From the NCBI GenBank assembly GCA_032622095.1, contig CP136068.1, positions 47,672,443 through 47,736,442 of the forward strand: a DNA stretch of 64,000 nucleotides, written 5' to 3'. This stretch comes from Siphonodentalium dalli. Lineage: Eukaryota; Mollusca; Scaphopoda; Gadilida; Siphonodentaliidae. A program made the position numbers and the translations under genes. The notes beneath the pieces are model-generated. The model was not told the DNA's origin. It ran no database searches and was given only the letters and a program-made list of their open reading frames with translations. Below are positions 1 to 64,000 of this stretch, piece after piece (the stretch's first letter is position 1; the number at the start of each line of letters is the position of its first letter).

Positions 1-3000
1 GTTTTACAAACGGTATATTGTATCGGCGGTATAACGTTGACGGTATGATACCGTTGGTTTTCCGTTATTACAGTGTGTGTTCGCAACTAAAGATTACCTC
101 GGGTAATAGGAAATTGCTCCCTCAAAGTTGTTGCCGCTATTGACGTTGGCAGGACCTAATAGTCCGAACATGTACAAAACATCCATAGAACGCAGTCACG
201 AGATTATAAGACAAATTGAAATATATGGTAACTCGTTTAGTCACCCTCCAACCAACAAAAGCTAATAGTTGAACTGCAGATCAACACACTAGAGTCAATG
301 TTTGAAGGAATTTGACATCGAACATTGCAACCACTCTGGAACATATATATATATATATATAACACTCACCACCCCAATGAAGTGTTGCCAATTCACAGCA
401 TAGTGTCATTGGGCTCGGCGTGTGGCGTTAAGTTCGGGCTTGTAAGGGGTCTGATCAATATAAAATAAGTACACTGTCAGTAAAATGCCCGTCGTTTTAA
501 CGATGTCATACCGCGAAACATCACTGCCAACCTTGGACCGTTATACATACGGTCAGGCTGTAGCATGTTCCACGGTACAAAACCGTTAAAGTAGCAGGCA
601 GACTGTAACCAGTAACTGTCAGACCTTTGTATTTTTTACGGTTCAATGCCGTTTAAGTAATATCAAGACAATACTAGTAATGGTATTTGTAATGGGTCAA
701 CACCAATGTTTTGCTCTTAATTTGCTAATTTACCATAGAATTAGCCAAGTTCCCGTGGTAACAAAATGATTTCCCGGTAGGTATTACGATTCATGTTTTA
801 GGATTGTTGAAATGAGTATTATTCGTAACATATTAGTTCTTATATTACGAGCATAGTTTTTATGAATCTTAAATCCTCAATGCATATAGTAACAGAAAAT
901 ACTTATGAAACTTTGAACGTTGAAGATAATCAAATTTGTTATTTACCTCGTGGAGTTTAATGCGGAAAAGGCTGTGCGCGCGTGACGTGTTAAACTTTCA
1001 CTGTCTACTGTATACATAATGGCTGTAAATAAAACACGATAGCAGCTGAAAAGCCGACCCATCAGTTACGAGCAATACTAATGTCAACCATTCTAAAAGA
1101 TATAAATCGGGCAAGCCCTTTTAAGACATACAGGAATAAAGCTACATGTATCACAGTTAAAACTCAAATTTATGTACATGTAAAAGTAAAATATCTTAAT
1201 AGCATACATGTCCTTTTTGTTAACATGTAAGGCGTGAAATTGTTTTTAATTTTTGATTGTGAAATATACTCAACAATCACCAACAGATTAGTGGTCTGTG
1301 CCCCATGTTCCTACATTGTTTTAACAGGTGAATGTGTACATCGCGACAATATATCAGTAACATTCACAGCTAGTTGGGATTGAAACCTTCATGACAATAG
1401 CAGATCCCGTGATAATTGTGCGAGATGACTTGGTGACAACGTTCTCCTATAGTCGCACATCTTTAAATGAAATTTGATAGCACAATGCATCCAACTGTGT
1501 ATAGTGAATTAGTATCACGACATGTTGTATCCATATCAGTGAGTCAGCCAACGATTGTACGATAAGAACATTCTAAACAATATTGGACTACCGGTCTGTA
1601 AATTGTTGTAATAACTGTGCGATAACATGGCGATTGACGACAATTTATCATATCCACAAGTTTCAATGAAAATTGATGAACATTGGATGAACCGATCCAT
1701 GTAATTGTAATAGTTGGAATTGGAATACTTGGAATTGTATAGCTTTGTGATCATCCGTCTCTGAGCGGCGTCAGTTCGTTTGTTACAGTTGTTGTTGTTG
1801 TTGTTGACATCGACGCTCTTGCGTATATCCTCTTGATTGGCTTTAAAACAATCAGAACACTGTCAACTGGGAGTGGATTTAGCATATCAAGTTCAAAAGC
1901 TGACAAAACTGTCAACATTCTAATAGCTTAAGTTAAGCTATGATGTTGTTGTTGATATTATTGTCACTAGTGGTTGACATCGAAGCTCTATAGAATTATT
2001 CTAGTGCTTGCTTCTTCTTGTGTCAGAAATGTATCTGTGTTTTGATAGTCACAGCACTGTCCATTTCAACATCAGCTCTGAGTCGAATGAAGACAAGCCA
2101 GGGCCAACTGCTCCGTCTCATCGAAGACGAACTGGAACACAACCCAGCAGTCAAAATTTAGCGAGAAATGTCAATGATTAAGCCGGTTTTCGAAGATTTA
2201 GAACCTGTCTGTTTCATGCAGTAATCTCAGTGAGACAGCCTTAATATTAGTCCACCACTATATAGCTCACATTTTCACCAAAGAACAGTTTTACAGCGGC
2301 CACGATCAGATTTGACAGAATGACAAAACAAGAATTCGTGAGTGATAAATCACCGGTAGCTGAGAATAACGTAATTTAATTACGGACGCAAGACAAGCCG
2401 GGTATCGGAATGCGTTGCACACAATGAACATACCCGATCATTGCACTGAATAAAGACAATTAATAAATATAAATTAAATATCAACAAAGTGATATTCAGT
2501 CGTTGCCGTATATAATTTGGTCGCCGATAAAGATGCTGTTGAAATTTGACGGGATGAACTTGGAATCACGAACAATGTTATAACTTGGACCATTTTCAGG
2601 TATAGGACCGTCGTATAACTCAGTTACAGTCATTTGTTTACACCTGCCATTTATGTCAAATATAAACAATTCGTTATGTGACCTATTCCAAAGATAATGG
2701 TTCAGCATAAATGTGCAATACAGTACCTTCTACCTCACAGGTTGGCCAAAGTGCTGGGAATTGTGCATTGCTAACAAAGATAAGATACATTTTAAGGCTT
2801 AGGTAAACTATATATATGTGGAACGTTTAATAGTAATACGTTTATTCTCTGATCAAAAGATCTTGAGATACAAGTAGAAGATATATACAAAAGATTGAGA
2901 ATGTTGTAGTATATGTACCCATCATCATCATTATCAACATCATGGTAGTCGTTTTCGTCGTCTTCGTCGTCCAGACATCATCACCGTAACCTCGTCATCA

Positions 3001-3129
3001 GTATCACCGTCTTCGTTGTCATCACGTTATCGTCTTCGTCTACTCGTCGTCACAATCGCCAGTATCATTATCATCATTATCTCCAACAACAACAACAACA
3101 ACAACAACCACAGCAACAACAAACTGCAT
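1..3129. other. Non-coding stretch, no supported gene
   Basis: Intergenic or 5' intronic DNA of the receptor gene. No exon with convincing splice sites and domain content was found. It holds simple repeats: a short AT run near 346-361, a TTG run near 1785-1806, and a CAT/GTC/CAA-rich region from about 2926 to 3121. The missing first half of the first Ig domain and the signal peptide may lie here or further upstream, but I could not identify them. Confidence 0.5.
2926..3121. repeat. Degenerate trinucleotide simple repeat (CAT/GTC/CAA)
   Basis: Mixed runs of CAT, GTC/TCG and finally CAA triplets. The CAA block at about 3085-3121 abuts the 3' end of the minus-strand LINE, so it could be that element's microsatellite-like 3' tail, as CR1/L2-type elements often end in short tandem repeats. 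This is an inference. Confidence 0.6.
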
Positions 3130-3246
3130 ATTATTCAATATAATTTAACTTAAGGTTTATCAGTCGGATGAATGAACATAGTCTGCGCAGGCAATCCACA
3201 TCTTCCAAATTCAGAATGTCATCTAACATATCAATAGTTGCATGTT

Positions 3247-3837
3247 CTATGCTGGTATATTTGTTAGGCAAGAAGCGATGTCTGGCATCACAGCGCATTC
3301 TAATAAATATTGCAGTTCATCTCCGATATGTCTTTTAGTGCACAGCGGACATAGTCTATGGAATAAGTTGGTGTCATTACATCGACTTTTCTCTATTAGC
3401 AAGCGATGATTACAAGTACGGAATTTACAAGGAGTTATTACGTTCCTAGTATCCAAATGGTCCAAGTATTTTTCGAAATGTATATCATGTTTGAATATTT
3501 TATAAGTACTGCCTCGACAAGAGTTTTCAATGTTCGATAACCAGATGCCACGGAATTGACTATTCAGACTACATTTAAAATAAAGTGACATTTGTTCTGA
3601 GCAAGTGATATATCCCACATTTAACAGTTGAATCTGTCCAGATTTTGTCAGAATATCTTTCACGTTCTCTATCCATTTGAACTTTACGGGCACAGCTTCA
3701 CAAACCTTAAGGGCCAATTGATACAAAATATCACATAATCGACCTTGGTTCATATTCATAACTTTTATCCAGTATTTCACAATTCGCAGGTTGACTGTGT
3801 ACTCTATTGGCAGTCTGCCGCTCTCACCATATAACAT
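3247..3837 (-). pseudogene. LINE ORF2 C-terminus with Cys/His motif
   Basis: A 196-residue frame downstream of the RT thumb. It carries FRTCNHRLLIEKSRC and RLCPLCTKRHIGDELQYLLEC, the conserved C-terminal cysteine/histidine motif of CR1/L2/Jockey-type ORF2 proteins. The upstream junction to the YADD frame is frameshifted near 3840-3887. Confidence 0.85.
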
Positions 3838-3886
3838 ATAATTTTGGGTGGATGATTTAAGATGGAGAACATATTTCAGAAATTTT

Positions 3887-5065
3887 CTATGGATTTTTCA
3901 AAAATCTCATTATTTCCTGGCCCCCACAACAGTACAACATAATCGGTAAAACTTGTGCATCAAACAATTCGAACATGTTTTTAACTGATACACAGTGAAT
4001 TCTCGACTGAGAAATGATAGAATACATTGCTTTATTTGCTTTATTTGCCAGAGTCTTATTTGCAGTACTGTATGAACCTGATTTAGTATGTACAATACCA
4101 AGATAGTTAAAATTCTTTACTACTTCAATTTCTATACCGTTATATAAAAATGCTCTATTCTTTGGCAAGCTTTTTTTGGATATCAACAGTATTTTCGTTT
4201 TCTCGATATTGACATGCAATTTCCATTTTTTGCAATACCTGTGAAAACTGTTCAGTGCATTCTGCAATTTTAATGGCGTTTCAGTCATGAGAACGGTGTC
4301 GTCTGCGTACAAAATAATGAATAATTTGACGTACATCTTCAAGTAAGTATCAATATCTCGTGACATTTTAATTAGTCCTCCACCACCTTCTGACTAGAGA
4401 AAATCTTCTAGATCGTTCAGATAAAGCGAGATAGGTTCACCTTGTCTTACCCCAGATAAGCATGGGAAACAATCGGATGTTTGATCGCCCAATCTAACTT
4501 TCGACTTAATGTTAGTGTACATGTTTTTTTTAAATTGTGAGCAATTTACCATTTATGTTAATACTCGAAAGTTTGTACCAAAGTCCATGTCTCCATACCT
4601 TGTCGAATGCTTTCTCGAAGTCTATAAAAGCGCAATACAAATTCCTATTGAACGCCTTTGTGATTTCCGATAATAAGTGTAAAACAAACATGTTATCAGT
4701 CGTGGAGTAGCCTTTTCTGAAACCTGGCTGGTTCTCATGGATAACTTCATTTTCTTCAATATAAGAATATAATCTATTTGATAAAATCTTTGTAAATAGT
4801 TTCCCTAAGCAGCTCAAAGGGGTAATGAGTCTATAATTCTTTGGATTTCCCTTATCACCTTTATTCTTATAAAGCGGGATGATAGTTCCGATACCCCATA
4901 TCTCTGGAACACAACCTGATTCAAAAACTAAATTAAATGTATTACAATAAATATCTATGAGGGCATCAGAGGATGCCTTGATATATTCATTGAGACTTCC
5001 ATCTTCGCCTGGGGATTTCTTATTTTTTAAACTCGTAATAGCGGTCGTTACTTCTTCTCAAGTTA
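3887..5065 (-). pseudogene. LINE ORF2, reverse transcriptase domain (broken)
   Basis: From about 5065 to 4530 the minus strand reads an RT N-terminus: LKNKKSPGEDG, NYRLITPLSCLGKLF, QPGFRKGYSTTDN, and the catalytic AFIDFEKAFDKVWR. An in-frame stop lies just upstream near 5060. After a frame break, GVRQGEPISLYL (motif B) is readable at about 4410-4450. Then the 3887-4366 frame carries LFIILYADDTVLM (the YADD catalytic motif C) and FNYLGI (thumb). All core RT motifs are present but in at least three frames. Confidence 0.92.
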
Positions 5066-5416
5066 TCGGTCTATTTAATTGATCGTTCGTATTGATTACC
5101 TCATTGTTCATATATAAGTCTCCAGTAATTGTTTCAGAATTTAGTACTCGAAAATGTTCTTCCCGTGAATATATTTTTATTACGTTGTGCGTGTTTTTAT
5201 CTTGTTTATTAAGTATGGACCAAAATTTTCTCGAATTTTATTTTTTAAGTTCGAAATTTCAATCGTGATATTTTCTCTATGCAATGTTATTGCATTGTCC
5301 ATTGCGTGTTTGTATTTAATAGACATTTCGCGTACAATTCGTCGTGTGCTGTCGTTTTGCTGTTGCTTATGACATCACACGGCTTTACGATATTCTGTGC
5401 GCACTTTGTGGCATAT

Positions 5417-6475
5417 TTAATTAAACCAAGGTTTATTTTCATTTCTTCGTTTTTTTGGCTTTCTAATGTTATGCCCAAATGTGTCGTACGACGACTTAAT
5501 GAGTATATGAGATATCCTGCCAACTATTTCATTTACTTGTATATGACTAGCGGTAGAGGGGGGACAACTATTTAACAAACATCGCTGTTCAGAAATTTCT
5601 ACCGGGTCCATGTTCCATATATACTCAGTTGATTTTGAGGAATCCCATTTAGGGGTAGAAATATTATAAAATTTGTCCTCTCGTTTATCAGTAGGGGTAT
5701 TTATATGCACTGATATTTTGGTTGAGATACGTTTGTGTACATCTGAGAATAATTTATTTGTCTCACCAACTGCGAAATCTAAGATCAGAGGCAATGAATT
5801 TAAAGAACAATTCATGTAGTCCACAACGGAGAGGTCGCGACAAGTATAAGTTCCTATTTCTCGGTCAGTTCCTAATCGTCCGTTTAAAATTACTAGTTTA
5901 TTGTTATGACAAACAGTCAGTAATTCGCGACCAAAATTATTAGTCACTCTGTCCATACTATGTCTCTTTGGGGGTAGACCACACTCCTCGAGCACTGCTT
6001 CGGTAGTCATATCACTGTAGTATGTAACAATATAATTTTCTTCATCGGGAATGTAGTCTAAATTCTGAGACGTACGAGCATTAAAATCACCAGTTATAAA
6101 AATGTTATCATACAGTTCCCTTGTCTGCAATATATCCCCATCAAGATCACTAATTGCTGAATTTGATGAATATTTAGTACCTTCTGGAGGGACATAGACT
6201 TCTCCCAAAATAATTTTAATATCGTGCTGACATATTTGCAACTAATGAATGTATGGACAATTTGTATGCAATATGCGCGTTGATGCATCTAGTTCAGAAT
6301 TTACGCCAATAATAATACCGCCAGATTTGACACGCGACAGTTTTGTTCGATTTTTCATATGCAAAATAAAGCCCGGAAGAAAAAGTTGGTCACAATCATC
6401 TGTCTTTGTCTCTGACAGGCAGAGAATATCGTGATTCAGACACCATTCTTGGAATTCATGATCAGGGTAATTCAA
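5417..6475 (-). pseudogene. LINE ORF2, AP-type endonuclease domain (broken)
   Basis: The frames 6242-6475 and 5417-6241 together form an exonuclease/endonuclease/phosphatase-type domain. Visible motifs are LCLSETK (block with the catalytic Glu), SGGIIIGV, FITGDFNAR (the GDFN block), and SVVDYM followed by LFSDVHKRI, where the usual SDH is altered to SD-V-H. The enzyme nicks target DNA for target-primed reverse transcription. The two frames are nearly adjacent but shifted relative to each other. The C-terminal part ends in KPWFN, the linker before the RT. Confidence 0.88.
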
Positions 6476-7574
6476 ACATTTAAAGCTAGTACTGTAATGT
6501 CATGATCACCATCACTATTTTCAAAATCATCATCATAATCACTACCATTATCCACAACTAAATCATCATCACCATCATCTTCATCGTCATCACCATCACA
6601 ATCACCACCACCACCACCATCACCATCATCATCATCATCATCATCATCATCATTATCATCACTTTCTCCTATGAATTGGGTGCACTCGGTGTGCCCCTTT
6701 AAAGACCTTGATATAATTGGTAGAAATGCGACATTGTTTGGTAAATTTAAAATTCGATCCCTGGTATCGTTATAAATATTATATTCGTCATCTAAATGGC
6801 ATGTCGGTAAGCATGTATGTAAAGAGCGTCCGCTAGCTCCATCGGATATTTTAAAATTGATCGCATCATCGAGCATCTTTCACGAATGAGCACTCTGTTG
6901 GTGTGCGTATTCTGAGTTACGGTCTCTTAAGAAATGAGTGACATCGTCGCGTTCATTGGAGTGTTCATTAGTGTATGCCGGAATACAACCACCTGACAAA
7001 TAAGGGACCTCATCGCATCACTTCGGTTAACATTAGTTCCGGTGTGTAAATCATATGGTAAAGCTGCTAAATAATCGGACCAAGGGCGATCATCGAAACC
7101 TACACAAGCAGTTCCGTTATTATCAAGTCCGTAACAACCTCGCGGCACACATTGTGATTTCAGCGTTTGATTGGTAATCGTCATACTTTTTACAAATGCG
7201 TCGTTGCGGCTTTGTCGAGTATTGTGTAACAGAGACGGTCATTTTGTATTTCTCCCCACTCTTTGCCCACGAATACATTGAACACAATCATTTATCAATG
7301 CGCAATCGTGTATGACACAGTGATCATCACTCAAGTCACCACTTCTATCACTAACTGTATAACAATTGGGGGTGTTATTAACAAATACGTGTTGCGCTAA
7401 TTCCGTATCACCACGCAGACGGGCTGAGTGACCACGTGTCCCATGGACAGGTGTTTGTAAACAGTCATGGCTTAGAAAACACGTGGGTTCAAGTTGTGAA
7501 TTGTTAATATTTTCAGTAGGGGTTTGCGATGCATTAACTTGGAGTTCTATAATATGTTGACCATGGTACGTCAT
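6472..7574 (-). pseudogene. LINE spacer between ORF1 and endonuclease, with expanded Asp codons
   Basis: Three broken frames (7239-7574, 6927-7184, 6472-6876) with no recognised domain connect the esterase region to the endonuclease. The last one contains a long Asp/Gly-rich stretch encoded by a GAT-type triplet expansion (plus-strand CAT run, about 6504-6662). The frame then ends in a hydrophobic peptide typical of the start of LINE ORF2. Probably the ORF1 C-terminus and ORF1/ORF2 junction. Confidence 0.45.
6504..6662. repeat. CAT/CAC triplet repeat inside the LINE
   Basis: A run of CAT, CAC and TCA triplets, purest at about 6622-6654. On the minus strand it reads as Asp/Gly codons just ahead of the endonuclease domain. 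Confidence 0.85.
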
Positions 7575-7732
7575 TTTATTTTGTAATTGGTCAAATGATT
7601 GCTCAATTGCAATTATAATTTGATCAGAATCGACATGATTGGCGAATTTATGATTGTGTGCATGTATTTACGAGTTTCGAGAAGAAAATAAATTGGAGGG
7701 TGAGGGGTTGTTTACATGTGGGTAATGTGTTT

Positions 7733-8454
7733 TCATTTTGGCGTTTTATCATCACGCACCCTCCTGAGTGGGTTTCCCATTGGTTCACAGTCATCGTCAT
7801 CTGGGATATATCTGTTTAGAACATCAGATAACTTCTCGGATCCCTTGGGGCTGAAGTGAACATCAGAGCTGTCGCTTTCCTTAAACAAAGTTTTCACAAT
7901 ATTTCCATCCTTCGTGAACATGGGATCATTGTCAACGAAAGTGTGTTTATTGTATTTGTCGCAGAATATACTGATGTGAGCGTTTACGTCAGCAGCAGCA
8001 GAATTATTTCTTGGTGGTATGCTGCACATAGCTATATTGGCATTGGCAAATGTCTCAGAGAGTTTCTGGTAAGCTAGATGAAACCACATGATGATTCGCG
8101 AAACACTAGCATTGGTATTTGTCAAGTCATTTGTTCCCAGATGAAGAGTGATGTGAACGATTTTGTCAGTATCAACGTCACGGTATGACTTGGCCTTCCC
8201 ATCAGCTTATCAATTTGTTCATATCAGGCTCCAGATATGTGCAGCACCCGACCATTCGCCCTGTCAATCTTAATATATCTGCAGTTACTTGCACCGAATA
8301 TCAAAGTATCGATAATAGGCGGGCGTGTTTCGTTTCTGTCACTCTGTTTGTCCGATGTTTGTTTTGGCTTTGTCTCGTGAACCTGATTTGTGTTTTTGAG
8401 ATTGGTGGGCGGAGCCTGTGGTTTATTCACATTATCATCGGTCGAATTATTCAT
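7733..8454 (-). pseudogene. LINE ORF1, SGNH-hydrolase (esterase-like) domain (broken)
   Basis: Two pieces in different frames carry the SGNH/GDSL blocks: IFGASN (nucleophile-type block I) near 8300, LGTNDLTNT (block III, G-x-N-D) near 8135, and DVHFSPKG (block V, D-x-x-H) near 7830. Esterase domains of this family are known in ORF1 of CR1-group LINEs, where their role is unsettled. A frameshift or stop near 8130-8220 separates block I from blocks III and V, so no intact enzyme is encoded. Confidence 0.75.
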
Positions 8455-9199
8455 GAAGTTGGCACGTCTGTCATCAGAATATCGCGAGATTGTTGTTGCT
8501 GTGGGCAGGGATTGTCAGATGCCAGCATTGCAGCACACGTTACTGAACCTGTCTTGTGTCCTTCACCTTTGCATTTACGGCAAACTACTTGATTAGTGCA
8601 CTGTCTAGTGGTATTTGAGTTCTGAAGGCAATTTCCACACCTACGATTGGCTGATTTCCTCTCTTCACAAATAACTGTGGGAACGTGTGGGTTCTCACAA
8701 TACGTGCAATGTATCTGGGTCATGTCGGAGAATACACCCAATGCATAGCCATACACATGAAAAGTATTTGGAATTTCGGTACAGTCTTTTATTTGTATAA
8801 ATCTGGTACCATTGTCGATTGAATATTGCCTGACTTTTCCATTTCTTACTGTTCCATTTACCACATCGCCATACTGGGTAAGCTGCTCAACGATGGCGGA
8901 ATCAGCCAATTCAAATTGGGCGTCTGTAATGGTGACCACAGTGACTTTGTTTTCTACATCAAATGGCCTGACACAGTTTCCAAAAAAATTCAGTCCCATT
9001 TCCATGAGATCAGATTTTGTTTCACTATTACCCACGGTGATGAAACAGTTCTCCATAGTAATTTGAATTGCTTGCACGTTGTCCAACTGAATAATTCGTT
9101 CTCAACACTCCGAGCTACTTCCGTCTCGTTAATCCGTCCGAACATTCTAGTGTCGAAGCCAACTGTCAAATCGCGGTTTAATTTGAAATCCATTGTCAT
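8451..9199 (-). pseudogene. LINE ORF1, N-terminal part with CCHC zinc knuckles (broken)
   Basis: Two overlapping frames (start near 9199, then the 211-residue frame from 9086) together give the N-terminal half of ORF1, so a frameshift separates them. The long frame ends in a cysteine-rich block: CTYC, CGNC followed by a spaced Cys, and CRKCKGEGHKTGSVTC, which has CCHC-like C-x2-C-x4-H spacing. Zinc knuckles in LINE ORF1 proteins bind nucleic acid and help form the RNP. The SGNH region follows directly downstream on the minus strand. Confidence 0.75.
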
Positions 9200-9360
9200 T
9201 GTGAATACAACTGGTATTTAGAATAACTTGGAATAACTATCACAGTAACAACTTCATATAGAGAGTCCAGAATAATATTCAAATAGGTAAATTAGATCGT
9301 AATATCCACCGGAGAAATCAAATATCGCGTTTAGTCGCCATCTTAACCGGAAGTTTAACC

Positions 9361-9667
9361 GACTAGAACAACAACTCTTTAGTTGGGGTAGCAATTCCTA
9401 GGATTTGTATTTGCATTATGGAGTCACTATAAGTCTATTTATTATAATAAACTCGCTTGGTGTATTGTTCAATACCATTCGGAAATGTTCACATAATAAG
9501 TTCGTGAGTCATAGGGCGTTTGTTGAACTTATTACCTAAACTATTCCCACAAAAGAATAGAACTACTTCTGCACTTGATCAGTCGTCGGATTTCATTACC
9601 TGAAAATTCACCAGATAATAATAGGTTATTATAATGTTTTAATACGAGAATTTGACCATATTTGCAG
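9361..9667. other. Intronic sequence before the first recognised receptor exon
   Basis: AT-rich, no gene seen. It ends in the acceptor of the exon beginning at 9668 (ATATTTGCAG). Confidence 0.5.
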
Positions 9668-9813
9668 TGCGGGGACAAAAACAATATCATTGGATTGGTA
9701 CAGCATGAGACAGACCCTCTACACCCGCAGCACTGCCTTATCTCTTGAGGGCCAGTTTACATGCCGGGCAACCAATGCAAACGGGGCCAGGGAAGTTTCA
9801 TTTGCAATAACAG
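9668..9813 (+). CDS. RTK exon: second half of Ig-like domain A
   Basis: After the acceptor TTTGCAG the frame (entry phase 2, exit phase 1) reads LDWYSMRQ, then SLEGQFTCRATNANGARE and FAIT up to the donor ACAG|GTAAGT. The FTCRATNANG segment is the canonical C-strand-to-F-strand cysteine region of an I-set Ig domain. The exit phase 1 matches all other Ig outer boundaries in this gene. The exon with the first half of this domain is not visible upstream; the LINE insertion at 3130-9360 may lie in the intron between them. Confidence 0.85.
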
Positions 9814-9930
9814 GTAAGTTGAAATAATTTGTTTTTCAATTCGTGCCAGATGGATCACACCACACCATGCTGTGTCATTGCCATCTAAACATTTTGATTG
9901 GACCAAACTCAACATAGGAAAGCACAGTTC

Positions 9931-10113
9931 GTCTCATTGTATGGTTTGGTTTTGTTTATCGGTATATATTGTCTGGTCAGTATCTCTGCGGTACCTTGAC
10001 ATTGTTCGATATACGAATGGACGTCTCATTGTATGGTATGGTTTCGTTTATCGGTATATATTGTCTGGTCAGTATCTATGCGGTACCTTGACATTGTTCG
10101 ATATACGAATGGG
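9931..10113. repeat. Two-copy direct tandem duplication, about 92 bp
   Basis: The segment starting GTCTCATTGTATGG at 9931 is repeated from 10023 with only a few substitutions, ending in GATATACGAATGG in both copies. Confidence 0.9.
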
Positions 10114-10679
10114 CGATAGACCGCGAAAATGGTTAATGTCGTTGATTAGGCCCATTGTTTTTGCTGAAAATATATGATGCGTTGTGCATCATTTTATCTT
10201 GAGAATTACACTTTGAACCATGTTTAAGGTGTGGTTCTTGTTGGCAACAAGACCAATTGGACGTCCTCGAATAATTATAATTTCACAAAACAAGTAAATC
10301 ACCAGCATGTTATATTGTTACGCTATATATGTGTCAGAACTTTAATTTATATTTTTGTTACATGATTTAACATCATACCACATATATTACAATGCATAAT
10401 AAACAGCCATAAATATTTCGGCCCAACACTTTTGTATACAGTCAATGACCATTTATTCAACTTGTCACTGTGTTAAAGGTAGCGTCCGTATTACATATTT
10501 AAGATATGGACCTGTTCTCATTCTAATTTTTCATCGATCGACAGGCATGACATGTACATTTTCAAGCGCTTACATACACTTTATGTGTGGCTTTCCTCTT
10601 AAATGTGAATAGTTTTGAACTTTCAAGAGAAATAAAGTCATCTCATAATCTTCAATGTATGCTACATCTACCATGGACA

Positions 10680-10869
10680 TACAGTAATGCTCTAATTAAT
10701 CGACTTCTTAACCACAGCAGAATTATGGGTAACTTTTCAGGATTTAGTCGGAAATATGGCTTTTTGCCATTCATCAATGGCAACGAGCCATATTTCCGAC
10801 TAAATCCTGAAAAGTTACCAATAATGCTGCTGTGGTTAAGAAGTCGATTAATTAGAGCATTACAGTATG
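10680..10869. mobile_element. Foldback (MITE-like) inverted repeat, about 190 bp
   Basis: The left arm, from CAGTAATGCTCTAATTAATC, is repeated inverted and ends in GAGCATTACAGT. The arms are about 85-90 bp with few mismatches and meet around a short loop near 10765-10785. The open frames on both strands here only mirror each other and are not genes. Confidence 0.85.
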
Positions 10870-12860
10870 TAAACTGCATATGCGAAACACTTTAATGTTA
10901 CAGTTCTTTGTTCCTAAACAGGGTAAATTTAATGATATACCATGCCATAAACGTGGAGAAAGTGTGCTTATAATTCCAACTGATTGCTGATTCTTAACGT
11001 GTGAGTCTACACTAAATCCGGCCATTTATGCAACCACCTCCTATTATATTCAACAGAATATATGTAACACATGAATGAATTTTAGCGACGGATGGGTCAT
11101 TAAATCATTGTCATTGTACATCGTTTGGGTATTTTGCACTCGTCTGTGATTCAAATTCGTTCATTTGTTACATACGTTATGTTGAGTATTATAGGAGATG
11201 GTCCCATAAATGGTCGGATTTAGTGGACAGTACACATAATTGGACAAACTATTGTCTTACAAACAAAAACGTCCATAAAAACTGAAAAGGCCAACAACTA
11301 ACCCCTTTAACTGTTTGTACCAGTTATAACATATAGCACATATCAAAAACTTCTCCTAACGGATTTTGAGAAAGTCACTTTTTACATGTCATGAATGTTA
11401 AATACAATGTCCATGGAGGCCTTACAACACAATATTCACCTTCGTAGTATCTGCCCGACTGTCCAGAAAGGAACACTAACTAGGCTCCGAATTAAAATAT
11501 ATAAGTATTCGTTAGAGAAAATTATATGCATACGAGTAAAGCACAAATTTGCACTTTTCTGTCAGCTTAGAACTGTCCCCATGAACAATACTCTGCGTTG
11601 TCACGATATTAGTTACATTGACAACGTTAACGTCGCTACCAACAGAATATGGTGACATAACGGCTTCGTAGTAGACGCTGACTTGTCGATGGATAAGAAA
11701 CTTGGGGCTCTTTGATGGACAGATGGAAAATATATAATGATAGTGAATACAATTCGTTTATCCAACAACAGAACAACAAAAACATTTAGAAATTAGAGAC
11801 CGAGTAAAGATTGCATGATATTGATGAATGATGTTGAATCATTCAGTGATGTTATTGATGACTATTTGTCTTGATTCGATTTCCGTGATCGATTACTAGT
11901 TGTGCTAGTAGGCCTACTGAATATTGTAAATTATTCTTCAAACTTGAAATAATCATTCTTTGTTTAGGCAATTTTACATCATATCGATTGGTGTCATTTT
12001 GGGTGGGGAATATCCGGGATCATTTTCCGTGCGAATGCTTGTTTCAAAAGAGAATTAATATAGCACTAGCAGTGAGTTGTCGGTAGGCGCCGATCAGCTG
12101 ATTGACCAAAACAAGGGGTTCATGGGCTGAATGTCTACGTAATTATAATTCTGGTACTTTTGCGTGGCTAATTTGTCGAGCAGATACTAAATAAAATGCA
12201 CCGCTGGCGGGAATAGTTATATTCCACTGTGGCCACGAATGAGGTAATTCCAGTATTCACTCGAGAACCGCAGGTGTCCTCTATATATAGAAGACAACTT
12301 AACGTTTGACTCGATTACGCGCAGTGCAGTGACGTATTTTTCGCGCGTTGTCAATGACACCGTGATCCATATTAAACTATGTGCAGTTCAGTATGGTATG
12401 CTATGTTCAATAGAGATACACTACGTGCACGTAATAATATTATCTAATCGGTCCATCAAAAGAGTACTATCATATGGCCGCCTAAATTACATTTATAATG
12501 TCCACATACAGTATTTATGTCTACGTCAATCTAGGGATTACCGCATAGATCACTGATCTCCCTGATTAAAGCAACAGTTTACAATCGCATTTCGTAGTCA
12601 ATCAGACACCGCGTCCGTGACCATGCAGTATTTTCACGTACGATGACCAACTGCAATCAACACTTTCAATGTGTGTCTTTGAAAAATTACTCTGGTAGAC
12701 TTTGATTATTTTTCAATTGATTATGTCGACGAATAGTTAATTATTAAACTGTGTTAATTGTAAGCGATTATTAAATGGCCGATTCAACTTTAGGAAAGGT
12801 AACTAACCGAAGAGGGTTGAATAAATAATGACAGTTAAGAATATTCTACCTGTTTTGTAG

Positions 12861-12976
12861 TAAAGGGAAGGTCACCCACAGTTCAAGTGCCGAATGATCA
12901 GAGTATTGTTGCAGGAGACACTAATCTGGACACGACGTGCTCTACGTCATATATACCACGAGGTGTGCGGTATCAG
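12861..12976 (+). CDS. RTK exon: first half of Ig-like domain B
   Basis: Acceptor TGTTTTGTAG, entry phase 1, exit phase 0 at CAG|GTAAAT. It reads KGRSPTVQVPNDQSIVAGD followed by NLDTTCSTSY and PRGVRYQ. The 'V-x-G-x-x-x-x-L-x-x-x-C' pattern is the B-strand of an Ig domain with its first disulfide cysteine. The exon is 116 nt, exactly the same length and phase pattern as the first-half exon of domain C. Confidence 0.88.
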
Positions 12977-13921
12977 GTAAATTAGTTAAGGTTCAGCCCC
13001 ATGATCTAACTTGCATGCAATGGGATTGCGTCGCCCCCTGTAATACTCCTTAACCATTAACTTTTTACCCAATTGAACAAATGCCTCTCCGAATCCTCAG
13101 TTGACATAAACAAAATCGATTTAAGTATATCCAAATATACATGTGTGTCACAAGATATTCCGAAATCAGTGTTAAGTACTTTAATTATAGCATGATTAGA
13201 TATCAACACAAACACGTGGTTGGGGTGATTAAGTCAATAGCAATCGCATGGAATTAGTTAGTGTTTGGGTTCTTAAGTTTTTAAAGATATATATATCGTG
13301 AGGTTGCTTTGTTTATATAGCTTGTTGTTACGCCTAACGGGAATTCCCAGTTCGAGCAGAATGCGGAATACCCCAGCCATGTATAACCATAAACAGAAAC
13401 TAGTGGAATATATGATAAATGATAAAAGTAGTTTTGTTTGAAGAATGAATAATCATTTCATGCTTCACCTTTGGGCATGGTATCATATAATGTCCACACA
13501 CAACATATAGTTTTTGACCACGGACATTATTACTTGCGGACTGCCAACCCATTTGTCATTGTCCCCAAAATGCCACTCATATGTGTACATAATGTAGGGG
13601 AGGCAATGTTAACAATGTCAGATATGCACTGAATATGTGTATTACATGAACCGATCATTACTCCATTCATTAAAACCCATTGCATAATAATGACTTACAA
13701 CGGTAACTGCATAACAAGAAATATTGCCAGATGTACCCAAATGTACTATCGTTAAGCAAACGTGATTCAAAATCGGGTAGGAAGAATGAAGCAGAATTAA
13801 TTAAATTGGTGTATGGGACTGATATTGATATGAGAATATGTCTGTACACGGTCAAAAGCGCATAGTTATGTGAAATGTCATCGTACACCTTAAGGAAGCC
13901 GTTTCACGTCCCATTTATTAA
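12977..13921. other. Intron sequence before the minisatellite
   Basis: AT-rich, no exon or known repeat recognised. Confidence 0.5.
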
Positions 13922-16831
13922 TTTGGGTATGTTTTATTGAGGTTTTGGTATGTTTTATGGAGGTTTTGGTATGTTTTATTGAGGTCTTGGTATGTTTCAT
14001 TGAGGTCTTGGTATGCTTTATTGATGTATTTGTATGTTTTATGTTTTATTGAGGTCTTGGTATGTTTTATTGAGATCTTGGTATGTTTTATTGAGTTCTT
14101 GGTATGTTTTATTGAGGACTTGGTATGTATTATTGAGTTCTTGGTATGTTTCATTGATGTCCCTTGGTATGTTTTATGTTTTATTGAGGTCTTGGTATGT
14201 TTTATTGAGGTCTTGGTATGTTTTATGTTTGATTGAGGTCTTCGTATGTGTTATTGAGGTCTTTGTATGTGTTATGTTTTATTGAGGTCTTGGTATGTTT
14301 TATTGAGGTCGTGGTATGTTTGTTGATGCTTTGGTATGTTTTATCGAGGTCTTGGTATGTTTTATTGAGGTATTGGTGAGTGTATTGGGTCTTGGTATGT
14401 TTTATTTAGGTCTTGGTATGTTTTATTGAGGTATTGGTATGTTTTATTGAGGTATTGGTATGTTTATTGGGTCATTGGTATGTTTTATTGAGGTCTTGTT
14501 ATGTTTTATTGAGGTCTTGGTATGTTTTATTGAGGTCTTGGTATGATTTATTGGGGCTTGGTCTGTTTTATTGAGGTCTTGGTATGTTTTATTGAGGTAT
14601 TGGTTTGTTTTATTGAGGTCTTGGTATGTTTTATTGAGTTCTTGGTATGTTTTATTGAGGTCTTGGTGTGTTTTATAGAGGTCTTGGTATGTTTATTGAG
14701 GTCTTGATATGTTTTATGTAGGTGTTGGTATGTGTATTGGGTCTTGGTGTGTTTTTTGAGGTCTTGGTATGTTTTATTGAGGCCTTGGTATGTTTTATTG
14801 AGGTCTTGGAATGTTTTATGGAGGTATTGGTATGTTTTATTGAGGTCTTTGTATGTTTATTGAGGTACTGGTATCTGTATTGGGTCTTGGTATGTTTTAT
14901 TTAGGTATTGGTATGTTTTATTGAGGTATTAGTATGTTTTATTGAGGTCTTTGTATGTTTATGGAGGTCTTGGTATGTTTTATTGAGGTCTTGGTATGTT
15001 TTATGGAGGTCTTGGTATGTTTTATTGAGGTCTTGGTATGTGTGTTGGGTCTTGGTATGTTTTATCGATGTAATGGTATGTGTTATTGAGGTTTTGGTAT
15101 GTTTTATTGAGGTCTTGGTATGTTTTAGTGAGGTCTTGGTATGTTTTATGGAGGTATTGGTATGTTTTATTGATGTCTTGATATGTTTTATTGAGGTCTT
15201 GTTATGTGTATTGGGTCTTGGTATGTTTTATGGATGTATTGGTATATTTTATGGATGTATTGGTATGTTTTATTGAGGTCTTTGTATGTTTTATTGAGGT
15301 ATTGGTATGTTTTATTGAGGTCTTTGTATGTTTTAATGATGTCTTGGTATGTGTGTTGGGTCTTGGTATGTTTTATTGAGGTCTTGGTATGTGTTATTGA
15401 GGTCTTGGTATGTTCTATTGAGGTCTTGGTATGTGTATTGGGTCTTGTTATGTTTTATTGAGGTCCTGGTATGTTTTATTGAGGTCTTTGTATGTTTTAT
15501 TGAGGTCTTGGTCTGTTTTATTGAGGTCTTGGTCTGTTTTATTGAGGTCTTGGTATGTTTTATGGAGGTATTGGTATGTTTTATTAAGGTCTTGGTATGT
15601 TTTATTGAGGTCTTGGTGTGTTTTATGGAGGTCTTGGTATGTTTTATTGAGGTATTGGTATGTTTTATTGAGGTCTTGGTATGTGTATTGGGTCTTGGTA
15701 TGTTTTATTGAGGTCCTGGTATGTTTTATTGAGGTATTGGTTTGTTTTATTGAGGTCTTGGTATGTGTATTGGGTCTTGGTGTGTTTTTTGAGGTCTTGG
15801 TATGTTTTATTGAGGTCTTGGTATGTTTTATTGAGGTCTTGGAATGTTTTATGGAGGTATTGGTATGTTTTATTGAGGTCTTGGTATGTTTTATTGAGGT
15901 CTTGGTATGTTTTATTGAGGTCTTGGCATGTTTTATTGAGGGCTTGGTATGTTTTATTGAGGTCTTGGTCTGTGTATTGGGGCTTGGTATGTTTTATTGA
16001 GGTCTTGGTATGTTTTATGGAGGTATTGGCATGTTTTATTGAGATCTTGGTATGTTTTATGAAGGTATTGGTATGTGTTATTGAGGTATTGATATGTGTA
16101 TTGGGTCTTGGTATGTTGTATTGAGCTCGCGGTATGTTTTATTGAGGTCTTGTTATGTTTTATTGAGGTCTTGGTATGTGTATTGGGTGTTGATGTGTTT
16201 TATTGAGGTCTTGGTATGTTTTATTGAGGTCTTGGTGTGTGTATTGTGTCATGGTATGTTTTATTGAGGTCTTGGCATGTTTTATTGAGGTATTGATATG
16301 TTTTATGGAGGTATTGGTATGTTTTATGGAGGTATTGGTATGTTTTATTGAGGTATTGGTATTTGTATTGGTCTTGGTGTGTTTTATTGAGGTCTTGGTA
16401 TGTTTTATGGAGGGATTGGTATGTTTTATTGAGGTCTTGGTGTGTGTATTGGGTCTTGGTGTGTTTTATTGAGGTCTTGGTATGCTTTATTGAGGTCTTG
16501 GTATGTGTATTGGGTCTTGGTATGTTTTATTGAGGTCTTGTCGTGTTTTATGGATGTATTGGTATGTTTTATTGAGGTCTTGGTATGTTTTATTGAGGTC
16601 TTGATATGTTTTATTGAGGTCTTGGTATGTTTTTTTAATGTCTTGGTATGTGTATTGGGTCTTGGTATGTTTATTGAGGTCTTGGTATGTTTTATGGAGG
16701 TATTGGTATGTTTTATTGAGGTCTTGGTATGTGTTATGGAGGTATTGGTATGTTTTATTGAGGTCTTGGTATGTTTTATTGAGGTTTTGGTATGTGTATT
16801 GAGGTCTGTATATGTTTTATTGAGGCCTTGG
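13922..16831. repeat. 21-bp minisatellite array, about 2.9 kb
   Basis: Roughly 135-140 degenerate copies of a 21-bp unit with core TTTTATTGAGGTCTTGG. Because 21 is a multiple of three, long open frames appear on both strands (heptads like YVLLRSW on plus, KHTKTSI on minus). These are by-products, not genes. A shorter 19-bp variant containing GTGTATTGGGTCTTGG recurs about every 50-350 bp and shifts the frame. The array lies in the intron between the two halves of Ig domain B. Confidence 0.97.
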
Positions 16832-17299
16832 ATCAAGTATTAACTAGAATCCGCGACTCTTCCCCATTTTATAGCGAAACTCGTCCAGTAAATTAGGTCT
16901 GGACCTCGCCAAAATCTCAGATCAGACCTAATTTACTGGACTCTATTTATCATGGGACAGTTTTGACGCGAATGTAATTTTCACTTTTCCTGGAAGGAGT
17001 ATCTTGACTTGTTGGTATCGTATACATAAAATAATAATATCTTAGAGATTTGAATGCTCGAAAATTGATATATGGAAAATCATAGACTGGAAAATTTGTT
17101 GAAATATGTCTAACCTTTACGCATACGACCATTTCAAGTACATTATACGTATGTTTATCTTTCATTATTTCGGAGCTTTCGGAATAAGACAAACATTTTT
17201 AGTAGGTGTACATGTATACGGGTACCTGTCCAGCTCATAAATGGTACTCGGTAAATTTGTGCGACCACACCGTTGAATACAACTGGTTTATATTTTCAG
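16832..17299. other. Intron remainder with a short inverted repeat
   Basis: The sequence around AGTCCAGTAAATTAGGTCTG appears in opposite orientations at about 16883 and 16941, a small hairpin of about 60 bp. No gene. Confidence 0.6.
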
Positions 17300-17474
17300 A
17301 AAAATTGGTACCGTGGAATCCAGAATCCAGACCTAACATACACGTATGAGCAGATGAGTACATTTAGTACAGATATGCATATAGAAAACTCTGGGCCATA
17401 CCAGTGCCGAGTGTATGGATATGTGGACCCATATATCGTATCAGCAGACATGGTTATCGTGGTAACCGGTGCAG
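17300..17474 (+). CDS. RTK exon: second half of Ig-like domain B
   Basis: Acceptor TTTATATTTTCAG, entry phase 0, exit phase 1 at GCAG|GTGAGT. It reads KNWYRGIQNPDLTYTYEQ, then IENSGPYQCRVYGYVD and IVSADMVIVVTG. NWY is the core Ig tryptophan and the S-G-P-Y-Q-C motif is the F-strand cysteine. Together with 12861-12976 it makes a complete Ig domain with both cysteines and the tryptophan. Confidence 0.92.
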
Positions 17475-18609
17475 GTGAGTACAGCTAAATTATTATTAGT
17501 TATCTTCGGCAACATCAGGGGTATATAGAGATTTAATACCTGGACATCCCGGTATTAAATTTTCATGTACCCCACGATGTTTCCGGATATGACGATTATG
17601 TCCCCACATTAATAGCCACTCTCCTTAACTTAAGTGTGTTTTGCATAGGTTCTCCGAATAATTCACAGCAATAAGAAAAATTCTGTATCCGACCTAAGGA
17701 TCCGGCGTTACGTGACGCCAATCTCGGCGCGCGAGAGCCGCATTACGATTGGTGGACACTGCCAGGGTCATTCACAAACGCCCTATGTTTCACGTGTTCA
17801 TATACCCCCGATGCTTCGCGCACGTTCTCTTATACCCCGCTGTCATGGGTGACGGGGATGGTGATTTAAACGTGGCGTCGTAGCCAATCATATTGCTAGT
17901 TACAACCGGATGTGGGGATCAATTTAACAATCTTCGAATACTAAATATTATATATAAACACAAGAGTATATAAAGAACATAATACAAACGGTTATACATG
18001 TACGCAGGCTCACTTCATGCACCTTTGGTATTCATTTACACTTTTCTTTTTAAGTAAGTTATGGTGAATTGGATTATCTCCATTCGATCAGATTCATCTA
18101 GTATATAGTTATTATCGAACTACAATAGTGATAGCTGGCAATGTGTACAGTTAACACACTGTAGTCATATTACAATTTTGTATTTGAACAAGTGTTCCGC
18201 TTACGTCTTCCTCTGTTGCACAAATGACCAAAACTAATATAAACGGTTTTGTGTTGGTCCTTTGTGAACCAGATGAAGGTAACAACTTGTTCAAATAAAA
18301 TGTAAATGTAACTTATCTTTAGGGTGTTATCAATAGCATACATATCATGTAGGTATACATATATCCATCTATATTCCCAGACCTATACGGCTGCTATCTG
18401 ATTTATGGAGGCACTGGCTCATTATGAGTGTTCATTGCTTTAAATGTGCTTGCGTCAGTGAGCGTGAACACAGTGTCATGTATAATCTATGTACTTATTA
18501 CGGATGGAATTTGCAAGCCCTGCTAAACGCATGTGTTATACGTCTATGTCAACCTTTCAATATAAGCGTGTACACGTAAGTGACCTGTGGTCTGTCTAAT
18601 ATATTACAG
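17475..18609. other. Intron, no gene seen
   Basis: AT-rich sequence without recognisable coding or repeat families. Confidence 0.5.
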
Positions 18610-18725
18610 GGAAGATGGATCTGCCTTCGGTCACTGTACTTCCCAAACCGGCCAGAGTTTCACACGGAGAAGAATTAGTAATAACCTGCGGGACATCCAA
18701 TATTGGCCACAATCTGAACGTTGAG
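18610..18725 (+). CDS. RTK exon: first half of Ig-like domain C
   Basis: Acceptor ATATTACAG, entry phase 1, exit phase 0 at GTTGAG|GTTAGT. It reads KMDLPSVTVLPKPARVSHG, EELVITCGTSNIGHNL. ITC is the first disulfide cysteine. Length is 116 nt, the same as the corresponding exon of domain B, which fits duplication of a two-exon Ig cassette. Confidence 0.9.
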
Positions 18726-18740
18726 GTTAGTAATATATTC

Positions 18741-19036
18741 GGGTGTCAACCCTTACCGCCATGAATCATGAATACCGGTTAACAGAGAGGGTGTCAACCT
18801 TACCCCCATGAATCATGAATACCGCTTACCATAGAGGGCGTCGCCCCTTACCACCACGAATCCTAAAAACCTGATAACATAGCGGGTGTCACCCTTAGCC
18901 CAACGAATCCTGAATATCTGTTAGCATAGTGTGTCACCCTTACCCCTCTGAATCCTGAATACCGGTTAACACTGTGTGTCACCCCTTACCGCATGAATAA
19001 TCAATACCCGTTAACAAAGATGGTGTCACCCCATCA
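18741..19036. repeat. Minisatellite, about 47-bp unit, six copies
   Basis: Imperfect copies with the recurring elements GGGTGTCA, CCCTTACC, GAATC(A/C)TGAATACC and GTTAACA. Spacing between successive GGGTGTC starts is 46-48 bp. The array starts only about 15 bp after the splice donor of the preceding exon. Confidence 0.9.
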
Positions 19037-22000
19037 TGCCTGCTGATCAATGACAGATTGGGCTGAGATGAGTTCTGGATCCACACGGCATGTAAACACT
19101 TGTGTTAATTGGGCTGGAATATGTGTGAAATTCCAGATTTTTTCGCCAGATAGATCCTGAGAAATTCTTTGTTGAAAATATATTGTCATTTTTGGCTGGA
19201 TTTATGCAAAACGTGCGTCTCCCATTTAACCCCAAGATGATTGTATTCATGTGAATGGACGCAACTAAATAAGTTCCATAAAACTTCTACGAGTCGAGCA
19301 GAAAGGCAACTATATGTCACTGTATTAAAAGATGGCTATGACGTCACTGCTTTGTTCATCGAGTCAAGTTGATAAGATAATGGATGGTTATTGTCGAGAT
19401 CGTACATTATTTTACAAACAACGATCCATTATTTTAATAACGGACGCTCGATATCCAATTTATTTTACTGTGGACGATTTCATTTTATATGAATTGCATG
19501 TATGATACCATAATGTATCTATAGACAACGCTTTTCAAGAATATTATCGCTCTTATTGATTGCTAGAACATGACAGAATGGTTGATGTGAGGGGGTGTAT
19601 AACTTCAAATTCCAGGCATGTCGTTTCACGAATAGACATTTAATTTTCAACTGTTCAAATTTCTCGAGTTTAATTTCGTTCTCGGTGGCATGTTGTAGCA
19701 CCCCTCACGATAACACCTAAACTAATATAGTAATTTACATGTAGATGTAGTCCTTCCGTCGATCCTCAGTATTACCCAAATATCCGCTTATGCATACCGC
19801 TCGCACCAATCTGCCATTCAATGTATATTCTCCGCAAAATCCAAAATATGACGAATAAATATTTTAATACAAATCCGAAATGTAAGGGTAAAATTCCCGA
19901 TGATATTCGTAAATCTATCGTAGAAGGAGCTCATTGTCCGTACGTCATGTTCCTGCAACGGTCGGAAATGCAATGAGGTACTGCCTGTCCATTAAGTTGA
20001 AATGGGTCAAGATGTGACGCCATCCGTGCAGCCAATGAGCGAGTGGACAGGGTCGAACACATGGTACAACTCATGTGTATTGACCCAATTGTCGGGTTAA
20101 TCCATTCTGATAAGATGTGACACATAAAACAAATGTACTCGGCCATGTTTTAAGTCAGATAATAACTTCAAACTGATCATTATTTGAGCGAATGGAACGA
20201 TCGCGGCCTACGGCCTACTGTTTTCAGCCATTATCCTATACTTAATATGTTATTTGCATATACTGTTATATAAAACAAAAAACCTCTTTTGTAAGTTCAA
20301 GTAGTTTAAATCCCCAAAAACCAAAATATTGAGTCCGTGAGTTGGACAGTTCCGCGACCATGGGGTCATCGTTGTGGTGTCAGCTTGGGAATTCTGATTT
20401 ACAAAACGCGATTGAACCCGACTGAAATGTGCACAGCTCAGGTTTAATTTCACAAATATGTTGGAGAAATTTCAATTAAAACACCCGCACTAGTTGGAAA
20501 ACTCCAAGTGATGGCTATTTAATTATATTAAATTTACCCAAAACACATAAATACAGTCTACCGGTGGACAACAGACTGCAAGACTAAAATGGTTTTAAAT
20601 AGAAACTATTATAAAAAGTTGACCCGCCCCCTCGAAATTTCCAAATAATGACCTGTCGGGCTCAAATTGCAATATCCTTACTATTGAATGTCATTAAACA
20701 GATTGTGGAGTTGAGATGAGTATGTATCCCCATACTCAGTCCACTCATTGCCGCGTCTATGAGGAATTTTCTATCATACACCACTACTCTGGTGCATAAT
20801 GTTATATGCAGATTGCAAGCAAATCAAAATAAACTATGATGTGTAATAATCATTATCTATGAATAGTAACAATGTCAGTAGTGATGTTCTTTGAATGTTT
20901 AATTTGTTATGTAAATCGGGTTTTATAAAATAAAAGGTGTAGTAATTGTGGTCCGGAAGAGGTAGACAATCTTTAACAAACAAATACAACACTTCCTTAT
21001 TATGTATCACTGAACAAATGTCAAAATTTGAGCTAATGTGTATTTGACACTCGATGTACTCTTATGGTACCTAATTGTCGTTGCTTAATCGGACCCGAAA
21101 CAGCTGATCAAAGGTCAATCACGTGCGTTCAAAATAGAAACTGGAAAAACCAAGATTGATAACTATTTTTTTAACAGCAGAATATATTGAGTAACACATG
21201 GGTGTTTATTGATATATTTGGATGTTCTGCTCGGACTTTTGTTAACAACATGGTAGGTGACATCTCCCCTTGACACAGGCACCATTTAATTACAAAAAAA
21301 TATAGTTCTCATTTCTAATTACTCAGAGACATAGGACGCCAACTGCGGTGTGCATCTGATACCGTACCATATGATGTAGCAACGTCATTAGAGGGGCCAA
21401 TATAGTTTCACGTGCGATGACAAATTTATGTCAAAGCATGCATGCATTTATCTGTATAGTCTAATATTTACGGTTAGTGTCTATATAATCAGCCGAAATT
21501 GTTATAATTTCTTTTTATTTCAAACATTAGCATGCATTGCACGTGTGTATTATGTAAACCAAACATTCCATCTATCAATTGTCGATTGATTCCATTGGGG
21601 CATAACACATTTGACCCAATTGGCAGTTAACCAATCAATATATATGATATAGTGTAACACGCGTGCTTACATATATTGTATCTCTCCCGGGCCACAATTA
21701 CAACTTAATTTTATAAAACCCGATGTTTTTTTAATTAAACACCGATAAACTGAAGATTGGGTATATCATTATTAATTACACGACATTTGTGTCCAGAACG
21801 GCCTGTTGTCGAACTATGTGACTATCGCTTCATTATTTCCTTAAACCGAATAATATCATTTTACGACATCACTAATCCGAGTAATATGGTTTTACGAAAT
21901 GCCGTAATCTACTTTACGCTCATACCCGATAAGAAAGCAGCCATGGAGAGCAGATAAATATTCAGATGTCATATCATAGTATCGTTATGAAAGAGCCGAG

Positions 22001-23330
22001 GTTATCCCGAAAAATCAACATATCCTGCCATAACATCAATGTGAGACATTCCTGTTTTATTGCATTGCTGTTGAACTATGACGTCGGTGACGTCGGTGAC
22101 GTCATCATGTCATCACATCCCTGGAAGTCAACATGGGGAGGGGTGTCCAATGTCAATCATGGATATAAACTCATCGAGTAGTGTAAACTGAATCATTGAA
22201 GTTTTTAACATATTAATATGGTAATGATATGCTATTTTGTCCCAGTCGGTTTGCAAAGCTGTATTTCTTAAAAGGGTGATACCCCATCATTAATGGTATA
22301 TGCATATGTAGAAAAGCTGAACTCGTAACATATTATAAGCATGTTATTAGTACACAATAATGCAGACTTACATGTTTGGGGTTCTTTTGTCTTCTTCTTG
22401 ACAACAGTTTTGGCACAGAATCATTCCACACCATAATATATAAGCTATTTTATGAATATAGGACGGTTCCTGTTCGCGGTTATCACAAATCGTTTCCATG
22501 GAAACCATATTTTATTAGAAATAAACTCGAAAATTCGATCACAGAAATATGTAAGGATATAGATATATTGGCTAGATACTTGAAGCGGGTCGATATTATT
22601 TAATTCAGATGGGTTTTGATATTATATTGATATTTGTTTTATTTTGGAGGACAAAAATCACAAATTTCACCGATTTTTTTTAGCAAAAAACGTCGATTTT
22701 ACACCAAAAAAATTATTTGTGGACAAAGAGATGAAAATTTCATTGTAGCAACCATCAAAACAACCAATTTATTTCAACTAGTTATTTCAATAAAGTAACA
22801 ACCACAAAAATGTACCAAAATGAACGATTTTAAGGTCGATTCCAGTTTTCACCATTTTTATTTAGAAAAGGGGAGATTCTACCCCAAAAATAGAAAATCG
22901 TACAACCTAACCCGGAAAGGCAACACTGGTATGGCATCGGCTGTATCAAGATGAACATTTTGATATGTCTTTCAGTTTGTTACTCTCCGACATGGTTGGA
23001 CCGAATTTTTTTCGGTCTCTGCTGCTCTACTATCAATAATGTGTAGATATAGATGTTTGTGATGTCACTCATTTGACAGAGTTGTCAGTTACTAAGTGGC
23101 GATCTAATTACTAAATATGGTATTACTTGGTCGGTGTGATAGTATAAGCCTGACATCAGCCCCCCGGTAACATATCAGCTTATCAGCATACCATCATATT
23201 AGGCTGATATGAGGTTACCTCTAGCTGTTATCGGGCCTAATATCAAACCAATCAAGTAATATCATCTACTTGTAACCTAGAAGCTACATAATGCTTACTA
23301 GGATTAGATAGACTACATTTAATATTTTAG
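19037..23330. other. Long intron, no gene recognised
   Basis: Unique-looking AT-rich sequence. Short GACGTCGGT direct repeats occur near 22078-22110. Open frames here are short and lack domain similarity. Confidence 0.5.
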
Positions 23331-23559
23331 TTTGAATGGGCTCGTCGGTCGTCCAGTGGATTCTTTATGCGTGTGCAATGGACGGCAATTCTACCATGTA
23401 CCAAATGCAGAAGGGAAATCACAGAATACCTAGATTCCTCCGGTCACCACAGCACGCTTGTCATATCGAACATGACGTTCGATGATGCTGGGCAGTACAT
23501 GTGCTATGCGCGAGTTTATGGGATTCTCCGATCATCCTACACTTCCGTGACTGTCACAG
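23331..23559 (+). CDS. RTK exon: second half of Ig-like domain C
   Basis: Acceptor AATATTTTAG, entry phase 0, exit phase 1 at ACAG|GTAATT. It reads FEWARRSSSGFFMRVQW, then ITEYLDSSGHHSTLVISN, MTFDDAGQYMCYARVYG and TSVTVTG. FEW supplies the core tryptophan, and D-D-A-G-Q-Y-M-C is the classic Ig F-strand signature. I chose this acceptor over a nearer CAG because it keeps phase 0 with the upstream half. Confidence 0.92.
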
Positions 23560-24405
23560 GTAATTTGCGTAGCCCGTAACTGATGCGTTGTTCTAGCCCA
23601 TGGTTGAATGGTCACGAGGCCTTCTCATTGAATAAATGTGCAAAATTGTATAAAAACCTGTAAAACATCACCACCTAGATGAAGATGGAGAAATATATAA
23701 ACTTTGTTCTTATTGTTATACTGAAAGTTCTCCAAACAAACACAATATATCGTATGTTGAACCGCTGCTATGTAAATAAAACTGTTACAGTGATTATTCC
23801 TTTTCAATAAAGCTCACCAATTGCGTAATACGTTAAAATAGTTAACGGTTAAATAGTTAAATAGTCTAAATATTATTTTTAAAATATTGTTCAATGCTTT
23901 GAACCTCTCCAATGTTTAATGTCAATACTGTTTTTGTTAAACTTTGGTATCTTATTGTACTAAAAGCTAAACGATGGTACTATTGACATTACAATTGACT
24001 ACATCTAAAAAGGCTCGATTGCATACTAACATGTCAAAATTAGTAAATAAATCATGTGCTGAAGATGACGAAGTGCCGAAACGTCCATGTGCGTTGGGTG
24101 GAAACAACAGAGTGTACAAACCCACGATCCTAAACGTCATGAACTTTAGGTCCAGACAGGTCCATATGTCGAACACTCCGCTCCACGTTAGACACTGGGA
24201 GCTATACCAACAACCATATGATGCATGCACTCGTCTGACGTACTCGCATGTCGAACACGATGGATCAGATTTATCTGTAAACGATTATCAGTGTGGCGAT
24301 GGAGTCAATCAGGTGGCCATGTAAAGGTAGATAACTCTGCCGGTAGTTTGGAGTGATACGTGTTCGATATAAACCTGTGTGCATGATTTATATAAGACAA
24401 TAACG
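23560..24405. other. Intron with an unassigned open frame
   Basis: Contains a 116-codon plus-strand open frame (23974-24324) with no recognisable domain, Kozak context or splice relationship. I treat it as chance or an old repeat fragment. Confidence 0.35.
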
Positions 24406-24548
24406 ACTGAAGTGAAATAGTTATCATCGATTAAAACTTGTATGACCAACTATTTCCTAGCACGAGCTGACTTTATGCCCCGCCCCCCTTACCGAATGTA
24501 CAAGCAAAATGGCCGTGCCAAATTGTGCTGCGACTGTCAACGAATTTG
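24406..24548. repeat. Tandem-duplicated intron segment, copy 1 (empty-site homologue)
   Basis: Starting ACTGAAGT, this about 150-bp segment matches, with substitutions and small gaps, the sequence that starts ACTGAAGTTATAAC at 24561 and resumes at 38522 after the palindrome. Shared landmarks are CATCGA-TAAAACTT, TATGACC-ACTATTTC, CGAATGT and CAAAATG/TAAAATG. It lacks the palindrome, so it shows what the target looked like. Confidence 0.75.
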
Positions 24549-24574
24549 ATAAAAAAAAAAACTGAAGTTATAAC

Positions 24575-24580
24575 AATAGC
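24575..24580. repeat. Left target-site duplication AATAGC
   Basis: Six bases directly outside the left terminus (TGATGATACCCC). The same six bases lie directly outside the right terminus at 38522-38527. Confidence 0.75.
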
Positions 24581-24769
24581 TGATGATACCCCGCCTGTTT
24601 GGGGTCATTTCAGGAACGATAACTCTATTCTCTGCAGTACACGGTGTTTGACCTATATTCTCCGCCCACGCATTGCATCATGGTCTATTTGTATGCCGGT
24701 TGTGCATGTCCGGACATGACCCGTTGGTTATATCCAATGGGATAATGTTAAAGTGACACTCGCATTGAA

Positions 24770-25020
24770 AACTTACAAAAAATTCAAAAATTCAAAAACT
24801 TCAAAAATTTCAAAAACTTCAAAAACGTCAAAAACTTCAAAAACTTCAAAAACTTCAAAAATCGCAAAAAATTTCAAAAAAGTTTAAAAACTTCAAAATA
24901 CTCAAAAATTTCAAAAAACTTAAAAAACTTTTCAAAAAGAAACAAAAATGAAAAACAGAAAAAAATTCATAAATATATGAAAAACTTAAAAAACTTCAAC
25001 TTTTTCTAAAATTCAAAAAT
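24770..25020. repeat. A-rich array of about 9-bp CTTCAAAAA units (left arm)
   Basis: Degenerate CTTCAAAAA/TTCAAAAA units. Between the landmark variants CGTCAAAAA and TCGC this arm has three units, whereas the mirror copy has four, which accounts for the only sizeable indel between the arms. Confidence 0.9.
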
Positions 25021-25175
25021 ACTTTAAAATTAAATTAAAATTAACTGTCTTTTAATATATCTAACCCACTGCCACTTCTAAGGGTTCCACACTACACCTG
25101 AGGGGATATTGAGTGGTCTACACACGTCTCCTAAACCCTAGAATAAGATCCAGCCCATAAGAAACACCGCCTCCT

Positions 25176-25305
25176 GCAATGCCTGTCATTCGAATCTGAC
25201 GCAATCCCTACTTCTGGCGCAATGCCTGAGTCATTCGAATCTGGCGCAATCCCTACTTCCGGCGCAACGCCTGAGTCATTGGAATCTGACGCAATCCCTC
25301 GCGAA
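25176..25305. repeat. 54-bp tandem repeat, about 2.5 copies (left arm)
   Basis: Repeating GTCATTCGAATCTG, GCAATCCCTACTTC and GGCGCAATGCCTGA. The mirror copy is at about 37788-37917. Confidence 0.85.
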
Positions 25306-27381
25306 ACCTACCGGCTGACTCCACACCCATCGGCTAAACGTTGTATCACATGCTTATTATTTGATCATATCGTGGAAATTCAATGTTTTGTCATCACTCA
25401 TGAGATATAACCCATATCCACTGAAAAAGGGTGGATATCCTCTATTTATTTATAATTTTTTCTTTGTTATCTTTTTTTTATCCCTCTTTTTTATCTACCA
25501 CTTCCTGTTTTTATTCGCTCTTCTTTTTCTTACAACTTCTAATCCCTCATAATCTTCGAATATCCACTTTCATCTCCAAGTTTTTGAAAAAATTCCTTGT
25601 TTAGTAGCACCTCCAGATGGGCTCTATAGAATTTGAACGAGGCATCCATCTTGGATATTACTCTTTCTATGACTAAATCCGTTAGCACGCTCTACAGATA
25701 TCATATAGGTAGCACGCTCTACAGATGTCATATAGGCCTCTTCACATCTTGTTTTCCATAATTTATTCATTCCTAATCGCTCCATTGACTGTAACAAATT
25801 AAATTACCCCCTCCCCCTGTATTTAGAATACATCCTTGATTATTAATATTTCCTCCTTTCATGGTGTGCATGTTCCTTGGGACATCTTTGCTAATGTGAA
25901 GCCACACCTATTATATATATATATATATACAACTTTAAAAGCCCGCGAAAATATTACTCATATTATAGACTTCCCTTTGAAGACCTTTGTATGTGACAAT
26001 GATCCGTAATATTGTTTCTAAGTGACACTGGCCAGTGAAACTGATACTACGGGTATGAACTAGCCAACTTCACATCGTAACAATAATAAAAGGGACACTT
26101 CATCTATATCAGTCTCAAAACGTGTTGGTACACATCTGTGTGGAAACTAAAACCAATCACTCTTCGTCCGTCATCCGTACATAATTGTAATATAATTTTC
26201 TCAGAAACCACGGGATCCCTTTGGCTGAAATTTGGTCTCAACATGGGATAAGAAATTATCCATGGAAGACAACAGTGTCCGTGTGGGGGAGAAGCTTCGT
26301 AGTGTTTCGCTGTCGCCATGGTGTTTGTTTGGGTATAGGCATGGGTGGTGAGTGTGGTTCTCATATGGTATGAACTAGCCTTTACTGACTGAGGTAATTT
26401 AGTGCACATGTCATCACTTCACTGATAACCATTATATGGTCAAATCCCTACACTATCAAACGCAATGTTTCAATAATGGGTTTTCTTAAAATTTTGACTA
26501 AATATTGGTTATATTATACGCATCAGCGATCCTTCTTAATAACGCTCTGTATATTTTCAAACGCATTGCACTAAATGGGTTTGGAATAGCCATACAGGAA
26601 AGGAGAAACTGAGGTCCTGGGTAGGTCGACTGCATATAGCAGTATATATGGGGTACAGACATGGACAGCAATGGGTTCCTCGTGGCTTCTGGTCTACACA
26701 TGACATATTAAAGTTAACCACACCCATCGGCGCGCCTTTATTGGGCTATGAAGCGCCATACAGGCTCGAATCATGGCCTTCGCCATGTGTTTCTATTTGA
26801 ACCCACATTAGTAACTAAATAAAATCTTTCTCTCCAGGTTGTTTCACGCCATAACCTTGATTTGGAAAGCTTGAAGGGCTAATTAAGCTTCAATTTAAAT
26901 CCCAACATTTTCTTATTTGAAGAACGTATCTGGTTAAACATGTCCACCATAGTAAGCTCATTTAATTCAAAGAGCTTCACACATAGTCCCACTAGTAATG
27001 ATGTGTCGTTATTTACTACAGAAATGGTCATATAGAATACAATACAACACATTTTGGTCACATACCTTAAAGGTGCACGTCACTTTCGCAAGATATCGAA
27101 CTGACCATGTATAGAGTGGAATGACATGTCGGGTATCAAATGTATAATCAGTTCCAGTATTTCGTCCATAAGGCAGTTTTGGTTGTAACATCATTGTGTA
27201 TGACGGTTCATTCATATGATATCTTAGCGGTTGCACACGATACTGTCTGTTGTATTTTATGTCTTATATCATGTATATTAATTGCTCCATGGATGGTAGG
27301 AGTATGGCATTGGTGTCTGGTTCTTCGATGTATTCTAGTCATAGTTCATTCATATTATTACTCTAAAATCTCCATTAAATG

Positions 27382-28700
27382 GAGAAACTAAAGAGCCCAT
27401 ATTATGTAGACTAGTGTATAAATACTTACTTCATGCATTATTTTTATCAATTATATGTATTATAACTCCCATCAAGATAGGCTGTTATACAGAGGAAACA
27501 AAGCATGTACCAAGTGACAGTCTGTACCAAGTGACAGTCTCATGTCACGAAAGGCCTACTATGTGGACACATTTTCTTATCAAAACGCTCTATTATGTAG
27601 GGGGTTATCAACCATTGGTCTGGAAAAGGCATACGAGCGGAAGGCGTGTATACACATTTATTCGATGTACTCTTTAATCGTCGATTTCTCTTTATTGTCG
27701 TTAATTTATAGCATTATTAGTAGGAATCTAAACTCGCCGTTATATTGAGAAAATAATGCGTCAATACCAGTCAATACTGCTTTATTGGCGGTAAATGAAA
27801 TTATTGAATCATGTATCGCAGCTAAACAAGCGAGACAACTGATCACAACACAAAAATTAGTAATATTTCTGAAGCCTTGAGTGGGTTGTAATACACAGTG
27901 TAAATTTTCATTATTGCTACCATTTAAGGAAACATGCCCCCGATAGGGCTACTATGCGAACACATGTCTATATTAATTTCACATATTCCTTACCGTTCAT
28001 TCATATATACTCCAAGCTCTCTGTTAATACAGAGGCATCAAAACATTGGTCTGGAAGAGACCTACTATGTGGATGCGTGTATACATATTTACTTGATGTA
28101 TTCTTTAATCGTTCATTTCTCTTTATTATCGTTCATTTATAGCATTATTAGAAGAAATTTAGTCTAAAATCTCCATTACATGGAGACAATAAAGAGCCCA
28201 TATGGTGTAGACTAATGCATAAATACTTACTTCATGTATTCTTTTCACCAATTATATGTATTGTACATCCTATACATTTAGTCCGTTATACAGAGGAAAC
28301 AAAGCATGTACTACGTGGCAGTTTCATATGACGATAAGACCTACTATGTGAACACATGTGCATATTAATTTCACATATTCTTCTCAAAACGCTCTATTTT
28401 ATACGGGGGGGTATCAAACATTGGTCTGGAAAAGGCATGCTATGTGGACGCGTGTATACATATTGACTTCATATATGCATTCATAGTTCATTTCTCTTAA
28501 TTGTCGTTCATTTAATAGCATTATTAGTAGAAATATAGTCTAAAACCGTCGGTATATGGAGAATATATAGCGTCAATACTGTTTTATTGTTGGTAACTCA
28601 AATTATTGCATTATGTATCGCAACTAAACAAGCGAGATAACTCATAAATTCTTAATAGTTCTGATGTCTATGGCAGTTCACACAGTGTATATTTTCATTG
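27382..28700. repeat. 800-bp tandem duplication (left arm)
   Basis: The block beginning near AAAGAGCCCATAT at 27390 recurs 800 bp later, and TGTATCGCAGCTAAACAAGC near 27812 recurs near 28612. The copies are clearly diverged, unlike the arms themselves. The second copy is incomplete. The mirror is at about 34393-35711. Confidence 0.8.
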
Positions 28701-29984
28701 TTGTTACCATTTTAGTGCATACATTACTGATTTCTGTGTAAGAACGCCGGTCTCCATTGTTGTTATGATTGTGCCTATAACTGTCCATATTCTTAAAGCA
28801 AGTACGGTACCTCTATGTGATATGATCTATAAAAATTTCCATTTTCACAGGTAAATCACGTATAAACGCTCTTTAATGTATAGTTAAACTGAGTTTTCAC
28901 ATGCAGGGCTATGTCTTTGTGGACTATATACGTGGTATACTTCAGTATATACACGAAGTGAATGTGTTCTAAGTATACGTATCTGATTTATGTATACGTC
29001 CGTGTTTCTTAAAGCAAATCCAATACATATTAGTGCGTTATATTATGATGTACATTAAGTGCCCTTTTCACTGTTAAATCAAGTAAAAAGGCCCTCTACT
29101 ATAGTTAACTATTCAGTTCCACGTACGCTATAAGATCTATGGTGGTCCGGTGTGTCTTATCAATATGCCATTATATGCACGAATGTAATGTGTTCAAATA
29201 TGTGGGTTATGATGTATACTTTAATGTTAAAGTATATAAGCACTCTTTAAGATATGCATATGCAGAATGTTGCCTCTTTACACTGACAGAAAAAAAAGGA
29301 ATATATAATTTTGAGTACTACTCTTCATAAAACGTTAGAAAACCATAATCTAACAACGAATATCGAAGAACAATGTAATTACTTGATAAGCATTGTAAAT
29401 ATTTCGTCTGTTTTAAATAAAATGGAAATATTTCGTCTATTTGAAATACAGTTGGAAGCAACAATCAAGTATTTAAATGAAATTTGGACCAAAATCTTAT
29501 AATTTGAGAAAACGTATATAATTTCTATCGAAGTCTTATAATAAAGGAAGGCTTTGTGCGAATCCATTCGGTCTAATGTGTGAATGTGTTCATCATCGCA
29601 AATATAATGATGCAGAAATGAATATTTCCTAGAATAATGTTAACATAGCTTGTATTTAACCGAAATAATATAGCATTTGAGTTAAAATGTTTCATATTAG
29701 GACCATAACGAACCAATGCATAAAAATACAATATTTTGTTTTTCATTCTCGATCAAAATAATGCAGGGTTGTCAATTATCAACAAAAAACAAATACTTTG
29801 AAACAAAAACGATGACATAAGAAGGAATATCCAAGAGCTAGTGTGAAAATAACCCTCACATTTATAAAAAAAAAACAATAAAATTAAAGTTTTCGAGTAA
29901 GTCCTTCAAATTTATTGAATTTTTTCGTCTATGTTGGATCAAATTTGACACAAAAATCAATTAGCTCACTAACAGTTCGCGCAA

Positions 29985-31140
29985 TATCTCATATTTTGAG
30001 AAAACGTTTGCAATTTTAGACAACAATATTGCTAGTGAAGGTGAATATTTCATCCTGGAACTCATGAAATATGATAAAAATAGATGTAAAGACACTTCAC
30101 GAGCCCTCATATATTTGAGTTATGAACATAAAGTCATCTCATAGTGCCATTGTACCCCATAATTTGGTCAGGAGAAATATGTATTTCATATTTGACCCTT
30201 CATCTGTGGTAAAAAATGAATTAAGGGACATGGGAGTGGTGTCCCTGGACATTAACCTAGAGCATAAATTGACTCAATTATGCAATTTTAGGCAACATTC
30301 TTGCCAGGGAAAGTGTATATTTCATGTTGGAACTCATCCAATGTGATAAACATGCATCATAAGACACTTAATGAGCTCTGATGACTTTGAGTTATGACAA
30401 CAACGGCATCTCATACTAGATTGTAAGCCATAATTTGGTCAGGAAAAGTGTAAATTTCATATTTTATCCTACATGTTTTTTAACAATCAATGTAATTACA
30501 CCCCATCGGTCGCCTAGACACAGCGTAAATGTTCTCAAGTTTTCAATTGTAGGCCACAATGTCGGCAGTGAAGGTAAACATTTCATGTTGGAACCCATGA
30601 AATGTGATAAAATGGATAAAAAGACACTTCCTGAGTCCTTATGACTGAGTTATGAACATAAAGGGAACTCATAGTGTATTGTAGGTCATAATTTGGTCAG
30701 GAAAATTGTAAATTTCATGTCTTAAGCTCCATGTGTTTTTAAAATATATGTAATTACAACCATTGGGTCCCTAGAGATCAATCCACAGTCCATGTGTAGT
30801 CCATATGCAATTTTAGGGAACAGTTTTGCTAGTGAAGGTGAACATTCCATGCTGGAACTCATGAAATATGATAAAAATAGATGAAAAGACACTTTCTGAG
30901 GCCTTGGTCGGGAGAAATGTGTATTGTATTTTGACCCTTGATGCGTGGTAGCAATCAATGAAATTACACCCCATGGTATCCTCAGATATGAAGCAACATC
31001 ATAAATGCACTCAGTTTTGGCAATTTAGACAACATTGTTGATGGGGAAGTTGTACATGTCATGTTGGAACTGGTGAAATGTGATAATAATTGATCAAAAG
31101 ACACTCGATGAGCCCTGATGGGTTTCAATTATGGTCATAA
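29985..31140. repeat. About 260-bp tandem repeat, 4-5 copies (left arm)
   Basis: Recurring blocks: TTCATGTTGGAACTCATGAA, ATAATTTGGTCAGGA, AATTACACCCCAT and GCAATTTTAGGCAACA. Starts of the GGAACTCATGAA block are near 30055, 30325, 30590, 30850 and 31060, giving spacings of about 210-275 bp. The mirror is at about 31953-33108. Confidence 0.85.
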
Positions 31141-31312
31141 AGGCATCTGATAGTGTCATTATACAACGGGGAAATTTGTGAAGCGCTAACAAAGCGTATC
31201 TACACGGTGTTATACGATCCAAAATGATCCTGATATAAGAAATGCAATCTAGATCATACTCAGTATCTTCGTATCGACTGAATATATCGTTATTCGATGG
31301 TGTTTCCGACAT
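31094..31312 (-). CDS. Hypothetical small ORF near palindrome centre (left copy)
   Basis: The ATG at 31312 (minus) gives a 72-residue frame beginning MSETPSNNDIFSRYEDTEYD. It can be extended upstream without a stop for about 30 codons if it is not a start. It points outward from the centre, and its last codons run into the 260-bp tandem array. It is identical to the mirror frame at 31781-31999. No domain recognised; it may simply be a non-coding open frame. Confidence 0.3.
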   Translation of the reverse strand: MSETPSNNDIFSRYEDTEYDLDCISYIRIILDRITPCRYALLALHKFPRCIMTLSDAFMTIIETHQGSSSVF

Positions 31313-31531
31313 ACCTCCGTCTTTACTTTTCTTATGCCTTTGTGAATTGTAGTTCGTCGATAATATATTTCTGCACAAATGGCACCCGTGTATTGTCTCG
31401 AATCATGGGAAGAACTATCGTCCTTATACCAGCGAAAAGATGAGCGAATATGGTGTGGTATTATAAACTCGCCGCCTTCGTACCTCTATTTATCGTTTAG
31501 AGTTAATGTTCTTAGATAAAAAATAGGCGCG

Positions 31532-31559
31532 CGTGCGGCCCCCTCATCCCCACTGCCGC
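31532..31559. other. GC-rich 28-bp centre of the palindrome
   Basis: This spacer between the arms is C/G-rich in otherwise AT-rich DNA. The first flanking bases (AATAGGCGCG / CGCGCCTATT) are a perfect stem. Differences between the arms are concentrated within about 100 bp of the centre: two extra T's, AATG versus CAATT-type changes next to TTCTTAGAT, and one substitution in the CGCCGC tract. Confidence 0.9.
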
Positions 31560-31780
31560 CGCGCCTATTTTTTTTATCTAAGAACAATTACTCTAAACGA
31601 TAAATAGAGGTACGAACGCGGCGAGTTTATAATACCACACCATATTCGCTCATCTTTTCGCTGGTATAAGGACGATAGTTCTTCCCATGATTCGAGACAA
31701 TACACGGGTGCCATTTGTGCAGAAATATATTATCGACGAACTACAATTCACAAAGGCATAAGAAAAGTAAAGACGGAGGT

Positions 31781-31999
31781 ATGTCGGAAACACCATCGAA
31801 TAACGATATATTCAGTCGATACGAAGATACTGAGTATGATCTAGATTGCATTTCTTATATCAGGATCATTTTGGATCGTATAACACCGTGTAGATACGCT
31901 TTGTTAGCGCTTCACAAATTTCCCCGTTGTATAATGACACTATCAGATGCCTTTATGACCATAATTGAAACCCATCAGGGCTCATCGAGTGTCTTTTGA
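31781..31999 (+). CDS. Hypothetical small ORF near palindrome centre (right copy)
   Basis: The 72-residue mirror copy of the minus-strand frame at 31094-31312, reading MSETPSNNDIF, then YIRIILDRITPCRYALLALH. The two copies diverge from a shared central region of about 470 bp, an arrangement that would allow a bidirectional promoter. This is inference only. Confidence 0.3.
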   Translation: MSETPSNNDIFSRYEDTEYDLDCISYIRIILDRITPCRYALLALHKFPRCIMTLSDAFMTIIETHQGSSSVF

Positions 32000-34900
32000 T
32001 CAATTATTATCACATTTCACCAGTTCCAACATGACATGTACAACTTCCCCATCAACAATGTTGTCTAAATTGCCAAAACTGAGTGCATTTATGATGTTGC
32101 TTCATATCTGAGGATACCATGGGGTGTAATTTCATTGATTGCTACCACGCATCAAGGGTCAAAATACAATACACATTTCTCCCGACCAAGGCCTCAGAAA
32201 GTGTCTTTTCATCTATTTTTATCATATTTCATGAGTTCCAGCATGGAATGTTCACCTTCACTAGCAAAACTGTTCCCTAAAATTGCATATGGACTACACA
32301 TGGACTGTGGATTGATCTCTAGGGACCCAATGGTTGTAATTACATATATTTTAAAAACACATGGAGCTTAAGACATGAAATTTACAATTTTCCTGACCAA
32401 ATTATGACCTACAATACACTATGAGTTCCCTTTATGTTCATAACTCAGTCATAAGGACTCAGGAAGTGTCTTTTTATCCATTTTATCACATTTCATGGGT
32501 TCCAACATGAAATGTTTACCTTCACTGCCGACATTGTGGCCTACAATTGAAAACTTGAGAACATTTACGCTGTGTCTAGGCGACCGATGGGGTGTAATTA
32601 CATTGATTGTTAAAACACATGTAGGATAAAATATGAAATTTACACTTTTCCTGACCAAATTATGGCTTACAATCTAGTATGAGATGCCGTTGTTGTCATA
32701 ACTCAAAGTCATCAGAGCTCATTAAGTGTCTTATGATGCATGTTTATCACATTGGATGAGTTCCAACATGAAATATACACTTTCCCTGGCAAGAATGTTG
32801 CCTAAAATTGCATAATTGAGTCAATTTATGCTCTAGGTTAATGTCCAGGGACACCACTCCCATGTCCCTTAATTCATTTTTTACCACAGATGAAGGGTCA
32901 AATATGAAATACATATTTCTCCTGACCAAATTATGGGGTACAATGGCACTATGAGATGACTTTATGTTCATAACTCAAATATATGAGGGCTCGTGAAGTG
33001 TCTTTACATCTATTTTTATCATATTTCATGAGTTCCAGGATGAAATATTCACCTTCACTAGCAATATTGTTGTCTAAAATTGCAAACGTTTTCTCAAAAT
33101 ATGAGATATTGCGCGAACTGTTAGTGAGCTAATTGATTTTTGTGTCAAATTTGATCCAACATAGACGAAAAAATTCAATAAATTTGAAGGACTTACTCGA
33201 AAACTTTAATTTTATTGTTTTTTTTTTATAAATGTGAGGGTTATTTTCACACTAGCTCTTGGATATTCCTTCTTATGTCATCGTTTTTGTTTCAAAGTAT
33301 TTGTTTTTTGTTGATAATTGACAACCCTGCATTATTTTGATCGAGAATGAAAAACAAAATATTGTATTTTTATGCATTGGTTCGTTATGGTCCTAATATG
33401 AAACATTTTAACTCAAATGCTATATTATTTCGGTTAAATACAAGCTATGTTAACATTATTCTAGGAAATATTCATTTCTGCATCATTATATTTGCGATGA
33501 TGAACACATTCACACATTAGACCGAATGGATTCGCACAAAGCCTTCCTTTATTATAAGACTTCGATAGAAATTATATACGTTTTCTCAAATTATAAGATT
33601 TTGGTCCAAATTTCATTTAAATACTTGATTGTTGCTTCCAACTGTATTTCAAATAGACGAAATATTTCCATTTTATTTAAAACAGACGAAATATTTACAA
33701 TGCTTATCAAGTAATTACATTGTTCTTCGATATTCGTTGTTAGATTATGGTTTTCTAACGTTTTATGAAGAGTAGTACTCAAAATTATATATTCCTTTTT
33801 TTTCTGTCAGTGTAAAGAGGCAACATTCTGCATATGCATATCTTAAAGAGTGCTTATATACTTTAACATTAAAGTATACATCATAACCCACATATTTGAA
33901 CACATTACATTCGTGCATATAATGGCATATTGATAAGACACACCGGACCACCATAGATCTTATAGCGTACGTGGAACTGAATAGTTAACTATAGTAGAGG
34001 GCCTTTTTACTTGATTTAACAGTGAAAAGGGCACTTAATGTACATCATAATATAACGCACTAATATGTATTGGATTTGCTTTAAGAAACACGGACGTATA
34101 CATAAATCAGATACGTATACTTAGAACACATTCACTTCGTGTATATACTGAAGTATACCACGTATATAGTCCACAAAGACATAGCCCTGCATGTGAAAAC
34201 TCAGTTTAACTATACATTAAAGAGCGTTTATACGTGATTTACCTGTGAAAATGGAAATTTTTATAGATCATATCACATAGAGGTACCGTACTTGCTTTAA
34301 GAATATGGACAGTTATAGGCACAATCATAACAACAATGGAGACCGGCGTTCTTACACAGAAATCAGTAATGTATGCACTAAAATGGTAACAACAATGAAA
34401 ATATACACTGTGTGAACTGCCATAGACATCAGAACTATTAAGAATTTATGAGTTATCTCGCTTGTTTAGTTGCGATACATAATGCAATAATTTGAGTTAC
34501 CAACAATAAAACAGTATTGACGCTATATATTCTCCATATACCGACGGTTTTAGACTATATTTCTACTAATAATGCTATTAAATGAACGACAATTAAGAGA
34601 AATGAACTATGAATGCATATATGAAGTCAATATGTATACACGCGTCCACATAGCATGCCTTTTCCAGACCAATGTTTGATACCCCCCCGTATAAAATAGA
34701 GCGTTTTGAGAAGAATATGTGAAATTAATATGCACATGTGTTCACATAGTAGGTCTTATCGTCATATGAAACTGCCACGTAGTACATGCTTTGTTTCCTC
34801 TGTATAACGGACTAAATGTATAGGATGTACAATACATATAATTGGTGAAAAGAATACATGAAGTAAGTATTTATGCATTAGTCTACACCATATGGGCTCT

Positions 34901-36391
34901 TTATTGTCTCCATGTAATGGAGATTTTAGACTAAATTTCTTCTAATAATGCTATAAATGAACGATAATAAAGAGAAATGAACGATTAAAGAATACATCAA
35001 GTAAATATGTATACACGCATCCACATAGTAGGTCTCTTCCAGACCAATGTTTTGATGCCTCTGTATTAACAGAGAGCTTGGAGTATATATGAATGAACGG
35101 TAAGGAATATGTGAAATTAATATAGACATGTGTTCGCATAGTAGCCCTATCGGGGGCATGTTTCCTTAAATGGTAGCAATAATGAAAATTTACACTGTGT
35201 ATTACAACCCACTCAAGGCTTCAGAAATATTACTAATTTTTGTGTTGTGATCAGTTGTCTCGCTTGTTTAGCTGCGATACATGATTCAATAATTTCATTT
35301 ACCGCCAATAAAGCAGTATTGACTGGTATTGACGCATTATTTTCTCAATATAACGGCGAGTTTAGATTCCTACTAATAATGCTATAAATTAACGACAATA
35401 AAGAGAAATCGACGATTAAAGAGTACATCGAATAAATGTGTATACACGCCTTCCGCTCGTATGCCTTTTCCAGACCAATGGTTGATAACCCCCTACATAA
35501 TAGAGCGTTTTGATAAGAAAATGTGTCCACATAGTAGGCCTTTCGTCACATGAGACTGTCACTTGGTACAGACTGTCACTTGGTACATGCTTTGTTTCCT
35601 CTGTATAACAGCCTATCTTGATGGGAGTTATAATACATATAATTGATAAAAATAATGCATGAAGTAAGTATTTATACACTAGTCTACATAATATGGGCTC
35701 TTTAGTTTCTCCATTTAATGGAGATTTTAGAGTAATAATATGAATGAACTATGACTAGAATACATCGAAGAACCAGACACCAATGCCATACTCCTACCAT
35801 CCATGGAGCAATTAATATACATGATATAAGACATAAAATACAACAGACAGTATCGTGTGCAACCGCTAAGATATCATATGAATGAACCGTCATACACAAT
35901 GATGTTACAACCAAAACTGCCTTATGGACGAAATACTGGAACTGATTATACATTTGATACCCGACATGTCATTCCACTCTATACATGGTCAGTTCGATAT
36001 CTTGCGAAAGTGACGTGCACCTTTAAGGTATGTGACCAAAATGTGTTGTATTGTATTCTATATGACCATTTCTGTAGTAAATAACGACACATCATTACTA
36101 GTGGGACTATGTGTGAAGCTCTTTGAATTAAATGAGCTTACTATGGTGGACATGTTTAACCAGATACGTTCTTCAAATAAGAAAATGTTGGGATTTAAAT
36201 TGAAGCTTAATTAGCCCTTCAAGCTTTCCAAATCAAGGTTATGGCGTGAAACAACCTGGAGAGAAAGATTTTATTTAGTTACTAATGTGGGTTCAAATAG
36301 AAACACATGGCGAAGGCCATGATTCGAGCCTGTATGGCGCTTCATAGCCCAATAAAGGCGCGCCGATGGGTGTGGTTAACTTTAATATGTC

Positions 36392-36595
36392 ATGTGTAGA
36401 CCAGAAGCCACGAGGAACCCATTGCTGTCCATGTCTGTACCCCATATATACTGCTATATGCAGTCGACCTACCCAGGACCTCAGTTTCTCCTTTCCTGTA
36501 TGGCTATTCCAAACCCATTTAGTGCAATGCGTTTGAAAATATACAGAGCGTTATTAAGAAGGATCGCTGATGCGTATAATATAACCAATATTTAG
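36392..36595 (+). CDS. Hypothetical ORF in palindrome arm (mirror at 26498-26701, -)
   Basis: A 67-codon ATG frame ending MRLKIYRALLRRIADAYNI. It lies in line with outward-facing frames at 35878-36084, 36032-36214 and 36684-36989, which might be exons or relics of a single gene, though I found no phase-consistent splicing. Product unknown. Confidence 0.2.
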   Translation: MCRPEATRNPLLSMSVPHIYCYMQSTYPGPQFLLSCMAIPNPFSAMRLKIYRALLRRIADAYNITNI

Positions 36596-36683
36596 TCAAA
36601 ATTTTAAGAAAACCCATTATTGAAACATTGCGTTTGATAGTGTAGGGATTTGACCATATAATGGTTATCAGTGAAGTGATGAC

Positions 36684-36989
36684 ATGTGCACTAAATTACC
36701 TCAGTCAGTAAAGGCTAGTTCATACCATATGAGAACCACACTCACCACCCATGCCTATACCCAAACAAACACCATGGCGACAGCGAAACACTACGAAGCT
36801 TCTCCCCCACACGGACACTGTTGTCTTCCATGGATAATTTCTTATCCCATGTTGAGACCAAATTTCAGCCAAAGGGATCCCGTGGTTTCTGAGAAAATTA
36901 TATTACAATTATGTACGGATGACGGACGAAGAGTGATTGGTTTTAGTTTCCACACAGATGTGTACCAACACGTTTTGAGACTGATATAG
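36684..36989 (+). CDS. Hypothetical ORF in palindrome arm (mirror at 26104-26409, -)
   Basis: A 101-codon ATG frame, the longest ATG frame in the arm that is not made of tandem repeat. It reads MCTKLPQSVKASSYHMR, later DDGRRVIGFSFHTDVYQHV. It is conserved without interruption in both arms, as everything there is. No family recognised. Confidence 0.22.
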   Translation: MCTKLPQSVKASSYHMRTTLTTHAYTQTNTMATAKHYEASPPHGHCCLPWIISYPMLRPNFSQRDPVVSEKIILQLCTDDGRRVIGFSFHTDVYQHVLRLI

Positions 36990-38521
36990 ATGAAGTGTCC
37001 CTTTTATTATTGTTACGATGTGAAGTTGGCTAGTTCATACCCGTAGTATCAGTTTCACTGGCCAGTGTCACTTAGAAACAATATTACGGATCATTGTCAC
37101 ATACAAAGGTCTTCAAAGGGAAGTCTATAATATGAGTAATATTTTCGCGGGCTTTTAAAGTTGTATATATATATATATATAATAGGTGTGGCTTCACATT
37201 AGCAAAGATGTCCCAAGGAACATGCACACCATGAAAGGAGGAAATATTAATAATCAAGGATGTATTCTAAATACAGGGGGAGGGGGTAATTTAATTTGTT
37301 ACAGTCAATGGAGCGATTAGGAATGAATAAATTATGGAAAACAAGATGTGAAGAGGCCTATATGACATCTGTAGAGCGTGCTACCTATATGATATCTGTA
37401 GAGCGTGCTAACGGATTTAGTCATAGAAAGAGTAATATCCAAGATGGATGCCTCGTTCAAATTCTATAGAGCCCATCTGGAGGTGCTACTAAACAAGGAA
37501 TTTTTTCAAAAACTTGGAGATGAAAGTGGATATTCGAAGATTATGAGGGATTAGAAGTTGTAAGAAAAAGAAGAGCGAATAAAAACAGGAAGTGGTAGAT
37601 AAAAAAGAGGGATAAAAAAAAGATAACAAAGAAAAAATTATAAATAAATAGAGGATATCCACCCTTTTTCAGTGGATATGGGTTATATCTCATGAGTGAT
37701 GACAAAACATTGAATTTCCACGATATGATCAAATAATAAGCATGTGATACAACGTTTAGCCGATGGGTGTGGAGTCAGCCGGTAGGTTTCGCGAGGGATT
37801 GCGTCAGATTCCAATGACTCAGGCGTTGCGCCGGAAGTAGGGATTGCGCCAGATTCGAATGACTCAGGCATTGCGCCAGAAGTAGGGATTGCGTCAGATT
37901 CGAATGACAGGCATTGCAGGAGGCGGTGTTTCTTATGGGCTGGATCTTATTCTAGGGTTTAGGAGACGTGTGTAGACCACTCAATATCCCCTCAGGTGTA
38001 GTGTGGAACCCTTAGAAGTGGCAGTGGGTTAGATATATTAAAAGACAGTTAATTTTAATTTAATTTTAAAGTATTTTTGAATTTTAGAAAAAGTTGAAGT
38101 TTTTTAAGTTTTTCATATATTTATGAATTTTTTTCTGTTTTTCATTTTTGTTTCTTTTTGAAAAGTTTTTTAAGTTTTTTGAAATTTTTGAGTATTTTGA
38201 AGTTTTTAAACTTTTTTGAAATTTTTTGCGATTTTTGAAGTTTTTGAAGTTTTTGAAGTTTTTGAAGTTTTTGACGTTTTTGAAGTTTTTGAAATTTTTG
38301 AAGTTTTTGAATTTTTGAATTTTTTGTAAGTTTTCAATGCGAGTGTCACTTTAACATTATCCCATTGGATATAACCAACGGGTCATGTCCGGACATGCAC
38401 AACCGGCATACAAATAGACCATGATGCAATGCGTGGGCGGAGAATATAGGTCAAACACCGTGTACTGCAGAGAATAGAGTTATCGTTCCTGAAATGACCC
38501 CAAACAGGCGGGGTATCATCA

Positions 38522-38527
38522 AATAGC
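38522..38527. repeat. Right target-site duplication AATAGC
   Basis: Directly follows the right terminus GGGGTATCATCA and matches 24575-24580. Confidence 0.75.
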
Positions 38528-38640
38528 ATCGACTAAAACTTATATGACCCACTATTTCTCCAGACGAAGTGACAGTACGCCTCCTTGACGAATGTTCATG
38601 TGAGTAAAATGCCCATTCCAAAGTTTTTCGACTTGAATAT
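38528..38640. repeat. Tandem-duplicated intron segment, copy 2 (interrupted by the palindrome)
   Basis: Continues the copy that starts at 24561. CATCGACTAAAACTTATATG here aligns with CATCGATTAAAACTTGTATG at 24425. Confidence 0.75.
38564..38599 (+). CDS. Candidate RTK mini-exon (36 nt)
   Basis: Between acceptor TATTTCTCCAG and donor TCAT|GTGAGT a 36-nt segment reads DEVTVRLLDECS in phase 1-1, compatible with both neighbours (exits of domain C and entry of 38667). It would be followed by a 67-nt intron. The gene also joins in frame without it, so it may be optional or not used. The homologous copy at about 24461 has a CTAG acceptor but lacks the donor. Confidence 0.35.
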
Positions 38641-38666
38641 CCATATAGGCAATGTTTATTTTCCAG

Positions 38667-38817
38667 ATCCGCCGGTGATAAATATCGTCAACGCATACGG
38701 GGGTGTATCTCAGATCGGGGATGTTATCGAGATGACATGCATGGCCGCATCCGGAGTAGCGATGACGGAAGATACCCAGTGGTTCCGAAATAACGTTCCC
38801 GTGGCTGATATCACACA
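38667..38817 (+). CDS. RTK exon: first half of Ig-like domain D
   Basis: Acceptor TTATTTTCCAG, entry phase 1. It reads DPPVINIVNAYGGVSQIGD, VIEMTCMAASG and DTQWFRNNVPVADIT. It contains both the first cysteine (MTC) and the tryptophan (QWF), unlike the split of domains B and C. The donor CACA|GTTAGC is weak but gives exit phase 2, exactly the entry phase of 41247-41416; reading on would hit a stop at 38827. Confidence 0.8.
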
Positions 38818-41246
38818 GTTAGCATAATAGTTTTTATACATGAAATGGCGCTTGTGCACACGTCCTCTTGAAAATGGTGGCATTTTTAGTCGTGACCTTT
38901 TTAGAAACGAAAATAAGATTATAGGGACAACCATTTAATTAAACTTTGCTTCCAAGTTGCATATATTGCTAAAACGCTAGCGAGCACATTATCGTAACCC
39001 GTTTATATATAACCGTGGGTATATGCGAGAAATACACAAGGACAACACACTCCACATTTTGGAGCGAACAAATATGCCAAATGCAAAAACTTTAAAAAGT
39101 CGCGAGGGGCATCATTGATTGAGTCTGGGATATTTGGCTCTAGGTAAGGTTTGCGTTGTGGGTGGGGTCTCCATGTTGGAGTTTCCAACTGCTTCCCCAC
39201 CCCTTGAACCACACCAATCTCACAAGTTTGCGTAACCCATTTTGCACCCCCTCTGGGGCTTTGATTTTCCCCAACTGTTCCCCTCAGACCACTATATGGT
39301 AGCGCTATTTTGAATGAGTCATTAGTATTTTGGCAACTAGCCATGCAGGGGGGTGGAATGGATGGTTCGGCCCAGTATGATAATTTGTTTTACAAACATT
39401 AACATTAGAAAATACTAACATCTAGTGGTCTAATGCCTGGCACATTCACACCCCGATTTGTTTTTCTTAACTTAATTAGAAGTTTTTGACTGGCCACTGA
39501 GAAGGGATCAGGACACGGGTTGGTGATTTTCAAACTGACACCACCCTAAGGTTGGATAATTGCCAACTGATGACCATTTCAGTCCAAAATTTTGCAAATG
39601 AAAGGAAAGAATTTTAACCTATTTTGGGTGTGAATTTCCGACTAATGTTGCATCATGTGAGACACCCGCATAACCACCCATGTCGTCGCCACGTCCCTGC
39701 TTGGCATTCGGTCTTGCATTCACCGAAGACGAGAAGTAATCGATATTAGATTTTGCTGGAAAACAGGGGTGGCACACGGGGAGGGCAGGGGGCTACAGCC
39801 CCTGTCGATGAGAGTTATCACCCCTCCGTCTGGGAGGTATGCAATGGTCAGCCGAGTAGCTATAACCCTCCCCTGTCAATTAATATTGTAGCCCCTGCGT
39901 CTGTGATATACTGGAGCCACCCCTGTTGGAAATTTTAAAGAGCACATGCAGAGTAGAAATGAGGGGGGAATAACAAGGAAAGCCTGTGCTCACGTAACCT
40001 CAAAACTTCATGAAAGACATCACAATTAGCCCAAATTGGATGCAGTCCCATGTGTTATATATGTATGGTTTCGTCCTGTTGGCCTCACTGTATCATATAT
40101 ATTCGGTCTCCAAAAAACCATTAAGCCCACTCGATTTGCGGTTTCATTGGGCTCCTGTTTCGCAAAATCCAGTATAAAAAGTGCGTCTATGTCAGACAAA
40201 GTTCAAATATAAAATCTGACCAGACATAGAAACAGCTAATCCCATTACCAATCTAACAACACAATTCGAACATCTTTACCATTCAAAACAATAACACCCG
40301 GCACCAGCTTATGGTTATCAACAGACACACTCACCATGGTCAACTACACGGTCAAAAGCACTATGCTTTTTACGGTTATATCTCGTTATATATAAACGGG
40401 CTTTGAGCATCTGGCCGCTAGTCTTATTTTATTACATGCTAGGATAATTAGTAACTTCTAAGTCTAAAATGAGCGTATTGCTATTACAAATTATTTGATC
40501 ATATCAACATTCAAGTTGTATTTCCAAGTGATCAATCCACATACTAAATATGAAAGCATCTATCGTAGGTTTCGGTATAATCCGGAACACAAACCAATTT
40601 TAAGTCGAAACGGGTCAGAAATGTCAACTAGTTTTCAAGTTATCGCCCTGACAGCAAATGTTTCGGACGAATGGAATATCTGTGGCGGGACGTGTTAACA
40701 ACCAGACGGACGGACAGACACCGATAATTAATACCAGTCTTTGTGTGGGTATAGCAATATTTGAATTATCGTAAAATTTTATCCTAAATGTGGACTTAAT
40801 ACTAAAAAATGAAGCTAAAATAGCGTGAAATGTTAAAATGGTAAATAATGTAATATATCAACATGCATGTATATGTATGTTTGTTACACAATGAACCTAC
40901 AAATTCATTTTGGTTCATATTGGACTTATTTGATTCTTGAATGAGCTCATAGTGGACCTATACATGTTATTCCGTTTGTGGCGCGGGCCACAGTGAAAAC
41001 ACATTATAGAGAGCGCTCATCTGATTTAGGTTCATATAGACCGTTATTCCGATTCAAATAATGCCGATATTGGCTTATTTGTGTTTTGGAAATAAGTTTA
41101 ATATTGAATATGTCCGACAGCGAGATGTAAACCGTCGACAATTACGCGGTGCAAATATAAATTACAAGTGCATGGATACCCGCTGCGAAAACCATCGTGT
41201 CACGTTTCTGACCATTTATAAACCGCAACATTGTGTTTCGTTCCAG
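38818..41246. other. Intron with repeat-like sequence
   Basis: No gene. A minus-strand open frame of 113 codons at 39003-39344 lacks recognised domains and may belong to an unclassified repeat. A partial copy of the short inverted-repeat family lies at about 40925-41060. Confidence 0.45.
40925..41060 (-). mobile_element. Partial copy of short inverted-repeat element family
   Basis: GCGGGCCACAGTGAAAACAC and GAGAGCGCTCA match, in reverse orientation, the GTGAACGCTCTTTAA and CACTGTGGCC parts of the copies near 51960 and 54330. Confidence 0.6.
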
Positions 41247-41416
41247 CACTGGGTTGTATCAAGATAAACTTGAAGGAAAGACACTACTGAATCCTCCTGT
41301 TTACTATCATAATCGCACGATACACGTGACAGTTAACAGTGTAGATGACGGCGGAGAATATAACTGCTCAGCACGGAATAGCTACGGTCAAAGTCACGCA
41401 GTTGTTGAAATTACAG
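41247..41416 (+). CDS. RTK exon: second half of Ig-like domain D
   Basis: Acceptor GTTTCGTTCCAG, entry phase 2, exit phase 1 at ACAG|GTAAGA. It reads STGLYQDKLEGKTLLN, then NRTIHVTVNSVDDGGEYNC and SARNSYGQSHAVVEIT. D-D-G-G-E-Y-N-C carries the second cysteine. It shares the phase 2/1 pattern with exon 9668-9813, so domains A and D use one exon split and domains B and C another. Confidence 0.9.
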
Positions 41417-41620
41417 GTAAGAAATAGTTATGTAATGATAAAATTGAACGCGCTGTATGCGGTTTCCGATACAATGAACAGACATAACTTGGCCTTATAA
41501 TTTAATTCCTCACGAAACAACTCATTTGTAGTCTATACTTGATAGTGTATTAATATAGAGCATTTAATTAATTTTGCGAGAAAACAATTAAAACAGATGG
41601 AACATTGCAATGACTTTCAG

Positions 41621-41844
41621 CATATATACTGTTGATAGATCCGTATTTCGTGTACATGCATGTAGCCACCTATATTGTCCAGCTACCAAATGATGTAGAC
41701 ATGTTAGGTTCAAATGAATCGATCACAGCAGTGCCACCCGGTCAACCGCGTACTGTGTGGTGTCTGTTCATATATTATCTGACAGTCCAAGCTTGCGGAG
41801 GACAAATATTTCCAAAGTATACTTTCAGAATTGACGTATCATAG
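41621..41844 (+). CDS. Candidate Ig-like exon E, possibly alternative terminal exon
   Basis: After a good acceptor (GACTTTCAG) the phase-1 frame reads into LPNDVDMLGSNESITAV and PPGQPRTVWCLF, resembling an Ig B-strand with its cysteine. It then continues to a TAG at 41842-41844. No convincing second half was found, and the gene joins in frame without it. It might be a decayed exon, an exon using GAC|GTATCA as donor, or a terminal exon giving a secreted ectodomain. Confidence 0.35.
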
Positions 41845-44269
41845 GTTTGAAGTAGGGGTGGGAGTATTCCAGGTATATCAGCAGGGGTGAAAGGCTGGAA
41901 GCTGAAAATGTTATATGGTATGCAATCCATTTTTATCAATATATGTTGTCAATTTGATACAGAAAATGATAAACGATATGTACTGCAACTGGATGCATAT
42001 AGCAGATTCTATTAGATTGACGATCCAGTTTTGAACACTCCTGATATTTACGTGCGCTCGCGCAACAGTATGGCGATCAGACAGATTCGTAGCTTGGTAG
42101 CTTGGTGTCACACTCCATGACGTCACCAAAAACGACGTAAAATCTCGTGGCGTTCTGACATTTTTACTGTGCCGCGTTTTTGCTATGTTTATTTTATGTG
42201 TTGTTTTCGATTATTTGTTTGTCGCCGATATCGCCATTTGTCAGGATTCCCTGTTTCTATATTTAAAACTGGCATGCTCGTAGTGAGCCTCGATTACGAT
42301 TTTTTCTCCCAGGTCAAAATACGTCAGAGTTATGACAAAAATAGATCGACCTACATTTTCTCCATCAGAGCTCTACATCAAAGAGTCTATAGACTCCTTC
42401 GGGACCTACATAGACTCCTTCATTTGGGTATTTTTACTTATAATTGGGAAGTTTTATAATTTTTGGTTCGTGCGAAGACCTCTTATTATCGTGCGGGAAA
42501 AGAGAGACATTCAAAACGCGATTTCGTAATTCGACGCAATAGGCTGAATAGCCTAACATTCAGCCGAGTTCCGGGTCAAATACGACGAATGACGTAACAC
42601 AAAACAAAACGCATTTATTGACACAAACACCGTTTGAAGAGTTTATTAATACATAAAATGATCATTATTGATTAATTATTGATTATTTATTGATATTTAT
42701 TGTTGCATATTGGCTGCTATCAATATTTACACAAATTGTATTAATTATTTCTTATAATTGCCCCTTTGGTCAACTTTGACTATCGGAAAATGAAAATGAA
42801 AATATGCCGCTGAAAAAAATGTAATCGATATTAAAGTCTCATCATTTCGGCAACATGGAATTGGTTTTAATTACTTAAATGATTAATATAGTAATTTGCC
42901 TTTTATCTGTGATGAAATGAGAAATGAGAAATGGTAATTGTCTTTTTTTGCTAACATTAAATTAAATTAAATAAATTAAGTAAAATACAGTGAAATTATT
43001 TTTTAAATTATTGTTTATAACATTTTTGCGCACGTTGGCATCTCTCTGAGTGCATTCTAGTTAATTATGTGCAGTCGATCGCACTCGCACTCGCTGAATT
43101 CATCTAGTGTGTCGATGTAGTGCTTTTTATAATGCTTTGATTTGTTATGGAAAATGTTATGAGTTATGAGTCTGAGCAAACAATTTTAATTGAAGATGGA
43201 CATATACATAACCGTGTTCGACTGCCCATGCCAACCAGAAGCTATTTGCCTTCACCGGAAATTGTCCTTGGCATGTGTGTGAATCTTAGGAGAAAAACGT
43301 CAAATTATGCATAGGTTAAAAAAATTTATGTTGATAATTGTGTAAGTATCAAAGAATCGCTGTAGATGCTTGTGAGAGTACCGATCGTCGCGGTTGAAAG
43401 TAATGATGATAAGGTTATTTTCAAATGTCCAAATCGTTTTCCTTATCGAATGGGTGTTGTTTTTTCTCCGCTTCAACATAAAAACAACAACAACAACCAC
43501 AGCAACAACAGCCACTACAATACCAACAACCGCACCACCAATATATAAATCGATATATAATGGCAGCGGCTCCACAAATTTGTCTGACGACTCCGACATA
43601 TTAGTTTGAACCAGAAATATGTACAACATATACAGCAGGTGACATGATAGTTTAAGCACACATGCATACGTTGCATTGCCATGCAGCGGTACAGCTAATG
43701 CAAATTAACAGCGGTAATATGCACCACTGTCCCCATATATTGTAGATATTGTATTTTAAAAAAAATCATTTCACTATTTATTTTTGATGTGAGTACGTGC
43801 GAATATAATCCCATAGCGTTCGCTCTGATTTCACATACGCTGGTATCCGTTGTTTCTTGTTGTAAGATCCAAAGCTCGTTTCACATAATTAATGTAATCA
43901 CTTTTATAATGTTTAATGATGTGGTCGACTGATATATGTAAGGCGTTAAAGAACACTGCCCACATCCAAGCGGTTTCTGCAAATGGCCGGCCATGTCATG
44001 TCTGGTAAATAATTGAACAATAATGTTAACTGACATAACATCGAATCTCGAAACTGAACTTTCATCAAATGCCATAAATAATTTCGTTGTACGACCTGTC
44101 ATATTCCAGGGTTATACTCTGTCGGTTGTGTCTCACCGCATTTCATGGTAAACTATTGTTTACATAAACTGCAAGTATTTGTACATGTACTTATCACCGA
44201 TGTATTGACACTTTCCTCAGTGGACCTATTTTAACAGGTAGTCTTTGTGAGATACAGCTGTCCACTATG
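41845..44269. other. Intron, AT-rich
   Basis: Very AT-rich at 42590-43030. No exon on the plus strand was recognised. A minus-strand membrane-protein-like frame at 43300-43659 is listed separately. Confidence 0.45.
43300..43659 (-). CDS. Antisense open frame with a transmembrane segment
   Basis: A 119-codon frame opens with a hydrophobic leader (CHLLYMLYIFLV) and then an acidic short ectodomain. A long hydrophobic run follows (IGGAVVGIVVAVVAVVVV), closed by the basic stop-transfer MLKRRKNN. It closely resembles the receptor's own TM exon (IVGAVVGGVIAVAV then TRKRK) but lies on the other strand. Part of the hydrophobic run is encoded by a GTT-type triplet run, so it may be partly simple-repeat derived. 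A CAG followed by phase-1 reading at the ectodomain could be an acceptor. It could be an inverted relic of a related receptor exon, or chance. Confidence 0.3.
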   Translation of the reverse strand: MLKLSCHLLYMLYIFLVQTNMSESSDKFVEPLPLYIDLYIGGAVVGIVVAVVAVVVVVVFMLKRRKNNTHSIRKTIWTFENNLIIITFNRDDRYSHKHLQRFFDTYTIININFFNLCII

Positions 44270-45551
44270 TTTTGGGGCATACATTCGATAATCTTGTATG
44301 GCCATTATGATCGTTTCGGCAACAGTTTTCGTTAGTGAGTATACGAGCGATCGAAACTGTTATATCCGATTTCGTTGTAGTCATCACTGAACATAACGAT
44401 ATTCTTCCCACAAGGCAATCTATATATATATAACTAGAAGGTGAACCGACTTCGTCCGGGCTTTGACCTTGAATTGACCATTTTGAAGGTCAAGGTCAGG
44501 TGGGGTCAAACACCAACACCCCAAAAATGGTGGAAATCGGCCCAGCGGATACCGGGAAATTGGCCCAGCGGATACCGAGATATCCTTTGCATCAAATTTC
44601 GTCCGTAAAAATCCGCCAGTTTAACCCGATTTGATTTCCACTCAAGTATGTAAACCCGCCTCATATACACACGCTCATTAATTATCAAGTTTCAACGTAA
44701 AGATAAATTACCATCGGTGCCCGAGATATCGCCAAGACGTCTGAAACAGTCAAATGCATCGGCCGGTTAAGCGTTAACGTGATCTAACGTTATGACCTCT
44801 AACGATGTCATAGAAGTTACGCATTGTTTTTATCCTGATGGAAGATAGTACAACTTCTTCTTGATAATTGAGACAGATAACTAAAACGGATACATACGCA
44901 TTATATATCGTTGGAAAGAGGAAACACGAAAGATTCTCACAGTGTCATTATTATGACTGGAATTTTATTATTCGCGCTGCTTCGAATCGATTTGTAAGCA
45001 CCGAACTCAAATGAAAGTCCAGTAACACGGCGTAAAAACAGATTTGACCTCGGCACGTGAAAAGTTGACCTCGGATCTGAAAATCAATAGGCCCATGTTC
45101 GTTCCCGGGTCGAATTACGTGTCCGTACCAAGTTTGGTCGAAATCGGTCCAGCCGTGTTCGAGTCCATCGCGAACACACACACACACACACACAGATCTT
45201 CCAAAATATATAATAGATAAATGCTCCCAAATGGAGTCTGTTTCAGTTAGTAAATATAGTAATAAAGTAACATGTTGATTTTGTTGCGTTCCAAATGTGC
45301 ATGCATATATATATGTGGGGTAGGGTGGGGTACAAAATAACGTTTTAGTTCAAAAAGTGTTGCCACGCGCCTCAAGTGAAAGAGAAGTATGACCAATCCA
45401 TTGCTAATATATAAATGATCATGTGCTCATAAACGCGGAGACCAGAAAGTAACAAAGAACATTTACATACCCGTCATGTTGACGGGCAATCCCCTAGTCA
45501 TATTATATTACCCAATGAACATTCATAGTGAGCCAGTGCCTCCATAAATCT

Positions 45552-45560
<9 letters not shown>
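44270..45560. repeat. Duplicated intron segment, copy 1
   Basis: The left end (CACTGAACATAACGATATTC, 44385-44404) and right end (CCTCCATAAATCTGACATAT, about 45540-45560) match 49170-49190 and 49470-49490. Most of the interior differs because of a repeat insertion at about 44424-45215. Confidence 0.55.
44424..45215. mobile_element. Dispersed repeat with (CA)n, unclassified
   Basis: Begins after an AT run with TAACTAGAAGGTGAACCGAC and ends near a CA/AC microsatellite (about 45173-45193) and ATATATAATAGATAA. It contains CCAAGTTTGGTCGAAATCGG and CGGTCCAGCCGTGTTCGAG, phrases I associate with widespread invertebrate interspersed repeats. No coding capacity was seen, and the class is uncertain. Confidence 0.5.

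Positions 45561-45602
<42 letters not shown>
45557..45602. repeat. (AT)n microsatellite
   Basis: About 46 bp of uninterrupted AT dinucleotides. Confidence 0.97.
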
Positions 45603-45604
<2 letters not shown>

Positions 45605-45757
45605 TGTATATAAAGTGGTGTATGTATACCAAATTATCCGCCGTTGACTAGTGGTAACGTTCGTTCCACGTGATGCCCGACACTGCTTTGTATATAAAGT
45701 GGTATATGTATACCCAACCACCGGTTGGGTATACATACACCACTTTATATACAAATA
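45605..45757. repeat. Hairpin-forming inverted repeat
   Basis: TTTGTATATAAAGTGG at 45688 pairs with CCACTTTATATACAAA ending at about 45757, meeting at CCAACCACCGGTTGGG. A third, direct copy of the left arm lies at 45603-45630. Confidence 0.85.
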
Positions 45758-46579
45758 TACAAATCTGACAATTCCAAAATCACAATGTTGACACGCGAAA
45801 CAACAGCGCACGTGCAATTGACAAATCTAGTCCGCGGTCATGGACATAGGAACAGTGTTCCTTGCTGGTGACGGACAAGCAATTTATACCAAATAGCTTG
45901 CAATGAGGCACCCATGTGCAAATATTCCAATTATTTATGTGAATATTTCCACAGTAATAACAGGCAGTATATATATACTGTCCGTAGCTGCGGTTCTCTG
46001 TTGGTTTGTTATATACTGCTCGTAAAGTTTTTGACTCCTGAACCGTCGTTATGGTTGGGTATGAAAATAAGGGTGGGGTAAATCTGAAGTTATATATAGG
46101 GGTATATAACCTATACATAGCTTTTTGCAAATTTGTGTGCAGATAATGGGAAATATGACTGCCCGTTTCAGGATTATACCTGGATTGAGATTAGGGCGAC
46201 AATATGCGGAAGTGTTGATACGCATGCGTAATTTATGACAGTTATTTAGTAAATATGACCTCCGAAATTTAAATATTTACTAAATAACGGGAAGTCATAA
46301 TGTACGTTATTTCTTTCGGTTGTCGCCTTAATTACCGATTTAGTTATAAATATATATGTTTAGAATAACATCTGCACAGTAATATATATGGTCCAAGATT
46401 GATATAAGACATGTCTATAGAAAATAATTCATTTAAATAAAGAGTCTATCGACCTTCCGTGGCCTTGCCACTTTTCAATAGAAGATAATGATGGTGACGT
46501 CATATCGTCAAGGGAAATAACTCAATTTAGAGAAAACGCCATTTCCTGAGTGCATTAAATTTGCACTTGAAATGTTTCA
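45758..46579. other. Intron sequence with small hairpin
   Basis: No gene. A short inverted repeat (TTATTTAGTAAATAT / ATATTTACTAAATAA) at about 46235-46300. Confidence 0.5.
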
Positions 46580-46639
46580 TATAAAAGTCTTCTCTTTGAT
46601 TTCTGAGTATTTTGCTGTCTGACTGTAGTTTTTGGAACG

Positions 46640-46805
46640 GGAAAATCTAAAATTACCCACCCCGCATCCATCCAAGTGTCCACAGCGATATTCTGGTTGT
46701 TTAATTTGCAGCTTATGAATTATCGGTCTTTCTCTCAGTGTATTGCCCGTTTCGCCGATGTAACTTTCTGAACAGGCATGGCAGACGATACAGCAAATTA
46801 AATTT
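46640..46805 (-). pseudogene. GIY-YIG endonuclease domain of the Penelope-like element
   Basis: The reverse strand reads CCIVCHACSESYIGETGNT and LRERPIIHKLQIKQPEYRC, then GHLDGCGVGNF. The YIGET and L-x-x-R-x-x-x-H patterns are the GIY-YIG core used by these elements to cut target DNA. The first GIY Tyr is replaced or out of view, and a frame change separates it from the RT part. Confidence 0.75.
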
Positions 46806-47105
46806 ATTGTCCATAGAAATATTCGGATAAATTTTCATCCCATTTTTTAGTGTTATGTTTCACCGTCCTATATCGTTTGACTCCACATTTATCAACTAAA
46901 TTTAGTTTCCCACCAGTTGTGAATCTTGCTTTAGTCAGAATCTTTTTCAATTTTTTGGCTGAGGTTTGCTCGGTAATATATCATGTGATTTCATTACGGC
47001 ATTCATTATTTCACTTTTGTGTAGGATGGGAAATAATTGTTTTGCAACAATGGCCATATTAGGATGATGTGGGTTATGTGTGGAAACTAATGGAGTTGGA
47101 TCGGA

Positions 47106-47594
47106 TTATATTGGTTTTGGTGACTTTTCTGCGCGTAGATTCGCGATGGGAATGGATCTTGCGCGTTGTATGCCATCATGTATCAGTTTTTTGGGATAGC
47201 GTTGTTTTTCTAGAAAACCCTTTAGATCAGAAGGTCTATGGTTACGTTGTTTGTCTGGTTTGACGATTGTGCACACCTGTCTTGTCAGACAATAGGGGAT
47301 GTTACGCTTAGTGTGCGATGGGTGGCACGAACGGAAATCCATATATTGGCGTGTGTCTGTTAGTTTGTAGAATATATCCGTTTGTAATTTATTTTGGTCA
47401 GCCAAAACAAGCACATCCAGAAATGGTAATTGTTCACGGCTCCATTCTGATGTAAGATACATTTTCCATGTAGATATAATATGTTCACTGATGTTGGTCT
47501 GGAATGATTCTTTCACTTTCATATACAGTTGATGTTCGAGATAACCAATTACTAAATTTGCGTAGGTTGAGGCCATCTTTGTACCCATAGGCAT
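47106..47594 (-). pseudogene. Penelope-like RT, C-terminal half lacking the YxDD motif
   Basis: A 162-codon frame. MPMGTKMASTYANLVIGYLE corresponds to the RT segment before the catalytic motif C. FLDVLVLADQNKLQTDIFYK and IPYCLTRQVCTIV follow too closely, so about 30-40 residues including the Asp-Asp pair seem deleted. It ends in the linker to the GIY-YIG domain. Confidence 0.8.
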
Positions 47595-48395
47595 ATTCTT
47601 CCAAACTCCAGGACATCTGTTTCAAGTTCTCTTGTGTCCTTTCTAGGTGTCGGTGTAAATTTAAAGCCAATTTCAAGAACTTTAATTCCAACTTCTGAAG
47701 TTAAAACTTGTTTAACGTTCACCGATATTACAGCTTGCCTGCTAAACGGACATATTATATACATTGGAAAGAAATGATCAGGCATTTGTAAGCTCAGATC
47801 AAATTCATCAAAAAGTCTAATGAAATACCGATATCTCAACAAGTCTCGTCTCAGATTGACCGTATCGCCAGGCAGCATTCCGATTGCGCCAAATAGTAGG
47901 CGAGTAGGAATCCTACTGGGGTACTATCATACAATATTTTATCTCACGTGACTATCTAATTCTTATCCACACGTGTGGTTGGTTGCTTGGCATTCACTAT
48001 TATCGATAGTGTCCTCCACGACACAATAGTGGGCCTCCTAATTTTAGCACACCCACTATCGCTTGTTTTTCTAAACGAAACCTTCAGTTTGTTTTCGGTA
48101 AAAAAGATAGGTATTGTTTTGATCTGACGGCATTGTTGAACAACTACGATGCCTGCTTTCCATTGCTTTCGAAATAAGTCGAAATGGTAACAATACCTCA
48201 TGAAGTAGAAGATTTAAAGTTGCACAGTTAGAAGCAGGACAATTTATTGAAGCGAATTTGACCATGCAGCAAAAAATACGGAGACAACAAAATTCACACT
48301 GGAAATTCTAAAATCTTTCTAAGATGAAAAGGACATACGTGAAATATGAAATATGTGATCTGGCCCATGAAGAACGTTCTATAAAATATAATAAA

Positions 48396-48529
48396 TATTG
48401 CACGGCTTGTCGGCGACTATGCCAAAATAGTGGTCCTCGGTGGAGGAATAGTCCCCTTGCCTCCGACTCGGGTACTATTCCTCCCCTCGGACAACTATGT
48501 TGGCATAGTCACCTCCAAGCCGTGCAATA
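48396..48529. repeat. Foldback inverted repeat, 134 bp
   Basis: TATTGCACGGCTTG at the left end pairs with CAAGCCGTGCAATA at the right end. Inner arms GACTATGCCAA-ATAGT / ACTAT-TTGGCATAGTC and GGAGGAATAGT / ACTATTCCTCC extend the stem. It lies about 500 bp from the 5' side of the Penelope-like remnant. Confidence 0.85.
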
Positions 48530-49564
48530 ATTATATAATAGTATAGCAGTATGCAGCCAATCGGAATGCGAGGATGTCACGTGATATATAATATGCACCG
48601 ATAACGGGAGCGCCACAACAAACTTAATTATTTGTGCATTTTTGACTTTTCGGTCGCCTCTTTGCCTACCGGACTCAACTTCTAATCAATTTATTGACTG
48701 TGACGGTGGATAATGCTTGATAAAATTGAGTGCGTTGACTATGTATTGTCATGAGTGCAATTGCCGTTCATTCTCAAAGCTGCTTCACTTGAATAAAGCA
48801 CTACTACTGATACAGGACATTGGACACGCATATTGGATAAAACGCTGGAACTTTATGAAAACGGACTCATTGGTGAACATATTTATGTGTCCTAAATTTA
48901 CGAAAACATACATATTTGGAGAAATTTTCAGACTGCATAATTATTCTAGCTGGTACTCAAATCGTATCTTACCCAAACTGCAGGTACTTGTACTAATCAC
49001 GGATGTGTCGAAACTTTGTTCTCAGTCGATTAAAGAGCTGTTTTTTGTTTGTTATATAGCTGTTGACTATTTTTCGTGTGCATACATTCAAGAGTCTATT
49101 ATGGTCACTGTAATCGGTTCGACACCATTTGTTATTTGCGAATAAGATCAACTAATATTGTTTCGTTGTAATTGTCACTGAGCATAACGATATTCGTCCC
49201 ATTGGACCCACAAGGTAACCATATCAGATTATATACATGGACGAACATTCGGTTGGATGTTTAATAATAAACACACTGGATATCTTGATATGAAAACAGT
49301 CACCAGACGAATGGAAGTCCGTCCGTGTCAATCGCTATAAACGCGATGACGGGTGGTCTACGGACGTAAAGTTTGTGAGACTCAGATGAACACAACCCTG
49401 TATGGGGCATCATTTTTGGATATTACGTACAATTCGTTTGAAGCAATGAACACTCATGCTGAGTCCGGGCCTCCATAAATCTGATATATATAATGCATTT
49501 GAATTTGTGATTCTATAATTATGCACAATCAGTTTGTGTTGAAACTTGAACGTTTCCATCTCAG
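48530..49564. other. Intron before the EGF exon, with duplicated segment
   Basis: An open frame of about 135 codons from an ATG near 48740 (to 49145) has no recognised domain and partly overlaps the duplicated intron segment (49060-49490), so it is unlikely to be a gene. Confidence 0.4.
49060..49490. repeat. Duplicated intron segment, copy 2
   Basis: Homologous at both ends to 44270-45560 (CACTGAGCATAACGATATTC and GCCTCCATAAATCTGATATA). It lacks the 790-bp repeat inserted in copy 1. It sits directly upstream of the EGF exon. Confidence 0.55.
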
Positions 49565-49714
49565 TGCTGGATGAATGCAATGACGAATGCAGCCATATAT
49601 GTGAACTGGACGCCGGTGGAGACACATGGGTGTGCTCATGCCCCGAGAACATGGAGCTATCCCCTGATAAAGTCACGTGTACAGGAGACACTACGCCAGC
49701 GACCAGTACTCAAG
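49565..49714 (+). CDS. RTK exon: EGF-like domain
   Basis: Acceptor TTTCCATCTCAG, phase 1 in and out (CAAG|GTCTGT). It reads LDECNDECSHICELDAGGD, TWVCSCPENMELSPDKVTC and TGDTTPATST. Six cysteines are spaced C-3-C-3-C-10-C-1-C-12-C, and the LDEC start resembles calcium-binding EGF modules of the short type. It follows the Ig domains and precedes the membrane segment. Symmetric phase 1-1 makes it a typical shuffled module that could be skipped without frame loss. Confidence 0.92.
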
Positions 49715-49906
49715 GTCTGTATAATGTATCAGTTATCTTATGTTTGCTTTTAAAGATTCCCAAAACCAACTTTAAACATGCCCAGCGAATATAAGATGAT
49801 AATTGTTCACGATCATTATAGAACGAGAATGAGCATTAAATATTCCATGAACGTAATTTAAGAGGGTTTCAGTAACTTACGAGGTGACATGTTCCTTTCT
49901 CAATAG

Positions 49907-50052
49907 GCGTAACAGTGTATGGTGTCACAAATAGTCCTCAACAAAGTAACAGCACACCTCTTATTGTGGGAGCTGTTGTTGGAGGTGTCATCGCTGTGGC
50001 TGTCGTGGGCATATTGGTCGCGGTTGTCATCACACGGAAGAGAAAGTCTAGG
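49907..50052 (+). CDS. RTK exon: stalk and transmembrane helix
   Basis: Acceptor CCTTTCTCAATAG, entry phase 1, exit phase 0 at AGG|GTAAGT. A Ser/Asn/Gln-rich stalk (GVTNSPQQSNSTP) leads into the hydrophobic LIVGAVVGGVIAVAVVG with ILVAVVI, followed by the basic stop-transfer TRKRKSR. This fixes type I topology, with the Ig/EGF side outside and the kinase inside. Confidence 0.93.
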
Positions 50053-51043
50053 GTAAGTCTGTTATAATAACATAACACATTACAGTCTGTTTATGTCTGT
50101 TTATGTGGGTGTCTGTCTCATTGTGTGCCAAGGACGTCAAACAGACACAAGTAACACATACTTGTATAGATGTAATAGTGGTGGCCGTGGTGGGGTTAAC
50201 ATACACTGATATACGTAGGGTAAACTTGAATAAAGGACTTCTTACGTTTTTGGATATTTTCAAATAGCCGGGACTTAGACTGTGATTTAACTATAAGTAG
50301 GACAATGTCCGATGTTTTGTATAACAAAAATATCATACATCAATACAGTCAATGTTTGTTTCTAACTTGAAGTAATGTCGCACACTCCTCTGTGGTGATC
50401 AATTGGTGTTTGAGAATCAACTAGTTGTTCCCGATAAATGTTCATCATAACTATTTGAACTCAATTATGCTATCGTCCCTATATATATATATATATATAT
50501 GATGCTGGTCCATTTGAAATTTTTCAATGAATATGTGGCTCCAAAGAAAGGCAAAATATTCACACTTTTGAGTAGTTAAAATATGCTATTTCCCGAAATA
50601 GTCACAATTGAATGTTACATTCAGCAACATTTCATTTTTAACCCCTTCATTGCTAATGACGCTACATTACGCTGCGTGTTGGGCCGTTGACGTTATGACC
50701 ATTTCTAGCGATAAAATATAACGGGAATATCACGAAAACCATCAAACCGACTCAGGTTAATGACTATTATCATTCACAATCTTGGAACATCATACACTGT
50801 TTGAAACTTTGATATACAGTTGTTATGATGATTCAATCTCTGAGTTCCATTTCTAAATCATGGCCGAGTGCTAGTGTGCTGAAGTAGGTCCGTACTTAGT
50901 ACTGGTGTCACAGCATGACAATTTACGTCCGTAATCAGTACTGACGTATAGCAGCCAAGAGTTTAAACCTTGAAACTCTGGAGTATTAGCATACATGCAT
51001 CACTAATTAATACATTTTGTACAATCATATGTAAATGTTGCAG
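50053..51043. other. Intron, no gene seen
   Basis: Contains a short AT microsatellite at about 50477-50500. Confidence 0.5.
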
Positions 51044-51112
51044 AGAGAAGATCGATCCCATCTCAAATATTCGACAGCACATACACCACATGGAGCTAGC
51101 CCCTTTGTAAAT
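51044..51112 (+). CDS. RTK exon: juxtamembrane segment
   Basis: Acceptor AAATGTTGCAG, phase 0 in and out, 23 codons, donor AAT|GTAAGT. It reads REDRSHLKYSTAHTPHGAS and PFVN. A single tyrosine (LKYS) could be a juxtamembrane phosphorylation site. The exon is placed by its splice sites and phase, since its sequence is not diagnostic. Confidence 0.75.
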
Positions 51113-51795
51113 GTAAGTACCGTAGAATCAGTCTCTTTAAAAACTCGAGAAACTGTTACAATATTTACGACTCTATAACTCTAATTTACTTGTCGTTTAT
51201 CTAATAATGGGATTTCGACTTGGTTAGTGAAGTAACAGTTCGTTGCATGGCGGAGTCAGTGAGTGGTTGCATTTAAATGAGAGGTAACTGGTGTGTTGAC
51301 ATTTTCCACGTAGAGCGAAGTATAATACAGAATACCGGTGATATATTAATAATTGAATGCGCTAAAGTTACTCATCGCGATTTAGTAGACATTTGAGTAT
51401 TTTTTTCAGCCGATAATACTTATTACTGACAATTTGTTCGGATATCCTGCTGTATTTATAATTAATGCTGAAAACTACGATTCTCACAAATATTTTCACA
51501 CCAGACGTGTGCTCCATATTTGCATCGAAAGCATATATCACGTAATATTGGGAACGCCGCATCATCCTATAAATATTGTATGTACACATGTAGGACTGTT
51601 CGAGATATACATCTCGCAAATATTTTAAAGAGACATGTATAGCATGTGCTCGTCTCTCAATGTAAGTTAATCCCAAACAATATCATTATAAGTGAGTCCA
51701 TTATATTCAGAACAACAAGAATGTGTAGCTGTTCGATCAGCCTGTTCTCCGAAAAACCAGCACATTATATGCGTGTAATAGAACTTGTTTCGTTA

Positions 51796-52060
51796 GATCA
51801 TCTGCGTAAAATCGCCTCATTTTGCGTCGATAATGAGCTGAACATGAGAACATTTTAATCACACTATCGACTTATAATAAGGTGATTCTTAGCCGATTAT
51901 GTGCGAACAATGGCACAAATAAGCCAACTCATGATTTTCAAGTTCACGCTCTTTAAATGTGTTTTCACTGTGGCCCTCGCTATAAAACGAAATAACGGAT
52001 AAGAGTCCTGTATCTGCTTATTTCACAATCAAATAATCGCATTATGTACATACTTCACAT
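51796..52060 (+). mobile_element. Short inverted-repeat element, copy 1
   Basis: Starts ATCATCTGCG-AAAATCGCCTCAT and includes TCGATAATGAG, CACTATCGACTTATAATAAG, CACGCTCTTTAAATGTG, CACTGTGGCC and CTGCTTATTTCACAATCA. The same order is seen at 54178-54425. Confidence 0.75.
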
Positions 52061-52069
52061 TACAGGTCG

Positions 52070-52315
52070 AGTATGTGCGTATTTTTGCGAGGATATGCTG
52101 GTTCAACAGTCGCAGCCGTTATTTCGTTTTTTGGTCCGGGCCACACTCATTTTAAAGAGCGTACACCAGACAAGTCGTGGGTTGCTTATCTATGTCATTG
52201 TCAGCACATAATCTGCTTAGAATCGCCTCATTATGTGTCGATAATGCGGCTAAATGTATCTCATTTCCACCACAGTATCGACTCAGAATGAGTGGATTCT
52301 AAGCAGATTAACTAC
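52070..52315 (-). mobile_element. Short inverted-repeat element, copy 2 (reverse)
   Basis: Reverse orientation: CCGGGCCACACTCATTTTAA, AGAGCGTACACC and CATTGTCAGCACATAATCTG are reverse-complement counterparts of copy 3. It then shares ATCTGCTTAGAATCGCCTCA with the others. Confidence 0.7.
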
Positions 52316-52434
52316 ATAAATAAGTTCTATTAAAAGCAGATAACGTGCTGGTTTTCGGGCGAACAGGCTGGCTGGTTTGATATGGGATGTGGACACACTT
52401 GGGGTGCATCCCCACTACTGATCGCGTGTGCCAA

Positions 52435-52550
52435 CTTTGTGTTTATATAGGCTATTTCCACTTGCGGTTTATATAGACTGTTTTCACTTTGTGTTTATAT
52501 AGGCTATTTCCACTTGCGGTTTATATAGACTGTTTTCACTTAGGTGTTTA
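52435..52550. repeat. Short tandem repeat, about 30-bp units
   Basis: GTTTATATAGGCTATTTCCA and GTTTATATAGACTGTTTTCA alternate, giving about four units of roughly 28-32 bp. Confidence 0.8.
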
Positions 52551-52915
52551 TAAAAGAGTGCCTAGGGCATATGTCCATCATCGGTCGCGCGTGTGTCTAC
52601 TACGTTCAGTCGCGGCAAGTTTAAAGTTCGAACAGCTTTATAAATATGACTGACTTCGTTAGCTAATGTCTAGAACACTGGCATTGCATCATGAATTGTT
52701 AAGTGTGTTTGGCAGTTGATACTGAGAACAAACTCGGAAATGGCTGACTCTATATCTGCATCGTTTAGAGAAATACGCCATCAAATCTGAGATGACTTCA
52801 TATGTGTAGTGCATTTATCCGAACATATTTTGACAATCCTCTGACCGGCTGGTTTTGAAAACACGTGGAATTGTACATGGTGAACAGCTTATTAATGATC
52901 CAATTTCTTTACCAG

Positions 52916-53093
52916 ATGGACAACGTCCACAATCAACTATATAGGAACCGAGATGAGTTCCCACGGGGACGACTAACTTTAGGGGCGACAATCGGTGAGG
53001 GGAAGTTCGGGCGAGTAGTCAAAGGGAGAGCACTCGATATCACTGGTGAGCATGCTGGTCGCTGGGAAGATGTTGCCGTCAAAATGTCCAAAG
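52916..53093 (+). CDS. RTK exon: kinase P-loop and beta3 lysine
   Basis: Acceptor TTTCTTTACCAG, entry phase 0, exit phase 1 (AAAG|GTACGT). It reads RNRDEFPRGRLTLGATIGEG then KFGRVVKGRALDITGEHAG and WEDVAVKMSK. GEGKFGRV is the glycine loop (G-x-G-x-F-G-x-V) and VAVK holds the ATP-binding lysine. The 178-nt exon starts just before the kinase domain, as in FGFR/PDGFR-type genes. Confidence 0.95.
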
Positions 53094-53750
53094 GTACGTT
53101 AACATCGATATGTATTTTTGAAGAGGTATTCAGGACTGCAAACCAATTTTATGGAATAAACATATTTCAGATACGTGTGTATAGTTACACACATTTATAT
53201 TCTGTAGTATTATTTCATTAGATTCCTATCAGCTAATTTATTCAAATAGGTAATTACATTAGATCGGAAATGAACTTTGAGCGTTGGAATTTTGCCAGGA
53301 CAACGTGTGACGTCACGACAACGTCATTATACAGTTACTACCATTTAATGGATGAGCAGCTGCAAGACGACCAACATGGGCACGCTGTCCATGTGCAATA
53401 AATACAATTCGCTGTATCACTTGGCATGTTGTTCATTGTATTGTTGTGCATATCAATTTAAATGTTCAAATGTTCAATATAAAATATAAAACACATTAAT
53501 TTTGCTGAATCGGTCATTCTCATCTTTTCATAAATGTACCGAGGTGCCCACAACTGAAGTTACGATCATATGGCAAACATGGACGTTGTATATTTCCCTT
53601 AGTAATTTTTAATCCCGTCTATGTTGTAGAATTAGATTAACCTGGATCGCTTAATCACAATTTTCCACAACCTGGGAAATATCACAAAAACACAATGAGT
53701 GTCGCAAATTCAGCATTAATAATTGTTCAAAATTCCGCGTATCGTTGTAG
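53094..53750. other. Intron, no gene seen
   Basis: AT-rich, no recognisable features. Confidence 0.5.
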
Positions 53751-53861
53751 ATAGTCCATCGGAACTGGCGACTCAAGATGTTCTTAAAGAGATCAAAGTC
53801 CTAAGCTCCTTCACGCATCATGTCAATATAGTGAAGTATCTCGGCAGCTGTACGCTAACAG
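53751..53861 (+). CDS. RTK exon: kinase alphaC helix
   Basis: Acceptor ATCGTTGTAG, phase 1 in and out, donor ACAG|GTGAGC. It reads DSPSELATQDVLKEIKVLSS, FTHHVNIVKYLGSCTLT. The Glu in VLKEIKVL is the alphaC residue that pairs with the beta3 lysine. H-x-N-I-V-x-x-L-G-x-C-T is typical of the FGFR/PDGFR/RET group. Confidence 0.93.
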
Positions 53862-54177
53862 GTGAGCTTGTCGATTGAATCAATATCATGACAACTACAC
53901 CAATTGGATCATTACAGATTATCTATATCTTAATGGCACTTCTTCCGACAGCAAGATTAAAATGTCTAAAAAACCAACTTGCAATATAGACGTATATGTA
54001 TAAGTCCATAAATAGCAAATGAAACATGTCCTGTTGCACAATGTCACTTAGAAGGTTGTTTTTATGTTTCAAAACACAAACCGGATGCTCAGACGGAGTA
54101 AATTGGCTTACAACTGTTAAGCCTATTCTCCCGAAAATTCGCACGTTATTTGCTTACAATCGAACTTGATGTAGGTA

Positions 54178-54425
54178 GATAATCTGCTTAGAATCGCATA
54201 ATTTCTGGCCAATAATGTGCTGGAAATGCGAGCGTTTTATTCACATTATCGACTCATAATGAGGCCATTCTAAGCAGATTATCTGCAGACAATGACAGAA
54301 ATAAGCAAACTCGCGATTTTTCAGGTGAACGCTCTTTAACATGTGTATTCACTGTGGCCGCCCGCGATATAACGGCGGTGACTCCATTGTCTGCTTATTT
54401 CGTAATCAGATAATCACATTATGTA
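54178..54425 (+). mobile_element. Short inverted-repeat element, copy 3
   Basis: GATAATCTGCTTAGAATCGC at the left end is mirrored internally by CTAAGCAGATTATCTG. Then come GTGAACGCTCTTTAACATGT, CACTGTGGCC and CTGCTTATTTCGTAATCAGA. The internal mirror (about 110 bp) makes the left half a hairpin. Confidence 0.78.
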
Positions 54426-55767
54426 CCTACGTGGCACTCGATGTATACAGTCAAAGACTACACTGCATGAGTACGCTGATGTGCAGTCAAGTCTACCAAA
54501 TATTGACTTTATGTTTGTCTGTATTGCCGAACACGTGCCACACACGTTAAGAAAATCGTTTTGTATTCATGATGTATCTTTCTTTTATATTCTCCGGTTG
54601 ACTGGTCTCTTCGACACGAAAGTTTTATGTCATAACATGAATCTATACAGTAATTTGAATCAATTGGATATTCGGCTTTTGGGATATTTTATTTTGAATT
54701 CATACACCGGAAATAATGTCCATTCGAAAATAATGTGTATTGTTTCCGAGTGGCTTTCTTTTTTCGGAAAATAAACTAAGACTGGCATCAATCTAAACAT
54801 ATTAGCCACCGCTTGGGTAGCCTGTGCAATGATACCCTGGACTGGGTCATTGTGCATCACTTAAACGCTTCCTATTTTACAGTTGTCGCCTGATGTACGT
54901 TGTGGGGGCTGCACTGGCATGTAGTTCAGAGCGGGTGTAGGTGCACTATATACACGTCACTTAAGTGCTCCCATCAGCGTACTTACAATTAATGTGGTGG
55001 AATCATGACTGGTTCAATTCAATAGTTTTTTACTCCGTCCATGACTTATGGAACTGGATGATACCACATATATAATGAATTACAAATTAAACAACAGCTA
55101 CATGTAAATATTATATATACTTAGTTGCCCAAAAAAAGAAGAAGGTAAATATGGATTTGAAGTAGTATTAATTGATCGTAGAGATGGGTAACAGCCAAAT
55201 GGTTTCGTATCGATGGTTTTGACGGATGAGTGAGTGAGTCTGTATATGTACATGTATGTACATAAAAGTTTTCAAACTGATGCAATATTTAAGATCTCTT
55301 TGGCAAATGTAGCCAAATGCACTAGCTCAGTCTTGTTCGTAGTGTTCATTAGTGCTGCCAATTTCGTGTGGCTTAGAAACATTTGGTAGTAGTCCTGCGG
55401 GCAGAGTTTACTACGCTATAAGTACAAATGTAATGGTACTCATCGCCGGTCTCATCTGAGTCGCAGAGCGTGCATTGGGGTTAAGAAATATTTGAACTTT
55501 TCCAGGAAGAAACATCAACCGGTAAGCGGGAGTTTCTTGTTCTAAGTCGCGTCATATTTACCATGAACTCTCCGGGTAATTCAGTTTAATATTTCTCCAT
55601 GCCAAATGATTCCTTCACGTTGTGATATATGACACATTTAGCCTCTGTTTGGAGTTATATAGTCCATTCGACAAGGAACAGGTCCTTACGGTTTTGTTCC
55701 ACATATCTAGTTAGGTATTCTCCTTCTACAGCTTTGTCATTCCAAACATAAGCCAGCCAACATTTAT

Positions 55768-56166
55768 TTAGAATATCTCGGATGCACACCATCCATGGGC
55801 TTCGGAATTCATCACGACAAAATTCAAGTAGATAAGTCTATAGACTGCCGCGGACATCGATCTCGAGGTGGGATCAACAAGTTTGGGCCAGTGCCGGATC
55901 ATAGATATTTCTATTTTCATGGATAATGGACAGTCTCCCGTCTCTCTATATACCATGCAGTTTGGTGTCGAGCGTTTAGCTTTAATAATAGATTTTAGAA
56001 ATTTTAGGTGCAGCCTTTCTAGCATTACAGTATTTGCATAGCCCAGTATATTAGATCCATATAAGAGAATTGGTACTACCATTCTCTCAAATGGCTCAAG
56101 TTGGCAATCGAATGTCAAATTATTCTCCCGTATTTGCGGCTTTCTGCCCTTTTTGCCAAATAGCAT
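55768..56166 (-). pseudogene. LINE ORF2 C-terminal region (second element)
   Basis: A 132-codon frame with PILLYGSNILGYANTVMLER, LKFLKSIIKAKRSTPN and YRETGDCPLSMKIEISMI. This is the conserved region downstream of the RT thumb in CR1/L2/Jockey-like elements. Confidence 0.82.
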
Positions 56167-56675
56167 CTAGTTTTATAGAAGGTACCGGAGTGGGAGAATG
56201 GGATACCTAGGTATTTGTATTTGTTGAGTATTTCTAGTTCAATGTCCACAACTTAAATTTGTATTTGGGTTGGTGTTGATGCGATTTCGCGAATATCACT
56301 ATATTAGTTTATTCACTATATTCAGGGCATGCTGCACATCAGATGTTAGGGGGATTCGTTTGCACGTTTCTGTTTTTTGTTAAGTGTCCTCCAGTAATCA
56401 CGAGGGTATCTAGCCTTCATATGCCGAAGTTTCAAGGATACATTTACTGAGTGGTTATTAATGCTGGAATTCATCACGCGTTTGTAATGTTTACTTGCTT
56501 GTCTCAGAGCTATCGAAGTCATACTGGAATTGATTTTGTTATGTGATTTTCTTGCATTTCTAAATGCTTATCTAGCTTCCCTGCATGTTTTGCCAAACCA
56601 CAGTTTGTTTTTATTATTCCGATTTCTAGTGTGCGGGGCTATTTTCTCGCCTAACGACTCGCGAGCTGCTTTTTT

Positions 56676-57300
56676 TCAATTGTCGCATATCCTCTTTTCT
56701 ACAAGTTCGATTTGTATGTCATTTTCGCCCTGTGTCATTTCCGCCAAATCACATAGTATAGTTTTGTCAAGGTTTTCAGCGAATACGTCTGCGCGATTTT
56801 CATGCCATAGTTTGACTCCCTGTGGCGCTTTGGTTATGTATTTGTTGGTAATCGATGGTGTGCTAGTTCCTGGAGACTTCAGTGCCAAACATAATGGGGA
56901 GCGGCAGTCGGATTTGAGTGGGCAAAAATCAGGTACTTCGAACTCATTTTCCGGGTCCATCAATACTGCTTCTGATTTGACATAACATACCAGGCTTCGG
57001 TCCTTACACGTTAACTTTCCTATGCCCTTGTCGGCACACATTCTGCCATTCCATATTGGGGTTCCATTTTGTTTGCAGAATACTATGAGTTTAGGACCGA
57101 GACTATTTTTTCGAGGGTCACATGATGCTCTTTCGAGAGGTATACCTTTTAAAGATAAAGCCTCAATAATGTCTGTGTTGAGATCTGTAAATGAACTTGG
57201 GGATCCTTCTCTGTTTCGTCAGACACGTTTAGATCAAGATCCGGTATCGACTGTGTACGGGCATTGAAGTCTCCAGCAAATAGTAATATGAACGTTTTGT
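56676..57300 (-). pseudogene. LINE AP-endonuclease C-terminal half (second element)
   Basis: GDFNART lies in one frame near 57275 and the rest (SLVCYVKSEAVL, PLKSDCRSPLCLAL) in the frame 56676-57041. In working elements these read D-Y and S-D-H; here the catalytic His of SDH is replaced (SDC-R). Confidence 0.75.
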
Positions 57301-58651
57301 TTTCGCTAATAAACATAATTTCATCACCAAGTACATCATGGCTGTTTAACCAATGATAATCATAACGCAGTAGTCAAGCAATCTAAAATTCGAATAAACG
57401 AAATTACAGCTATATTATTATGAATTTATTGAAAATCTGGAGAATACGTAGCAAGTCTAAGCAAATGGTCTATTTTCTCATATACTATTTGTGTCATTTG
57501 GCGCATTTCCGACTCACACGGATGGTTTTGATCTAACAACCCAGTTAGTGTAATTAGCAAACAGATCAATTAGTTAGAAATATTTGCTCGTCTTTCGCCT
57601 TATGTTTTGTCATGAACTATCACCGTGTGAACTTAAATTACACGACAGACCAATAACAGTGAAGAAGTTCAAGCCTGAATATTCGATTTTAGTACTCAAT
57701 ATCAGGAGAGTCTCAGTTTTGTTAGAAATCCTGATGTTGATGGTGTATTTAGAGTTCCACGCTAATGTTTACGAAACAGAATTAATCATGAGATTTATTT
57801 CATTAATGTCTCTATAGAAAAATAGTTACAATACTGTTATGTGTTGGAATTAATGTGTCTAGTTACATCGTATCGTTTTTTAAATGTTTTAACTTAACAT
57901 TGCAGATAATGATCTCAAATTCGATATGTTTATGTCAGCAAAAATGCAGAGTAAAAAACATATTTTAACATTAATTGAGTACAACATAAACTAAATTAAA
58001 CCCAGACACCCTGTCCATCGATTTGTTTCTGTCTGAAATTGATGCGAGATACTGCTTGGAGAAGTATACCTCACTGAAGACAGATAATTTTAACCAATTA
58101 CAAATATAATGGGATGATATACAATGTATATGTAACCGTGTCAAGACATATGGGCAACAAAATTAAACGACAACACCAAGTACGCATGCCGAATAGATGC
58201 AACAGTTCAACAAATGAAACTATTATTGTATTCATATTTCCATTTTTCTTTTAATTTTTGGTGTGCAACATGTCTACATGTGAATGGTATGTCAATATAA
58301 TGAGTGCAAAGTATTCGTGTGTTCTGCGAGTAAGAGAACTCCAACAACCCATGTCATTAAAGACAGTATTGTTACTGTGTGGTGTATATGGAAAGTCACA
58401 ATGTTCTATTATGTGCATGTTCATAGTGTTAGATAATGGAAACTTATGTGTTTATGTTGCTATTGTAACTGGAGGTTAACTCAGCATAAGCGATGACTCG
58501 CTTGTTGTTAGATCCTCTTTACCCTGATCTATTTTCAATCATGTTCTAAACATTTATAAAACATATTCTATACTTATATGTTCGTTGAGGGTAGAACTAA
58601 ATATGGTTTAAACCAACCCGGAATACATCTTCAAATCTCGCACCTTTTCAG

Positions 58652-58827
58652 ATCCAATGATGATTATACTTGAGTACGTATGTGGGCTGAGCCTTCAGAC
58701 GTACCTACGGAAATGTCGACCAGAAGATTACGAAGTGCCTTATCAGAGGATACCCCCATCTCAAGATACATTCATGTGCATGGCGTTAAACATAGCTTCG
58801 GGGATGAACCATATAGCATCGTTCAAA
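58652..58827 (+). CDS. RTK exon: kinase hinge, short insert and alphaE
   Basis: Acceptor CACCTTTTCAG, entry phase 1, exit phase 0 at AAA|GTAAGT. It reads DPMMIILEYVCGLSLQTYLR, KCRPEDYEVPYQRIPPSQD and TFMCMALNIASGMNHIASFK. LEYVCG is the hinge. The short insert with Y-E-V-P-Y-Q aligns with the FGFR-type region before alphaE. IASGMNHIASFK leads directly into the catalytic loop in the next exon. Confidence 0.95.
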
Positions 58828-60426
58828 GTAAGTTAAAGGAACCCAAGTCACTCACGCGTGGTTGATGTACATAACATATAGAAGTCTGTAAAACAACACC
58901 GCTAAGACTAAGTTGGAGAAATATATAAGATTTGATCTTAAATTCATAATTGATATTATCCAATAGTGACAGTTAGCGTGTTGAAAACTGTCTTATGTAA
59001 CAAAACTTGTCAAAAACATTTCTAGTCGTGTAGTAAATTCAAATATTTTAGTCTGAATATGATTTTCAGAAAATAGTTGCATGATTTGACCTTTTCCAAA
59101 ATATCAACTTTTTATTAACTTCGATATTTTATTGGACTAATGGCACTTGTGTCGGAAAACGAGCACATAGCAATTATATTCACATGCGACATATCGTTAT
59201 TGCAGAGTTATTAATAATGAAAATAAGAAACAAGACAACCTACATGTACATGTATGTGTTCGTTGATAATGGTCGCTTTACAGACATGTATATTATTTCA
59301 CATGAAACCACTTCGAATGAGGTAGTAATGAGGTAGTAATGAGGTAGTAATGAGTTAGTAATGAGGTAGTAATGAGGTAGTAATGAGGTAGTAATCTGTT
59401 TTTTGTTTAAACTTATCATCTGACAATTTCCCATCCATAACTATAAATCCTTTTGTACTGATGTTGACGTTGACCGTTGGTCTGGTTACATTTACTGACT
59501 CTCCCGAATGAATAGTAGATTACAACATGCATACCTGTATAACTGGATTCCCAGAACATTATGTTTGGCCAATGCCTCATACGAATGTATGTGGTATGTT
59601 TATTTGTTATTTTTCCAACTCGTTTTAGCCATAAGATTTTATCACAGCAGAATGTCTCCAGTTCACGACTTTAAAATGTGATTTAATTCCTAGCATAAAT
59701 GGGCTCATGTGATTATTAATCGTCGAGCATCAATTTATGCATATGTGTTAGCAATTACTTCGTCTTATCATGTTCCAATACCATAATAAGTTGATCTTTA
59801 TATAAAGTTATATTATGTATGCATACATAGGAACACATAACCCTATCTTAGGACTAACACACCAGAACAGAAAAAAATAACCATATTTGCAGCATGTGAC
59901 TATGTAGACAATTAATTGTTCTAGTTGTTAAGAATTAGCCATGGTAACTAAAGAGCGTTCTTGTAGCAAGGTGAACACTTCTACTGACGTCAACCGGTAA
60001 ACCTTTTTGAGTCCATGTGTAAGTAACAATGTACATATCGGCATATTTTCATCACCCAAATGTGACAAAAGTGAGCAGTTGCTATTTTTATTATGTCTGA
60101 AACTTCCGATTACGACAATTCGATCTCGTTTGGTAGAAGCACATAGAAACATACCACCCACGACATGAATTGTAATTTACTGTTTTCGGCCACACTAATG
60201 GACCAGAACACCGAGGCCCCTCTTCCATTGTGTGCATTTCGACCATTCATAACGACTGAAAAATAAAAACAACTGCATAAAATGTGTGATGTCCTGGGTA
60301 ATTGAGTCAACGTATTGAGACCCGCGATTCCCATTTCAACAAAACGCCACGGCCACCCATGAAAGACACAGAAAATATGTATTATGTGAGCGGATGGAAG
60401 TATAGTGTATACTGTTTCTATTTCAG
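58828..60426. other. Intron with an 11-bp tandem repeat
   Basis: No gene. Contains the GAGGTAGTAAT repeat at 59317-59394. Confidence 0.55.
59317..59394. repeat. 11-bp tandem repeat, about 7 copies
   Basis: GAGGTAGTAAT units with one GAGTTAGTAAT variant. Confidence 0.95.
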
Positions 60427-60549
60427 ATAGTCCATCGCGATCTAGCAGCGAGAAACGTTATTGTTGATCACAAGGATGTGTGTAAAATATGTGACTTCGG
60501 TCTCGCAAGATTCGTGGACGACGACGATGTGTATACAATTACGACCAAA
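60427..60549 (+). CDS. RTK exon: catalytic loop and DFG motif
   Basis: Acceptor CTATTTCAG, phase 0 in and out (AAA|GTAAGT), 41 codons. It reads [34 protein letters not shown] and [15 protein letters not shown] is the tyrosine-kinase catalytic loop with catalytic Asp and Asn, and DFG binds Mg-ATP. The activation loop has four Asp and a single Tyr rather than the paired Tyr of FGFRs. Confidence 0.97.
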
Positions 60550-61998
60550 GTAAGTCCCATTCAACGGAGATTGACAAAAATGAATGCTAGGACCTATATT
60601 TAAATGATAATAGGCCGTCAATACATGATATACTGTAAAATAATTTTGGTTATCGATTAATTAACCATTACAATTGTGCGTCAGTAATGTTAATCGATGC
60701 CTGTAACTTTTCTAATATAAGTGCACAAACTAATTATTTGACAGCTGATCCGCTCGTGTCTGTATCACATATATGAATTTATCAGCCTTGTTGATTTCAA
60801 TTCACTGACCAATGCAAATGATAAAAATGAAGTTTCTCTACAACTGTTTGCGTGATTGACAAGACTGGTACGGCTTATTCCTGAGATTCATGCCTTGATT
60901 CAGGACAAATTTACTTTAACGAGCTTCACACTTTTCGGCTATAGATATAACTGCCTAATCATAATGGAAAATGCGCTATTTATCCCATGTATTTGCTAAA
61001 GGTCACGACAATGTATATTCGGGATTATAATATGATGAAACTGTGTGGCCGTTTAGCCACTTTGATAACCAGAATTCAAAATGATACAGGTGATGTGTTC
61101 TTATCTAATAACATGAGGTTTGTGAATCTGTTTTCTTCTTATTTATATTATCAATAGAAATATAGAGAAGTGAACACTCTTTGTTGAAGATGTGTGTCCA
61201 ACACCGAATTTCTAACGTTACCCATTTTGAATACAAAAATTCGCACCTCGAATAAAATTCATATCCAAGCTTTCCCTGAACTGGAGTGCACAAGACGGTC
61301 CAGAATTGCAATCAAATCAAACCAATAGCGCCATACTTGGTACAACCTTTGTTGACAAACTGACGTATTATGTGCATAAGTTTCTGCACAAAGTATGTTA
61401 TTTTCAATGAAAGAGGAATAACTATACATTTATATATAGTTATTCCCCTTCCATTGATAATAAACTATAGTTTGAATTATGTTGCATTTTGTAAACCATA
61501 ACGGGGGAAACTATTTTATGATTTCAGCTATTTTCTATTACTCTTTGGACACCTGAGACGCAAACGTTCCAAATGGTGATGGCCTATATCATTTTAATGG
61601 CATAGCTTGTAATTACTACCGTATATCAAGGCACTATAAAGAAATCGGTGACTCGAAAATTAAGTTGGCCTTTAAATAAGTAGACAACTAACTTGGTATA
61701 CTATTTCAGTCTACAGAGTCGACATGTTCACATTTAATATTGCTCGGAATATCTAAATAACAGGGGAATTTTAACCTTAATATAGTTTCCGTCTGGACGT
61801 TGTAAAGTGATAACCGTTTTGTGTTCGAGATATAAGCAGGATAAATGCAAGGGGACAAATGAAATTTCACCGAGTTTGACATTTTAACAGTTGATGTTGG
61901 CATGTGTTTGACATGGGATAAAAAATATGGAGATCACAATATCAATTTGGCGTGTGAGGCCTGTATTTATTAAACAAGCGTGTGGTGTATAATTTTAG
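60550..61998. other. Intron, no gene seen
   Basis: AT-rich. A short inverted repeat around AACTATACATTTATATATAG lies near 61420-61470. Otherwise nothing recognised. Confidence 0.5.
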
Positions 61999-62579
<581 letters not shown>

Positions 62580-62676
62580 GATCGACGCCGTATCCTGGCA
62601 TGTCAATTCGTGGCGTCATGACGATGGTGTCTGGGACCGAAAGACTAAGTAAGCCACCACAGTGTTCAGATGATCT
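62580..62676 (+). CDS. RTK exon: alphaF-alphaG loop region of the kinase
   Basis: Acceptor TTATTATTACAG, entry phase 1, exit phase 2 (GATCT|GTGAGT). It reads GSTPYPGMSIRGVMTMVSG, TERLSKPPQCSDDL. The G-x-x-P-Y-P-G-M and R-L-x-K-P-x-x-C pattern is standard for receptor tyrosine kinases. The remaining part with the CW-x-x-x-P-x-x-R-P motif is not in this window. Confidence 0.95.
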
Positions 62677-64000
62677 GTGAGTATTCTCGGAGAAATCCTT
62701 ATCAATTATAACACTTTCTAAACTGTTTGGATGCTCCCATCAAGTATACACGTATATTCGAGTGGTCGGCGTTTCATATTCGAGGGATGGTCAGGTAATG
62801 TAAGCAGAATGACTTATATTCCTTGGTGGGAAAGGTTTAGAAATTAATATCAGAACTACTGTGAGAACTACTCGTTAATGGGGATTTGTTAAAGAAAGGG
62901 TTATATTTGTGTCGGCATCCTCAAACTAGACCCAATGTTCCAATTCCGGGAACTTTCATTTGCAGTTCCCCATTTGGTCATATTTTTTCAACAGCTACCT
63001 AAATATGTCCGAGAGTTTTCGAACATAACACCCCACGCGGCCAACGTGTAGCCATTCAAGTGCAAACATTGAGCAAAAACGTTGAAAAATATACCAATGT
63101 TTTGTCTAAAACAACAAATGTCACAGTAAACGGCGGTTACCCTTCCATGACTGGAGTTTCCTGGAATTTTGCAAAAACCCTGTGTCAATGCATTCTCTTT
63201 TATTGATCATAGCGTATATAAGAGAATTATATAATCCATTGGCCAAACAATATTCACCTTAACCTCTTAAGCCATAGCATTATGTTATATATGTGAGGCT
63301 CCCCGTTGGAGAGTATGTACTGGTACATGATATTTAATACTACACCGGCGCAGCTCCCGCCATGAAAGGGTTAAACCCCAAACAATCAGAACACTTTAAA
63401 CATATCTTGTGTCTGCAATTTCCAACCGATTTTGTATCCGACGACGTGAACTTTTCAACTTTCCAGCAGTGGCGAAATCAGTTCTATCCAGACTAGCCTG
63501 GATTTGTGATCTAGGAAAATCGAAGAATATAACCGTGCTATTGTATCTGAATCTGTTTGTCAGTAAAACATACTGTCGCTTGGCTGGCAGGGGTGATCTG
63601 TTATTTCTACGTGTCATGAAGTGATTTGCAGTGGCAATGTCACTGTATAAATATGGTAATTATTTCACCTGTAAAATTGTCAACGCGACAGATACTCCAC
63701 AAAAAATAATAAAAATAATGTCCGATGGGGTCCTACATTCCTAAAACTATTAATTGTATTATCAGTGTTCATTGTCGAAGGTAGGGACCGCCTGGTTACA
63801 TGGATATTGATACGATTGGACATCGATATGTGCTAGCTATATGAGAATAGCGGTGCCGGAGGTGGTGTGTGATGGTAAGGGTGAAAGGTTGGCGGGAGAA
63901 AGTATGTGGATGATACATGTGGGTACGACAGATGGGTAGGATTACAAAACAATAAACGCAAAAACAATAAACGCAGCGGTTGGCGTTCTAATATGTTTTA
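62677..64000. other. Start of a following intron, no gene seen
   Basis: No kinase C-lobe exon was found before the window ends. Open frames on both strands near 63400-63620 are mutual shadows without domain features. Confidence 0.5.

Follow-up and report, generated by a model that had tools for sequence, protein, structure and literature searches.

A gene-less 14-kb palindrome of Siphonodentalium dalli, best read as a fold-back derivative within the Polinton system

Structure and gene content of the palindrome

We analyzed a 64,000-nucleotide stretch of the Siphonodentalium dalli genome (contig CP136068.1, positions 47,672,443 to 47,736,442), referred to here as the window. Comparison of the window with itself returned one inverted match, that of positions 24581 to 38521 with themselves, at 99.62% identity over 13,955 aligned columns. 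This segment is a palindrome of 13,941 bp, made of two arms of about 6.95 kb and a 28-bp loop, and the near-perfect symmetry claimed for it in the original prediction was thus borne out by self-comparison (99.6% over 13,941 bp). Outside the central loop, the arms are separated by five substitutions (left-arm positions 27546, 30477, 31476, 31504, and 31506), one 9-bp unit of a CAAAAACTT-type repeat, and two bases in an A run. The ends of the palindrome begin with TGATGATA and are of the TG...CA type; the exact 12-bp ends and the flanking 6-bp AATAGC duplication are just as had been claimed. The predicted 28-bp center was also recovered, enclosed in a 40-bp hairpin (31526 to 31565) whose loop is asymmetric, and the stretch surrounding it folds at -30 kcal/mol (z = -9.8), a fold that none of 200 shuffles equaled. 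The features of the locus are as follows.

24575..24580, no strand: target duplication, left copy AATAGC (flank comparison and diverged empty site L055)
24581..24671, + strand: left terminus, 91 bp, beginning TGATGATACCCC and common to gene-bearing Polinton ends (end alignment)
24581..31525, + strand: left arm, without recognizable gene (self-comparison, ORF list, Pfam in six frames)
24768..24930, + strand: subterminal CAAAAACTT-type tandem repeat of the left arm, containing the 9-bp length difference between arms
27358..28715, + strand: ~560-bp repeat of the left arm, present as two copies that have diverged to about 73%, with a mirror image in the other arm (self-comparison)
30006..30905, + strand: tandem repeats of the left arm close to the center, diverged (about 73%), with a mirror image in the other arm (self-comparison)
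31526..31565, no strand: asymmetric central hairpin and loop (genome pattern counts and folding)
31566..38521, - strand: right arm, an inverted copy of the left arm (self-comparison)
38163..38334, - strand: subterminal repeat of the right arm, exceeding its left counterpart by one 9-bp unit (arm comparison)
38431..38521, - strand: right terminus, 91 bp, the left terminus inverted and identical (arm comparison and end alignment)
38522..38527, no strand: target duplication, right copy AATAGC (flank comparison)

Coding arms were rejected, since the longest start-to-stop ORF within an arm measures 101 aa and a Pfam search of the left arm in six frames gave no match above any family's cut-off, the single sub-threshold match having an E of 0.03. 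This agrees with the earlier statement that no Polinton-type gene is recognizable in the palindrome. RNA genes were rejected as well, as ARAGORN found no tRNA or tmRNA and Rfam gave nothing at the gathering score.

Copies, insertion sites, and ends shared with Polintons

The original prediction had called for a genome search for the termini with 6-bp duplications. The terminal 31-mer was found 90 times genome-wide (43 forward, 47 reverse; control 0). Most of these matches form inverted pairs, and three clusters contain direct-orientation matches (C1:59.88, C2:214.06, and C3:68.70 Mb). The palindrome center, which exists in two length forms, occurs 133 + 27 = 160 times in the 2.23-Gb genome (controls 0), with all nine contigs represented among the center positions listed. 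Since neither the 90 termini nor the 160 centers are matched by the controls, a chance origin is excluded. We took the copy number from these pattern counts of centers and termini and not from first-look candidates. The latter hint at more copies, amounting to 854 for an arm piece and 452 for a near-center piece, 40 of each having been scored.

An audit of target duplications in 31 related elements, which were picked by terminal sequence or arm and therefore provide no independent test of the terminal motif, revealed an exact 6-bp duplication in 28, one with a single mismatch in 1, and none in 1; in the remaining element (L048), a 6-bp duplication lies, by eye, beside an extra TGA. A 7-bp match was seen in none of the 31 (29 computed, two by eye). 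Locus L055 is a diverged empty site, spanning the insertion point without the element (186 of 226 columns identical). Except for one duplicated pair, the examined copies have differing flanks and a matching duplication on both sides. The predicted mobility is thus upheld by many copies with 6-bp duplications and by the diverged empty site; a lack of any other copy or empty site, which had been named as evidence against it, was looked for, and both are present (160 centers; L055). The palindrome is a repeated mobile element.

Its ends are common to gene-bearing Polintons at C7:95.6 Mb and C8:4.6 Mb (end alignment), the second of which is >98% identical to the first. Across 91 bp, the right terminus of the palindrome and that of the C7:95.6-Mb Polinton show 98.9% identity, and the CAAAAACTT-type subterminal tandem repeat also lies directly inside the Polinton left end. 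In Pfam searches, the C7:95.6-Mb Polinton matched the rve integrase (L017; PF00665, E 5.8e-11) and DNA_pol_B_2 (L018; PF03175), the latter above the cut-off in one piece (E 7.7e-9) and below it in the adjoining piece (E 0.004); integrase matches number at least 113 genome-wide. The 426-aa ORF of this Polinton and its 266-aa ORF, with a GATKSGKT motif that we take to be Walker-A-like, matched no Pfam family at E 0.01, and the capsid, protease, and packaging ATPase of this presumed helper received no Pfam confirmation. When stop-to-stop ORFs (≥90 aa) of L017 and L018 were compared to the left arm, they matched it only via an ORF in the shared terminus, and no homology beyond the ends and subterminal repeats was found between the palindrome and the examined Polinton interior or shorter elements. 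In viral contigs, an integrase search gave no confirmed relative (one unconfirmed pattern match), and the exact terminal 24-mer had 0 matches.

Polinton/Maverick elements are characterized by a 6-bp target duplication and near-identical terminal inverted repeats, as described in two studies (PMC8097293, PMC6431247). The palindrome shares the 6-bp duplication, the terminal inverted repeats, and a length of about 14 kb with them, but it is an inverted repeat from end to end and has no recognizable gene, whereas its Polinton partner encodes a retroviral-type integrase and a family-B polymerase. Its TG...CA ends also differ from the terminal motif of vertebrate Mavericks, which is reported as (AG)3 or (AGT)2 (PMC8097293). 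Among 18 pairs chosen for being about 14 kb apart, 13 are palindromes spanning 13.94 to 14.39 kb and 5 are gene-bearing elements spanning 14.0 to 14.5 kb; since all palindromes inherit their length by descent, this match to the helper counts as one coincidence.

That the 6-bp habit is compatible with Polinton/Maverick, as first proposed, was corroborated by the gene-bearing Polintons of this genome that have the same ends. Because no integrase or polymerase is recognizable in it, the palindrome is most likely a non-autonomous satellite and not a Polinton proper, and because its ends match those of integrase- and PolB-bearing elements of similar length, it would be moved by Polinton enzymes. 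The idea of a wholly unknown element class fared less well, the best reading being that the Polinton system gave rise to the palindrome as a fold-back derivative that is non-autonomous.

Symmetry of arm changes and alternative explanations

In copies at different sites, the two arms change together. The differences were 16 symmetric and 1 asymmetric between C4_111 and C8_176, 96 and 6 between the window copy and C8_176, and 10 and 6 between the window copy and C4_28. In contrast, C3_43 and C3_45, a duplicated insertion with flanks identical at 300 of 300 positions on both sides, differ by 1 symmetric and 26 asymmetric changes, 2 further arm differences being already common to both. The differences between sites are mostly symmetric while those of the post-insertion pair are nearly all asymmetric. 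This contrast, which depends on the one pair, points to the mobile cycle, and not the chromosome, as the place where the arms are homogenized.

An ordinary inverted repeat, dispersed incidentally and with arms kept alike by chromosomal gene conversion as in sex-chromosome palindromes, would account for arm differences being mostly fewer within one element (0 to 16 per ~6,030 sites) than between elements (≤115). We consider this improbable, given the 26 single-arm differences against 1 two-arm difference in C3_43/C3_45 (one pair only) and given that exact ends, 6-bp duplications, and 160 centers require a mobile mechanism. It is quite improbable that a single-arm, non-palindromic master gives rise to the palindrome anew with every insertion, instead of the palindrome being inherited as such: joint change of both arms would be equally expected, but the same asymmetric 40-bp center is present 160 times, and 38 of the 40 arm matches scored (of 854 candidates) form inverted pairs. 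As the 2 unpaired matches have the center at the expected distance, there is no single-arm master among the arm matches listed.

We regard it as very unlikely that the element is a cut-and-paste transposon of the foldback type (Galileo/P superfamily or MULE) whose inverted repeats are very long. According to PMC3573991, Galileo of Drosophila has a P-superfamily transposase, a 7-bp duplication, and repeats of up to only ~1.26 kb, while its non-autonomous copies are nearly all long, internally repetitive inverted repeats and some copies are chimeric with exchanged ends. The palindrome resembles these, and in particular the trans-moved two-TIR copies of Galileo, in having two long internally repetitive inverted repeats and almost no middle (PMC3573991). 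However, its duplication is of 6 bp without a seventh match, its arms are far longer, and the examined partner with the same ends encodes an integrase and PolB instead of a transposase of the P or MULE kind. Finally, near-perfect palindromes are a known artifact class of some long-read methods, but an assembly or sequencing artifact from fold-back reads is hardly credible in view of 160 centers with all nine contigs among the positions listed, differing flanks with the duplication on both sides, and genuine arm differences in some copies.

Fold-back palindromes of Polintons and the proposed replication cycle

Two 40-base Polinton markers were scanned in the genome, giving 64 left-end and 68 right-end matches and 42 full-length arrangements. 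All 15 pairs of neighbors closer than 20 kb (7 left, 8 right) are inverted and none is direct, and 8 of the 9 inverted pairs examined (9 of 15 sampled) are palindromic by sequence, the 2-kb middle piece of the left pair L060 not being self-complementary. Polintons themselves thus yield fold-back palindromes. Of the 8 right-marker pairs, all inverted, three (C7:6.37, C7:16.18, and C9:13.6 Mb) are oriented opposite to a simple right-end fold-back, and the wider integrase protein list contained one direct pair, 17.6 kb apart and from two different lineages (C5:224.73/224.75 Mb).

The arms of L046 (3,755 bp) and L049 (4,272 bp) carry 1 and 2 mismatches, respectively. Junction microhomology amounts to 7 nt in L046 (TGAACTT), 7 nt in L049 (CCCGGTG), and a weak 2 nt in L045, and the loops at these junctions measure 247, 487, and ~2,040 nt. 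Loops and 7-nt microhomology, the latter at two of the three mapped junctions, are what snap-back priming predicts, and since the three fold points differ, the fold-back Polintons look like separate events. Duplications of 6 bp flank L045, L049, and L050, while L046 and L065 have none. These five elements are palindromic with the same kind of ends as the window palindrome, but they keep left-end or right-end Polinton genes whereas the latter is gene-less. No palindromic or fold-back Polinton was found in the open-licence literature, a result that speaks for that literature only.

Adenovirus- and AAV-type viruses are known to produce snap-back defective genomes as well as self-complementary genomes that are inverted dimers; dimers of this kind, with their small loops, result when a strand-displaced or hairpin intermediate folds back. 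The palindrome is likewise an inverted dimer with a small loop, and its unit length may match a packaging length. The viral forms, however, arise in infected cells or vector preparations, whereas the palindromes described here are integrated and inherited, one lineage having multiplied to at least 160 copies.

The palindrome appears to have arisen, and to have been kept symmetrical, via replication folding back on itself. Protein-primed replication of Polintons is inferred from their genes. We think it likely that the palindrome is a Polinton satellite, founded by a snap-back, spread by Polinton enzymes, and renewed in its arm symmetry at each cycle. The founding would have been a single snap-back event during protein-primed, strand-displacing replication, in which the growing strand released its template, annealed to itself through a short match, and was extended until its own 5' end was reached. 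The product would be an inverted dimer with the same end on both sides and a small asymmetric loop, such as the window palindrome has. We infer this founding event by analogy, since the arms contain no detectable sequence of the examined Polinton interior. From then on the element could multiply in palindromic form, since its ends would be recognized by the Polinton polymerase and the Polinton integrase would insert it. At each cycle, the two arms of a single strand could pair with each other in a hairpin, whereby differences would be corrected or copied across and symmetry renewed; after insertion, the arms would drift independently.

A possible, though doubtful, reading is that of a DNA virus satellite with a naturally self-complementary genome, palindromic and gene-less, that parasitizes Polinton virions. 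Packaging would hold the genome at helper length (~14 kb), replication of a 7-kb hairpin would reset arm identity every cycle, and end-swapping would follow different helper subfamilies; it is the length match that may point to packaging in helper particles.

We know of no direct genomic trace of protein-primed Polinton replication. One would be provided by fold-back palindromes whose arms can be dated and whose junctions carry microhomology, and these would let failed replication events be counted across species. The paired-arm test, symmetric versus asymmetric, separates changes of the mobile cycle from post-insertion changes, a distinction that DNA transposons seldom allow. Should the satellite reading be true, the satellite outnumbers its helper (160 centers versus 42 full-length arrangements, one helper family) and would be a heritable, defective-interfering-like genome whose effect on helper spread is testable.

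The palindrome at its insertion site

The genome comprises 2.23 Gb in nine contigs, and the window corresponds to G000:C8:47672443-47736442. Self-comparison of the window confirmed the original prediction of a near-perfect 13.9-kb palindrome, the single such element present, flanked on both sides by the expected 6-bp target duplication, AATAGC.

Features of the palindrome
Window 24581-38521: palindrome, 13,941 bp, 99.62% self-complementary (window self-comparison)
Window 31526-31565: centre, hairpin with a 15-nt loop (folding prediction)

Between the two arms, the loop excluded, there are five substitutions, a length difference of one 9-bp repeat unit and another of 2 bases in an A run; the 93-nt stretch around the centre is predicted to fold at -30 kcal/mol (z -9.8). 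L055, a paralogous region lying about 59 kb ahead of the window, agrees with the joined flanks in 186 of 226 aligned columns and is continuous across the insertion point without the palindrome, thus representing a diverged empty site. By eye, the sequence to the right of the palindrome (window 38522-38560) resembles window ~24415-24460, ~120-165 bp to its left; the palindrome may therefore have inserted into a target that is duplicated locally.

The window also contains a 2.9-kb array (13926-16831), extremely strand-skewed (GC skew of 0.72 in window 14001-16000), of ~139 copies of the 21-bp unit GGTATGTTTTATTGAGGTCTT, and a separate spacerless 194-bp palindrome (10677-10870; 93.8% self-complementary). 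An imperfect 633-bp palindrome (51738-52370; 72%), with a related half at 54120-54430 in direct and inverted orientation, is perhaps an older foldback-type element.

A genome-wide family and its Polinton relatives

Searching the genome with the terminal 31-mer, allowing up to 3 mismatches, returned 43 forward and 47 reverse matches (control, 0). Sorted by hand, these 90 matches formed 18 inverted pairs at 13.9-14.5 kb spacing, 18 at 2-7.5 kb and one at 17.4 kb, leaving 7 unpaired and 9 in three clusters with direct neighbours (C1:59.88, C2:214.06 and C3:68.70 Mb). Nine of the long pairs, the window included, are palindromic by sequence, four more have a palindrome centre near the midpoint, and five are gene bearing (2 by sequence, 3 by internal integrase and PC4 matches). 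The centre itself occurs in 133 copies of a 40-base form and 27 of a 41-base form (controls, 0).

Target duplications were audited in 31 elements: 9 whole palindromes, 2 whole gene-bearing copies, 8 palindromes by their ends, 10 single-stretch elements (L045-L054) and 2 gene-bearing fold-backs by their ends. The set includes C3_43 and C3_45, duplicates of one insertion, and L043, within an AT repeat. An exact 6-bp duplication was found in 28 (L037 and L039 among them), palindrome C2_4.335 matched at 5 of 6 bases, L048 by eye carries ATTACC next to an extra TGA, and none was found for L046; no element had a 7-bp match. The predicted mobility was therefore borne out by the many copies with 6-bp duplications, alongside the diverged empty site.

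All eight palindromes outside the 31-mer match list whose ends were compared carry other terminal variants. Terminus bases 9-36 show 16 variants among 31 elements, and over their first 60 bases the two ends agree in 29 of the 31, while L048 and L052 each have a one-base difference. A 1,201-bp arm piece had 100% identity in 40 of 40 cases among the matches listed. Since many terminal variants sit on the same arm interior, we infer that end modules were exchanged between elements.

The sole 17.4-kb pair (L063, C4:280818788-280836231) has a middle of which a 1.2-kb piece showed no match to the Polinton L017/L018 or to the palindrome. L062 (C2:214057500-214066500) contains ~3.05-kb tandem units, and in each of them a single Polinton-type terminus precedes an identical flank; this looks like tandem duplication of an insertion together with its flank.

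Two of ten whole copies compared have the same ends as the palindrome yet are non-palindromic, both with inverted repeats of only 101 bp. In one of them, L017/L018 (C7:95.6 Mb), Pfam recognized an rve integrase (plus a chromodomain match below threshold) and two pieces matching DNA_pol_B_2, one above the cut-off. These genes, together with the 6-bp duplication, identify these copies as Polinton/Maverick type; Pfam confirmed no capsid, protease or ATPase in L017/L018. Two further proteins were recognized.

Transcription factor-like proteins of L017/L018 (Pfam)
L017:951-1484 (+): TBP-like (PF00352, E 8e-15)
L018:4536-5054 (+): PC4-like (PF02229, E 3.5e-13)

Neither of these basal transcription factors is known as usual Polinton cargo. 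The integrase has at least 113 genomic matches, and 40-base markers gave 64 left-end and 68 right-end matches (controls, 0), with 42 left-right arrangements at 9-13 kb spacing. Four short elements with Polinton ends (L048, just 2.16 kb, L052, L053 and L054) contain a stretch with ~28-29% identity to the ORF that putatively encodes the Polinton's packaging ATPase.

Fold-back Polintons

Where neighbouring marker matches lay less than 20 kb apart, all 7 pairs of the left marker and all 8 of the right marker were inverted, and none was direct; among the wider set of integrase protein matches, a single direct pair occurred (C5:224.73/224.75 Mb), its members belonging to two lineages. Nine of these 15 inverted pairs were sampled by sequence. 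Long inverted arms of Polinton sequence were found in L045, L046, L049 and L050 (left end) and in L065, L066 and L067 (right end), L066 and L067 being older, with more diverged arms. Duplications match in L056-L058, where the centre is palindromic, and in L059-L061, where the sampled 2-kb middle piece is not self-complementary. In 7 of the 18 shorter 31-mer pairs, sampled by sequence, inverted arms measured at least 1.3 kb in five, 0.66 kb in one and 0.19 kb in one. Three inverted pairs of the right-end (PC4) marker (C7:6368099/6370235, C7:16180683/16188885 and C9:13618051/13625370) have the reverse of the orientation that a simple right-end fold-back would give.

The forward arm of L046 extends to position 4048 of L017, whereas its inverted arm begins at 4302, with TGAACTT in common; a strand extended to 4302, refolding on 4042-4048 and copying on, would give exactly this junction with a 247-nt loop. 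L049 has the same arrangement (CCCGGTG, 487-nt loop), and at the L045 junction 2 nt are common to both arms and the loop measures ~2.04 kb. The right flank of L065 (C1:26576700-26584100; outside the 31-element audit) begins very near the midpoint of a window-type palindrome; its 302-bp left flank had no match to that palindrome, and no target duplication was found.

Concerted arms and the origin of the family

Arm cores of ~6,000 sites were compared, omitting the first 1,200 alignment columns, the central 60 bases and gapped columns. They differ at 0-16 sites within an element and 5-115 between elements, and copies at different sites differ mainly on both arms alike (symmetric) rather than on a single arm (asymmetric): 10 symmetric and 6 asymmetric for window/C4_28, 16 and 1 for C4_111/C8_176, and 105 and 1 for C2_4.908/C4_111. 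Values were 46 and 29 for C2_4.335/C3_43, both copies having more single-arm change, and the contrast was smallest for C2_4.908/C2_216 (5 and 3). C3_43 and C3_45, with flanks identical over 300/300 bases each side and the same duplication, are thus a single insertion later duplicated, or two haplotypes; they show 1 symmetric and 26 asymmetric differences, plus 2 arm differences already common to both. Change being symmetric between sites and asymmetric in the duplicated insertion, arm homogenisation accompanies the mobile cycle and not the chromosome, the post-insertion control being one pair.

The most likely explanation of the family combines snap-back founding, Polinton-supplied movement and hairpin arm correction. 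One snap-back event within a Polinton-type replication cycle would have made the palindrome, a Polinton polymerase and integrase would move it, and its single strands would fold into 7-kb hairpins, allowing mutual correction of the arms. The arms matched no Polinton interior examined. The palindromes measure 13.94-14.39 kb versus 14.0-14.5 kb for gene-bearing Polintons, a match that weakly suggests packaging at helper length, in the manner of self-complementary AAV genomes; the suggestion is weak because the palindromes' length is common by descent and shorter fold-backs integrated too.

The component parts, namely Polintons, fold-back transposons and snap-back viral genomes, are already known. 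In the portions of the open-access literature searched (including PMC3573991, PMC2836005, PMC6431247 and PMC8097293), we found no high-copy, gene-less, end-to-end palindromic Polinton satellite with concerted arms.
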